Positions 1-64,000 of a stretch of 64,000 nucleotides of DNA are shown one piece after another. The position numbers and the translations under genes were made by a program. Under the pieces are notes generated by a model that worked only from the letters and a program-made list of their open reading frames with translations, searched no databases and was not told the DNA's origin. Numbering within the stretch: the first letter of the stretch is position 1; each line of letters begins with the position of its first letter. Source of the DNA: Odiellus spinosus (lineage: Eukaryota > Arthropoda > Arachnida > Opiliones > Phalangiidae); the NCBI GenBank assembly GCA_963920705.1, contig CAWUCO010000226.1:33151-97150 (forward strand), given 5' to 3'.

Positions 1-560
1 GCCCCAGGCATCTTTGAACTACTTGTCCTATCTTAATCCTTGAAGGCTAGGACATTCTAGGCGTCACCACGGAACTTCCACCTCTGCAGCAGGCTAGAGA
101 CGTTGACTTTTTTTACACGATGTTGAACGCATGAATGACAGAGAGATAATGTGTTCTATCCATAGGCGCAAATGACCTTTATCTCTCGAAAAACTACGTC
201 GACGTCTCTTAAAAAACGGATTTGGCCTACTGGCGATAGGCCAACTGAAAAACGTATTTACATCCCATTGTAAGAATTGGACGACGAGTCCGAAAGTTCG
301 TTATGTCAAACACTTGATAGTACCGAAAGTTCGAATACTCTAAAGGGGCTGACTTCGCGTCGACTGCAACTAAATCAGACTGAGACTGTTGCATTCTACT
401 AACGTAACCTTACCTATAATATTATAAGAGGGATGGGTTAGAGCGAGTGTTTAACTAGTTGGAGGGATGACGTAGTTCGAGTGATTAACTAACGTAACCT
501 TACCTAAAATATTACAAGGGCAAGGAAACAAAATGTCCATTCGAGGCTGTGAACTATCGA
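1..560. other. No gene seen; short direct repeat
   Basis: No convincing coding region. A stretch beginning CTAACGTAACCTTACCT occurs near 399 and again near 489, about 90 bp apart, each followed by a similar AT-rich run, so this looks like a small local duplication. Confidence 0.5.
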
Positions 561-745
561 TAGAGATTCCACTTGAGATTATGTACATGAAGATTATGGT
601 CTATCAAGATTGTATCGCATCGACATTATGTTCTGTCGAGATTGCGTCCCATCGAGATTATATCCCATCGACATTATGTTCTGTCGAGATTGCATCCCAT
701 CGAGATTATATCCCATCGTTATTGTGTCCTATCGCGCGTGTGTCC
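561..745. repeat. Minisatellite, 16 bp period
   Basis: Degenerate tandem copies of a 16 bp unit of the form ATCGAGATTATATCCC, with a 48 bp super-period (three units) best kept between about 619 and 716. Because 48 is a multiple of three, one forward frame stays open and repeats a 16-residue peptide; I read that as a consequence of the repeat and not as a gene. Confidence 0.75.
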
Positions 746-1518
746 AATTTTGTTCTTATATCCGTATCCTTTCTAGACTCCTTTAAATTCTGCAGCATAA
801 TTTAAATTTGCCGCCAACTTTTATAACCAAATCAATTTATTGTACGTCTGTCTCAGAGTCCATTTTCTAAGACATTTCAAAATCTTACCGTTATATACCA
901 TTTGGGCTAATGTAAAATACCCAAGTTTATTTACCCTGCGGCTTATAATCATTGATAAAAAAAATCCAGTTCGCAATATAAACGTTAAAAACACTGTTTT
1001 GCATTAGACTCAATACGTAGAATTCTAGGCATCGTCCTATATCTTTTAAACCAAAACATGTATCGTTTGTATCTCTCGCGTTTTGCTTTATTATTTATAT
1101 TTAATTAGACACAAGTTTTTTATTCAACTTCATACACCAACATTATCATTTTTTCCGTCTTTCTTTCCAATGTTATCAAAGGTACTGTTATTCAGTCTTC
1201 TAACACATTTCTCTCTTTCTAATGCAAACTCCCAATGAAACGCCGTCTTTCACGGTGTTTCAACCTTATCTAAAACTTTTGTTATCTCAGTCTCAGTATT
1301 CATCCGAAACGTATAGAAAAATATAGAGTACCCCCATGATCCTAACATATTGTTCTCTCTCGAATGCAAACTCTCAATGAAACGGCTCGCGGTCGGGAGA
1401 CGAAGATTCCAGTTATCAAGTCGAAAAGGTTTACCACCTCATAAGGGTAATCTCCATAGACGTTTCTGATGAAATTGTGAGAGACCTATAAATAAACCTG
1501 GCCGGCAACGGCCCGGTT
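746..1518. other. Unannotated AT-rich interval
   Basis: No gene recognised. Two similar stretches of about 45 bp (near 1203 and 1355, each containing ATGCAAACTC then CAATGAAACG) form a diverged direct repeat about 150 bp apart. Confidence 0.4.
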
Positions 1519-1983
1519 TTAATAGATTAAATTTAAATAGATTTGCAAAGGAACCAAAAACAAATATAAGCGGCCTCTGTTGCAGACGACGGTTAGCTTA
1601 GGGGAAATTAAGATTATTAATCCTTATTTCCTGGACGCGTTTATATTCAAACTTGAACAATCTATAAAAAATTAACTTAAACGCCTAAATAGAGTCCAAT
1701 AATTCTAAATAATTCTCGAATAGGCTTTTCGGTATAGTAAACCCAAAAATAAATTAAAACGGTTTCCTTCTTAGCTCAAAGTTTCTCAAATTATGTTTTA
1801 TCTGATTAGAAATTTAATAAGTTCTTTTTTGACTCATAAATTTTTTTTGAAGTGGAAATAAAGTGAAACAAAACGTAACTTTTAGCCATTTAATTGGTCC
1901 TTATTCACTAATAAAACAATTTACAAGCTATAAAATTTTTTTAAATGATCCGAAAAGTAAGTTTTACAAAAATTCATGCAGAG

Positions 1984-2079
1984 TTTGAGATGTTATAGTT
2001 AACTGGTGAGTGGTGTATCACGTGATAGGCGTGCCTATCACGTGAATCACTGGTTACCAGTAAACTAAGAGATCTCAAA
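1984..2079. repeat. 96 bp imperfect palindrome
   Basis: The sequence reads outward from a GT at about 2031 as two arms: TCACGTGATAGGC and its exact complement GCCTATCACGTGA at the centre, then imperfectly paired ACTGGTGAGTGG / ACTGGTTACCAGT, and at the outer edge TTTGAGAT / ATCTCAAA. The arms are about 47 bp. It could be a miniature foldback element or a cruciform site; each central arm carries the E-box hexamer CACGTG. Confidence 0.75.
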
Positions 2080-2337
2080 TTCTTCCATTTATTACTGTTA
2101 AGCTTATTTCTCAGGTAAATAAAAATTCATTTTAAATTTTAGTTTGCAAATTATTTTACTAGTGGATTTAGTCCATTTAAACGATTACTGGATAGAAGTA
2201 TAATTTCTGTTACTTTCATTATCATGAGTCAAAATTTGATTTTTTTCAATTTTTGGCCGTAGTCTATAGTAACAATTCCCAAATGTTTTAATGAGGCTTT
2301 AAAAACCACTTGATTTACCTCTCCAAATAAAATACGA

Positions 2338-2838
2338 TTATGAAAATATATCTTCAGAAGAATTATCTTCAGCAAGATTATCAACTTGGACTTCCAAAAC
2401 AATATCTTTAGGAATGCCATCTGATTCAGATTGTGATTTGGGACTCGTTTCTTTTAAAATCGAGTTTTTCACTTGGTCCAAATATGAAGTGGAGTTGATT
2501 TCTTCTATCTGACTTAGAACTTGTTCGTCAATTTCAAACGGTTCATCAAGCAATAGCTCTAATTCCGGAGATGAGTAAATGGACGTCTGAGATGTGGAAG
2601 TGGACGGCTGAGAAGTGGAAGTTCACGGCTGAGAAGTGGACGTGGACGGCTGAGAATTGGGTGGCTGAGAAGAGTGCAACACGTTTTTCGTTCGTGGTTT
2701 GAAAATCGTGTAAGGCGAAATTTTATTTTGTTTCGCTTTACAGTCAAAGCTCATATGTCCCCAATCTACATCTGTAGCACTGAACATTCTTCGAATATTT
2801 TGGAATTATTGCTTCTTAAGAGCTTTGACGTTCGCCAT
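2338..2838 (-). pseudogene. Decayed Ser/Thr/Pro-rich frame inside the inverted-repeat element
   Basis: Reading the minus strand from an ATG at 2838 gives one frame of about 166 codons interrupted by only two stops (codon 11, and one in the middle of a Ser-Thr-Gln-Pro repeat near 2625). The peptide begins MANVKALKKQ, then a basic stretch (KAKQNKISPYTIFKPRTKN), a low-complexity tract of STSQP repeats, then an acidic tail (LLLDEPFEIDEQVLSQIEE onward) ending NSSEDIFS. I do not recognise the family. A basic N-terminal part, a Ser/Thr linker and an acidic tail would suit a DNA-binding or regulatory protein, but that is inference from composition only. It may be a remnant of the element's own protein. 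Confidence 0.45.
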
Positions 2839-3513
2839 ACCTTAAAATATATAAAAAAAAATCACGCAATTAACTCTATTAAATAGTTATATATCAACAA
2901 GGTGATCAGTTATGGATACTAGGGCTGTTCGAGTCCTGTTTATTGGATTTCGAATCGAATTCCGAGCTCTACAAAATAAGACTCCCCAAGTCCTCGAATC
3001 CTTATGAAATTATTTTGAGTCCATTAAGAGCTCAAAATGTCTAATAGAATCCACCAAACTATACAATTTACTTTCCGTCATAAATATTTACTTTGTCATA
3101 AATTGTTTTTTAAGTTGTAAAAGTGGTAAAAAGTTAACTTCCTTAACAAAAATTATAGAAACTACTGTAAAATTAAAAACTTCCCCTAACATATGGTATT
3201 TATTGATCGTTGAGAGTCGTATTCAAGTATATTTTTAGTGTTGGCTTAGGATTCAAGTACTCATGCGAGTCCTGCGGAAAATGGGTTGAGAGTCAGAGTA
3301 CTCGAACTCACAGCTGAGTACTCGCACAACCCTAATAGAAACCTTTGTCCCATTGAAGTTTACATACCTGGTATTAAATATCCTCTTCAATTGAATTTCT
3401 TTCAGCGGTGGACTTTTGAAAATGAGTTTCTGTAGTCGGAAATCTATAATTGCTCCGAAACCGAACAAAGTTATTGAGCCTAACGAAAACAGTTCTTCAT
3501 TTATAGAAATCAA

Positions 3514-4576
3514 AACTTTGTGATTTTCAAGAGTTCTATGTTCACTAATACAAAACCCACATATGTGCAGTTTCTTCCACTGATTTTATTTCATCAGAAA
3601 CTCGTTCCAAACGCACATCAGTTGGCAAGAGATTAAAACCGCTAGTGGCATTCGCGATATATAGCGATCACTTCTTACAATACTATCACAAGCATATTTT
3701 ACCGAGCCAAGCTTTACTTTTACCAGAAATGGTGGTTTTTCTGACCTAAGTATAAAACAACAATTTTATTTTATTTTACCAGAAACTAAATAAGTTGTTT
3801 TCGTTATAAATTAACTTTGAAGTAAAAGTGAAGCGAGAGAATTTTGTTTTTCAATTTCTTGTTGTAAACATGGGCCTAATTTATTGTTAGGAATTCGCAT
3901 TTCGCGTGCAAGTTTATTCAGTGAGGTAAAAACAAAATAAAAAAATTATATATTATTTCAGCTTCATACTCCCGTTAATTAAATACGATGTGAATATCGA
4001 AAGTTTATACCTCACGATACTTGACATGATTGATCCAAGTTTATATTAAACTAGTTGTAAAATATTTACGCCGAAAGATATTGGGAAAAAATGAAAACAA
4101 TTTCATTAGAAGGTGTGTCATTAGTTATTGTAAATAATCACGTTAGGCGTAATTATTCCAAAAATCTTAAGAGTTCAAAGTTCATACCAGACTCTTTTTT
4201 ATGTTTGCTAACTCAAATTTATAACTTACAAGATTATCCGTTTTAATGACTGCTCATTAGACTTAATCTCGATCCATATTAAATACGTGATTCGAGATAT
4301 ATTAAATTTGCATTTTTACAATATAGCAAAAATGACTTTATACTGAGTTAAATTAAAAACGTTTTACATTGTATTTCATTTTCACCGACGGAATTACCGA
4401 GCGGGCCGTTCCCCTAGAAAAAAAAATCTGCTCGCGATCACTCACTGAAGCGTCTTTATCATCGTCCTTGATTTAACTGACATCGACCCAAATTTTTTTA
4501 CAGACTTTTTCAGAACATCACGTCACGTGTAGTTTTTCCTATTGGAAGATTTTGATTGGTTCAGAGCGACCGCGGC
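3514..4576. other. Unannotated AT-rich interior of the inverted-repeat element
   Basis: No open frame of note and no repeat structure seen apart from the element arms at its right edge. Confidence 0.4.
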
Positions 4577-4871
4577 CCGTCCAGGAAATAAGGATTAATA
4601 ATCTTAATTTCCCCTGAGCTAACCGTCGTCTGCAACAGAGGCCGCTAATATTTGGTTTTTGGTTCCGTAGCAAAACTACTTAAATTTAATCTATAATATT
4701 TATAAGTAAATCTATCAACATATAAATTCAAGAAAAGTAAAAACAGGTTTGCAAAACTTAGTTATTTTTACTGTAAGGTACCGACTTAATTTTGGCTTAA
4801 TATTTTTTACAGGGTTTTTGAAAAGACTTAGAGGTCCACTGAGGGGTCCGACACTGTTATTCGCTGTACAC

Positions 4872-4990
4872 CTGAGTTCAGCTTCGATAGTGCTTTGAGT
4901 CCGAACTCTTTTGAACTCTGAGTTTAGCTTTGATAGTGCTTTGAGTCCGAACTCTTATGAACTCTGAGTTCAGCTTTGATAGTGCAAAGA
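4872..4990. repeat. 46 bp tandem repeat
   Basis: About 2.6 copies of a 46 bp unit that begins CTGAGTTCAGCTT and contains GATAGTGCTTTGAGTCC. Copies start near 4872, 4918 and 4964. Confidence 0.85.
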
Positions 4991-5613
4991 GTTAAAATAT
5001 TTTGTACACAGGACTTCGCGAGTGTCTGCCCCCTCGAGGTCTACGGAACTTACAGATCTTGGTATCTGAGTTTAAGTTATACAACGGTAATCAAATGATA
5101 CACTAATAAATACACATATCAATTTAAGGAATTAATACTAGAGTAAAAATCTGGTGATATAAGGCCAACATAAGAGATTTGTTGAATATTTTTAATGGCT
5201 GGATCACTCAAACACCCATGTACTAGCGTAGTTTAAACTTAAAGGGACTATCTGCTATTTTCAAATCCCCTTTAAAGTCGCCTTCTTTTCTAGCACTGCA
5301 TCCTTGAAGAGTACTAGAGTAGTAACTTCTAGAGATGAGTGGTGCCCTTCGCGAGCTAGAAAATATCAGGAGTAAATCCAGAATTTCACATAAAATAATA
5401 TCAGTCTGACTTTTCAGTTCAATTCAGATTCCACCCCTCATAGGTCCCTTTTGATTCAGGGAGGCTCGCTAGGTGACTAGGGGCACAGTGGATGTGGTTT
5501 GCTTTCACGTAGCTATTGCAAAGCTGGCGCCATCTACCGAAATAAATAATCGACCCACAAATTCAGGTTTTTAAGGTTTAAGAGATTGGAATTTCAAATA
5601 TACGCGGAACACG
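4991..5613. other. Unannotated interval
   Basis: No gene, RNA or repeat recognised. Confidence 0.4.
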
Positions 5614-6482
5614 TCAAAATGTAGGATATGAAATAAATTTAGATATTGTAGATATAAATCTCGAATGATGCAATTGAATAATTTTAATCTTTACCGTTAC
5701 ATTATTAAACCTTATTGATTTGAAACTTGTTACTGTTGGACAAAATGCCACACAGTAATGAAATTCTGGATTTTTTCCGAAATAAATCGCACCAACAAAA
5801 CTCAATCCGTAAAATATTTCAGCCTCCCGAAACCAATTACTGATACGCAAATAATAATTAAGGGCATTTTGGTTATACATTCTGAACAATTAATATTTAC
5901 ACCTTTTTTTCAATTTGCTACAATAGCTTGAAATCGTTGGAAAATCAGTTATTTGAAATTAAATCGGTTACCTTATATAACATTTATGGAATATGTTCTC
6001 TGCATGAGAGAAGGAATTAAAACGATCGACATTTTGTAGCATATTTCGCTTAAAAATCCCAAAGACAAGTGCTACTGTAAAAGATCATCGCTTACGTTTC
6101 ATCATTCAAATGATCCGAGTCCTTTTAAGAATTCAAGCATGCAGCTGATCGAGAGGGCTCGTTTACATAACAGCTGTTAAGACATTCTTCTCCACTCCTT
6201 ACATAAAAAAATTATCTTAAAAGCAAACGAAAGTCCATACTGTAAGAAAATATACTTAAATAGCTTTTTTATAATTGTGACTATAAGGTCGTTCGAAGAA
6301 TTGTTAGCTTCAACTGACAGTAGGTATCTCACATTTCGAGTGTGAAGACACTTGAAGACTGTGTGTTCCAATTCTTCTTGATATGTTCCACTCTTCCTGG
6401 TGTTAAAATAAATGTTGTTTACTCTGTTGGCTTCTAAATGATGATGACATCTGTGATTGATACCAATTGACACGGTCTTCAC
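5614..6482 (-). pseudogene. Old diverged copy of the shared unidentified frame
   Basis: Two minus-strand frames, 6482-6177 (101 codons) and 5889-5614 (91 codons), match in order the frame found at 51927-51292, 19492-20122 and 36503-37139. The first aligns well: EANR for EVNR, EELEH for EELKH, and CLHTRNVRYLLSV for CFRTRHMRYLQSV in the younger copies. The second aligns weakly with the hydrophobic C-terminal part. The nucleotide context upstream (ATGTCATCA near 6454) also matches the start of the younger copies. The coding pattern is kept better than the surrounding DNA, which suggests it was once a real protein. Function unknown; the C-terminal part holds a likely membrane segment. Confidence 0.45.
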
Positions 6483-7199
6483 GGATGTTAGCTACTTTTG
6501 AATAATAATAATTGTTCGATTGTAATATAAACAAACAAAAATATTTCCAGTCAATTACTTCACAGTTTATAGCTTCAGAAAGCTAATTTTTGTAATCCCA
6601 TAAAAAGTCTTTGATCTGGTCTAATATCTTAGCCGTGTCGCTCTTGATATGTATTCTTAACGAAAATTGTTCTAAGGTATATATTGAAGAAATGTTGACT
6701 GTTTTTAATTTCATTATTATTTCGCTTTTTGGCAGTATAATACAAATTTCTAACTTGATCAATGAATTACTTTTTCTTGGATCGTCTAATTTTGAAACTG
6801 ATTTTAACGTTTTTCCAAGTGTAGAGCTGCAATTCAATTATTCGAATTCGTTTGATGATAACACGTCATTTACTTCAGTACATTGTCATTTTGTGTGTCA
6901 AAACGACAAAGCTTCATAAAATATTTAACACATTTTCATCATGAACTACAATTATTGAAATTCATTCTTTAATTATTAGAAGTAAATATATAATATAATA
7001 AATAAAAATACCCAAATGAAATCATTAATAGTAATGGATTGATTGATGGTGAATTCGTGCTTGAAGAAAAACGACAATCGGCACTTGAAACTTGTAACTT
7101 TATAAGACATGTCAATATTTCAATGTTTACAAAACCTTATTAAACCAAACTACAATATTGTAAACTTACCATATTTTATATAAGAAGACTGCGTAGTTG
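6483..7199. other. Unannotated AT-rich interval
   Basis: A minus-strand frame at 6837-6583 (84 codons) ends IKSDTAKILDQIKDFLWDYKN in part, but I recognise no family and it overlaps an equally long plus-strand frame. No other structure seen. Confidence 0.3.
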
Positions 7200-8260
7200 T
7201 ACTCTTGGGCGATTGTTACAAATTTAACTCAACGATAATCAAACCAATCTAACAACCTTTCCACATAACCCATATCAAATTACGAACCGTACAGGACGGT
7301 TGTGTTAAGATAGTCAAATCAACTTTAATAACAATTTCTCTAGGATAGTCAAACCTACTTTAATCAATTCTCTCCGATAATCATACCGATTTTACCAATC
7401 TCTACGTTACTCATATAAGCTTTACAAGAAGCGGCCACATACATATGATACGCTTCTGGCGTTACCAATTTCGAGGGTGGTCATACAAACTTTACCAATC
7501 TCTAGGCTGGTCATACCAATTTAACTAACACTCTTGTATAGTCGCACCAGCTTTACCAACTCTCTAGGGTGGTCATACCAACAAAGGCTGAAACCAAGTT
7601 CAATAAAAGGATAATTTTTTTCTCTATTAAATATATGACCAATTATACTTGAGGTCTCAAAAATAAAAAAAATATTCGTTAATGAGGGAAACTATGACAA
7701 AATGTTTTGGTAAATATAAATATGGGAAACAGTTAAAAAAAAGAACCTTTAAAATGTGATAGAAAACAAATCTACATTGAATTTTATATTAATATCATTC
7801 AAATATATTTCAATTTGTTCTATTTTTATAAATTTTTGTCCCTATTAGAATAATATGTTAAACATTTGATCCCTATTTTAATCTTATTTAGTTTTAGGGC
7901 CTAATTATTTATTTTCAATTGCGGTAGAAGCCTTGCACCAAATTAGCAACCCACTAGAGCTTTCAAGAAATTTACAAACACTCGGGCTTTTAACCAAATA
8001 TACCAACTCAAGAAGCGGTCATGCCAAATTTACCAACCCTAGAGGTGGTCATATCAAAAATACCAATCCTAGAGACGGTCATACCATAACTACCAGCCCT
8101 CACGGCCGGTCATACTAATAATACCAATCCTAGAGACGGTCATACCAAAACTACGAGCCCTCAAGGGTGCTACCAAAATACCAACCCTAGAAACGGTTAA
8201 ATCAAAATTACCAGCCTTTACGGATGGTCAAAGTAAAATTACCAAGCCTAAAGACCGCCA
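7200..8260. repeat. Degenerate ~30 bp repeat field
   Basis: Two blocks (about 7200-7600 and 7930-8260) contain many irregular copies of a motif close to TACCAACCCTAGAGGTGG followed by TCATACCAA. Spacing varies around 28-40 bp. The stretch between them (about 7600-7925) is plain AT-rich sequence. The short plus-strand frame at 7933-8118 is a by-product of the repeats. Confidence 0.65.
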
Positions 8261-8451
8261 ATCCAAACACATGTCATTCTAAATTTCTCACTATTAGGAA
8301 TTTTACAAAAATCCAATTATCCTCTTCGAACTACACTTTTTGAAAAATACATATACCCTTGTGATATGAATAATACGTTTCCCTGTAACATGCTTCATAT
8401 CGGTCTCGAAATTCTTTATTTCCAAACGCTAAATCTAACTGACAATAATAG

Positions 8452-9003
8452 TCAGTAGAATTTCTCTTCGAGTCCTGGCAAAAGAGATATATCGTATGAT
8501 TCAAAGAACTTCATCAAAGCCGTTTTACGTTTCAAAAAGTTGATATTGAAATCTCCAATAACAACTGTTGGGACAGATGAATCATATTTAGCATCAAACA
8601 ATGGGTTAAAATCTTCAAAAACTGTTCTCAAACTCGCACCGGGTGATTTGTACAACAATACTACACCTACGAGTTCATTTTTAATAGAAACGTCTAGCCA
8701 ACAACGTTCTACATGAGAATTTTTGAATGGCCTGTCTTTTAGTAAAACTCTGTTATCTACGGCCTTAACAATATTTTCCACTTCATTTTTCAAATAAATC
8801 GATGAGCCAAAAGCAACTCTTCGTGCTGTACTCGGTAAGTAAATACCCCCTACTTCCCTGTACGATGGCACATCAAAATTATCTGTCTCTTTTTTCCAAG
8901 TTTCAACGAAACCTAATAATTGACTCGTTAATATAACGTTGTCGTCTAGAATATCTTCCAAGTGAGCGTTTAAGGATTGAACATTACTAACATAAATGAA
9001 CAC
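8452..9003 (-). pseudogene. Helentron C-terminal AP-type endonuclease, truncated
   Basis: Apurinic-endonuclease-like domain of the type found at the C-terminus of Helentrons and in CR1-type LINEs. Visible motifs: NVQSLNAHL near the start, GFVETW, the YKSPGAS segment, and IGDFNIN (near 8545), which includes the conserved GDFN. The expected C-terminal SDH motif is missing because the frame stops after LPGLEEKFY. It is out of frame with the helicase; the switch is at a run of seven A/T bases at about 9007-9013, a typical slippage site. Confidence 0.85.
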
Positions 9004-10674
9004 CGGTTTTTTTCAAGAATGGAAGCTCAATACTTTTTGTGTTTCGCAATCTTTTGAGTTCCAATTCTACAACGTTGCTTTTAGGGGTATTTGGAACTTG
9101 AAATTTGCCATCAATATACAAACCAGAAGCTGACCTTGCTCTACTGCATGCAACATACAAGGAAGCCCTTTCTAGTTTCTTTGATGCTTTAAAAGGAACC
9201 ACCACCGAAAAGTACGTATCTCCCTGGCTTTTATGTATAGTAAGAGCTTCGGAAATTACCAAAGGAAATTGTTTCCTGGACACTGTAACATTGTTATGCC
9301 TCCATTTTCTCGCAAATGTTTTGGTTACCTTTTCAACGTGCGTCCAAGACGGACTAAAGTTATTTAGCCTATACAACCCGTAACTTCGTTGCCTCAAATT
9401 TTTCCCAACACTTTGGTCATCAAATGCGATCCAAACTCTTGACGGAAATTGATTTCCGTTTCTATTAGTACCGTATTCTATTTTACGTAACCAACCAGTC
9501 ACCCCATTCGTTAGTCCGTCTGCTGTGTCAACATTATTAGTCATCATATATATAATGCCACACGCCAGTTTCAATTCTCTTGGAAGACCATAAGTATCGG
9601 AAGTTTCTAGCTTTTGAACTTGCGCTAAAATATCACTCTTAACTTTGGTACTTAAGTCTCCATTTACAAAATCTTTTGATTCTGAAAGAGTCTTTTCAGT
9701 TTCTATCCTCGCAAGGTTCTCTGAATTAAACTGGTTCACCTCAGCATTAGTGGCGAAACGATGAATAGCATCTTATGGAGGTTTACGGTCCGAATTTATT
9801 TCCAAACTAGTGAAAAGGTCTATATTCTTTTGTGTCATCTTACCAATTGCCATGTTATTTAACGCTTCCGCAAATATTTTATTATCTTTTTGTCTCATTA
9901 TTTCGTCTAGTTCCGAAAACTGGGTTTCCAATCAACGAGACAAAAGGATTTTCAGCTTTACTTGGTGGCTGAAAAACGAAATAATCACGTACTGGCCTAA
10001 GTTGATTAAAATGGCCAACGAGCTAAACGGACAATCCGCCAAAATACTTCGGGAAACTCATAATTTCTTGCAATCTCTCATTAACTCTATTAAATATTTT
10101 TGCCCCTACCCTGGAAATTTCATCAATAATTAGCAGTTTTAATTGACCGTAGTAGTCTAGATTTGTGTAGAGTTTCACTCTCCAGCCTGGAAATATTTCC
10201 AGCAAACTGACTAACAGGTAAACTAAATGTACTATGCAAAGTAGCTCCACCTATATTGAAAGCCGCTTTACCCGTTGGTGCACATCGTATAACTTTCGCT
10301 TCTGAAGGATTAGACCCAGGTTGTTTGTTGTAAAATCTAGAAACTGCCTTGTAAATAGCACTAATCAATAGGCTTTTTCCAACACCGGCTCCCCCGGTAA
10401 CAAAAAGACGTAAAGGTGTTTCTCGAATTTTTAAATGAAACAAAACATGATAGAAAATCTCTCTTTGTTTCGAATTCAACTTTCTAACAATATCTTTGTA
10501 TTCTGAATCATCAACCAAAGTAACTGACGGCGAAATCGTTTTATCAGGATTTCCATTAATAAGCTCTCTATTGATATTTCCTACAGCGTCTTGCGAACTA
10601 TTAACTAGAAATTCTGTACCTTCGGTAGCAACCGATACATCTAATTCATTTTGATTTTCAAATTCAGGTTGCAT
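8987..10674 (-). pseudogene. Helentron PIF1-family helicase, broken
   Basis: 5'-3' DNA helicase that unwinds the transposon strand. Visible motifs: Walker A VTGGAGVGKSLL (near 10390), a motif-Ia type APTGKAAFNIGG, Walker B LLIIDEISRVGA (near 10110), a QLRPV motif near 10000, and the C-terminal SEALTIHKSQGDT and LYVACSRA motifs (near 9230 and 9150). The frame changes between about 10170 and 10200, a stop interrupts it near 10023, the frame changes again before 9930, and a further stop lies near 9775; the last part is open from 9739 to 8987. The order of motifs is complete, so this was once a full-length domain. Confidence 0.88.
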
Positions 10675-10770
10675 ATTAGTAAGATCTGATTCTATGGCTT
10701 CGTTCTCAAAATCGTTAATGGCCTGTTCAAGCGAGATTTCATCAATTTCATCGGTAAATTCTTTTCTGAC

Positions 10771-12704
10771 TTATTTAATATTTTCTAAACAAACTTCATA
10801 CTCTGTTTTAAAATCCTGATCTAAGATGTCTTGGGTTTCATCGCGCCATGGCGTAAACAACATTATTTGTGCTCTATAAAAATTTTCTGGATCTTTTTGC
10901 AAATTAAACCTTCGATATCTTACTATTTTAGAGTGGCCACTTTTTCGAACGAACCCGGAAGAATCCTTAAGTTTTAGCCAATTACCATACGATTCAACCT
11001 CAATGTTTTCTACGTCATCATCATTGGGTTGGGGATTAGGGACTGCTCTTCGACTTTTGGCAAACTCATACCAAGCAGCGAACTGAGCTAAAGTTGTCAT
11101 CTCCAACTCATCAGGTCTATGGACATAATGATCTAAAATCCCATTGGAAAAGACATTGTCACTGTCTTCTGGCAACTCTTGAAGTTCCACTTGGCTTTTA
11201 AGAATGTGTACACGTTTTTCGGGCAAATTTGTATTAATGAACGTACACGCTCTACTACACCTTATCACAGGAATTTGCAAACAAGAATAAGCCGCCTCCT
11301 GCGCACTTATCTCGTGTGAATTTAAAAATTTATTCGCTATAACTTTCAATTTCTCTTTAACTGTACATTTGTCTTTATTCGCTTGCTTTGCGGCTGTACG
11401 CAAGAGGTCCGACATGCCTCTTAGCGATTTTCCAATATAAGATACAATGTACATAACGCAAGCGTAGGGATCGAGAACATACTGAATATCCATATTTGCA
11501 TGCCAAAGTCCCAAAATTTCCTTATTATAAAGATTAACCCTAGTATCTTTAGGATTTCTTTTCAATAGAACTGTTTTTCTTTTAATATCGTGAGTTATAG
11601 CAGAAATATACTCTTCTTCAGTCATGTTTAATTTCGCTAACAATTCCTCAAATGTATTAACCCAAAGTTCCTTTTCCTTAGTTTGCAAAGTATCGTACAA
11701 ACGTTTACTATTTTATATGCATTTCTTTTCTACCTCCGCCGTTCCAACCACCCTTTTCTTTGGATCGTATATTAGCGTACAGGGCATGGGTGGAAAAGGA
11801 ATTCCAAAGCGGCAAACTGAACTATTATTAACCTTTTTTTTACACGTTGTCGTGGGTCTATGAAACTGTAGCCGTGTCAATAAATTTAAGTTTTCATCAT
11901 CATGCTCACCAGCGCATGCAATAATTTCATCGACAAACTTTTCTACTTCTTTGACATTAGAAAAGTCGTCCTTCAATTTTGGAGCCCCTTTTATCCATAT
12001 AAGTCCATGCTGGTGAGGAGAGCCCCTTTGCTGTATTTCTACTCTAAAGTAGTATTCTTCTACTATACCTAGGGGGCCTAATTTCTGCAGAGCTTTAAAA
12101 GCTCGGAAACGGTAGTCAAAATAACGAGCGCAAGTAACTGGGTCATCCTGAATAAGCTTTGCTTTTTCGGCGTAACTTAAACTTAAAACCTCTTGGTTTT
12201 CTAGAACTTCTTGCCCAGAAGTAGAGCGCAATACGTTTAAAAGCTCGGGCCATTTACTTTCCGCAGCTGAAAGCGTCACAAAAAGAGTAGCTGTCCCAAG
12301 TTGTCTTAGCATCACCAGCATCTCTTTTAGCCTGTGTTGCCAATAAGACGGAGAAGATTGTAGTCTTTCGAGAACTCTAAAACCATCATCATGCTTTATA
12401 AGCGTATCAATAGCCCCCTCAGAGGCGAGATACCCGGCCGTGAAATTCAACCCCTCTTTTTTTACTTTTTCTCATACACACTTGTATAGATTGACTAATT
12501 TTGTTCGTTTCTAATTTAACCAAAGAATAAAACAACTTCGAAGGATTCTTCGCACATCGGCATTTCGAAGTTCCCACTTCTCGATATTCCCATAGCTACT
12601 TTTGACATTGAGTTCTTTTTTTCACCCACATAAATACTCGGGAAAGACAATTCCTCCGAATCCTCGTCAAACAACAATGACATTGGTTTTTGCCCTTGGT
12701 TTCG
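10771..12704 (-). pseudogene. Helentron Rep domain (HUH nuclease), broken
   Basis: Rolling-circle replication initiator domain that nicks and joins DNA during transposition. The metal-binding HUH motif is visible as QQRGSPHQHGLIWIKGAP (near 12030). The catalytic tyrosine region is visible as MYIVSYIGKSLRGMS (near 11430), with the usual two tyrosines four residues apart. The two long frames 12450-11713 and 11700-10771 are in the same register, separated by an in-frame stop near 11713; another stop at 10771 separates Rep from the helicase. The conserved N-terminal fragment starting at an ATG at 12683 is in a different frame, so a frameshift lies between 12683 and 12450. Confidence 0.85.
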
Positions 12705-14394
12705 GACTTGAAATTTAGTGGGCTACACATACTCGCGTGCTGATGAACTCGATTTTACGCAAGTCACAAATACACATATCTTCCTTTGGTTAAATGACGT
12801 TATTATGCTTTAAAGGTGTGCAAATTGAAGCTAAGCGGGTTTTACACGCACTTATTTACTTTAGACATTCGGAGAAATTGAAAAAAAAAAATTAGAACTC
12901 TAAGGTTTTGGCCATTTAGATCTACTAAACATGCCAGCACGCGTTCTTCGTAAATCTATTTATATCTTTACGCTGATGACGTGAATGCACCAATTAATAT
13001 CCTTAAGAGAGCGCATTAGATGCGATAGATGCAAGGAAGTCGCCTAGACATTAATGGCGTTTTGCGCGAGAAATTGCAAATATTAATGAAGAATTTACTA
13101 CAAATCCAGCGTTTCTTGTGAATTATACCCTTGCGTATACGCGACATTTTCGCGCAAAACAAATTCGCAAATATAGCAAACACGCGAGAAATTGAAAAAA
13201 TGAAATTGAAAGCGCGTGCTAGAAACTTGTTCTTATAACCAAGTCCCAATACATTGTTTACAGCTTCGCTAGGAAGTAAGTTTATCCCGGTACATAAAGC
13301 TAATTCTCTCAATATTCAGTCGAAAAGAAAAAAAATAATAAAATCATTTCCAATGTCCATGTATACGCGCCATACAATCATCTCTATGTCCCTGTAAACG
13401 CACCTTTATCTCTTATCTAAATTATGTCGTTTCTATCTTGGATGCCCGTGTAAACGTACCTTTATTTAGATTCTTCAATCCACCCCAAGTTTGCAGCAAG
13501 CCTTAGCCTATACTGCCCGTTATACCTTTGCTTTTTGGACTAAATGATATATGGAAAACAGCTTAGCGCGTGTTGCCAACTCAAGCTGGTATTAAACGTT
13601 CAAATTTCACTAAATTTTTGGACAATTTCTTAAATATCTTCTAAACTATCTCGAATTTTTAATTGATTTTTCAGCTTCGTTATTAATTAGATTCAGTTTA
13701 ACAATATTATGATATTAAATTAAAATTTAAATGCAATACGCTTCAATTCACTAAAAGATATCGCGGCATAAGGCCAAAATAGTTAGGGCATGGAAAAGGG
13801 GTATATATAGCTTTCGCGAACCTTTATTCATCAAGCGAGTAGCCGAGAAGAGTTGGGGAAACCCCCCCCCCCTTCTCAACGGCTAGACCTTTATCGTAAC
13901 CCTAGGCATTCGGTAACCCTAGGCATTCGGTAACTGCACCACAAAGACCCATGAGGGAGGAGATAGTGGAGTGGAAGGTTGATGTGGACTATATTAGTGA
14001 GGGACGCCTCGCTAATATGGCCCGTTGAGATCGGACACTAGAGGTTGGACCTCTGTGTGGGGATGGTCGGAGGTGATTATAACAGTGGGAGACTCCCATT
14101 GCTTTCAACTGTCCAGCATCGAGGTTTGACCGTAAAGTGGATGGTGGAATGCGATAATATACAATTGGAGACGTCCTATTGTATATAATTGCACGACACC
14201 TGAAACTCAATGTGGTAATTCCCGTTAAACGGAATTGAACCATAAGCTGGCATGATAACGTCTCTAGACTTTTGGCTCCACGAGCTAGGTCACGTGATTT
14301 CCGTTTACACAGGATATCCGCTTACGGCGGAAGTGACACACACACACACACACACCCACACAGACAGACACGATCAAAGTTCAGTCGGGGAGGT
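12697..14394. mobile_element. Hairpin-ended repeat family, copy A
   Basis: Shares long blocks with the other copies: 12706-12770 with 25960-26030; 13010-13330 with the inverse of about 52540-53240; 13440-14394 with the inverse of 18171-19150 and with 26200-27230. It ends at the family terminus GTTCAGTCGGGGAGGT. An AC-rich microsatellite at 14337-14371 sits just inside this end. The left arm of the terminal hairpin present in copies B and C is missing here. Three internal hairpins lie at 13991-14018, 14082-14101 and 14159-14186. Confidence 0.75.
13991..14186. repeat. Three tandem hairpins in copy A
   Basis: Three consecutive inverted repeats about 70-90 bp apart, each with GACGTC, GACGCC or a shortened form at the tip. 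First: ATATTAG / CTAATAT at 13991-14018. Second: CAGTGGGAG / CTCCCATTG at 14083-14101. Third: ATACAAT / ATTGTAT at 14159-14186. The same three occur in copies B and C; copy D keeps the middle one. They could be transposase-binding or RNA-folding elements; role unknown. Confidence 0.7.
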
Positions 14395-14864
14395 AAAAAT
14401 ATCCGGAAGTATTAGAAAATAAACTTGAAAGGTAAGCCACTTTCAAAAAACCAAATCTCATAGAATAACATTACGAATTTGGCCATGCGCGAAACCAGCT
14501 AAGTACCAAACAAAGGTCAATTCAGAATTAATTTTAAAATACTTAGACTTAATATTTTTAAACGAAACTTAGAAAAGGCACACGTTCGAACTTTAATCTT
14601 TCATTTAAAATTAGTTTCAACTGTAACAAACGATTATTTCCATAAGTTATGTCCCGGAACAGACATGTCCTCGAAAAAGTCGATTTTAATGTTATTTCTA
14701 TGGGAAAATGGAGCGTTTTGATTGGCTAGAGACTGAATTTTTTAGGAAATTGAAATAGCATTACAGATGATGATCAGCCCGAATACAATTTTAAATTTTA
14801 ATTGATCTTAGGTAATTTATGACATTTTTGCTTTTATGAAAATTATACAAAATTTGTTGTATAA

Positions 14865-14889
14865 GTTTCTATTGTGTAGTAGTTATCAG
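14865..14889 (+). pseudogene. tRNA-Val 5' fragment
   Basis: Only the acceptor 5' strand and D-arm (TTCTATTGTGTAGTAGTTATC) remain; the rest is deleted into the spacer. Confidence 0.7.
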
Positions 14890-14975
14890 CCCGAATACAA
14901 TATTAAATTTTAATTGATCTTAGGTAATTTATGACATTTTTGCTTTTATGAAAATTATACAAAATTTGTTGTATA

Positions 14976-15048
14976 AGTTTCTATTGTGTAGTAGTTATCA
15001 CCTCCGCCGAACACGCGGAAGGACCCAGGTTCGACCCTGGCAGATACA
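14976..15048 (+). tRNA. tRNA-Val (AAC)-like, degenerate
   Basis: Anticodon stem TCCGC/GCGGA is intact with anticodon AAC, but the invariant U33 is replaced by G and the T-loop region lacks one base. Probably a pseudogene. Confidence 0.55.
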
Positions 15049-15122
15049 ATGTTAAATTTTAATTTATCTTAGGTAATTTATGTCATTTTTGCTTTTATAA
15101 AAAATATACAAATGTAGGATGA

Positions 15123-15195
15123 GTATCTATGGTGTAGTGGTTATCACGTCCGCCTAACACGTGGAAGGACCCAGGTTCGAGGCCTAGTAGATACT
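15123..15195 (+). tRNA. tRNA-Val (AAC), best-preserved unit
   Basis: Acceptor GTATCTA/TAGATAC pairs perfectly. D-arm, anticodon loop CTAACAC (anticodon AAC) and T-loop TTCGAGG are in place; the anticodon stem has one G-U pair and the T-stem one mismatch. Box A and box B are recognisable. Discriminator base is T instead of the usual A. Confidence 0.75.
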
Positions 15196-15271
15196 ATATC
15201 AAATTTTAATTAATCTTAGGTAATTTATGACATTTTTGCTTTTATGAAAATTATACAAAATCTGTGCATAA

Positions 15272-15344
15272 GTATCTATGGTGTAGTAGTTATCATCTCC
15301 GCCTAACACGCGGAAGGGCACCCGTTCGACCACTGGCAGATACA
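15272..15344 (+). tRNA. tRNA-Val (AAC)-like, T-arm degraded
   Basis: Acceptor, D-arm and anticodon arm are recognisable with anticodon AAC, but the T-stem strands no longer pair well. Confidence 0.5.
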
Positions 15345-15417
15345 ATGTTATATTTTAATTGATCTTAGGTAATATATGTCATTTTTGCTTTTATAAAAAT
15401 ATACAATTATAAGATGA

Positions 15418-15490
15418 GTATCTATGGTGTAGTGGTTATCACGTCCGCCTAGTAGGCGGAAGGACCTAGGTTCGAGGCCTGGTAGAGACA
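15418..15490 (+). tRNA. Val-type tRNA body with Thr anticodon AGT
   Basis: Anticodon stem TCCGC/GCGGA pairs perfectly, but the loop reads CTAGTAG, giving anticodon AGT (Thr). The rest matches the tRNA-Val units; the acceptor stem has one mismatch and the T-stem one wobble. Either a decayed copy or an anticodon-switched gene. Confidence 0.6.
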
Positions 15491-15542
15491 ATATTATATT
15501 TTAATTGATCTTTGGTAATTTATGACATTTTTTCTTTTATAT

Positions 15543-15598
15543 TGGTTATCACGTCCCCTAACACGCGGAAGGACCCAGGTTCGAGCCCTGGTAGATAC
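15543..15598 (+). pseudogene. tRNA-Val fragment lacking the 5' end
   Basis: Acceptor 5' strand and part of the D-arm are missing, and one base is lost from the anticodon stem; the T-arm and acceptor 3' strand are intact. Confidence 0.65.
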
Positions 15599-15675
15599 AA
15601 TATTAAATTTTAATTGATCTTAGGTAATTTATGTCATTTTTGCTCTTATAAAAGATATAAAAAAGCTGTAGCATA

Positions 15676-15748
15676 ATAACTATGTTGTAATTGCTATCAC
15701 GTCCGCCTAAAACGCGGAAGGACCCAGGTTCGAGCCCTGGTAGATACA
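15676..15748 (+). pseudogene. tRNA-Val-like unit with AAA anticodon
   Basis: The loop reads CTAAAAC (anticodon AAA). The acceptor 5' strand (ATAACTA) mismatches TAGATAC at two positions and the D-arm is altered. The T-arm is perfect. Confidence 0.55.
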
Positions 15749-15825
15749 ATATTAAATTTTAATTAATCTTAGGTAATTTATGACATTTTTGCTTTTATAA
15801 AAGATTTACAAAATGTGTTGGATAA

Positions 15826-15898
15826 GTATCTATGGTGTAGTGGTTATCAAGTCCACCTAACACGCAGAAAGACCCAGGTTCGTGCCCTGGTAGACACA
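15826..15898 (+). pseudogene. tRNA-Val (AAC)-like, anticodon stem broken
   Basis: Anticodon loop CTAACAC is kept, but the stem strands TCCAC and GCAGA do not pair at two positions, and the T-loop reads TTCGTGC. Confidence 0.55.
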
Positions 15899-15970
15899 GT
15901 ATTAAATTTAATAAATCCTAGGTAATTTATGTCATTTTTGCTTCTATAAAAATATACGAATGTAGGATGA

Positions 15971-16030
15971 GTAGCTATGGTGTAGTGGTTATCACGTCCG
16001 CCTAACATGCAGAAGGGCCCTGGTAGATAC
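15971..16030 (+). pseudogene. tRNA-Val-like unit with T-arm deletion
   Basis: The 5' half and anticodon loop CTAACAT are present, but the T-loop and most of the T-stem are deleted. Confidence 0.65.
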
Positions 16031-16108
16031 AATATTATATTTTAATTGATCTTAAGTAATTTATGGCATTTTTGCTTTTATAAAAGATATACAAAAGTAG
16101 TAGGATAA

Positions 16109-16181
16109 GTATCTATGGTGTAGTGGTTATCACGTCCGCGTAACACGCGGAAGGGCACCCGTTCGAACGCTGGTAGATACA
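16109..16181 (+). tRNA. tRNA-Val (AAC)-like, T-stem degraded
   Basis: Acceptor and anticodon stems pair perfectly; anticodon is AAC, though U32/U33 context reads GT. The T-stem strands mismatch. Confidence 0.5.
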
Positions 16182-16257
16182 ATATTAAATTTCTTTTATC
16201 TTAGGTAACTCATGTCATTTTTGCTTTTATAAAAAATATACAAATGCTGTAGGATAA

Positions 16258-16330
16258 GTATCTATGTTATAGTGCTTATTACGTCCGCCTAACTCGCGGA
16301 AGTTCCCAGGTTCGAGCCCTGGTAGATAAA
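16258..16330 (+). tRNA. tRNA-Val (AAC)-like
   Basis: Anticodon stem and T-arm pair perfectly and the anticodon is AAC. Defects: acceptor 3' end reads TAGATAA, and the D-arm carries several changes. Confidence 0.5.
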
Positions 16331-16407
16331 ATATTAAATTTTATTTGATCTTGGGTAATTTATGACATTTTTGCTTTTATAAAAGATATACAAAAGCTGT
16401 AGTAGAT

Positions 16408-16444
16408 GTATCTATGGTGTAGTAGTTATCACGCCCGCCTAACA
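16408..16444 (+). pseudogene. tRNA-Val 5' half cut in the anticodon loop
   Basis: Runs from the acceptor 5' strand through CGCCTAACA and then switches directly into retrotransposon sequence. Confidence 0.75.
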
Positions 16445-18120
16445 TTTAGCGGGGCTCCAGTAAAAGTTTTAGGCATAATTCTTGGTTATGATCGTCCTGC
16501 GGTTTTAACCTTAAATTGGGAGGGTCGTCTACACAAGTTTAAACGGGTATTACACGTATGGAAAGGGCGTAGTTTGTCCCTTGCGGGCAAAGTTATTGTT
16601 GTTAATGTCCTTGCGGCTTCGGTTCTCTGGCATGTGCTGGAAATTTATGATCTACCTGATTCATGGTATAGTGAGGTTAAAGCCCTCATTCTTCAATTTC
16701 TTTGGGGCGAGGCGCCGCACGCTTTGTCCTATGACACTTTAACCCGCAGTAAGGACACGGGGGGTTTTGGTCTTTTAGATCTCAGTCGGAAACAACTCAC
16801 AATCCGTTTAAAAGAGTGTTTTCAGGTAGTGGCTGGGTTGCGTCCGACGTACACCTTTTCCATTGCCTCCTCTTTCTTCGACCGTTATGGGGGTGGTTTG
16901 CTTCAGGGTATCACTGTTTTTCGTTCCACTCTCGTTCGGCGCCTGCTGTGTGATATGCTCAAACGGTATGCTTCAATGTTAATGGCTTGGAAGGAATTTC
17001 TCCTTCGCACTAATCTCACGCTTTTACCACCGCAGAGTATATTCCAAGAGCCTTTATTTTATAACCCCGCTTTTGCTTTACCTAGGGTCACGCTGACAGA
17101 TCGCCGCCAGTTGTCGACCTGCGGTTTAATTTTCGTTGGGGACCTTTGCTACGAGGTAATCCCGGGTTTTTAGCCAGACGCTGCTCTTACTGAATTTTGC
17201 GAGGATCTGCCCATGCATAGCCCTCGTCTCTCTACTATACTGGCTGTACTTAAGTCTTCGCTCCCCCAAAGGTTTCTCGATGTTATCCATGTGCCTCAAC
17301 CACTAAAGCCCCCCGCGGATAAACTTATCCTCACGTCCCAGGACGGCTCTGTTTATGATATGGCGAAGGCCTCCAGTAAATCTATTTATACAGCTTACTC
17401 TATGCCTGAGGTCTTACCAGAATCGAGGGGGGAGGAGGGTTGGAGGGTTTTTTTGGGGCCCCACTCCCTAAAGTGTCTTTCACCTCTTTAGCCAACACGG
17501 ATCTGGTTCCGTTATTGTCGAGTGCCAATTTGAGGGTCTATCATATGGGTTATTTGGTCAAACGCCGTTTATTTTCCGCCGGTGTAACGGACACTTCAGA
17601 TTGTCCCCTATGCGGGATGGCCCCCGAAACGGTACCACATTTGTTCCTTGAGTGCCCAGTTGTGCAGGAGTGGCTAGCTTGGCTTTTTTCTGATTGCTTT
17701 GGTTTCCCAGGTTTCGCAATTCCGTCGGTTTGAAGAGTATGTACTTTATTTTTGGGCATGTCCCGCGAAACTCTGGCAAATCCGGGCAGTATTGGGAAGC
17801 CGTTGCTTTTTGCATGGCAAAGGCTAAAGAAACAATTTGGTCCCAAAGGTGTCTTTTTAATCTAGGGGAAATTCGCGATTCGCGCTCATTACAGTATCGT
17901 TTCCGCTCCCTCTTAAGGCGCGAGGCGCGGTACCTCATTGATTGGTCTTTAAAGAATAGGCCTAATAAGCTTGATTTTATATCCGCCCTCACTTTGCCAT
18001 GTTTGACTGCCTACTAGAGCTTTCTTTTTGCCGGTAATTTTGATGTTGGACATATCCCTTGTGATCTTATCATGGCTAATTTTTAGTTAAATTTTAAATT
18101 TTGGTTTTCTTGTTAATTCT
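16445..18120 (+). pseudogene. 5'-truncated L1/Tx1-like non-LTR retrotransposon
   Basis: C-terminal part of a LINE polymerase protein. Frames 16445-17173 and 17213-17491 share one register with a stop near 17173; the coding then shifts to 17440-17733 and again to 17694-18017. Recognisable parts: the thumb-like segment VKVLGIILG and GRSLSLAGKVIVVNVLAAS, and the C-terminal cysteine motif CPLCGMAPETVPHLFLECP (CxxC, then H and C), as in L1/Tx1-type elements. All upstream reverse transcriptase motifs are missing. The sequence is visibly richer in G+C than its neighbours. A short 3' untranslated stretch precedes copy B of the hairpin-ended family. Confidence 0.75.
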
Positions 18121-18171
18121 TTACTAGTTTATTGCTAACTCAATTCCTCATTTTAGCTTAAAAACATTTCT

Positions 18172-18205
18172 ACCTCCCCGACTGAACTTTAGTTCAGGGG
18201 GAGGT
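18172..18205. repeat. Terminal hairpin of copy B
   Basis: ACCTCCCC and GGGGAGGT form the outer stem, CTGAACT and AGTTCAG the inner stem, with a TT loop and a small GA bulge. Equivalent hairpins are at 27197-27230 (copy C) and 23038-23072 (copy E). Confidence 0.85.
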
Positions 18206-18410
18206 TTACACTGGTCGTGTCTGTGTGTGTGTCTGTGTGTGTCACTTCCTGTGTAAGCGGATATCCTGTGTAAGCGGAAATCACGTGACCTAGCTCGTGG
18301 AGCAAAAAGTCTAGAGACGTAATCATGCCAGCTTATCGTTCAATTCCGTTTAACGGGAATTACCTCCTTTAAGCGTGGCTGCCACATTGAGTTTCAGGTG
18401 TCGTGCAATT

Positions 18411-18617
18411 ATATGCAACAGGACGTCTCCAATTGCATATTATCGCCTTTCACCATCCACTTTACGGTCAAACCTCAATGCTGGACAGTAGAAGGCGATT
18501 ACACGCAATGGGACGTCTCCCATTGTTACAATCACCTCCGATCATCCCTACACCAAGGTCCAACCTCAAGTGTCCGATCTCAGCGGGCCATATTAGCGAG
18601 GCGTCCCTCACTAATAT
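18411..18617. repeat. Three tandem hairpins in copy B
   Basis: ATATGCAA / TTGCATAT (18411-18440), CAATGGGA / TCCCATTG (18506-18525) and ATATTAG / CTAATAT (18590-18617). The tips read GACGTC, GACGTC and GGCGTC. Confidence 0.75.
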
Positions 18618-19491
18618 AGTCCTTCCACTCCACTATCTCCTCCCTCTACGGGTCTTTGTGGTGCAGTTACCGAATGCCTAGGGTTACGATAAACGTCTAG
18701 ACGTTGAGAAGGGGGGGGGTTTCCCCAACTCTTCTCGGTTACTCGCTCGATGAATAAAGGTTCGCGAAAGCTATATATACCCCTTTTCCATGCCCAAACT
18801 ATTTAGGCCTTATGCCGCGATATCTTTTAGTGAACTGAAGCGTATAATGCATTTAAATTTTAATTTAATATGATAATATTGTTAAACTGAATCTTATTAA
18901 TAACGAAGCTGAAAAATCAATTAAAAATTCGAGATAGTTTAGAAGATATTTAAGAAATTGTCCAAAAATTAAGTGAAATTTGACCGTTTAATACCAGCTT
19001 GAGTTGGCAACACGCGCTAAGCTGTTTACATATATCATTTAGTCCAAAAAGCAAAGGTATAACGGGCAGTATAGGCTAAGGCTTGCTGCAAACTTGGGGT
19101 GGATTGAAGAATCTAAATAAAGGTACGTTTACACGGGCATCCAAGATAGAAATGATATAAGATTTAAAGCTGAGGCGGATTGATACAAAATGTTAAACCT
19201 CTTAAGAAAAATGATAGTGGTGAAAACTCTCCTTGAACAAAAGTACAGTAGGTTTCCCGTGTTTAAAAAACAACAATTTTGAAGAAAAAATTAGATCTGA
19301 TGCTGGAAAAAAATAGACTTCAGTTTTCTCCACTATAAAACCAAGAAACATTTCCGATTATTTTCATAATCGAAATAAGCCGTGTGTTGTGAACTTCGAG
19401 ACCAGGAGACCAGACCAGACAAGAGGAGACGAGGCCAGACCAGACGAAAGAGAGCTATAATGACTTAAGGGAGATAGTCAACCAGCGCAGA

Positions 19492-20122
19492 ATGTTATCA
19501 CCATTTGAAGTCAACAGAGCAGCGACACGGCTTTCATTTATCACCAGAAAGAGACGGCCGGCTACGAAGAATTGAAACGTGCAAGCAGTAAGTGTTTTCG
19601 AATTCGACATATGAGATACCTACAGTCAGTAAAAGCTCGGCAGTTCTTCATACGGCCTCGTAATTGTAAACATAAAAGCAGCTATTCAAATATAAGTACT
19701 AACGGTATGGAAATTAGTCTACTTTCAGTCTTTTAAGATATTTTTTTATAATAGGAGTGGAAGCTAACGTCTTGTCAGCCGGTTTGGAAAATAACCTCTC
19801 GACCATCTCCATCCTTGGATTCTTCCAATGACTGGGATCACTTAATGAAAATATCAGTAATGGTCCTCTATTAGCACGTCAAATCAAGAATTTCATACGA
19901 AAATTGTACCGGAAGTAATTACCAATCATCTACCGATAATGGGCTGTAAATGGAACATTCAGTCTACAATATTTCTTGGTTTGTCCAAAAGGAACTTGCT
20001 ACTACATCTTCGTCGTGTTGATTCCTTGTCTTTTTTGCCATCCCAGACTAAATTCTTTGTCTTTATCAAATCAGTGGAGTAGCAAAGGTAATCACACAGT
20101 ACAGCCTATACTCAAGTGTTAA
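19492..20122 (+). pseudogene. Shared unidentified frame, copy B
   Basis: Corresponds to the frame at 51927-51292. The start is conserved (MLSPFEVNRAATRLSFITRK), and a frameshift follows RRPAT. The C-terminal part keeps VNGTFSLQYFLVCPKG, then a hydrophobic stretch YYIFVVLIPCLFC, ending QPILKC and a TAA at the same place as in the other copies. Amino acids differ from the other copies mostly by conservative changes. Family not recognised. Confidence 0.5.
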
Positions 20123-20169
20123 TTTAAATTACAAGAACTTGTATTTTACATATTTACTTAGAAAATAAA

Positions 20170-20304
20170 CATTTCATTTGGTGCGTCTATTAAGAAATCT
20201 ACGCCCTGCCGCATATAATTATGGGTAACGCAGGACATTTCATTTGGTGTGTATATTAAGAAGTCTACGACCTGCCGCATATAATTATGGGTAACGCAGG
20301 ACAC
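20170..20304. repeat. ~70 bp tandem duplication
   Basis: A block starting ACATTTCATTTGGTG and ending GGGTAACGCAGGACA occurs twice in a row with four mismatches. The equivalent places in copies D (near 37190) and F (near 51190) hold a single copy. Confidence 0.85.
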
Positions 20305-20724
20305 TCTTTTGCATTCTCTGAATCCTTGAGGTTAAGGTAAAATACTTATACTCCGTTACCTAGATGAAGAAGTGTGATTGAAATGCACGCTGTTTCTTCT
20401 ACTCTTCCAATACTCTACACTTCTTTTCAACTTTTATTTTAGGTAAGGTTAGGTTAGGTTAGATTACCCTAACGTCGGGGTCGGGGAGGTTATATTTTGG
20501 TTTCCCAACTTGTTTTTAATATTCTTATGTTATTACTTAAAAACGAAATTCAGCATCGAAACGTACGATTGCATTGACACGTTATCGTATTGATTTAACC
20601 GGAGCAGCGCATGCTTTCTTAAAAAAAATGGTAACAAATTACACTAAATTACGGTAGTGTAGAATCTCAAAAAAATCTTCGTTTAGTTACACCAACTCAT
20701 TTGAAATTAGACCCCTTAAATTTA

Positions 20725-20905
20725 ATCAAAATTAGTCTCAGAACTATTTGAAATTCAAAATTAGTCTCAGAACTATTTGAAATTCAAAATTAGTCTCACA
20801 ACTATTTGAAATTCAAAATTAGTCTCACAACTATTTGAAATTCAAAATTGGTCTCAGAACTATTTGAAATTCAAAATTAGTCTCAGAACTATTTGAAATC
20901 CAAAA
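20725..20905. repeat. 29 bp minisatellite
   Basis: About six near-identical copies of a 29 bp unit containing AACTATTTGAAATTC and AAAATTAGTCTCA. Confidence 0.9.
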
Positions 20906-21411
20906 GTATTTAATAACAAATAAACATTTAAACAGAGTTTGAAGCCATTCAATGATTAACACGTAGCCTGACTCAATTTAAGCCTAAGGCTTAGGCTGTT
21001 TTTAGCTAGACCAAAGTCTAGCTAGTGCTTTGAGTCGTGCTGGTAGTCAGAAGTCTGAAGTCGGTGTCCCAGAAATGACGAAGAACGTCATCGTATCGAA
21101 AAAGCATTCGTTTCTTATCCACCAGACGTCACCACGAGGTGTTCCAATCAATACATAAAAATAAACATGTATTTAGTATATATGCTTTTTTGGGGTCTCC
21201 CACCCAGCCACTGACTGCGCTCGATGCCGCATAACTCTTGCGATCTATTGACGGACGACCTAGCTCTAGTCCACGGAGGCTTGTAATGATAGAGGAGAAT
21301 AAGATGGTCAAGCCCATAGGAATAGCTAGACCCATGACATTGTAAAAGAGGCTGAAAAGAACCTCTTTGAACAATTTGTATGGCGTTTCGAGATTCCTTT
21401 AAACACGAAGT
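20906..21411. other. Unannotated interval
   Basis: No gene recognised. A small perfect hairpin AGCTAGAC-CAAA-GTCTAGCT lies at about 21004-21024. Confidence 0.4.
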
Positions 21412-22058
21412 TTTTCAAATCGTGTTTTTCAAATCGTGTTTTTCCAATCGTGTTTTTCCAGTCGGGTTTTTCCAATCGGGTTTTTCCAATCGGGTTTTTC
21501 CAATCGGGTTTTTCCAATCGGGTTTTTCCAATCGGGTTTTTCCAATCGCGTTTTTTCCAATCGGGTTTTTTTCAATCGGGTTTTTCCAATCGGGTTTTTC
21601 CAATCGGGTTTTTCCAATCGGGTTTTTCCAATCGGGTTTTTCCAATCGGGTTTTTCCAATCGGGTTTTTCCAATCGCGTTTTTCCAATCGCGTTTTTCCA
21701 ATCGGGTTTTTCCAATCGCGTTTTTCCAATCGCGTTTTTCCAATCGCGTTTTTCCAATCGCGTTTTTCCAATCGCGTTTTTCAAATCGCGTTTTTCAAAT
21801 CGCGTTTTTCAAATCGCGTTTTTCAAATCGCGTTTTTCAAATCGCGTTTTTCCAATCGCGTTTTTCAAATCAAGTTTTTCAAATCAAGTTTTTCAAATCA
21901 AGTTTTTCAAATCAAGTTTTTCAAATCAAGTTTTTCAAATCAAGTTTTTCAAATCAAGTTTTTCAAATCATGTTTTTCAAATCATGTTTTTCAAATCATG
22001 TTTTTCAAATCATGTTTTTCAAATCATGTTTTTCAAATCATGTGTTTCAAACCACGTT
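21412..22058. repeat. 14 bp minisatellite, about 45 copies
   Basis: Tandem units of GTTTTTCCAATCGG with variants. The variants are blocked along the array: CGGG-type units first (about 21470-21670), then CGCG-type (about 21672-21865), then CAAG-type (about 21869-21968), then CATG-type (about 21969-22042). The open frames in several phases on both strands here are artefacts of the repeat. Confidence 0.95.
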
Positions 22059-22059
22059 T

Positions 22060-23072
22060 TTCAACTTGGCTACCTGTGAACGCGTCTTTATATCTAATCT
22101 TTATTAATTTATCTTGGATACCCGTGTGAAAGCGTCTTTATATCTAATCTTTATTAATTTATCTTGGATACCCGTGTGAAAGCGGCTTTATATCTAAACT
22201 TAATTTTTTTTGATACGTCTGAACGCGGATTTATATCTAATATTTATTAATTTTTCTTGGATACCCTTGTGAACGTGGCTTTATATCGAATATTTATTAA
22301 TTTTTAACTAAGATACCCGTGCGAACAGGCATTTATATATTATCTTTGTCATTTTATCTTGGATACTCGTGCAACGGGACTTAATATCTATTCTTTATTA
22401 AGTCATTTTTATTTTGGAAACGCGTCTTTATATCTATTCTTTATTAAGTCATTTTATCTTATTAAGTCATGTATCTTGTATACCCTATGAACACGCCTTT
22501 ATATCTAATCTTTATTAATTTTTACCTTGGATACCCTTGTGAAGGCACCTTTACATCTAATCTTTATTGTCTTATCTTGCATACCCGTGAAAACGCACCA
22601 TAATATCTAAAATTTATTAATTCATTTTATCTTGAACACACGTGAAAACACGCCTTTATCAAATCAACCTATAAGAAAATATTGAATATCTTCGAAAATA
22701 TCTTTTATATTAAATTAAAGTTTCAGAAAGATTGGTTTTTAGATTATGTTAAATCATTTAATCTGTTTTAATTTTAATTTAAATGAATATTACGTTTCAA
22801 TTCATTAAAAGCTATAACCTCAGAAGGCTAAAATAGACGCGAATCCAAAAGATACTATATAAGGCGCTCGTTTATCATTATAAACTAAGAAGCTTGTAAG
22901 GGTTGCTGCTCTTCAATGAGCTGCAGTTGATGTACGTTTACAGCAAGGTAGAAGCTAATAACTGTATATTCGAATTTTATTGGAGAATCAAACGCCGTGG
23001 TTGATGACGTCTTCTTCCGACGTCACACACAGACAGAACCTCTCCGCGAACTAAAAGTTCAGTCGGAGAGGT
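22060..23072. mobile_element. Hairpin-ended repeat family, copy E (diverged)
   Basis: From 22060 to about 22670 runs an irregular tandem repeat of about 60 bp (CTTTATATCTAATC, TTATTAATTT, CTTGGATACCCGTG), a motif that occurs once or twice in copies A and C (13440-13480, 26190-26240). AT-rich sequence follows and then the family terminus with a hairpin at 23038-23072 (ACCTCTCCG and CGGAGAGGT around GAACT/AGTTC). A second, damaged terminus lies at about 23110-23140. Confidence 0.6.
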
Positions 23073-23301
23073 AAGAAGACGAAAGTTTTTCCGATTCGAT
23101 GACGTAACAGACAGAACCTAAAAGTTCACTCGGAGAGGTAAGAGGACGAAAGATTTTTCTATTCGATGACGTATTTCGTCTTCTTGCACGACGCCAACGC
23201 CCATGTCCACGCCAACGCCAACGCCGCAGTGAATACAGTACCTAGACCCCAGTAGGGTTGGGTCTAGCTAAAAACTTCTTATATCTTTACAATACAGCAT
23301 A
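23073..23301. other. Spacer with damaged terminus duplicate
   Basis: Contains a partial duplication of the copy E end and a short GCCAAC-rich run (about 23187-23225). No gene. Confidence 0.5.
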
Positions 23302-23393
23302 AACAAGTTGGGAAACCAAAATATAACCTCCCCGACCCCGACGTTAAGGTAATCTAACCTAACCTAACCCTACCTAAAATAAAAGATGAAAAG

Positions 23394-24650
23394 AAATGTA
23401 GAGTATTGGATGAGTAGAAGAAACAGCGAAATAGGCAAAATATTATATCACATTGAACCTATATGCATTTCTTCAGTATACCAACACAACCCTAAATAAT
23501 TCTCTACTTAAAACCAAACCTAACTAGAGAAAAAAAGGAAAATAAATAAGATATAACCACATAGATTTCAAGATAAATAATCCAGTCCATAATTCAGTAT
23601 TAAAACAAAAAAATCAGAATTAAGACAACTGAAATTAGCAATCTTTGGTAATATGTAAAATAGCCCTTACACGAACAATTTAAGTAAAGCAAATTATCAA
23701 ATAAACGCCAAATAAGTCAATTAATTAAAATTAAAAATATTAATCTTACCACTACCAAATAGCGGGCAGAAAACACAGACATCAAGATAACATTAGCAAA
23801 ATAAATTTTCAACACCGGTAATCCTGAGAACTAGATTCTACAAAATCTTCTGGAATAATAAATTTATTTTAATCTAAAAAATATAAAATCTTAAAAAAAA
23901 TATCTATACAAATAACATATTGATAAACCAATTAAAATTAGATGCGAAAAACATTTAATCTCGATATGAGATTAAATACACAAGGTCAAGGTTCTTCTTT
24001 TAAAACCATATCAGAATTTTGACGGTTGTAGAGTATTTGTAGACCAAGTAACGTGAAAAGGCAAAATGTTATATCAAATTGAACCTATACATGGCTTCAG
24101 TATACAACACAAGTTGTGAAACAAACGTTATTTTACGTGACTACACACTAGCTAAAACATCACCGAAAATAAACGACAGTAGGCATTAATAACTCTTTTA
24201 CGAAAACAAAAAATTACTACAGAGAAAAATGAGTCAGAAAAAAAAACCTTTTGATTTCCAAACTAATATTTCAGTCACAAGTCAGTAATAAAAATTAGAG
24301 TTCAGGTCAATGAAAATATACCAAAAATGTCCAAACAAATAATAAACGCATCAAATAAATGATTCAAATTCAAAATTACTTCCTTACCAATAAATTGTAT
24401 TCAAACGAATGAAACTTAATTTAAAATTTCAACGAGTCAAATCTCTAGAGAACCAACTTCGTCGAAGATTTCAAAAGAAATGAAACGATTTTACGTTCAA
24501 TAAATTAAAATTTAGATAAGCAAGGTCAAGGTCCCTCAGTAAAATAATATCGGCGTTAAGAAAACTAGAGTATTTGTAGACCAAGTAACGTCATTAGGCA
24601 AAATATTTCATCAAAATCAAGTTATGACCTCGGTATCGTCATATAACCGT
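23394..24650. repeat. Diverged ~550-600 bp internal repeats in copy C
   Basis: The block with GAGTATT, then GACCAAGTAACGT (or an equivalent), then AGGCAAAATATT occurs near 23400, 24030 and 24565, each followed by similar sequence; two are preceded by AAGGTCAAGGT. Divergence is high. Confidence 0.55.
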
Positions 24651-25295
24651 AAATAAACATATTCAATAAACAATTAACGAATAAGCTTTCCGCATAACAC
24701 GCTAAACTACGAACTGTGACGTACAATTTCGCTTTTTGGTGCTACACGACCTACAGATACCTTATAAGCCTACGTCTAAAAACACGTTTTTTGGTGATAA
24801 TGCTGTGAGTAAAGAATAGATGTTTCTCTTTTGGCCCTACCATAAATTTTTTATATTTTTTTTTTTCTGACAGGGCAGGCCTGAGTAAAAATATACCAAG
24901 TTGTGAAACAAACGTCATTTTACGTGACTCCACACTAGCTAAAATGTTACCGGAAATACACGACAGTAGGCATTAAAAGCCTGATTCTATTATACTTAAT
25001 TGGGATTAACATTAAATTCATGTATGAAAAAGTGTGAAACTAAAACTAGCAGTCATCACGAGATCCAATCACGTGATTCTTTTCCTCACTCTGTCTACAT
25101 TTCACTCTTGGGTCAACCATATCATACATGACTATTAAAACACGAGAAATTTCAATGTCAATCCGGTTTAAGAAAGTTCGTCAATTGTTAATTGTGGCAT
25201 GACTAAAGCCGGATTCACACAGACCTATTTTCACGCTTTTCACGGTCACGCGCGAGGGGCAATGGGCAAACCACTCTTGGAATCAGGTGTACAAA

Positions 25296-25590
25296 CTAAA
25301 TGGAATCACGCGAATCGATTCGGAATCAGGAGAATCGATACGGAATCACGCGAATCGATTCGGAATCACGCGAATCGATTCGGAATCAGGAGAATCGATA
25401 CGGAATCACGCGAATCGATTCGGAATCACGCGAATCGATTCGGAATCACGAGAATCGATACGGAATCACGCGAATCGATACGGAATCACGCGAATCGATT
25501 CGGAATCACGCGAATCGATTCGGAATCACGAGAATCGATTCGGAATCACGAATCAATTCGGAATCACGCGAATTGATTCGGAATCACTGA
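25296..25590. repeat. 20 bp minisatellite with a palindromic core
   Basis: About 14 copies of a 20 bp unit GAATCACGCGAATCGATTCG. Each full unit contains the perfect 12 bp palindrome CGAATCGATTCG. Since 20 is not a multiple of three, all three forward frames stay open; these are not genes. Confidence 0.95.
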
Positions 25591-26776
25591 CAATCAAATG
25601 AATCTGGAATCAGGTGTACAAAATTTTTCTAGAGTGGTTTGCACCTCGCTCGCGCGTGCTAATGGTACTTCTATGAGTTCACGAGCGTGAAACGCGTAAA
25701 AACAGGTCTGTGGGTATCCGCGTTAACCTGGTTCGCTCTGCGCATGTACACAATTTCGCACGAAATACATTTGCGAAACGCGCGAAAATTATAAAAAAAT
25801 TAATTTGAAAATCCGTGCCAGTAATTAAAACCAAATACGCCACTGTTTGCAAGTTTGCCAGAAGATTACGATATTTCCCCATACATGAAGCTGATTCTCC
25901 CAAGAATATCAAAAAAAATCACATTGATATTTTCCATGCGTAAAGAGGTTTCCGACTTCAAATTTAGTGGTCTACACATACTCGCGTGCTGGCGAACTCG
26001 ATTTTACACGTGTCACAAATACACTGGAAACCTACTCTACTTCTGTTCGAGGAGAGTTTTCACGACTATCATTTTTCTTAAGTGGTTTAACATTATGCAT
26101 AAATCCGCCTCAGCTTCAAATCTTATACACCAATTCCCCTTGAACTGGTTAAAAATTCACCGAGTATAATCGAAGTTATTATTGTCTTATCTCTTATCTA
26201 AATTATGTTGTTTCAATCTTCCATACCCGTGTAAACGCACCTTTATTTAAGTTCTTCAATCCACCCCAAGTTTGCACCAGAGATAAGCCTATACTGCCCG
26301 TTATACCTTTGCTTTTTCGAGTAAATGATATATATGGAAAATAGCTTAGGCGCATGCTGCCAACTAAAACTGCCATTAATCGGTCAAATTTCTTTAAATT
26401 TTTGCATAAATTCTCAAATAACTTCTAAACTATCTCGAATTTTAAATTAATTTTTCGACTTTCTAATTAATTAGATTAAGATGAACCATTTTAATATTTT
26501 TAATTATAATATAAATTAATATTGCGTTTCATTTCCCTAAACAATATCAAACAAAATCACCCCATGAGGCTAATTTGCATACGTTCCAAAAAGATACTAT
26601 ATAAACCTTTCGAAGGGCTATATTAATCGAAGTAACCGTGCGTGATGGCCATGAAGTTAGGGGGAAAACCCCCCCCTTTCAATGTCTTGCTGATTCTTGA
26701 TCTCTAGGCGCTTGGCGACGCAATTTACCCATTGGTGGGGCGATGTTTGGAGTCAGTGGAAGGTTGATGTGAACTG

Positions 26777-26980
26777 TACTAGTGGGGGACGCCTCGCTAG
26801 TATGGAACGCTAAGATCGGAAACTGGAGGTTGGACCTTGGTGCGGGGATGGTCGGAGGTGATTATGACAGTGGGAGACGTCCCATTGCTTGTAATCGCCT
26901 TCGGCTGTTCAGCATCGAGGTTCGACCGTAAAGTGGATGGTGGAATGCGATGATGTGCAATGGGAGACGTCCTGTTGTAT
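26777..26980. repeat. Three tandem hairpins in copy C
   Basis: TACTAG / CTAGTA (26778-26802), CAGTGGGA / TCCCATTG (26868-26887) and ATGTGCAA / TTGTAT (26953-26980, with G-T pairs). The tips read GACGCC, GACGTC and GACGTC. Confidence 0.7.
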
Positions 26981-27409
26981 GTCTTTGCACGACACTTGAA
27001 ACTCAATGTGGCAGCCACGCTTAAAGGAGGTAATTCCCCGGAATTGAACGATAAGCTGGTATGATTACGTCTCTAGACTTTTGGCTCCACGAGCTAGGTC
27101 ACGTGACTTCCGTTTACACAGGATATCCGCTTACACACACAGACAGACACACAGACAGGCACACAGACAGACAGCCAGACAGACGACCAGTGTAACACCT
27201 CCCCCTGAACTAAAGTTCAGTCGGGGAGGTAAAAAGTCGTCGTGCAAGCGATAAAACGTTTTCTTCGCGAACGGGGTTAAAAGGGAGCTTATAGTACTTT
27301 GGATTTAGACTGTCAGTAATAAAACTAGAAAACCACCAACAAGTCGTCGCGAATAGGATAAAAAAGTGAGGCTTATGCCTGTTGTGTTTTTGTCGATCAG
27401 TAATGAAAA

Positions 27410-27680
27410 ACATGATTTTTTATATGAAAAAATTTAAAGTTTTATACGAAAAATTTTAAACTTTTATACGAAAAATTTTAAACTTTTATACGAAAAATTT
27501 TAAACTTTTATACGAAAAATTTTAAACTTTTATACGAAAAATTTTAAACTTTTATACGAAAAATTTTTAAACTTTTATACGAAAAATTTTAAACTTTTAT
27601 ACGAAAAATTTTAAACTTTTATACGAAAAATTTTAAACTTTTATATGAAAAATTTTAAACTTTTATATGAAAAATTTTGG
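27410..27680. repeat. 22 bp minisatellite
   Basis: About 12 copies of a 22 bp unit TTTTATACGAAAAATTTTAAAC, nearly identical; the first and last two have ATATG in place of ATACG, and one unit has an extra T. Confidence 0.95.
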
Positions 27681-28142
27681 TAAGAGACGGCCGTATTACC
27701 CTTTCGCGGAAAAGGGTGCACGACTATGAACCCGGGCCCCCTAGCCATGAGAAGGCAAGTAACACTACCCCCACCCTGCGCACAGAGCAGGTGTGGGAAG
27801 GGGACGCGAAGTAGAAGGAACCCTCATTACTTCACATCACACTATATTCTCAACCATCCATACCAATATGGTAAATAAATTAATATCCTCAGAAAAAAGA
27901 TATAATTTATATATAAACTTGCCAGTTTGAAGTTCTACGATGAATTCTGTTTGAATTTATAATATCGTAAATAACTCGTAGGTCGAGAATGTTCACACTT
28001 CAGGCGATTCGGAAAAAATACACGCGCACATCGCGAAAATATCACAAACGTGAATTAACACAGTTAGACACAGGATGGCACTAGAGCTCATTGGTAACTT
28101 TTGCCCTACTTTCGGATCAGTGTAGGGATTGAATAAATTTAC
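27681..28142. other. Unannotated; G+C-rich patch then AT-rich
   Basis: Bases about 27680-27830 are much richer in G+C than the surroundings (for example GAACCCGGGCCCCCTAGCC) and could be an end of a retroelement. No frame supports this. The rest shows nothing. Confidence 0.35.
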
Positions 28143-28215
28143 GCTGAGCTTTAATCCCGGATATGTTATTCTCAAAACGAATAGTCTTCGATCCACAAAA
28201 GCTAAGCTCTTAATC

Positions 28216-28286
28216 TGGAAATACCGGGGTTCGAACCCGTGGCTTCCCGCAAGCGAAGCGGGCGCTCAACTTTGAGCTATACCCCC
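28216..28286 (-). tRNA. tRNA-Ala (CGC)-like, D-loop altered
   Basis: Anticodon loop gives CGC. The D-loop lacks the GG pair and the T-stem has a mismatch. Confidence 0.55.
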
Positions 28287-28372
28287 ACGTCCATTCGTTT
28301 CTGAGCTTTAATCCTGGATATGTTCTTCTCAAAACGAATAGTCTTTGATCCTCAAAATTGAAGCTTTTAATC

Positions 28373-28445
28373 TGGAGACACCGGGGTTTGAACCCGGGGC
28401 TTCCCCCGTGCGAAGCGGGCGCTCTACCACTGAGCTATTCCTCCC
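28373..28445 (-). tRNA. tRNA-Ala (CGC)-like
   Basis: Anticodon CGC. The acceptor 5' strand has an extra base and mismatches. Confidence 0.55.
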
Positions 28446-28531
28446 ACTCCACTTAATTTCTGAGCTTTAATCCCGGATATGTTCTTCTCAAAACGAATAG
28501 TCTTCGATCCTCAAAATTGAAGCTTTTAATC

Positions 28532-28601
28532 TGGAGACACGGGTTCGAACCCGGGGCTTCCCGCATGCTAAGCGGGCACTCTACCACTGAGCTATACCCC
28601 C
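28532..28601 (-). tRNA. tRNA-Ala (AGC)-like, T-stem shortened
   Basis: The only unit with loop TTAGCAT, anticodon AGC. The T-stem 3' strand lacks about two bases. Confidence 0.6.
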
Positions 28602-28687
28602 ACGTCACTACATTTCTGAGCTTTAATCCCGGATATGTTTTGCTCGAAACGAATAATCTTCGATCCTTAAAAATTAAGAGTCTAAAC

Positions 28688-28759
28688 TGGAGATACCGGA
28701 GTTCAAACCCGGGGCTTCCCGCATGCGAAGCGGGCGCTCTACCACTGAGCTATACCCCC
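28688..28759 (-). tRNA. tRNA-Ala (CGC), well preserved
   Basis: 72 bp. Acceptor, D, anticodon and T stems all pair (wobbles only); T-loop TTTGAAC; discriminator A. Confidence 0.8.
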
Positions 28760-28845
28760 ACATACCTTCGTTTCTGAGCTTTAATCCCGGATATGTTCTT
28801 CTCAAAACGAATAGCCTTCGATCCTCAAAAGCTAAGCTCTTAAAT

Positions 28846-28917
28846 TGGAGATACAGGGGTTCAAACCCGGGGCTTCCCGCATGCGAAGCGCGCGCTCTAC
28901 CACTGAGCTATACCCCC
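28846..28917 (-). tRNA. tRNA-Ala (CGC)
   Basis: 72 bp; one mismatch in the anticodon stem, otherwise canonical. Confidence 0.7.
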
Positions 28918-29005
28918 TCCACATCCCTTCGCTTCTGAGCTTTAATCCCGGATATGTCTTCTCAAAACGAATAGTCTTCGATCCTCGAAAGTTAAGCTCT
29001 TAATC

Positions 29006-29077
29006 TGGACAAACCGGCGCTCGAACCCGAGGCTTCACGCATGCGAAGCGGGCGCTCTAACACTGAGCTATACCCCC
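29006..29077 (-). tRNA. tRNA-Ala (CGC)-like
   Basis: Anticodon CGC; mismatches in acceptor, anticodon and T stems. Confidence 0.55.
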
Positions 29078-29163
29078 ACCTCACTACATTTCTGAGCTTT
29101 AATCCCGGATATGATATTCTCAAAACGAATAGTCTTCGATCCTCAAAAGTTAGGCTTTAAATC

Positions 29164-29235
29164 TGGAGATACCCGGGTACGATCACGGGGCTTCCCGCAT
29201 GCGAAGCGGGCGCTCTAACACTTAGCAATACTCCC
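29164..29235 (-). pseudogene. tRNA-Ala (CGC) pseudogene
   Basis: Box B region reads ATCGTAC in place of TTCGAAC, and the D-stem is broken. Confidence 0.6.
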
Positions 29236-29321
29236 ACGTCCCATCATTTCTGAGTTTTAATCCCGGATATGTTCTGCTCAAAATGAATAGTCTTCGTTCC
29301 TCAAAAATTAAGCTTTTAACC

Positions 29322-29394
29322 TGGAGATACCGGATTTCGAACCCCGGGCTTCCCGCATGCGAAGCAGGCGCTCTACCACTGAGCCATACCCCCC
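29322..29394 (-). tRNA. tRNA-Ala (CGC)-like
   Basis: One extra G at the 5' end; anticodon stem has a T-G pair; T-loop TTCGAAA. Confidence 0.6.
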
Positions 29395-29480
29395 ACATCC
29401 CTTCGTTTCTGAGTTTTAATCCCGGATATGTTCTGCTCAAAACGAATAGTCTTCGATCCTAAAACATTAGGCGTTTAATC

Positions 29481-29552
29481 TGGAGATACCGGAGTTCGAA
29501 CCCGGGGCTTCCCGCATGCGAAGCAGGCGCTCTACCACTGAGCTTTACCCCG
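29481..29552 (-). tRNA. tRNA-Ala (CGC)-like
   Basis: Base 8 is A instead of T and base 1 is C; other arms are good. Confidence 0.6.
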
Positions 29553-29639
29553 CACATACCTGTGTTTCTGAGCTTTAATCCCGGATAGGTTTTGCTCAAA
29601 ACGAATAGTCTTCGATCCTCAAAAATTAACCGTTTAATC

Positions 29640-29711
29640 TGGAGATACCGGAGTTCGAACCCGGAGCTTCCCGCATGCGAAGCGGTTGCTCTAACACTGA
29701 GCTATACCCCC
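29640..29711 (-). tRNA. tRNA-Ala (CGC)
   Basis: 72 bp with good acceptor and T stems; D-loop GTGTTA and one anticodon-stem mismatch. Confidence 0.65.
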
Positions 29712-29795
29712 AACGTCACATTTCTGAGCTTTAATCCCGGATATGTTATTCTCAAAACGAATAGTCTTCGATACTAAAAAGTTAATCTCTTAATA

Positions 29796-29867
29796 TGGAG
29801 GTACAGGGGATCGAACCCGGGGCTTCCCGCATGCGAAGCGGGCGCTCTACCACTGAGCTATACCCCC
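29796..29867 (-). tRNA. tRNA-Ala (CGC), well preserved
   Basis: 72 bp; canonical arms; T-loop TTCGATC; discriminator A. Confidence 0.82.
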
Positions 29868-29953
29868 ACCTCCGTTCGTCTCTGAGCTTTAATCCTGGAT
29901 ATGTTATTCTCAAAACGTATAGTCTTTGATCCTCAAATATTAAGGTTTTAATT

Positions 29954-30025
29954 TGGAGATGGCGGGGTTCGAACCCGGGGCTTCCCGCATGCAAAGCGGG
30001 CGCTCTACCACTGAGCTACGCACCC
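29954..30025 (-). tRNA. tRNA-Ala (TGC)
   Basis: Loop TTTGCAT gives anticodon TGC. The acceptor 5' strand GGGTGCG pairs poorly with CATCTCC. Confidence 0.65.
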
Positions 30026-30111
30026 ACATCCCTTCGTCCCATATCCTTAATCCCGGATATGTGCTGCTCAAAACGAATAGTCTCCGATCCTCAAAAAATA
30101 AGCGTTTAATC

Positions 30112-30183
30112 TGGAGATACCGGGGTTCGAACCCGGAGCTTCCCGCATGCGAAGCGGTCGCAATAACACTGAGCTATGCCCCC
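30112..30183 (-). tRNA. tRNA-Ala (CGC)-like, D-stem altered
   Basis: D-stem 3' strand reads TTGC; otherwise recognisable. Confidence 0.55.
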
Positions 30184-30267
30184 AACGTCACATTTCTGAG
30201 CTTTAATCCCGGATATGTTATTCTCAAAACGAATAGTCTTCGATACTTAAAAGTTAAGCTCTTAATA

Positions 30268-30339
30268 TGGAGGTACCGGGGATCGAACCCGGGGCTTCCC
30301 GCATGCGAAGCGGGCGCTCTACCACTGAGCTACGCACCC
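30268..30339 (-). tRNA. tRNA-Ala (CGC)
   Basis: Good D, anticodon and T arms; acceptor 5' strand GGGTGCG as in the unit at 29954. Confidence 0.65.
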
Positions 30340-30425
30340 ACACCCCTCCGTCCCATATCCTTAATCCCGGGTATGTGCTGCTCAAAACGTATAGTCTTCG
30401 ATCCTCAAATATTAAGCTTTTAATC

Positions 30426-30497
30426 TGGAGATGGCGGGGTTCGAACCCGGGGCTTCCCGCATGCAAAGCGGGCGCTCTACCACTGAGCTATACCCCC
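30426..30497 (-). tRNA. tRNA-Ala (TGC), well preserved
   Basis: 72 bp; anticodon TGC; acceptor GGGGGTA against CATCTCC; other arms canonical. Confidence 0.78.
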
Positions 30498-30583
30498 ACC
30501 TCCGTTCGTCTCTGAGCTTTAATCCCGGATATGTTCTTCTCAAAACGAATAGTCTTCGATCCTCAAAAATTAAGAGTTTAATC

Positions 30584-30654
30584 TGGAGATACCGGGGTTC
30601 GAACCCGGGATTTCCGCATGCGAAGCGGGCGCTCTAACACCGCGCTATACCCCC
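30584..30654 (-). tRNA. tRNA-Ala (CGC)-like
   Basis: Box A region altered (GCGCGG) and one base lost in the variable region. Confidence 0.5.
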
Positions 30655-30742
30655 CAATGTCATTATATTTCTGAGCTTTAATCCCGGATATGTTTTTCTC
30701 AAAACGAATAGTCTTCGATCCTAAAAAGTAAAGCTCTTAATC

Positions 30743-30814
30743 TGGAGTTACCGGGGTTCGAACCCGGGGCTTACAGCATGCGAAGCGGGTGCTCTACCAC
30801 TAAGCTTTACCCCA
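30743..30814 (-). tRNA. tRNA-Ala (CGC)-like
   Basis: Base 8 is A, the D-stem has a T, and the anticodon stem 3' strand reads GCTGT. Confidence 0.5.
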
Positions 30815-30901
30815 CACGTCACTATATTACAGAGCTTTAATCCCGGATATTTTATTCTCAAAACGAATGGTCTTCGATCCCCAAAAGCTAAGCTCTTAAT
30901 C

Positions 30902-30973
30902 TGGAGATCCTGGGGTTCATACCCGGGGCTTCCCGCATGCGAAGCGGGCGCACTACCACGGAGCTATACCCAC
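30902..30973 (-). tRNA. tRNA-Ala (CGC)-like
   Basis: T-loop reads TATGAAC and the D-stem has mismatches; anticodon arm intact. Confidence 0.5.
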
Positions 30974-31059
30974 CACATCTATTTGTTTCTGAGCTTTAAT
31001 CCCGGATATGTTCTTCTCAAAACGAATAGTCTTCGATCCTCAAAATTGAAGTTTTCATC

Positions 31060-31131
31060 TGGAGACACCGGGGTTCGAACCCGGGGCTTCCCGCATGCGA
31101 AGCGGGCGCTCTACCACTGAGCTATACCCCC
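31060..31131 (-). tRNA. tRNA-Ala (CGC), consensus unit
   Basis: 72 bp. Every stem pairs, T-loop TTCGAAC, discriminator A; this is the best candidate for a working gene in the array. Confidence 0.88.
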
Positions 31132-31218
31132 CACATCCCTTCGTTTCTGAGCTTTAATCCCGGATATGATATTCTCAAAACATATAGTCTTCGATCCTTA
31201 AAAGGTAAGCTCTTAATC

Positions 31219-31290
31219 CGGAGATACCGGGGTTCGAACCTGGGGCTTCCCGCATGCGAAGCGGACGCTCTACCACTGAGCTATACCCCC
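31219..31290 (-). tRNA. tRNA-Ala (CGC)
   Basis: 72 bp with good stems; discriminator G instead of A. First unit in the minus-strand direction. Confidence 0.72.
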
Positions 31291-31315
31291 ACGTCACAAC
31301 ATTTCTGAGCTTTAA

Positions 31316-31941
31316 AGAATGTATCGCAACCACTTTTTTCTCTACCCCTATCTATTGAGACCCCCTCTACCACCGTAAAATACCCCTCATGCAATGCGAC
31401 ATTCACCTGGCGGTGACCAGCGATAGAACTAAGAGGAAGTAGACCATTCTTATTTCTCTCGCCAAGGGTGATTTGCCGAAATGTGGGAGGGTTGGTACTC
31501 TTCCCCTTGCAGATGTTATCTTTCGTTTTAGCCAAAACAAAATTTTCACGAACCTAAAGATAGTCAAAATTCTATTCATTTACCTACATCCCTCCTATTA
31601 TAACCCCCTTCCTTTTTCCAAGAAATTGTCTAAAGAAAAGGACACTTATACCATGTCAGTGTAGATTTTCTGCAAAACGAAATCTAGCCGTCTCTAGTTC
31701 GTTGAATTGTATGAGACAACTAAGGGATGTTAGGGGATAAGAAAATGTTTGTAGGTGGGTTTCTAAAATATCAAAGCTATATCACGCTTTGGCGAATTGC
31801 TTCATGTGAGTTGAACGGGCACTGCTTGCAAAACACCATCCCGTTTCTTTTATTATTGTACTTTGTAGTTGGGGGTGTCTTTTTCAAGATGAGTTTTTCA
31901 CAACTCACTTTGTCTCTACATAGCATATATCATGCTTACTC
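31316..31941. other. Unannotated interval
   Basis: A minus-strand frame at 31535-31281 (84 codons, with RQITLGERNKNGLLP and FTVVEGVSIDRGREKSG) runs into the tRNA array and matches nothing I recognise. No other structure. Confidence 0.3.
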
Positions 31942-34558
31942 TATAATAATAATAATAATAATGTTTATTGAACGAGAATAGAAAGTGACATTCACTTATT
32001 GTGCCCCGTATCAGTTTCAGAAAGACAAAGTAAAATACAGAAAAAAAACAAACAGTATGGTCAAATAATCAGAAAAAAAGAAATACAAATCAAAATAAAC
32101 ACGTAAGAGAAATATAATAAAATAAATAATAAAAGAAAAACAAAAATAAACACCAAAATAAAATTAACGCCACCCACGAAACTTGTCTAATCGACTCCTA
32201 AAGGCCGAAACCGTCGAACCCGCTTTAACGTCGCTAGGAAGGAAGTTCCACGAATTGATCACGCGTTGGGTAAAAAAGACCCGGCGACTCGCGGTTTGAC
32301 ACCTCTCTTTAAAAAGGGTGGGTGCCTTGCGGCCCGTCCACTTAACCCTAAAAAAGGCCTTAGCCGACAAGTCATAATGTCCATAAATTAGTTTAAACGT
32401 TTCTACTAGGTCAGTTCTAAGACGCCTGTCTGCTAGGGACATGAGGCCCAGGCGCTTTAGGCGGTCTGAATAAGGGAGAGTGCGTAAGCCCGTTACAAGC
32501 CTCGTGGCTTTTTTCTGAACCCTTTCAAGCTTCTCGATGTCCTTAACAAGATGTGGAGACCAAATACTAGAACAATAGTCCAGATGGGGTCGAATGTACG
32601 CCTGGTATAGAACCCGGAAGGACTTGACACTAAAGTGAGAAAAGGTGCGCCTTAAAACATACAGAGCACGCATCCCACGGGCCGAAGCCGCACGACTGTG
32701 GGTGTCCCCCAGCATTCTTCCATCAAGCATAACACCGAGGTCTCGCACAACAGTGTGAGCGGTAATATCTCGACCCCCCAGGCGATACGTAAAACACGGA
32801 TTTCTAGCACCACAGTGCAACACAACGGTCTTGGTCGAGTTAAAGGTCATACCATTGCTAGCAGCCCACGAGTCAATGGCATCCACATCTCGTTGAAGCG
32901 AACACGAATCCGCAGCAGTTCTTATACCCCGCCCCACCTTCGAGTCATCTGCGAAAAATCCCAGAAAGGACTCCTTAATAACTAGAGGAAGATCGTTGAT
33001 ATATATTACAAAGAGAGTAGGACCCAGCACAGAGCCCTGGGGTACCCCACTCGCAACCTCGCACCACGACGAAAAAACTCCTCTCAACGCGACCCGCTGA
33101 ACGCGACCCCGGAGGAAATCAGCTATCCAATTCACAATCGTGGAAGAAACCCGTAAGTTCTCCAGTTTGCGGATGAGGAGAGAGTGAGGAACCGTATCGA
33201 ACGCCTTTCTCAAGTCGAGATAAATAAGATCCACTGAATCCCCAAGGTCGAGACACTTTGTAACCTCTTCCATTGTCGATAGAATATTCGTGAAACACGA
33301 TCTTTTCAGAAGAAACCCATGTTGATTAGATGAAAAAAAACTGCGTTCAGACAAAAAGGATACGTGCGTATCTCTAACATGAGTTTCTAATTGTTTGCAC
33401 GGAATGCAGGTCAGACTGATTCCCCTAAAATTATCGACAGAGGAAGAGGCCAGTGACTTCCTGATTGCGGTAACATTAGCCCGTTTCCACAAAAACGGAA
33501 GCCTACCTGCCAAAATCGAACGATCAAAAATAGCCAAGAGGGGGGCAGCCAGAATGGCCGAGCCTTCCCTCAACAAACGCGGATGGAGTTCGTCTGGACC
33601 AGGGGACTTGTGGATCGGCAAGCGACCGAGATAGCGTCTAACGGAAGCGTAGGACAAGCCCAACTCCGAGGGGGACAATTCATCGGGGAGCTGCGTGTCA
33701 GGGAGACAAAAAAACGAGGCGAAATCGCCAAGATAAACCGCCTCCTCATGGGGTTCAGGATTGAAAACGGATCGAAAAAAGTCACTAAGAGCCTCAACTA
33801 TTTCCTCTGGGTTCCGAAGGGTTTCCCCAGCCGAATTTTCAACGACAACGAGCGGGGTTCGAGGATTGAGAGAACGTGACACGTGTGAATATAAAGCCTT
33901 GGGATTGGTGGGAATCTCCTCAATGAGACTGGCTTCGTACATATATTTCGCGTCTCGAATGTGCTTTGTGAGAGCATTGCGCTTTCTCGCAAAGTCATGA
34001 CGCGCATTGTCTGTGAGGGTAGTTCTATAAAGTCTGAACGCAATGCGCTTGGCCCAAATTAAACCCTTAGTCTCATGAGTCCACCACGGTTCTTTCCGCA
34101 GGCCCGAACGCCGCGTGGGTGGAAGCTTAACAAGAGGTACACTATCAGCACGCGCTTCGACCACAAAGGTTAAAAAAAGCTCTAACATTGCTTCGAGTGA
34201 AGGTGCAGCCGGAATGCGAAGCCAGTCCTTCGTGAGGAGTGCGGCTCTAAAGAGCTCATAATCCCCGCGACCATAAGCAAAACGAGGAGGAGGCGGAGGT
34301 GGCTGAGGAGCAGAATCAGTACCAACTACGGAAAAGGATAGAACATCGTGATCCCCTTTTCCAAGTGGCGGGAGATGTGAAAACGAGTGAATTCTATCCC
34401 AATCGAAGGTTATCACCAAATCTAAAAGAGAGGGCACATTCGTTCCTCTGTGCCGAGTAGGTTTGAGGACATGCTGCTTCAAATTACAGCTGGACAATAC
34501 AGTGAGCAGTCTGCTCTCCACCGACCTCACCCCCCTACGCGTAACTCTGTCCAGCGCC
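31942..34558 (-). mobile_element. 5'-truncated CR1/jockey-type LINE
   Basis: Minus-strand non-LTR retrotransposon. It has a long polymerase frame (34530-32164), a ~200 bp 3' untranslated region with AATAAA, and a 3' end made of ATT repeats (plus strand ATAATAATAATAATAATAAT at about 31942-31961), as in CR1/L2-like families. The 5' break falls inside the endonuclease domain. The body is visibly richer in G+C than its neighbours, and the open frame suggests recent insertion. Confidence 0.88.
32164..34530 (-). CDS. LINE reverse transcriptase (endonuclease N-terminus missing)
   Basis: 788 codons without interruption. RNA-directed DNA polymerase that copies the element RNA at a nicked target site. 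The first ~65 residues are the tail of an AP-type endonuclease, recognisable by GDHDVLSF, equivalent to the family SDH motif. A linker follows, then reverse transcriptase: SPGPDELHPRLLRE (about residue 313), YLDLRKAFDTVPHSLL with the first catalytic Asp (about 443), SGVPQGSVLGPTLF (about 490), and the FADDSKVG catalytic pair (about 525). The thumb and C-terminal region include YIRPHLDYCSSIWSPH (about 665), typical of CR1/jockey/Rex-like elements. With the N-terminal endonuclease lost, the copy should be dead on arrival despite its open frame. The first Met is simply the first in the truncated frame. Confidence 0.9.
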   Translation of the reverse strand: MRSVESRLLTVLSSCNLKQHVLKPTRHRGTNVPSLLDLVITFDWDRIHSFSHLPPLGKGDHDVLSFSVVGTDSAPQPPPPPPRFAYGRGDYELFRAALLTKDWLRIPAAPSLEAMLELFLTFVVEARADSVPLVKLPPTRRSGLRKEPWWTHETKGLIWAKRIAFRLYRTTLTDNARHDFARKRNALTKHIRDAKYMYEASLIEEIPTNPKALYSHVSRSLNPRTPLVVVENSAGETLRNPEEIVEALSDFFRSVFNPEPHEEAVYLGDFASFFCLPDTQLPDELSPSELGLSYASVRRYLGRLPIHKSPGPDELHPRLLREGSAILAAPLLAIFDRSILAGRLPFLWKRANVTAIRKSLASSSVDNFRGISLTCIPCKQLETHVRDTHVSFLSERSFFSSNQHGFLLKRSCFTNILSTMEEVTKCLDLGDSVDLIYLDLRKAFDTVPHSLLIRKLENLRVSSTIVNWIADFLRGRVQRVALRGVFSSWCEVASGVPQGSVLGPTLFVIYINDLPLVIKESFLGFFADDSKVGRGIRTAADSCSLQRDVDAIDSWAASNGMTFNSTKTVVLHCGARNPCFTYRLGGRDITAHTVVRDLGVMLDGRMLGDTHSRAASARGMRALYVLRRTFSHFSVKSFRVLYQAYIRPHLDYCSSIWSPHLVKDIEKLERVQKKATRLVTGLRTLPYSDRLKRLGLMSLADRRLRTDLVETFKLIYGHYDLSAKAFFRVKWTGRKAPTLFKERCQTASRRVFFTQRVINSWNFLPSDVKAGSTVSAFRSRLDKFRGWR

Positions 34559-34647
34559 TAAGCAAATAGTTTTGAAACTAAGAGTCTCTTTGGTAAGAAG
34601 TTTAGTTTGGTAGGAGTGTCGACACCATTAATTTTATTTTAATTAAT

Positions 34648-34872
34648 ATGGCTGGAATAGGCGAACTTGAAATGGCAAAAATGTTGTACCAGGACAATGA
34701 TATTTCAATATCATGTAATTGTAATGGTAAATGTTCGCGTGCTAACGAAAAGTTTAAGGGATTTTGCAAATGTCGAAGTAAAGGGAAGAAATGCAACCCT
34801 GATTGTAATTGTGGCAAGAGGGATCAAGTTTGTAGTAACCTAGAGTTACACCAAGAATTCAACGCAAATTCG
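34648..34872 (+). CDS. Cysteine-rich CXC/CRC-like first exon
   Basis: Frame from ATG at 34648, MAGIGELEMAKMLYQDNDIS, then a cysteine cluster: CNCNGKCS, FCKCRSKGKKCNPDCNCG and CSN. The C-x-C, CxxxxxxCxxxC, CxC and C-x-N spacing resembles CXC (CRC/TCR) motifs, which bind zinc and often DNA (tesmin/Lin54 type). Related cysteine clusters also occur in transposon-borne proteins. The frame runs into GTAAGA at 34873, a strong splice-donor match, so this is probably the first coding exon of a spliced gene. No downstream exon was identified in the window. It could equally be an exon of a mobile element. Confidence 0.5.
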
Positions 34873-34881
34873 GTAAGATAA

Positions 34882-35206
34882 ATCCTTTTAGTTACATATC
34901 AAATTAATTTGGATATTGGACTTGTGGGGGGCGAACTCAGGGTGACCACAATTCCTATATTTTATAATTGTTCCTTATTTTCAATGTGTCCCTGTAAGTT
35001 CCTACAATTTCGATCATTTTCCTATATTTTCCTTTTTTCAATGGTGCGCCAAAACTAATAAAATAAATGTACATTTATAATATAGACTGAAAAATTCGAG
35101 AATTAAGTGAAATTTTTCGGAAATTGGATCAAGTGTCATCCGCTTCATTATATTTAATTAAAGAATGAGAACCCGGGGCTAGTCACCCAATTTTTGATTT
35201 ATTTAT
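34882..35206. other. Unannotated AT-rich interval
   Basis: Presumed intron of the exon above. No structure recognised. Confidence 0.35.
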
Positions 35207-37458
35207 TTATTTGTGTGTTTGTGTGTTTGTATGTTTGTGTGTGTGGGTGTGGGTGTGGGAGTGGGTGTGGGAGTGGGTGTGGGGTGGGTGTGTGTATGGG
35301 TGTATGGGTGTGTGTATGGATGTGTATGTCTGTGTGTCACTTCCGGCGTACACTACTTCCGGTGTAACCGGATATCACGTGACCTAGCTCGTGGAGCAAA
35401 AAGTCTAGAGACGTAATCATACCAGCTTATCGTTCCATTCCGGAGAATTACCTCCTTTAAGCGTGGCTGCCACATTGAGTTTCAGGTATCGTGCAATTAC
35501 ATACAACGAAATGCATATTTTCGCATTCCACCATCCACTTTACGGTCAAACCTCGATGCTGTACAGTTGAAGGCGATTATAAGCAATGGGACGTCTCCCA
35601 CTTTTATAATCACCTCCGACCATACCTACACCAAGGTCCAACCTCCAGTTTCCGATCTCAGCGGGCCATACTAGCAATGAATCCCTGACTAATATGGTCC
35701 TCATCAATCTTCCACTCACCAAACATCGACCCACCAATGGGTAAATTAGCTTTGCGAACCAAGCGCCTAGAGATCAAGAATCATCAAGACATTGAAGGGA
35801 GAAGGTTTTCCTCCCAACTTCATGGCCACATCACTCGATTAATAAAGGCTTTCGAAGGGTTTATATACTACCTTTTTGGAATGAATGCAAATTAGGCTTA
35901 TGGCGTGATATCGTTTACGGAAATGAAACGCAATATTAATTTATATTATAAATAAAATTATCAATATGGTTAAACTTAATCTAATTAATAATTCAGTAGA
36001 AAAATAAATTTAAAATTCGAGATAGTTTAGAAGATATTTAAGAAATTGTGCAAAAATGTAAAGAAATGTGACCGTTTAATACCAGCTTGAGTTGGCAGCA
36101 CACGCTAAGCTATTTTCTATATATATCATTTAGTCAAATGATGTACTCGGTACAATTTTAACCAGTTCAAGGGGAATTGGTGTATAAGGCTTAAAGCTGA
36201 GGCGGATTGATACAAAATGTTAAACCTCTTAAGAAATATAAATGTCGTGAAAACTCTCCTTGAACAGAAGTAGAGTAGGTGTTTAAAAAACAATAAAATA
36301 CACCGATTTGAATAAAAAATGGACATCTGATGTTGGAAAAAAACAAAAATAGGCTTTAATTTTCTCCACTATAAAACCAAGAAACATTTCCGATTAATTT
36401 CATAATGAAAAGCAGCCGCATACAGTAAACTTCGTTAGCGGACCAGGATACGAGACGAAAGAGAGCTGCAATGACTTAAGTGAGATGATCTACCAGCGCG
36501 GAATGTCATCACCGTTTAAAGTCAACAGAGCAACGACCCGGCTTTCATTTATCACCAGAAAGTGACGGCCTGGCTACGAAGAATTGAAACATGCGAAGCA
36601 GTGAGTGTTTTCAGACTTGAAATATGAGATACCTACAGTCAGTAAAAGCTCGACAGTTCTTCACACAAATACGTTATTCTCAACATAAAGGAAGCTTTTC
36701 AAGTATAATTACTAACGGTATGGAAATTAATCTACTTTTAGTCATTAAGATATTTTTTTATCATAGGAATGGAAACTGACGTCTTGTCAGCGGGTTTGTA
36801 AAATAACCTCTCTCGACCAGCACCATCCTTGGATTCTTCCAATGACTGGGATCACTCGTATGATGAAAAATTCTGCAATGGTCCTCTATTACCACGTCAA
36901 AACAAGAATTTCAGACGAAAAAGGTACCGGAAGTAATTGCCAATCATCTACCGACAATGGGTTATAAATGGAACATTCAGTCTAGAATATTTCTTAGTTT
37001 TACCAAGAGGAGTTTGCTACCGTATCTTTGTCGTTGTAATCTCTTCTCTACTTTGCTATCCCAGACTGAATCATTCGTCTTATCAAATCAGTGGATTATC
37101 ATAGATAATGACACAGTACAGCCTATACTGATGTGTTAATTTATATTACAAGAATATGTATTTTATATATTTACTTTGAAAATAAACAATTCATTTGGTG
37201 TGTCTAATTAAGAGCACTACGCCCTGCTGCACATAATTATGAGTAACGCAGGACAATCTTTGATTCTGATTCCTTGAGGTTAAGGGAAAGTACTTTACTC
37301 CGTAACGTAGAGGGGAAATTGAAAAGTGTGAATCAAAAGCACCCTGTTACTTCTACTCTTTCAATACACTACATTTCTTTTCATCTTTTATTTAAGGTAG
37401 GGTTAGATTAAATTAACGTCGGCGTCGGGGAGGTAATATTTTGGTTTCCCAACTTGTT
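35207..37458. mobile_element. Hairpin-ended repeat family, copy D
   Basis: Same order and orientation as copy B. Left end is a long TG/GGGTGT microsatellite (35207-35340) with the terminal hairpin lost. One internal hairpin is kept (35584-35603). The 1.3 kb segment with the shared frame follows, and the right end is GTCGGGGAGGT then the inverse of AACAAGTTGGGAAACC at 37443-37458. Confidence 0.75.
36503..37139 (+). pseudogene. Shared unidentified frame, copy D
   Basis: Starts MSSPFKVNRATTRLSFITRK, then a stop and a frameshift. The C-terminal part reads LPIIYRQWVINGTFSLEYFL, followed by a hydrophobic stretch ending SSLLCYPRLN. The conserved TAA just before LPIIYRQW is present here too. Confidence 0.5.
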
Positions 37459-37718
37459 ATAAATTTCACTGGAAACAAGTTTCCGCGTGAATTAAAAAAC
37501 AGATAAAAACATTTCAGATAATTGAAAGGGTAAGTGAACCGTATTTATCATATATATTATCTGTAAATCTCTATAATTATGAAGTTTTAACTGCAGGTTA
37601 GCACTAAGACAGAATTTAGAAGCACTACAATGTTTGGTTTTTATTACCTAAATTTTTTTCATTTTTGTATCTAATTATTGATCTTGTAACTTTACCATCT
37701 ATAAGTGTTTAGTGAATA

Positions 37719-37973
37719 TTATAAGATACCAGGGATTTCCTCCCATAACTTTGGAATATCGGTTCCAATAACATTTTGGTGAAACTTTTTCATGAATCGT
37801 TCATTTTGGTAGGTCGTGAAATAATTCTTCCAGTCACCGACAATTCCTTTTCGAAAAAATCCGTTGAAATTTTCATTGTCGTCAAATTGAAACTTCGCTG
37901 CTTCTTTCTTCATCTTGTTAAAATTTGTGATGTCCAGAATGTAAAATGGGGAATGTAACAATGTTAAAAACAT
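37719..37973 (-). CDS. Sulfotransferase C-terminal exon
   Basis: The frame contains FNKMKKEAAKF, then FFRKGIVGDWKNYFTTYQNE and RFMKKFHQNVIGTDIPKLWE, ending PGIL and a stop. The RKGxxGDWKNxFT segment is the conserved 3'-phosphoadenosine-binding loop near the C-terminus of cytosolic sulfotransferases, and QNERF follows as in that family. These enzymes move a sulfuryl group from PAPS to hydroxyl or amine groups of small molecules. Only the last exon is present; an acceptor AAG at about 37914-37916 just before ATGAAG is plausible. Earlier exons were not found on the minus strand up to the next element at about 38.77 kb, so this is either the end of a gene with distant exons or an isolated fragment. 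No frame damage is visible. Confidence 0.7.
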   Translation of the reverse strand: MFLTLLHSPFYILDITNFNKMKKEAAKFQFDDNENFNGFFRKGIVGDWKNYFTTYQNERFMKKFHQNVIGTDIPKLWEEIPGIL

Positions 37974-38774
37974 TTGGTTTAGTGCCAGGTCGAAAATGGT
38001 GAGTTTTTAGCCGAGAAATAATGAAAGTTACACTGGGAATTCCGAGATCCATCCTGGGACCTGAAATTTTTGAGGCCCTCTTTTATTTCGTGTTTCCCGT
38101 TAGCAATCTCTTAGGCTGTAAATTATCCGAACGCGCAAAGCAATGTTTCATATATTTTTAAGTAAACAATTCATACACGCTGCCAAATTAAGGTGGACTA
38201 AAGTAAACAGAGTCAACCAGCTGCGGGGAGATGGCATTCAACCATTCTTCAAACTTCATATACTTCGAAGTAAGCAATTCCTAGACATACCGGAAAGCTT
38301 AGGTTTGTACGCAGTGCAAATTATGGTGGACTAAAATTTAGTTGGCTACCACCCAACCGGGAACAATAAAACCGATTTCTTTAATTTTTTAAAAGTCTAA
38401 AATAAGTTTTTTCAAAAGATATAGATATAGACGTTGAAAAACGGAACTATAATAGTGTCGTTAATATTTATTTTGACAAATTGGGAGCCTAAATTACAGT
38501 ATTTGGAGGCCCCATTCGGGAGAAGTTCGAGGCACCTTAGAAATCTCAACATGGGCCTCAGGCTATCCCAGTCTACCTGTTTCATCACATGAGCTAGTGA
38601 TACATGTATAATATTAACCATCCGCGGTCTATTGGCAAACAAGAATTCTTAGGAAGTGCTACATCTATATTTTCTTGGTTAAGCCGATCATAACGTCAAA
38701 AACGTGGCAGATGCAAAGTAAAACGTTCAATAGGACTCTTCAGTCCCTGCCGTTTTACTTACTCTTTCAATAGA
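37974..38774. other. Unannotated interval upstream of the sulfotransferase exon
   Basis: Presumed intron if the exon is real. No other sulfotransferase motif (such as the N-terminal PAPS loop) was seen on the minus strand. Confidence 0.35.
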
Positions 38775-40493
38775 CTCTAAAATAAAATCGTTCGAATTTT
38801 CCAACGACTTTTACTCTTGCCCAAGAGCTTGCTGGGAAGAGGCAATATATGACCGATCCAGATTGGCTGAGTTTGGTCACGTGAATGCACCGCCGCAGAC
38901 ACTGAATTTTATCTTAGAGCCTATAGAGAGAAAACCACCTTGAATTGTCACCGCGCTCTATACCTCCAAGGGAAAAAATCACTGAGATAACGCGGCCTTG
39001 TAGGTGCATGTAGAATATTTATCGAGTATAGGCCAAAAAAGGTAAACCTCTTATATCTTCCTTACCAACTTGTTTCAATTTAACCCTAATTTCCCAATGA
39101 ATAACTAGTAATACCAAATTCTATCCCAAAACCTTTTCTGTAAATCCTAACCTATACCCTTAAATTCAAATATAACCAATGTATAATATTATTTTAAACC
39201 TCTTATAAACGTTGCCAAAAAGGCCCCCAAAATAAATTTGTAAAGAGAGGATATGAGCTCGTCGGACGTCACTGGAATTTCTCGAAAGGCCAACAATGAC
39301 CAAACCGGTTCTAGCCAGTGTCGCTCGGCCAGCTCTAGCCCTCTCTCCCCTTCTTTAAAACTTTCCTATCCCAAACTTGAATGAAATGCACTTGTAACTT
39401 CAGCCGGGACCCGAAAGGTCCAAAATTAAACCCCTCACCCTATCCAACAAAAAAAAAGTTCAAGTCGCGGTCACTCCAAATGAGCATTAATTTAAACTGT
39501 ATATTTTAAACATTAAACAAAATCAATTCGTTAAGTTACTAATCTCATCGTCTCAAATTTATTACCCCAGTTTCTAACAAAAAATACTTGAAGATTTTTC
39601 AGTCGGTCTTTAAGTAACAATTAGCTCTCCCCAAGAAAATATACCACAGTGCAGACAAGTCACGGTGGATGCTTTTTGGTGTTATCCCATTAGATCGAAT
39701 CCCATTCGACCAAATTGATAAGATTCCGCCAAAATATAAAGTTTTCATAGCTATATTGGTGATTTCTCACTAAAGGCAATCGTCTATTATAAAAATAGTT
39801 ACCAGGTCAAAATAAGATAAGCGCAATATATTTATCCGAAAATTTCGAGTATTATAATACATCAGGAGCAATCCATTAAATTGAGGTTAAAACTTAGGCA
39901 AAATAGTATTGGTATATGAATTAGTTCAGAAATATGAATGGTTTAAGAGTCAGTGTGAGAATTAAAATAAATTCAAAGGCTTAGATCTCAGAGTCAGGAT
40001 ATCATAATTGACGACTAAGCCTCTGCGGTATATACAGGGTGGAAAAGATCAGAATAACACCTACCTTTGTGGACGTCCCCCAATAATGCCGTCGGATGAC
40101 GTCACTATACTCTAATGTAGACCTCGTATACAGGGTGTAAGTAAGTGCAATTGTTACCAAATGTGATTTTTCTATGGGTTTAATAAGGTAAAATGCCTGA
40201 TGGATAGAAAAATTGCAGTTCCACAGATCAAGCGTAGTGATTAACTAGATGACTTAACTTTGAGACAATTTATTTAACAACTTTAATAATAAAATAATGA
40301 TTGAATTGAATTGGCCTGAAACGCCTAAGTTGAATCTGTACGGTAAGCAAATCAGCCTAAATGTTAAATGTGTCTGCCATCGTGGTGTAGGCACTCTTCA
40401 AGGCAATGCATTTGCCAGCATATAAGGAGTGACACCATTGTTTAAGGGTCGAATACGGTCCTTTAAGTCTTCTGGGCCCATCGGTTCTGTTTC

Positions 40494-41327
40494 TTAACCC
40501 CGCAGAACATAACCCCACAAGAAGAAATCAAGCAGGGTAAGGTCAGGAGACCGTGCTGGCCACGGAATTGGTCCACCTATACCTATCCAACGGTTGGGAA
40601 AGTTGTCGTCCAGCCATTGACGAACATTGACCGCCCAATGTGATGGGGCTCCATCCTGTTGAAACCACATGTTGCGAACCACTGCTAACGGCAGTGGTAA
40701 ACTCGTGACGCAAGAAGTCCAAGTACAGTTCTCCAGTAATATTCGCATCGAAGTAAAAGGGACCGATAATTCGGTTCCCAAGAATGCCAACCCAGACATT
40801 TACCTTCCATCGAATTTGATGGTAATTGTGATGTAACCAATAGGGATTCTGATTGGTCCAGTAATGCATGTTATGACGGTTTACGACACCATCCCTATGA
40901 GATGTAGCCTCGTCCGAAAACAGCACCTTTTGCAAAAATAGTGGATCGGCTGCAATTAGGTCACGCATGGTAATCGTCATCTGTTAAGGCTTGATGGAGG
41001 TGGATATGATAGGGCCGGTAGTGGTGGCGATGTAAAATGGCAAGAACAGTAGCATGGCTTAGTCAAACTTCGCGATCTACTACTGGTACGAGGATTGGCT
41101 TCAAAACGAGCTACAATATCTACTTCTCGGTCTTCATTACCGACTACATGGTCTCGTCTACGTTCACGGTCCTGCACCACGAACCCACCGAGCTCCAGAA
41201 GGTTGTCTCTTATGTCGGTGAAAGTGCTTCGAACCGGATCGCGTCGATGGGGGAAGCGTTCTGCATAAAGCATTGGCGTTCGACGTACGTTGGATAGATA
41301 GAGGTGAACCAATTCTGTGGCCAGCAC
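40494..41327 (-). pseudogene. Tc1/mariner-type (DDE_3) transposase, broken
   Basis: Cut-and-paste transposase of the IS630/Tc1/mariner group. The N-terminal frame (41327-40977) has the helix-turn-helix-like region with YAERFPHRRDPVRSTFTDIR, seen in arthropod elements of this type. After an in-frame stop at about 40977 the catalytic domain begins: KVLFSDEATSH with the first Asp, then VWVGILGNRIIGPFYFD. A frameshift near 40695 leads to MWFQQDGAPSHWAVNVRQWL with the second Asp, then WPARSPDLTLLDFFLWG with the third Asp. A stop near 40494 interrupts the C-terminus, which continues ETEPMGPEDLKDR. Not functional. Confidence 0.85.
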
Positions 41328-41535
41328 GGTCTCCTGACCTTACCCCACTTGATTTCTTCCTGTGGGGTTACGAAACAGAACCGATGGGCCCAGAAGACTT
41401 AAAGGACCGTATTCGAGCCGCAAACAATGGTATCACGCCTCAAATGCTGGCAAATGCATTGTAAGAAGTGGAAAGTCGCCTCGAAGAGTGCCTACACCAC
41501 GATGGAAGACACATTGAACATTTAGGCTCATTTGC
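41279..41535 (+). pseudogene. Inverted duplicate of the transposase C-terminus
   Basis: Plus-strand reading in the right arm gives WPARSPDLTPLDFFLWGYET then PMGPEDLKDRIRAANNGITP, the same C-terminal part as the minus-strand gene but without its premature stop. It lacks the rest of the domain. Confidence 0.8.
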
Positions 41536-41678
41536 TTACCGTACAGATTCAACTTTGGCGTTTCAGGCCAATTTAATTCAATCATTATTTTATTATTAAA
41601 GTTGTTAAATAAATTGTTTCAGAGTTAAGTCATCTAGTTAATCACTACGCTTGATCTGTGCAACTGCAATGTTTCTAG

Positions 41679-43026
41679 TAGAGACGAGTCGGGCACCCGA
41701 TTAAATCGTGTTTTTTCGACCCGACCCGAACCTGTTTCGGGTCGGGTCGGGCACAAAAATAAAAAAATTATTCCAGGTCTGGTCGGGTCAGGCTTTTATT
41801 TCGTGAAATTCATATCGGGTCGGGTCGGGTCGGGCTCATTTTCGATCGAGCCCGGGCCGGGTCGGGTTTTTTCTTCCCCTTAAAATATTCGGGTCAGGTT
41901 TTTTCTTCGGCTTATATATTCGGGTCAGGTTTTTTCTTCGCCTTAAAATATTCGGGTCGGGTTTTTTCTGCGGCTTAAATATTCGGGTCGGGTTTTTTCT
42001 TTGCCTTAAAATATTCGGGTCGGGTTTTTTCTTTGCCTTAAAATATTCGGGTTGGGTCGAGTCCGCTTTATTTTTCACGGGCAGGCTCTCATACTTAAGC
42101 TTTATTTTCGTGAGAGGGAGAATTGAAGCGATTTCTTTAGGCGAGAGTCGCGACTCGCGAGACATTTAAGAAATAGCTCGACTCTAGTCTAATCTCTTAA
42201 TACCATTAGCTAGTAGCCTAGTGTCTACAATTCTATATATACCTCTAGCCCTAGCTCTTGGGCGCACGTCGCAGGAAAACGTCTTACTTCGTGGGAATTA
42301 CGGCTTGTAAACCATCCCATCCCCTACCCCACGCTCCCACAGTGTGATATCTGCCGTGACCTGTGAGTGCCGTTCTCATTTTCCTCCTTGGCGTCGCCAG
42401 GGAATATTAATTGGGGATGGAATGGTGGCCACACGTTATAACGCGTGTCGTTCAAACTCGGCTTCTGCGTCCAATTCCCCCACTTTTTTTCGCGCTTGGC
42501 TGATAATATATTTTCTAATGCGCGTCCTTTTTCGCGCATGCTACGTGAATCCTTGCTAGAGAAGGAGAGAGAAGACTAAAATATTTAAGGCTAGATGATG
42601 GTTACAGAAGCGAGAGAGGAAACTACGTCATCTTCAGACTTTTCACGGACTAGTCAGCGCCGTTTTTCGGGTCGAGCCGGGTCAACTTTTTTTTAAAAAA
42701 AATTTTTTTCGGGTCGGGTCGGGTTTTTTTTTAATTTTTTTTTTCGGGTCGGGTTTTATTTTTATAATTTTTTTTTCGGGTCGGGTTTTTTTTTAGATTT
42801 TTTTTTCGGGTCGGGCCGGGTCGGGGTTTTTTTTTTTAATTTTTTTTTCGGGTCGGGTTTTTCTTTTAATTTTTTTCGGGTCGGGTTTTTTTTTTTAAAA
42901 TTTTTTTTCGGGTCGGGCCGGGTCGGGTTTTTTTTTATAATTTTTTTTTCGGGCCGGGTCGGGTTTTTTTTTATAATTTTTTTTTTCGGGTCGGGTCTTT
43001 AAAATGGTGGGCCCGACTCGTCTCTA
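41679..43026. mobile_element. GGGTCGG-rich insert with TAGAGACGAG ends
   Basis: Starts TAGAGACGAGTCGGGC and ends with the near-exact inverse GCCCGACTCGTCTCTA, splitting the right arm of the Tc1/mariner-type element. Both flanks inside consist of CGGGTCGG repeats alternating with T-runs (about 41700-42060 and 42665-43000); the middle (42080-42650) is ordinary sequence. Non-autonomous. No clear target duplication. The minus-strand frame at 42165-41836 comes from the repeat. Confidence 0.7.
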
Positions 43027-44313
43027 CCCATCAGGCATTTTACCTTATTAAACCCATAGACAAATCACATTTGGTTACAATTGCACTTATTTACTTACAC
43101 CCTGTATACGAGGTCTACATTATAGTATAGTGACGTCATCCGACGGCATTATTGGGGGACGTCCACAAAGGTAGGTGTGGGTCTGATCTTTTCCACCCTG
43201 AATAATCGTCTAAAATGCAAGCTCTATTAACCTGTACAGGAGGCACGTTATTTCAGCCTTATCAATAATTTTTAAAGTCTGCTCTGTCTTTAAATATTAA
43301 AGGGATAACAGACTCTTCGAACAAGTTATTTTTGAACGATTTAAACTGTTGTAAAATGCGTTAAAAAATCAAAACTCATCAAAGGTCTCGCATTAATTTT
43401 CAATTAATTAACAAAGTTGCAAACAATGGAACATTTCACGAGAAAAGTTAGTTGCTGATGCCATTATTATAGCATATAAAATAACGCGTGAACAGAACTA
43501 ACTCTTGTGGGCGCGATATTTTCTGAAAATCACGATATTCAGACCCATCACTTAATAACAATGGATATGGACTAATTAGGAGCTGGGGATTTTAAACGGT
43601 CTCTGTTCCCCTTTAGTCCAAACACGTTGGCCCAATGGGGGCTTCATTGGCAAAATATGATGGATTCCCAATAGATCCTAAAATAAATAAAAAGGGCTGA
43701 AAATCCACGCCCCCAGGCAAGCAATATTTAAGAAGGGGGTATGGAAACAGGGCGTGAAAATTTAAAATTTCTACTACAGCCATCTATCGTGATAAAAATC
43801 TATTAATGACTTTTTTTCGGCCATTCTTAAAAATAAATTAAGCTTGGGAAAATTAAGTAATTGAGGTATTTAAATTTCTAGTTAACCGCAATAAATATTC
43901 TCTAATTTTTTGTTATTAAATACGTTGTAATAAACAGTTTAATATTTAAGCGTCACGGGTAAAACCTAGTGGCTAGCTTTAGTAGTCTGCACCTAGGCCG
44001 CGTTATCTCCATGATTTTTTTCCTTGGAGGTATAGAGCGTGGTGACAATTCAAGGTTGTTTTCTCTCTATAGGCGCTAAGATAAAATTCAGTGATCTGCG
44101 GCGGCACATTCACGTGACCAACTCAGCCAATCGGGATCGGCCATATATTGCCTCTTCCCAGCAAGCTCTTGGGCAAAATTCGAACGAGTTTATTTTAGGG
44201 TCTCTTCACCCAGACCAAAAATTAAGCTTCCCATTTCACCCATAACGTATTCGCCAATTCCCCTTTGAACCAAAATATTCCTTCTGCCTTTTTTAATTCT
44301 AAATAGATTACAT

Positions 44314-46237
44314 TGGGGGCAATTCTCTAACTTTTTTATCGTGCACGCGCATACGATAACTCCGGTTTTATCGTAAATGTGATAAGTTATCAAAAAATGG
44401 TATTCTCTAACTTCCAAACGTGAAATTATCGAGAGCGAGATACGATAACCACCCGATAACTTAACAACAGGGTATTTGCTGTCGGTAACTCCTATCGAAC
44501 GAAGAAAAAACATCCATTATTTCTATAATTCAGCGTTTTTAGATCAATTTTAGAATTGATAGGCTTCAACAAACAAATACTAGTAAAAATATGCGTTTGA
44601 ATTTCGCGGCTTCAATCTTATTTCAAATAAAACACGCTAGGTGGCGACCTTCGTTACATTTCCGCTAAAATGGCAGCCAAGCGAACGAACGAATTTGCGC
44701 CGAAGGCTCGAAATAAATAAAAATCGACGAATATTTCGCGGAGAGAACGTTTTACGAGATCATGATAAAGGTTTTAAACTCTCCCGAGTATCTAATTCAA
44801 TAATCTGTTCGTCAAGCCAGAGCATATAGTCCTAGGAATTCTGATCCTCGAAAGACCTCGATACTATTAAGGTAAGCCTTGCATCACTGTACCAATTTGA
44901 TATTTCATATTCTCTCTATTCATATGTAAATGGTAGAACGATTGCCAGAGTTTCATTATTTCTATTCTTAAAGTATTTTTGTGATTTCAAAACTCAGTAC
45001 GTCGCTCAACCTTTTTGATTTCTACGTAGCTAAGTAACACGCTAATCATTTTTCAGAGTTGCGTACGTTGATTTTCTGCTGAATTTTATCACGATTTAAA
45101 AGTTGGATACCAGATACCGTAGGAAATTCTACTAGTACCACTGACAGTAAATTTGCTAGGAATGTGAAAGAGATCCCGCAACCAAACTGTTTCTACGCTT
45201 AAAATTTAAAAAGCAAAGAATACCGTATAAATAAACGGGATAAAACTACAGAACTCTCGGTGTATAGATCTAAAATATTTTTCATGACTTTTGGAAAGCT
45301 AAATTTCGAAAATATTTCTCATACCGCAACCGATTTTGAAGAAGTTGAACATTTATCAAGAATTGCCATGTTTCGTTGCAAAATACCCGTGTCACTCGCA
45401 AACATTAATAATTTTGCAAGGGCAATTAGAACTTCTAGCTAGGTATGTTGAATTTATCCGTAAACTTGTTTTTGAAATACATTTCCTGATTTAAATTTTT
45501 TCTCCGTGTTAATTGAAAAAAAGCTGTACCTCAGCCGGTTTAATAATTCTTGTAACAGTGAATAAAATGTACTTTGTGTAACATTAATGCGAATCACTTT
45601 GAATAAAAACAATTTTAATGAAATCATTTTTATCGCTTGCTTTTTAAACCTCTTACATATGGCAGTTGCAACTAATTCTACTGTTCCTTTCTAAGCACTC
45701 TCTACATCGCATTTCTAGTCTGTAAATACATACTTATTTCAAATTAAAACTAAAGAATCAATTTTTATATTAAGTACTTCAATATTATCTGTGTGGATGA
45801 GGCTAAATAAAAGTTTAAGAGAGTTCACATTCATACTTGAAAATCCTTCATCTTTAGCCTCGTTTAAAGCAAAGTTTCATATCAAATTCAATAATTATTA
45901 ATTAGTTTAGAATGGCTTTAAAATTAGCTTTCTTTTCTGTTTCTTTAATTTTTTTTTTCATTTAAATCAATTCCAAGGATCTTATAAATCCGAATGAAAA
46001 TGAAATAAAACTTAGTAAAACGTTTTCATTCTAGAGCTAAGCCTAACGAAAAAAGTTTTTTTTTTATCGCACGTGCTGTTTTTTACCGTTTTTGGAGTTA
46101 CCGTACTATTCCTTATCGTAAATCGAGCGCGCGAATTAGAGAATACCGATTTAGCGAACGATCGATAAGGTCCCGCCCGGTAAAGTTATCACTTATCGTT
46201 TCCGATAATATCCAGAAAAGTTAGAGAATTGCCCCCA
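44314..46237. mobile_element. 1.9 kb element with TGGGGGCAATTC ends
   Basis: Left end TGGGGGCAATTCTCTAACTT is matched by its exact inverse at the right end (about 46216-46237). Both subterminal regions are rich in TTATCG/CGATAA motifs. Short frames at 44641-44829 and 45260-45442 match nothing; a second frame from ATG at 44670 (MAAKRTNEFAPKARNK) stops after 16 codons. Superfamily not assigned. Confidence 0.7.
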
Positions 46238-46368
46238 TTAAACGATAATTTAAGTGTTTTAGAATTGTATTCATTTGAAAAATGGAAATCGAATGGATTC
46301 AATCGTCTAGAGGACAAATAGTCCAGGTAGTTCGCGGGAAGGTTTGGTTCGGTAGGGAGGGTTGGGTT

Positions 46369-49353
46369 CAGTGGCGGCGATCGCTATAAATATGCCTGGG
46401 GGCCCGAGCCTCGAGGCTCCGAGCAAAATTTCTTTTTATTACAATGTAAATAGAATAAATCAGGAAACTATATTTTACTACTCTTTTTTATACATATTTT
46501 GGTCAACAGTCAACTTTGAACGATCAAGAGACAAGTTTGTAAAAAGTGCTCTTCCTGACATCTGATACATCTATAAATTCGTTGACAACTGCATCTAAGT
46601 CAATTTTTTCTGCCAATTCTCGGTGTAAGTGTATCATCGCCAGGCCATTTAATCTTTCTTGGGACGTTGTGTTGCGAAGATAGGTTTTGATTCGTTTAAG
46701 ACCACTAAAAGACCTTTCGCAAGTGGCAGATGTTACGGGAATTGTTAACAATATTCTTAATAATTTTGTTAGCTCAGGCAACATTTCTTTTAAAGGACTT
46801 TTTCGTTTCAAAAATGTTATGGCATCTCCTATGCATTTTATTCCAGCGTTTGCTGAAGCTACTGCGTCAAGAAACATGTTCGGTGTAGAAGCAACCGAGT
46901 TTTGTCAAAATCACATCCATAAAAGTTGGAGACTATTACAACTGTGGTATCTTTATCGCCAATCACAAATTTTTCCATATTTTCCATCACCTTAGATTGC
47001 CTTCTGTAAGCATCTTTTGCTGTAAAAAATTTAGCTGGATCACTACCCTGATCATAGCGCTTTGGCATTCTCCTTGTTCGAGAAGGATTTTCCGGAATTC
47101 TAAAAAAAAGTATTAACGTAAATAACAAAGCTGTTTCCAAAGATGTTTAATTGACAGTCTAAATACTTTATATTGAGGCGGTTCGCGGTACTGCAAGCGC
47201 TGATCCACAATTCATCAAAACCATTTTGTCGTTTCTCCTTCAACATACCTTGAATGTGATTTATCTTGCTATGAGCGTCTTGGTAGTTCAAATTAATCTT
47301 TTGTAGTTCGGCATTTAAAATTTCAACGCGTTCGAAAACAGTAATCATTGTTTTTAAATAGAATAAAAAGTCAAATTTTTCAATATATTTCAAAAACCCC
47401 GATGCTTTGTAGCCAGCCTCTCTTGTGTCATTTTTCGAAGTCACATCAAGAAATTCCTGCAAAGTGGCAAAGTTTTCCTCCACAATTTTCAAAGATGCAA
47501 CGCGAACACACCACCTTGTTGGACAAAATGATCGCAAGTTGCTCTGTTTGTTAGTAGGCAAAGAGCCATCATTGTTTACTTGAAGTTTTTGAAAGACGGC
47601 ATTCTTTTTGGCGGATGATTTTACAAAAGTGATTAGTTCTTTAGCAATGTTAATAAAATTTCGGACATCCGTAATTTTCTCCATTGTATCTTGTACAACT
47701 AGATTTAGATTATGGGCACTGCAATGTACGTACAAAGCTCGGTGTTCCACTTCGGTAACTCTTGCTCGAAGGGCGGAAAGGTGTCCACTAACATTACTCG
47801 CCCCGTCGTAACATTGTCCACGACAATTACTTATGTCCAATCCCATTCTTAACAGAACATCATTCAGTATCGAATGCAATGTAGCAGCAGTTGTTGACGA
47901 AGTTTCGTAAAATCCCACGAAGTGTTCATTTATTTTGAAGTTTTCAGCGACAATACGAAAACAAAATGAAACCTGCTCTTTTCTTGATATGTCAGTAGTG
48001 TCGTCAATCATAACAGTGTAGTATTTCGCTTTTTTAATTCTCCCAATAATATTTTTGATAATGCATTTTGAGAGAAGTGATAATATTTCGTCAACAACCT
48101 CATGAGAAAGCCACTTGGTTTTTCTGCTTAACCAATTTCTGGAACATCTTCAGAGGCAGAGCGTAACTTCAACAACTGATACAAGTTCGAAGTCTCGTCT
48201 GTATGTCCTCGAAGAGCGAGACCTTGTTTTGACAAGTACAAGAGTGATGAAAATATTTTCATAAGCGCTTTTCTAGAATCTTTCATTTCTTTTAGATTCG
48301 CCGACGACAAGAAGACTGATACGTTGACTGATTTTTTGTTTGCTGACAAAGCACTTGTAGCAGCAATATGAAGACTGCTTTTTTCGTGTCCTATAAATCG
48401 TTCCAAAGCCTTTTTCCAATTTGAAATCCGTCCTCTACAAACGCTTTTAAAGTATTCTTTTCACAAGGCAATATAGTTCCAACTATGGTCTAATTCTGCA
48501 CAGCTGATTTACAAAGATTACAAAATACTTTGTCATTGTCTTTCTTATAATCTATCCATGGAAAAGCATTTTTCCAATGCGACTGGAACTTTCTTCCTTG
48601 TGGAAATTTTTCTGCTTTTATAGGTTCTGAAGTTTTATTTGAACGCTTATTTTCTTCGCCTTGACTAGCACTGACGGCTTTGGAACAACCTTCCCCAATA
48701 GTAGAATTAATATTCGTAATAATATCCAGACCTTCGTCTTCGCTTATTTTCCTCTTTGGTCTAGATCTGCAACCACTTTCTTACCATTTCTGTAGGTACT
48801 TATCCATTTTGTAGTGTTTTGGTGTTCCTTTCAAATCAGAAGTTTAGAACGACAAGAAATTATGAAAATTAGACCAGTAACTGACGAGTAACCGTCTGCC
48901 TAAGCTAACTCGGCAAATTTTTCTCGAAATAATTCCTACAAAAATCCCACGTGGTGACGTTTTCCTGTATGTAGTGTTGTGATTTGACTATTTTGTGTTT
49001 AAGAGCGTGAGAACTCCGAAATGGATAACGAAAATTCTCAAGGCGAATGAGACGAGCTTTCACCTTGAGTCAGACTTATTTCCGTCAGCTTTCTCATCGT
49101 TTAGAAGGAAAGTTTTAGCGTTAGGTCTATTTCGCTTATTATCAAGCCCTTTGACCCCTTTCCAATCGTTTAAGGACTTTTCCTCGTGATTTTTTTAACC
49201 TTAACTCCTATAGACTCGCGACCGAAGAAGAAAATAAGGATAGGGGCTTCGTTAATTTTCCCTGGGGGATATGCCCCACCCCACCCCCCCCCCCCCTTTA
49301 TTTTCCGCCTGGGGGCTCTGGTCCCACAGCCCCCCCCAGGATCGCCGCCACTG
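46369..49353. mobile_element. hAT DNA transposon with 8 bp target duplication
   Basis: Ends CAGTGGCGGCGATC and its near-perfect inverse GATCGCCGCCACTG, flanked on both sides by the identical 8 bp GTTGGGTT (46361-46368 and 49354-49361). An 8 bp duplication is the hallmark of hAT transposition. A broken transposase lies on the minus strand inside. Confidence 0.95.
46524..48807 (-). pseudogene. hAT transposase (ZMYM1-like), frameshifted
   Basis: Begins at an ATG at 48807 (MDKYLQKW, followed at once by a stop or an unrecognised splice). It carries a TTF-type zinc-finger region HWKNAFPWIDYKKDNDKVFC followed by NLCKSAVQ (about 48480-48560). The catalytic domain runs through frames 48406-48128 and 48011-47100 and includes MIDDTTDISRKEQVSF and GQCYDGASNVSG. 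The last part, 46877-46524, has the dimerisation motif TCERSFSGLKRIKTYLRNTT. Frame changes lie near 48480-48410, 48130, 47110 (at a T/A run) and 46880. The set of domains is complete, so it decayed after insertion. Confidence 0.88.
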
Positions 49354-49907
49354 GTTGGGTTCGGTTAGATAAGGTTTGGTTGGATTCGGTTTAGTAAGGT
49401 TTTTTGGTGTTAGATTCGGTAAGGTTCGGTTAGGTTGGGCTGGTTCGGTTAAGTTTGGGTAGGTTGTCTTGGGTTCGGTTCGATTAAGTTGGGCTGGGTT
49501 TGGTAAGGGTTATGATAGTTAAATAATACTTAAATACAAATATGTATTTTTTTGGAAACAGAATTTAAAATAAGCATAGAAATTGCCTGGGGGCTCTGCC
49601 CCACCCCCCCCCCTCCTTTATTTTCCGCCTGGGGGCCCTGGTCCTACAGCCCCCCCCAGGATCGCCGCCACTGGTTGGGTTCGGTTAGATAAGGTTTGGT
49701 TGGATTCGGTTTAGTAAGGTTTTTTGGTGTTAGATTCGGTAAGGTTCGGTTAGGTTGGGCTGGTTCGGTTAAGTTTGGGTAGGTTGTCTTGGGTTCGGTT
49801 CGATTAAGTTGGGCTGGGTTTGGTAAGGGTTATGATAGTTAAATAATACTTAAATAAAAATATGTATTTTTTTGGAAACAGAATTTAAAATAAGCATAGA
49901 AATTGCC
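49258..49907. repeat. 320 bp tandem duplication of hAT right end plus flank
   Basis: The last ~90 bp of the hAT element and the next ~230 bp of flank (GGTTCGGTT-rich, ending GCATAGAAATTGCC) occur twice in a row with an offset of 320 bp and a few differences. Both copies include CCAGGATCGCCGCCACTG followed by GTTGGGTT. Confidence 0.92.
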
Positions 49908-50836
49908 TTTCCTTGAAAAAATTATCAAATTGGGACGATTGGGTGTGGGCTAAATGAATAAATGGGCCAGTTTGGATTGGGATAGTTTAGATTGAGCCAA
50001 TTGAGATTGGGCGAAATGGGAATTGGGCAAATCGGGGTACAACCGTTTAAATGTACGACTAGCAGAAGAAACTTTCAAGTCTCATAGGCTTGCAATAGGC
50101 TGGGACGGGTTTGGTTTGGTTAGGTTACGTTTGGGTTTTGTTATGTAAGGTTATGTTGGGTTGGAACTTTATGGGATTTTAACATAGAGTTTTGATAATT
50201 TCACATATCTGCTTGTCGTAAATTTTTTAAGTATTTTTCGGAACTCCCCGGTACTAATTAGTAAAGGACTATTGTTATTTAGTGGGGATTTGAATATCGT
50301 CATCTATTTCTTACAAACATCTCTCGGTTCAGACGCTCTTCAAGAAATTAAGTCGTTTTAAAAAAATATTCTTAATTTTCTTTGAGACTAATTTCGTAAT
50401 TTCTATAATTAGCCTCAAATATCTTTTAAGACTTTGGGAAATTGTAATATTTTTAGTCTTGTTTTACCAGTCCAAATTGCTTAAAATAAATTGTTTCCAG
50501 AGGCTTGTATCCCTTTTATAAATTAAATGTAACAAATACCTTAAAACTGCAGCCGCAACATTGTAACGTAATGAATATGACTTAAAAATACAAACAAAAA
50601 TCGGCAATTCGTCTTATATAGTAAATTTTCGGTGATTAAAAAATATTTTGTCTTTTTAAACAACAAGTTTTCATAAATATTTCACAAAATAATTTATGGC
50701 TAGTGCTCATTTTACTTGGTCATTAAATTATTATAAAGATAAAACAATAAAAAGATTTCTTGCAAAGATAGAATCTTTGCGTTCCCGGGAATTTAATTTA
50801 TTTAAATTCCATCAATTATATTTAAGCAAAGATTGT
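49908..50836. other. Unannotated AT-rich interval
   Basis: Loose GGTTTGG/GGTTAGG-type runs to about 50170, then plain AT-rich sequence. No gene. Confidence 0.4.
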
Positions 50837-50839
50837 TGT

Positions 50840-50917
50840 CCCATTGGACCGAATCCTAGTGGTGGTTTTTCGGTCGAATGGGAATTGGTTCAGTCGAAAG
50901 GGATTCGGTCCAATGGG
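50840..50917. repeat. 78 bp hairpin with 17 bp perfect arms
   Basis: CCCATTGGACCGAATCC (50840-50856) and its exact inverse (50901-50917) flank a 44 bp loop that contains degenerate copies of the same motif. Confidence 0.9.
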
Positions 50918-51291
50918 AGCCCTTGGACCGAAAATATTAAATTGTATATTACAACGTATTTATTAACGAACAAGTTGGGAAACCAAAATATAACCTCCCC
51001 GACCCCTACGTTAAGGTAACTTAACCTTACCTTAAATAAAAGATGAAAAGAAATGTAGAGTATTGGAAGAGTAAAAGAAACAGCGTGCACTTGAATCGCC
51101 CTTCTCTATTTCCCATCTCGGTTACGAAGTATAAGTATTTTCCTTTAACCTCAAGGATTCAGAGAATGCAAAAGAGTTTCCTGCGTTACCCATAATTATA
51201 TGCGGCAGGTCGTAGACTTTTTAATATACACACCAAATGAAATGTTTATTTTCAAAGTAAATATGTATAATACCAGTTCTTGTAATATAAA

Positions 51292-51927
51292 TTAACACTT
51301 GAGCATAGGCTGTACTGTGTGATTATCTTTAATAATCCACTGATTTGATAAAGACGAAGGATTTAGTCTGGGATGGCAAGGAAGACAAGGAACTAATACG
51401 ACGAAGACATGGTAGCAAGTTCCTCTTGGACAAACCAAGATATATTCTAGACTGAATGTTCCATTTACAACCCATTGTCGGTAGATGATTGGCAATTACT
51501 TCCGGTACAGTTTTCGTCTGATATTCTTGTTTTGACGTGCTAATAGAGGACCATTACTGATATTTTCATCATACGAGAGATCCCAGTCATTGTAAGAGTC
51601 CAAGGCTGGAGCTGGTCGAGAGGTTATTTTCCAAACCGGCTGACAAGACGTTAGTTTCCCCTCCTATGATAAAAAAAATATCTTAAAGACTGAAAGTAGA
51701 CTAATTTGCATACCGCTATTATTAATACTTGAATAGCTCCTTTTAAATTTAGAATAACGAGGTCGTATGAAGAACTGTCGAGCTTTTACCGACTGTAGGT
51801 GTTTCTTATGTCGAGTCCGAAAACACCCACTGCTTGCATGTTTCAATTCTTCGTTGCCAGGCCGTCTCTTTTTGGTGATAAATGAAAACCGTGTCGCTGC
51901 TCTGTTGACTTCAAACGGTGATGACAT
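51292..51927 (-). pseudogene. Shared unidentified frame, copy F (best preserved)
   Basis: One minus-strand register of 212 codons with only two internal stops, near 51664 and 51497. It begins MSSPFEVNRAATRFSFITKK, continues with a basic region (CFRTRHKKHLQSVKARQFF), then after the first stop KLTSCQPVWKITSRPAPALD and LARQNKNIRRKLYRK. After the second stop comes LPIIYRQWVVNGTFSLEYIL with a hydrophobic stretch CYHVFVVLVPCLPC that could span a membrane, ending QPMLKC. The second stop is at the same codon in copies B and D, so it may mark a true end or a missed intron. Family not recognised. Confidence 0.55.
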
Positions 51928-52280
51928 TCTGCGCTGGTTGATTTTCTCACTTAAGTCATTATAGCTCTCTTTCGTCTCGTCCTGTCTCCTGGTCTGCTAA
52001 CGAAGTTCACTGTACATGGCTGCTTTCGATTATGAAAACAATCGGAAATGTTTCTTGGTTGTATAGAGGAGAAAACTTACGCCTATTTTTTTTCCAACAT
52101 AAGATGTCCCTTTTATTCAAAATTGTTGTTTTTTATACACGGGAAACCTACTGTACTTCAATCCACCCCAAGTTTGCAGCAAGCCTTAGCCTATACCTTT
52201 GCTTTTGGGACTATATGACATATGGAAAACAGCTTAGCGTGTGCTGCCAACTCAAACTGGTATTAAAGGGCTGAAAAGGG

Positions 52281-52539
52281 CTACACGAGTAGAAGAACCC
52301 AGTGAATGTAATTTTCAATTATCGATATAAAATATCATTAAAAATAGCTTATCTACTGTTTAATAAATTAAATTTTTGTTCATCAATTTAGAACCACTTA
52401 ATAAAGCTCGTTAGGTTTATGTTTTAACCTTTTTGTAACCCATTCAGCCACCTTTCTCTCTATTACTTCATATACCTTATCAGTCTTTCATTATTGAAAT
52501 CTTTGTTTAACCAAGAGAAGCTTATCACAGGGATAAGGA
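52281..52539. other. Unannotated AT-rich spacer
   Basis: No structure recognised. Confidence 0.35.
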
Positions 52540-54450
52540 GATGATTTCATGGCGCGTATACATTGACATGGGAAATGATTCTTGGTTTTCTTTTCGGCGG
52601 AGTATTGAGAGAATCAGCTTTATGTACTATTACCTTCTAGCGAAGTTGGAAACATGTATTTTGACTTGGTTATAAAAACAAGTTTCTAGCACGCCCCTTC
52701 AATTGGCCCTATTCCAATTCAGCACCACCTCGGCCGACCTTTTGAAAATTGACGGATCGTGTAAAGCACAACTTTTTTTATCATGTATTAAGCCGATTCA
52801 ATTCCCTCCTCTCAAATAATATTTAATAGAAAACATTTTTGGTCGATGCGGGGGAAATTAGCGATTAGCAGAAATATGATTTTAAATGGAAAAAATTCTG
52901 AGAATGGCGAAATCTGATTGGTGCCCGGTCTCGATGATTCCAATTTGGCTGCTCGGCCGAGATGGCGCTGAATATGAATAAGGCTAATCTCATTTTTTTC
53001 AATTTCTCGCGTGTTTGCGATACTGCCTAAAGCTGTATACGCTGAAACTTCGCAAATGAGTTCGATTTGCGAACTTTACGAATGTGTTTCGCGCGAAAAT
53101 GTCGCGTGTACGCAATGGTATAATTCATGAGAAACGCTGGATTTGCAGTAAATTCTTCATTAGTGTTTGCAATTTCTCGCGCAAAACGCCAAGACTTAAA
53201 GCGATTTCCTTGCCTCGATCTGTGCATTAGAATGCGTTGCAGTTGCTTAGTCTGATTGGATATGTCATAAATTTTATTTTGACGTTTAATTTCGACCAGT
53301 TCAAGGGGAATTGGTATATAAGATTTAAATCTTAGGCGGATTGATACAAAATGTTCAACCTCTTAAGAAAAAATTTTGTCGTGAAAACTCTCCATGAACA
53401 GAAGTACAGTAGGTTTCCCGTGTATTTGTGACACGCGTGAAATCGAGTTCGCTAGCACGCGAGTATGTGTAGCCTACTATATTTGAAGTCGGAAACCACT
53501 TTACGCACGCAAAATATCAAAGCTATTTTGATATTCTTGGGAATGGGAGAATCAGCTTTATGTGTGAGAAAATACTGTAATCTTCTGGCAGACTTGCGAA
53601 CAGTAGCGTAAGAATTGGTTTTAATGTAGACCAAGTGGGGAAATAATCACGTGATTGGATCTCTTAATGACTGATAGTTTTTGTTTCACACTTTTCCCCA
53701 CTTAACTTTAATGTTAATCCCAAGTAAGTATAGTAGAACCAGGTTTTTAATACCAACTGTCGTGAGTTTCCGGTAACGTTTAAACTAGTGCGAAGTCACG
53801 TAAAATTACGTTTGCTTCACCACTTGGTATATTTTTACTCAGGTTCGCCCTGTCTGAAAAAAATGATAAAAAATTGATTGTGGGGCCAAAAGAGAGACAT
53901 CCCTTCTTCACACACAGCATTATACCACAAATAAACGTGTTTTAGAAGTGGGCTTATATATCTAAAATTTACTCTACAGCTTTCTAGGGTATCTGTAGAC
54001 TGAGTAGCACCAGAAAGCGAAATTGTACGTCACAGTCCTTAGTTTAGCGTGGTATGCGTTAATTGCTTATTGAATATAATTACTTAGAAATTTGGCTCGT
54101 TGGTTTTAAATAAGTTTGAATCGTTTGAATACAATTTATTGGTAAGGTAGTAATTTTGAATTTGAATTTTTTGTTTGATGCGTTTATTATTTGTTTGAAA
54201 TATTGTTATATTTTCATTGACTTCAGTTCCAATTTTATTTTTATTACGGAGTTGTGGCTGAAATATTTGTTTGAAAATCAAGAGGTTTTTCTGATTCGTT
54301 TTTCTCTGTAGTTATTTTTTGTTGTCGTAAAAGAGTTATTTTACGATTTACCGATTGATTTTCTGATATATTTTGGTTACCGTCTTATCGAATTTTATTT
54401 TTACTTCGAAGATCGAAGTATTTCCTTTTTTTTGAATTATTTAGTTTTTT

Positions 54451-54580
54451 TGGTGTGTGTGTTAAGAGTTATTTAACACAATCCTGAGATTGCTACGTTG
54501 AATTTATTCGATTGATTTAGGTTATTTATTATTAAGTTGGTGTGCATTATTTACTTTGAAAATATAAATATTTAAAAAAA
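54451..54580. other. AT-rich leader before the 21-residue-repeat frame
   Basis: Possible 5' untranslated region. No promoter motif can be claimed. Confidence 0.3.
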
Positions 54581-55369
54581 ATGGAAAGAGACGAAGGTAT
54601 TAGTAGAGAGGAACTGAAAAAGCGTAAAGCTAAGGAGAAAATGAGAGAGAAAGAAGGAAAGTTTTAGCGGCCCAAAGGAAAGGCAGTATGTCAACGAATG
54701 TGGTTAATACTCATGGTACTTATATACCAGGTAGTTCGTCTGAAGTGATCTTATCACGCAATATTGCTAGGGAGAATAATTTTTAAGTAGTGTCATCTGC
54801 CAATGTTATTAAAAGCCATTCTGGAGTGGTAGGAATAGGGGTAATAGAAGGTTTAAGAAATTCTCAAACGGATGGAAATCAACCTTCTACCTATGAGCGA
54901 AGGGCTAACGACACTGCAGATCCGCTAGAGCAAATGTCGAAAAAATTAAGCTGGATAGTAAAAATTTTGAAGAGAAAGAGCGTATTCGGAATAACTTAGC
55001 GAAGGCAGCTTCGCGACAAAACGTAGATTATAGAGAAGAAGAACGTTCAAAAAATCAGTTGGCGATGGTTGAAAGACCCCAAGAGGTAGGATATAGAGAA
55101 GCTGAACGAGCTAAAAATCAGATTTCGAAGGGTGATAGACGCCAAGAGGTAGAATATAGAAGCTGAACGTTCTAAAAATCAGTTGGCGATGGTTGATAGA
55201 CGCCAAGAGGTAGGATATAGAGAAGCTGAACGAGCTAAAAATCAGATTTCGAAGGGTAATGGACGCCAAGAGGTAGAATATAGAGAAGCTGAACATTCTA
55301 AAAATCAGTTGGAAATGGTTGATAGACGCCAAGAGGTAGAATATAGAGAAGCTGAACGTTCTAAAAATC
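54581..55369 (+). pseudogene. Coding remnant with 21-residue repeats, source of the satellite
   Basis: From ATG at 54581 the peptide reads MERDEGISREELKKRKAKEK and then shifts frame at about 54660 to continue VLAAQRKGSMSTNVVNTHGT. A stop falls near 54785 and another shift near 54955. The frame then enters FEEKERIRNNLAKAASRQN and the first repeats, DYREEERSKNQLAMVERPQE and relatives. The repeat period is 63 bp, exactly 21 codons or three heptads, rich in Glu, Arg and Lys, so the protein was probably helical or coiled-coil. At this left edge the repeats still read GATAGACGCC in frame, without the extra base found in later units. The Penelope-like element cuts it at 55370. Family not recognised; arginine/glutamate-rich repeats of similar length occur at the N-terminus of some Helitron proteins, but that link is only a guess. 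Confidence 0.55.
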
Positions 55370-57568
55370 ATATTTATTTAATTTATTTGCCATGGTATTG
55401 AAAAATGAATAATTTATTTTACGAAAGACAGTTACTTCATGGACATTTGACAAAAATTTACATTGGTCGGTAGCTTTCGGGCCGTGGCCCATCTTCAGCC
55501 GAGACTAAAATAGTTCTAAAGCTAACAGTTTTTAGGAAAATAAAATAAATACAAAACACCCCCTAACCCCCATCTCTCGACTCCCGTAACGCAGTCGGAA
55601 AGGCGGCCCAGCCCCTCACGCTAACCGTGCCTTTGTCAAGGGTCAACCCCCCTAACTTTGCAATATAGATGGCCTCGAGAAAATTCCTTTTAAACCAGTT
55701 TGTCTCTTCACAAATAACTTTCGCGGAGTTCCAATCGATCGTATGACCCGGTTCATTCAGCACGTGTAAAGCCAGGCCGTTATTTTCATCATGGTGCGCA
55801 AATTTGGTGACATGTTCCGCGCGCCGTTTTTGAAGAGTTCGTTTGCTTTGGCCAATATACATTTCGGGACAATCCGCGCATTTAATTGAATATACTATTC
55901 CCGTTTTCTGTAGTTCCTCTACTTTTGATTTATTACAGATTAATGCGCGTTTAAGAGTGTAATTAGTCTTATTGACTGTAGAAACATTATACCTTTTCAA
56001 TTGTCGTTTTGTTTTCTCACTAATGCCTTTAACTTAGGGGAGGGAAATTAGATTATCAGGTTTATCTTTAAGTATAATGTTTTGAACAATATGGTCCTTA
56101 AGAACAGATAAAACCAAGCCTTTAGGATAACCACTTGCAACAAACTGATCCGCAAATACTTCCTTATCCTTATCTGGTTGATCCAATAGAGTTTCAATGC
56201 GGTTTTTCATAGATTTTAAAATCCCTACCTTAATATTGTGGGGGTGGTCTGAGCTAAAATTTAAAAACCTTTTCGCGTGGGTGGGTTTCTGATACATGGA
56301 GCAATGAAAAGAATCATGTTTTCGCGCAACCATTACATCCAGAAAAGTTAATTTACCGTTATTTTCACCCTCAAAGGTAAATTGGATATCTTTTTGAAAA
56401 CCGTTAACCAAATCCAAAAGGGCACACTCTGAGAATGACTTTTTTTTAATTAAAAAAATATCGTCCATAAAACGTCGCCAGAGTTTTACATTTGGTTTTA
56501 TTTGAATATTTTTTAATATCCGTAATTCTAAATGTTCCATGACCAAATTTGCTATAGGGGCAGATAACGGATTACCCATAGCTAAGCCTTTTTCTTGACG
56601 ATAGAGTTTCTCCTCAAAACTAAAATATGTATTCTCCAGGCAAATCTCGCTAAGGGCAATAATTGTAGAAATGCTAAGATCAGTTCGCTGTTTTAGAGTC
56701 CCATCTTTCTTAAGTTTTATTGTCAAAATTCTTAGGGCTAATTCGACTGGAACACTACCATACAAGTTGACAACATCCAAGCTACAAGTCTCAAAGTCTT
56801 GTTCCAAGGGAACTCGTTTAATATCATTAACAAACTGAACCGAGTTCTGCAAGGAAAATTCAGATTGTCCCACCAAAGGGGCAATAATTCGCACCAATTG
56901 TTTAGCGCAACTATACGTGGGGCTGTTAATTGAAGAAACAATAGGTCTAATTGGGTTTCCTTGTATATGAATTTTGACCAACCCATAAACGTGGGGAACC
57001 TTTAAAACCGGTAGGTAAAATCTAAATTTATGTTGCTTGTCAATTTCCTTAGATTTAATGGCTTTGTTGATAACGCTATGAAGTTTGCGATCTATGCAAG
57101 CTGTTGGGTCCTTACTAATTTGTGTGTAATTGTTATTATTGAAAAAATCCAACATTTTCTGGGTATAATCTGTTGCGTCGATAACAACGATTTTCCCACC
57201 CTTATCCGCCTGAACTATTTTTATTGATTTATCGCGCTTAATTAGTTTTAATGCACTCTCTTCTAATTTAGAGAGATTAGTGCCTTGCGTAGTTTTAGAA
57301 AAGATATTTTTAATCAAAAACCGAATATCCTGCTTGGTATTCTCTTCCAAATCCAAGCCCCGTAATTGACGTTCGGTGTCCGCGCACACATTTAAAATAT
57401 TTACTTTAGAGTTTTGTATTCCAAAAGACAAACCTTTACTGAGGACTTCCGGGACGTTTGGGTTCCTCATTCAATTTTTTCAACTGACCAATGTAAATTT
57501 TAGTTTTCATTAAACTATTACAAGTCAAATGTCCATGAAGTAACTGTCTTTCGTAAAATAAATTATTC
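55370..57568 (-). mobile_element. Penelope-like element inserted in the satellite
   Basis: The element interrupts a 63 bp repeat. The 12 bp TTCTAAAAATCA is present at both junctions (about 55358-55369 and 57569-57580). About 45 bp near each end form an inverted pair (GACAGTTACTTCATGGACAT near 55428 and its inverse near 57522), as in Penelope-like elements, whose repeats are often inverted. The coding region is on the minus strand: reverse transcriptase, then a GIY-YIG endonuclease. Confidence 0.9.
55563..57470 (-). pseudogene. Penelope-like reverse transcriptase plus GIY-YIG nuclease
   Basis: One register holds both domains, split by a single stop at about 56034. The reverse transcriptase part (57470-56034, 478 codons) shows LKVPHVYGLVKIH, the palm segment CSLDVVNLYGSVP with the first catalytic Asp, EKGLAMGNPLSAPIANLVME, and RFMDDIFLIKKK with the catalytic DD pair. 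The second part (56000-55563) is a GIY-YIG endonuclease with GIVYSIKCADCPEMYIGQSK, including the Cys pair common in Penelope proteins, and KRRAEH. RT followed by GIY-YIG is the defining order of Penelope-like elements. The N-terminal part is shorter than usual for the family. With only one stop, the copy is young. Confidence 0.92.
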
Positions 57569-59018
57569 CTTCTAAAAATCAGTTGGCGATGGTTGATAGA
57601 TGCCAATAAGTAGGATATAGAGAAGCTGAACGAGCTAAAAATCAGATTTCGAAGGGTGATAGACGCCAAGAGGTAGAATATAGAGAAGCTGAACGTTCTA
57701 AAAATCAGTTGGAGGCGGTTGATAGACGCCAAGAGGTAGGATATAGACAAGCTGAACGTTCTAAAAATCAGTTGGCGATGGTTGATAGACGCCAAGAGGT
57801 AGAATATTGAGAAGCTGAACGTTCTAAAAATCAGTTGGCGATGGTTGATAGACGCCAAGAGGTAGGATATAGAGAAGCTGAACGAGCTAAAAATCAGATT
57901 TCGAAGGGTGATAAGACGCCAAGAGGTAGAATATAGAGAAGCTAAACGTTCTAAAAATCAGTTGGCGATGGTTGATAGACGCCAAGAGGTAGGATATAGA
58001 GAAGCTGAACGTTCTAAAAATCAGTTGGCGATGGTTGATAGACGCCAAGAGGTAGGGTATAGAGAAGCTGAACGTTCTAAAAATCAGTTGGAGATGGTTG
58101 ATAGACGCCAAGAGGTAGGATATAGACAAGCTGAACGTTCTAAAAATCAGTTGGAGATGGTTGATAGACGCCAAGAGGTAGGATATAGACAAGCTGAACG
58201 AGCTAAAAATCAGATTTCGAAGGGTGATAAGACGCCAAGAGGTAGAATATAGAGAAGCTGAACGTTCTAAAAATCAGTTGGAGATGGTTGATAGACGCCA
58301 AGAGGTAGGATATAGACAAGCTGAACGTTCTAAAAATCAGTTGGCGATGGTTGATAGACGCCAAGAAGTAGGATATAGAGAAGCTGAACGTTCTAAAAAT
58401 CAGTTGGAGATGGTTGATAGACGCCAAGAGGTAGGATATAGACAAGCTGAACGTTCTAAAAATCAGTTGGCGATGGTTGATAGACGCCAAGAGGTAGGAT
58501 ATAGAGAAGCTGAACGTTCTAAAAATCAGTTGGAGATGGTTGATAGACGCCAAGAGGTAGGATATAGACAAGCTGAACGTTCTAAAAATCAGTTGGCGAT
58601 GGTTGATAGACGCCAAGAGGTAGGATATAGAGAAGCTGAACGAGCTAAAAATCAGATTTCGAAGGGTGATAAGACGCCAAGAGGTAGAATATAGAGAAGC
58701 TGAACGTTCTAAAAATCAGTTGGAGATGGTTGATAGACGCCAAGAGGTAGGATATAGACAAGCTGAACGTTCTAAAAATCAGTTGGCGATGGTTGATAGA
58801 CGCCAAGAGGTAGGATATAGAGAAGCTGAACGAGCTAAAAATCAGATTTCGAAGGGTGATAAGACGCCAAGAGGTAGAATATAGAGAAGCTGAACGTTCT
58901 AAAAATCAGTTGGCGATGGTTGATAGACGCCAAGAGGTAGGATATAGAGAAGCTGAACGTTCTAAAAATCAGTTGGCGATGGTTGATAGACGCCAAGAGG
59001 TAGGATATAGAGAAGCTG

Positions 59019-62000
59019 AACGAGCTAAAAATCAGATTTCGAAAGGTAATAAGACGCCAAGAGGTAGAATATAGAGAAGCTGAACGTTCTAAAAATCAGT
59101 TGGCGATGGTTGATAGACGCCAAGAGGTAGGATATAGAGAAGCTGAACGTTCTAAAAATCAGTTGGCGATGGTTGATAGACGCCAAGAGGTAGGATATAG
59201 AGAAGCTGAACGAGCTAAAAATCAGATTTCGAAGGGTGATAAGACGCCAAGAGGTAGAATATAGAGAAGCTGAACGTTCTAAAAATCAGTTGGAGATGGT
59301 TGATAGACGCCAAGAGGTAGGATATAGACAAGCTGAACGTTCTAAAAATCAGTTGGCGATGGTTGATAGACGCCAAGAGGTAGGATATAGAGAAGCTGAT
59401 CGAGCTAAAAATCAGATTGCGAAGGGTGATAAGACGCCAAGAGGTAGAATATAGAGAAGCTGAACGTTCTAAAAATCAGTTGGCGATGGTTGATAGACGC
59501 CAAGAGGTAGGATGTAGAGAAGCTGAACGTTCTAAAAATCAGTTGGCGATATTTGATAGACGCCAAGAGGTAGGATATAGAGAAGCTGAACGAGCTAAAA
59601 ATCAGATTTCGAAGGGTGATAAGACGCCAAGAGGTAGAATATAGAGAAGCTGAACGTTCTAAAAATCAGTTGGAGATGGTTGATAGACGCCAAGAGGTAG
59701 GAAATAGAGAAGCTGAACGTTCTAAAAATCAGTTGGAGATGGTTGATAGACGCCAAGAAGTAGGATATAGAGAAGCTGAACGTTCTAAAAATCAGTTGGA
59801 GATGGTTGATAGACGCCAAGAGGTAGGATATAGACAAGCTGAACGTTCTAAAAATCAGTTGGCGATGGTTGATAGACGCCAAGAGGTAGGATATAGAGAA
59901 GCTGAACGTTCTAAAAATCAGTTGGAGATGGTTGATAGACGCCAAGAGGTAGGATATAGACAAGCTGAACGTTCTAAAAATCAGTTGGCGATGGTTGATA
60001 GACGCCAAGAGGTAGGATATAGAGAAGCTGAACGAGCTAAAAATCAGATTTCGAAGGGTGATAAGACGCCAAGAGGTAGAATATAGAGAAGCTGAACGTT
60101 CTAAAAATCAGTTGGAGATGGTTGATAGACGCCAAGAGGTAGGATATAGACAAGCTGAACGTTCTAAAAATCAGTTGGCGATGGTTGATAGACGCCAAGA
60201 GGTAGGATATAGAGAAGCTGAACGAGCTAAAAATCAGATTTCGAAGGGTGATAAGACGCCAAGAGGTAGAATATAGAGAAGCTGAACGTTCTAAAAATCA
60301 GTTGGCGATGGTTGATAGACGCCAAGAGGTAGGATATAGAGAAGCTGAACGTTCTAAAAATCAGTTGGCGATGGTTGATAGACGCCAAGAGGTAGGATAT
60401 AGAGAAGCTGAACGAGCTAAAAATCAGATTTCGAAGGGTGATAAGACGCCAAGAGGTAGAATATAGAGAAGCTGAACGTTCTAAAAATCAGTTGGAGATG
60501 GTTGATAGACGCCAAGAGGTAGGATATAGACAAGCTGAACGAGCTAAAAATCAGATTTCGAAGGGTGATAAGACGCCAAGAGGTAGAATATAGAGAAGCT
60601 GAACGTTCTAAAAATCAGTTGGAGATGGTTGATAGACGCCAAGAGGTAGGATATAGAGAAGCTGAACGTTCTAAAAATCAGTTGGAGATGGTTGATAGAC
60701 GCCAAGAGGTAGGATATAGACAAGCTGAACGTTCTAAAAAGCAGTTGTCGATGGTTGATAGACGCCAAGAGGTAGGATATAGAGAAGCTGAACGAGCTAA
60801 AAATCAGATTTCGAAAGGTAATAAGACGCCAAGAGGTAGAATATAGAGAAGCTGAACGTTCTAAAAATCAGTTGGCGATGGTTGATAGACGCCAAGAGGT
60901 AGGATATAGAGAAGCTGAACGTTCTAAAAATCAGTTGGCGATGGTTGATAGACGCCAAGAGGTAGGATATAGAGAAGCTGAACGAGCTAAAAATCAGATT
61001 TCGAAGGGTGATAAGACGCCAAGAGGTAGAATATAGAGAAGCTGAACGTTCTAAAAATCAGTTGGAGATGGTTGATAGACGCCAAGAGGTAGGATATAGA
61101 CAAGCTGAACGTTCTAAAAATCAGTTGGCGATGGTTGATAGACGCCAAGAGGTAGGATATAGAGAAGCTGATCGAGCTAAAAATCAGATTGCGAAGGGTG
61201 ATAAGACGCCAAGAGGTAGAATATAGAGAAGCTGAACGTTCTAAAAATCAGTTGGCGATGGTTGATAGACGCCAAGAGGTAGGATGTAGAGAAGCTGAAC
61301 GTTCTAAAAATCAGTTGGCGATATTTGATAGACGCCAAGAGGTAGGATATAGAGAAGCTGAACGAGCTAAAAATCAGATTTCGAAGGGTGATAAGACGCC
61401 AAGAGGTAGAATATAGAGAAGCTGAACGTTCTAAAAATCAGTTGGAGATGGTTGATAGACGCCAAGAGGTAGGAAATAGAGAAGCTGAACGTTCTAAAAA
61501 TCAGTTGGAGATGGTTGATAGACGCCAAGAAGTAGGATATAGAGAAGCTGAACGTTCTAAAAATCAGTTGGAGATGGTTGATAGACGCCAAGAGGTAGGA
61601 TATAGACAAGCTGAACGTTCTAAAAATCAGTTGGCGATGGTTGATAGACGCCAAGAGGTAGGATATAGAGAAGCTGAACGTTCTAAAAATCAGTTGGAGA
61701 TGGTTGATAGACGCCAAGAGGTAGGATATAGACAAGCTGAACGTTCTAAAAATCAGTTGGCGATGGTTGATAGACGCCAAGAGGTAGGATATAGAGAAGC
61801 TGAACGAGCTAAAAATCAGATTTCGAAGGGTGATAAGACGCCAAGAGGTAGAATATAGAGAAGCTGAACGTTCTAAAAATCAGTTGGAGATGGTTGATAG
61901 ACGCCAAGAGGTAGGATATAGACAAGCTGAACGTTCTAAAAATCAGTTGGCGATGGTTGATAGACGCCAAGAGGTAGGATATAGAGAAGCTGAACGAGCT

Positions 62001-62562
62001 AAAAATCAGATTTCGAAGGGTGATAAGACGCCAAGAGGTAGAATATAGAGAAGCTGAACGTTCTAAAAATCAGTTGGCGATGGTTGATAGACGCCAAGAG
62101 GTAGGATATAGAGAAGCTGAACGTTCTAAAAATCAGTTGGCGATGGTTGATAGACGCCAAGAGGTAGGATATAGAGAAGCTGAACGAGCTAAAAATCAGA
62201 TTTCGAAGGGTGATAAGACGCCAAGAGGTAGAATATAGAGAAGCTGAACGTTCTAAAAATCAGTTGGAGATGGTTGATAGACGCCAAGAGGTAGGATATA
62301 GACAAGCTGAACGAGCTAAAAATCAGATTTCGAAGGGTGATAAGACGCCAAGAGGTAGAATATAGAGAAGCTGAACGTTCTAAAAATCAGTTGGAGATGG
62401 TTGATAGACGCCAAGAGGTAGGATATAGAGAAGCTGAACGTTCTAAAAATCAGTTGGAGATGGTTGATAGACGCCAAGAGGTAGGATATAGACAAGCTGA
62501 ACGTTCTAAAAAGCAGTTGTCGATGGTTGATAGACGCCAAGAGGTAGGATATAGAGAAGCTG
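59019..62562. repeat. 1,772 bp segment duplicated in tandem within the satellite
   Basis: Private variants recur with a constant offset of 1,772 bp: GAAAGGTAATAAG at 59041 and 60813, GGATGTAG at about 59512 and 61284, GGAAATAG at about 59699 and 61471, AAGCAGTTGTCG at about 60739 and 62511. The first copy is about 59019-60790 and the second about 60791-62562. Confidence 0.9.
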
Positions 62563-62715
62563 AACGTTCTAAAAATCAGTTGGAGATGGTTGATAGACGC
62601 CAAGAGGTAGGATATAGACAAGCTGAACGTTCTAAAAATCAGTTGGCGATGGTTGATAGACGCCAAGAGGTAGGATATAGAGAAGCTGAACGAGCTAAAA
62701 ATCAGATTTCGAAGG

Positions 62716-64000
62716 GTGATAAGACGCCAAGAGGTAGAATATAGAGAAGCTGAACGTTCTAAAAATCAGTTGGAGATGGTTGATAGACGCCAAGAGGTAG
62801 GATATAGACAAGCTGAACGTTCTAAAAATCAGTTGGCGATGGTTGATAGACGCCAAGAGGTAGGATATAGAGAAGCTGATCGAGCTAAAAATCAGATTTC
62901 GAAGGGTGATAAGACGCCAAGAGGTAGAATATAGAGAAGCTGAACGTTCTAAAAATCAGTTGGCGATGGTTGATAGACGCCAAGAGGTAGGATGTAGAGA
63001 AGCTGAACGTTCTAAAAATCAGTTGGCGATATTTGATAGACGCCAAGAGGTAGGATATAGAGAAGATGAACGAGCTAAAAATCAGATTTCGAAGGGTGAT
63101 AAGACGCCAAGAGGTAGAATATAGAGAAGCTGAACGTTCTAAAAATCAGTTGGAGATGGTTGATAGACGCCAAGAGGTAGGATATAAAGAAGCTGAACGT
63201 TCTAAAAATCAGTTGGCGATGGTTGATAGACGCCAAGAGGTAGGATATAGAGAAGCTGAACGAGCTAAAAATCAGATTTCGAAGGGTGATAAGACGCCAA
63301 GAGGTAGAATATAGAGAAGCTGAACGTTCTAAAAATCAGTTGGCGATGGTTGATAGACGCCAAGAGGTAGGATATAGAGAAGCTGAACGTTCTAAAAATC
63401 AGTTGGCGATGGTTGATAGACGCCAAGAGGTAGGATATAGAGAAGCTGAACGTTCTAAAAATCAGTTGGCGATGGTTGATAGACGCGAAGAGGTAGGATA
63501 TAGAGAAGCTGAACGAGCTAAAAATCAGATTTCGAAGGGTGATAAGACGCCAAGAGGTAGAATATAGGGAAGCTGAACGTTCTAAAAATCAGTTGGAGAT
63601 GGTTGATAGACGCCAAGAGGTAGGATATAGACAAGCTGAACGTTCTAAAAATCAGTTGGCGATGGTTGATAGACGCCAAGAGGTAGGATATAGAGAAGCT
63701 GATCGAGCTAAAAATCAGATTTCGAAGGGTGATAAGACGCCAAGAGGTAGAATATAGAGAAGCTGAACGTTCTAAAAATCAGTTGGCGATGGTTGATAGA
63801 CGCCAAGAGGTAGGATGTAGAGAAGCTGAACGTTCTAAAAATCAGTTGGCGATATTTGATAGACGCCAAGAGGTAGGATATAGAGAAGATGAACGAGCTA
63901 AAAATCAGATTTCGAAGGGTGATAAGACGCCAAGAGGTAGAATATAGAGAAGCTGAACGTTCTAAAAATCAGTTGGAGATGGTTGATAGACGCCAAGAGG
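62716..64000. repeat. 823 bp tandem duplication at the right of the satellite
   Basis: Units starting at 62716 and 62906 (with GATGTAG, GATATTTGATAG and GAAGATGAACG variants) recur at 63539 and 63729, an offset of 823 bp. The second copy is cut by the window end. Confidence 0.85.

What the first reader, a model, noticed from the sequence alone, without database searches (positions are those of the whole stretch)
54581..64000. A satellite that grew out of a protein-coding 21-residue repeat
The base unit is 63 bp, exactly 21 codons (three heptads). At the left edge it is continuous with a recognisable coding start at 54581 and still in frame. In the amplified part almost every higher-order unit contains one added A that shifts the frame into a stop, so coding was lost and the DNA kept expanding. 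That gives a direct view of a coding minisatellite becoming a non-coding satellite of more than 6.7 kb, open at the window end.
Basis: partly seen in the sequence, partly recalled or inferred. Interest (0 to 1): 0.75.

Follow-up and report, generated by a model that had tools for sequence, protein, structure and literature searches.

The report
Helitron protein repeat turned satellite-like DNA
A run of 21-amino-acid repeats inside the gene of a mobile DNA element (a Helitron) has, in dead copies of that element, grown into long non-coding tandem DNA arrays, while other copies in the same genome still carry the repeat short and readable.

Summary
The repeat is real and its coding origin is right, but the gene was not recognised: the 21-residue unit is an in-frame repeat in the N-terminal part of a Helitron Rep/helicase polyprotein. 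The same genome (443 Mb, unnamed) holds two copies open to their end (2,410 and 2,179 aa, about 23 and 12 units). The window copy is dead: its N part needs two frame changes and has a stop, one unit lacks 2 bp, a 2.2-kb probable Penelope-like element sits in the array, and 27 of 28 B-type units right of it carry an extra A. 'Still in frame' is wrong, and the A was probably not the first blow. The array runs to the contig end. Two near-identical copies of the locus show where it stops: after about 79 and 49 units it runs back into Helitron coding sequence; the longer holds a 31-unit block twice, as unequal exchange would give. Among loci read, arrays of 49 or more units occur only in broken copies, in at least two lineages, but the association is not significant (p = 0.24-0.27). 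A new variant of a known route, satellite birth from a transposon's internal repeat, here a coding one.

The parts
53295..54340 (+). 5' region of the Helitron copy, shared with another family copy in the window and with the 93-unit copy at C8:5.38M
   Evidence: 77-84% matches to 24188-26149; 53623-54058 matches at 87% upstream of the C8:5.38M copy
54581..55023 (+). Decayed N-terminal part of the Helitron polyprotein (open pieces 54581-54664, 54658-54783, 54787-54954, then 54957 on, in changing frames); about 44 bp shorter than in open copies
   Evidence: N region 456 bp here, 500 bp in open copies such as C17, C44 and C8c; 3 interruptions against 6.2 in shuffles, 10 of 400 as few
55024..55374 (+). 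Left remnant of the 63-bp array, 5.5 units, no extra A; third unit lacks 2 bp
55375..57569 (-). Inserted probable Penelope-like element: RT-like ORF 56034-57470 and GIY-YIG-like ORF 55563-56000; identical 45-bp inverted end repeats 55407-55451 and 57524-57568; the same 12 bases (TTCTAAAAATCA) at both junctions
   Evidence: same insert on C47 (98.7%) and C33 (99.8%)
57570..64000 (+). Right, amplified part of the array (101 parsed units), open at the contig end; 27 units are 64 bp (extra A), the first at 57863
58977..62566 (+). Two copies of a 28-unit block: exact 1,818-bp match at offset 1,772
8452..12450 (-). Another decayed Helitron copy in the window (Helitron_like_N, PIF1, UvrD_C_2 pieces); no match to the repeat peptide there

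Best explanation
The 63-bp array is the tandem-repeat segment of the N-terminal coding part of an autonomous-type Helitron (N part, 21-residue repeats, DUF6570, Rep, PIF1-type helicase). In copies open through the repeats, the number of repeats differs by whole 63-bp units, so the frame survives. The window copy lost its frame, apparently already in the common ancestor with its sister copy on C282, and its array grew in blocks of about 28 to 31 units, most simply by unequal exchange; changes that destroy coding (here an extra A in the B-type unit) were copied along with the blocks and homogenised. A probable Penelope-like element split the array before the three near-identical copies of the locus diverged. 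Shown: Helitron identity, open copies, broken window copy, block duplications, length differences between near-identical copies of the locus. Inferred: unequal exchange as the mechanism, the order of events, and that loss of coding released the growth.
For: Repeat at 35 places by my hand grouping's rows (a lower bound by the tool's own note); 23 of 35 read (window, 19, 3): N part in 22 of 23, post-repeat part in 21 of 23. C17 copy: one frame of 2,410 aa with about 22.7 units; Helitron_like_N 4.1e-27, DUF6570 3.3e-21, PIF1 1.5e-26. C8:5.97M copy (C8c): 2,179 aa, 11.7 units; dN/dS 0.14 over 1,757 post-repeat codons between these two. The seven copies open through N part and repeats have arrays of n x 63 + 42 bp between my anchors. 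Right edge of the array on C33: 391-aa ORF with DUF6570 4.8e-21. C47 against C33: closely similar unit order, with a 31-unit block twice in C47 that C33 has once (two units of it differ). Array lengths of about 79, 49 and at least 107 units (window, both parts) in three copies of the locus whose upstream flank differs at 19 of 4,093 aligned sites, 130 gap columns set aside. Tree of 19 rows: {C282 + window trio} 100/100, joined with C18b (8.7 units) 100/99; C8a (93 units) outside that clade, joined with C8c and C207 (11.7 and 13.7 units) at 87/78.
Against: Broken copies are not longer on the whole: open 8.7-22.7 units (7 copies), broken 6.7-92.6 (13 copies), Mann-Whitney p = 0.25 (0.27 after collapsing near-identical copies to 6 and 11); more than 30 units in 3 of 11 broken and 0 of 6 open, p = 0.24. 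So 'release by loss of coding' is consistent with the data, not proved. 'Open' there means open through N part and repeats, judged by hand: of those seven only C17 and C8c are open to the end; C44 stops at 1,533 aa, and C207, C274, C264 and C18b break within 74 to about 190 residues after the repeats. The C8a grouping has support under the usual bar. Array lengths rest on one assembly. Whether C223, C47 and C33 are alleles or recent duplicates is unsettled: C33 is colinear with the window at 35438-36938 (99.93%), but a C47 stretch 22 kb before its array region matched only family repeats, up to 97% over 219 bp. The loci were drawn by similarity to the window's array.
Confidence: 0.85

Rival explanations
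1. A host gene with a coding minisatellite decayed and its repeat expanded.
For: A coding-like start and a 21-codon unit.
Against: The same gene occurs in many copies and continues in one frame into Helitron Rep and PIF1 domains.
Confidence: 0.03
2. The array expands by the Helitron's own rolling-circle replication or slippage during transposition, and the long copies were inserted already long.
For: A review describes rolling-circle replication as a way to multiply internal Helitron sequences (PMC12628747, passages). Copies open through the repeats differ by whole units.
Against: C223, C47 and C33 share the near flanks and the same Penelope-like insert, yet differ in length by whole blocks, so much of the growth happened in place after insertion.
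Confidence: 0.15
3. The array length and block copies are assembly artefacts of a short minisatellite.
For: Contig C223 ends inside the array; an exact 1,818-bp match and an exact 1,977-bp match in C47 could be false joins.
Against: Three contigs give different but related long arrays; the C33 array (49 units) has no exact match longer than 280 bp; other loci have 58 and 93 units.
Confidence: 0.1
4. The extra A is a systematic base-calling error, so coding is not lost by it.
For: It sits in one sequence context.
Against: B units at 55087 and 57611, identical to the commonest extra-A unit but for that base, lack the A; 58 units of C282 and 93 of C8a have none.
Confidence: 0.03

Closest known systems
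Satellite-like arrays in Helentrons (HINE) of Crassostrea gigas (PMC7492417, passages incl. abstract) and DINE central repeats of Drosophila (table row in PMC9659126)
   Same: An element of the Helitron superfamily carries a tandem array that can be related to or grow into satellite DNA.
   Different: There the repeats are central arrays of non-autonomous elements; here the repeat is part of the protein-coding frame of a Rep/helicase-coding Helitron.
Ogre LTR-retrotransposon repeats giving nine Lathyrus satellites (PMC7004042, abstract and passages)
   Same: Short arrays inside a transposon expand into long ones.
   Different: The repeats lie in the 3' untranslated region, downstream of the coding region, and the element is a retrotransposon.
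Satellites that contain pieces of transposon ORFs: CR1 and LINE-1 ORF2, gag of a rye element, CACTA Jozin Tnp2 region (text and table rows of PMC9659126)
   Same: Satellite monomers derived from transposon coding sequence.
   Different: In the passages read these are ORF fragments turned into monomers; I saw no statement that an in-frame amino-acid repeat present in open copies was the seed.

Membership tests
Helitron | Rep domain in the same protein | tested here: met
   PF14214 4.1e-27 in copy C17. In the window copy this part lies beyond the contig end; the sibling C33 has DUF6570 right of the array
Helitron | PIF1-type helicase domain in the same protein | tested here: met
   PF05970 1.5e-26, same 2,410-aa frame of C17
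Helitron | Endonuclease domain at the C-terminal end (only some Helitron lineages; recalled) | tested here: inconclusive
   Exo_endo_phos_2 only 0.039, 14.3 bits against a cut-off of 27.4, in the window's other copy; no such hit at 0.01 in C17
Helitron | Characteristic ends (5' TC, 3' CTRR with hairpin, or Helentron-type ends; recalled) and insertion without target duplication | tested here: inconclusive
   Shared end regions of family copies printed, no Helitron end motif settled; insertion sites not tested
Satellite DNA | Long homogenised head-to-tail non-coding array | tested here: met
   101 units, 24 types, block copies, frame lost in 27 of 28 B units
Satellite DNA | Stand-alone arrays independent of the source element | tested here: not met
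   23 of 23 loci read have Helitron sequence on at least one side (in L058 only a weak 28-residue N match); 12 of 35 loci not read
Satellite DNA | Abundance and heterochromatic or centromeric place | not testable with these tools
   No cytogenetics or read depth; the tool's counts are lower bounds
Penelope-like element (the insert) | Reverse transcriptase followed by GIY-YIG endonuclease | tested here: inconclusive
   RVT_1 9.7e-5 (22.6 bits, cut-off 29.6) and GIY-YIG 8.1e-4 (20.1 bits, cut-off 22.6), in that order

The most novel reading that the evidence does not exclude
Reading frame acts as a brake on a minisatellite. While the Helitron codes, its 21-residue repeat changes only by whole units and stays below about 25; when a copy dies, the brake is off and the array grows by blocks and homogenises whatever broke it (an extra A in one lineage, stop codons in two others). 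This has happened at least twice in one genome, so satellite birth can be watched as a replicated natural experiment.
Probability: 0.35. Interest if true: 0.65.

Novelty: new variant of a known kind. Interest (0 to 1): 0.5.

Why it matters
That satellites grow from repeats inside transposons is known, in the papers seen here from non-coding repeats or from ORF fragments. Here open coding donors, broken copies and intermediate array lengths sit in one genome, and three near-identical versions of one locus show single block steps. That would let one test whether coding constraint limits array length and how fast arrays grow once it is gone.

Tried and rejected
Tried without result: Pfam on the window's N-terminal and repeat pieces (no match above a curated cut-off); PDB sequences (best E 0.41); IMG/VR with the repeat protein (8 pattern stretches, none confirmed) and with a 16-mer (three hits, L001-L003, not followed); phage records (no match). 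Coding could not be shown from the window alone: the unit-variation test is neutral. Even in the seven copies open through the repeats the units vary 50 non-synonymous: 20 synonymous: 0 stops over 99 units against 139:38:12 expected, so the repeat itself is at most weakly constrained apart from the absence of stops. Rejected: array as part of a host gene; extra A as first cause; a simple 'dead copies are longer' claim (p = 0.25). One search was meant to count breaks in the N and C parts of each copy, but in several rows, the window's among them, the best N match fell inside the array; I do not use it. Rows dropped from the length test: window (no right edge), C18a (no N part), L058 (no post-repeat part). 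The three-way flank count was spoiled by a 3.6-kb insertion in C33 and redone on two stretches. The genome-wide survey by the N-terminal part was not possible because the tool did not complete. Papers: searches listed no paper that, by title and the abstract start shown, is about a coding Helitron repeat becoming a satellite; that is a statement about these searches only. Passages were also seen of PMC5615363, PMC6947457, PMC12692304 and PMC8978399; no paper was read whole.
Full report
WHAT IS IN THE WINDOW. A 63-bp repeat fills 57570-64000; 101 units were parsed, of 24 types. A left remnant of 5.5 units lies at 55024-55374. Between them, 55375-57569 is a 2.2-kb insert on the minus strand with an RT-like ORF and a GIY-YIG-like ORF (both under Pfam's cut-offs), identical 45-bp inverted end repeats and the same 12 bases at both junctions; I call it a probable Penelope-like element. 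Right of it, 27 of 28 B-type units are 64 bp by an added A; 0 of the other 73 are. The two B units of the left remnant and the first one right of the insert lack the A.

THE FRAME. The piece 54581-55023 is more open than chance (3 interruptions against a mean of 6.2, 10 of 400 shuffles as few), but the unit itself says nothing: most shuffled units have some open frame (1,841 of 2,000), and unit variants are neutral in their make-up.

THE GENE. The genome search answered once. The window is C223:33151-97150 of an unnamed 443-Mb genome, and contig C223 ends where the window ends. By my hand grouping the repeat is found at 35 places (a lower bound); I read 23 (window, 19, 3). In 22 of 23 the same N-terminal part is present, and in 21 of 23 the same post-repeat part. 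In copy C17 one frame runs 2,410 aa from the first M through about 22.7 units, with DUF6570, Helitron_like_N (4.1e-27) and PIF1 (1.5e-26). A second copy (C8:5.97M, here C8c) is open for 2,179 aa with about 11.7 units and ends at the matching place; C44 is open for 1,533 aa. Four more (C207, C274, C264, C18b) are open through N part and repeats but break within 74 to about 190 residues after them. Between C17 and C8c dN/dS is 0.14 over 1,757 post-repeat codons and 0.77 over the 167-codon N part. So the repeat is part of the protein of a Helitron that was under purifying selection, and its number varies by whole units. An endonuclease-like end is suggested only weakly.

THE DEAD COPY AND ITS SIBLINGS. 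C47 and C33 carry the same locus with the same insert; over 4,093 aligned upstream sites (130 gap columns set aside) the window, C47 and C33 show 8, 6 and 5 private differences. C33 matches window 35438-36938 at 99.93% about 20 kb before its array, allowing for indels; the C47 stretch taken 22 kb before its array region matched the window only through family repeats. So whether the three are alleles or recent duplicates is open. Their arrays end after about 79 and 49 units (insert subtracted); on C33 the right edge runs into a 391-aa open frame with DUF6570, and C47 has a frame of the same length there. In unit order C47 has a 31-unit block twice that C33 has once (two of the 31 units differ), an exact 1,977-bp match within C47 at offset 1,960. 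The window has another block of 28 units twice, an exact 1,818-bp match at offset 1,772. These look like single steps of unequal exchange; the mechanism is inferred.

ORDER OF EVENTS. C282 is the sister of the three (trio 99/97, with C282 100/100). It shows the same split of the N-terminal probe, and its N region is shortened like theirs (454 and 456 bp against 500 in C17, C44 and C8c); it has 58 units, no extra A and stops in 11 units. The next relative, C18b, is open through about 8.7 units. So here the frame was probably lost before the A arose. A separate copy, C8a, has 93 units, stops in 43 of them and no extra A; it groups with C8c and C207, with 11.7 and 13.7 units, at 87/78 support, and lies outside the well-supported clade of C18b, C282 and the trio (100/99). 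The tree is midpoint-rooted. The A is thus one of several coding losses that were copied along.

WHAT IS NOT SHOWN. In 20 loci with both edges, copies open through the repeats have 8.7-22.7 units and broken ones 6.7-92.6; the difference is not significant (p = 0.25; 0.27 collapsed), nor is the excess of arrays over 30 units (3 of 11 against 0 of 6 groups, p = 0.24). The sample was drawn by similarity to the window's array, 12 of 35 loci were not read, and the wider survey could not be run. The organism was not identified.

AGAINST WHAT IS KNOWN. Helitron and Helentron internal repeats (PMC7492417, PMC12628747, passages), Ogre 3'UTR repeats (PMC7004042, abstract and passages) and pieces of transposon ORFs (PMC9659126, passages and table rows) are recognised sources of satellites. 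This case fits that route; the difference is that the seed is an in-frame amino-acid repeat still present in open copies. I found no paper on that in the searches named under Tried and rejected. From memory only, tandem repeats of about 21-23 residues occur in other Helitron N-terminal regions and in STPR proteins; this was not tested.

Noticed in passing
window 28144-31315: 158-bp tandem array of about 20 copies with tRNA-Ala-like genes on the minus strand (16 ARAGORN calls; 19 Rfam tRNA matches), anticodons CGC, AGC and TGC.
   Followed up: partly
window 14773-16444: Tandem array (periods 112-404, mostly 149 bp) with tRNA-Val/Thr-like copies (5 ARAGORN calls, 3 Rfam matches at gathering score).
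   Followed up: partly
window 18166-20521, 23301-27235, 35300-37464, 50961-54340: Dispersed family related to the Helitron flanks; by my reading 18166-20521 and 23301-27235 are inverted copies around a 14-bp array, and the copy at 50961-54340 looks like an inverted dimer.
   Followed up: partly
L050/L026 (C33:220114-223750) and L051/L025 (C47:176248-180193): C33 has an extra 3.6 kb just upstream of the coding start (window 54478-54481), and C47 an extra 3.9 kb at window 52769-52777; the few doubled bases look like target duplications.
   Followed up: no
window 21410-22062: 14-bp x 46 array with long plus-strand ORFs in several frames (249 aa from 21380).
   Followed up: no
window 32164-34530 (-): 788-aa ORF with reverse transcriptase domain (RVT_1 2.9e-28).
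   Followed up: no
window 46524-48011 (-): hAT transposon pieces (Dimer_Tnp_hAT 3e-15; DUF4371 6.3e-12).
   Followed up: no
L039 (C18:1452500-1459500) and L058 (C261:170000-172700): Related but diverged repeat types (units with YTEAERSRNQLAMADRRQ and YTEAERARNQSAMAFRRQ) of about 23 and 24 units, perhaps other Helitron subfamilies.
   Followed up: partly
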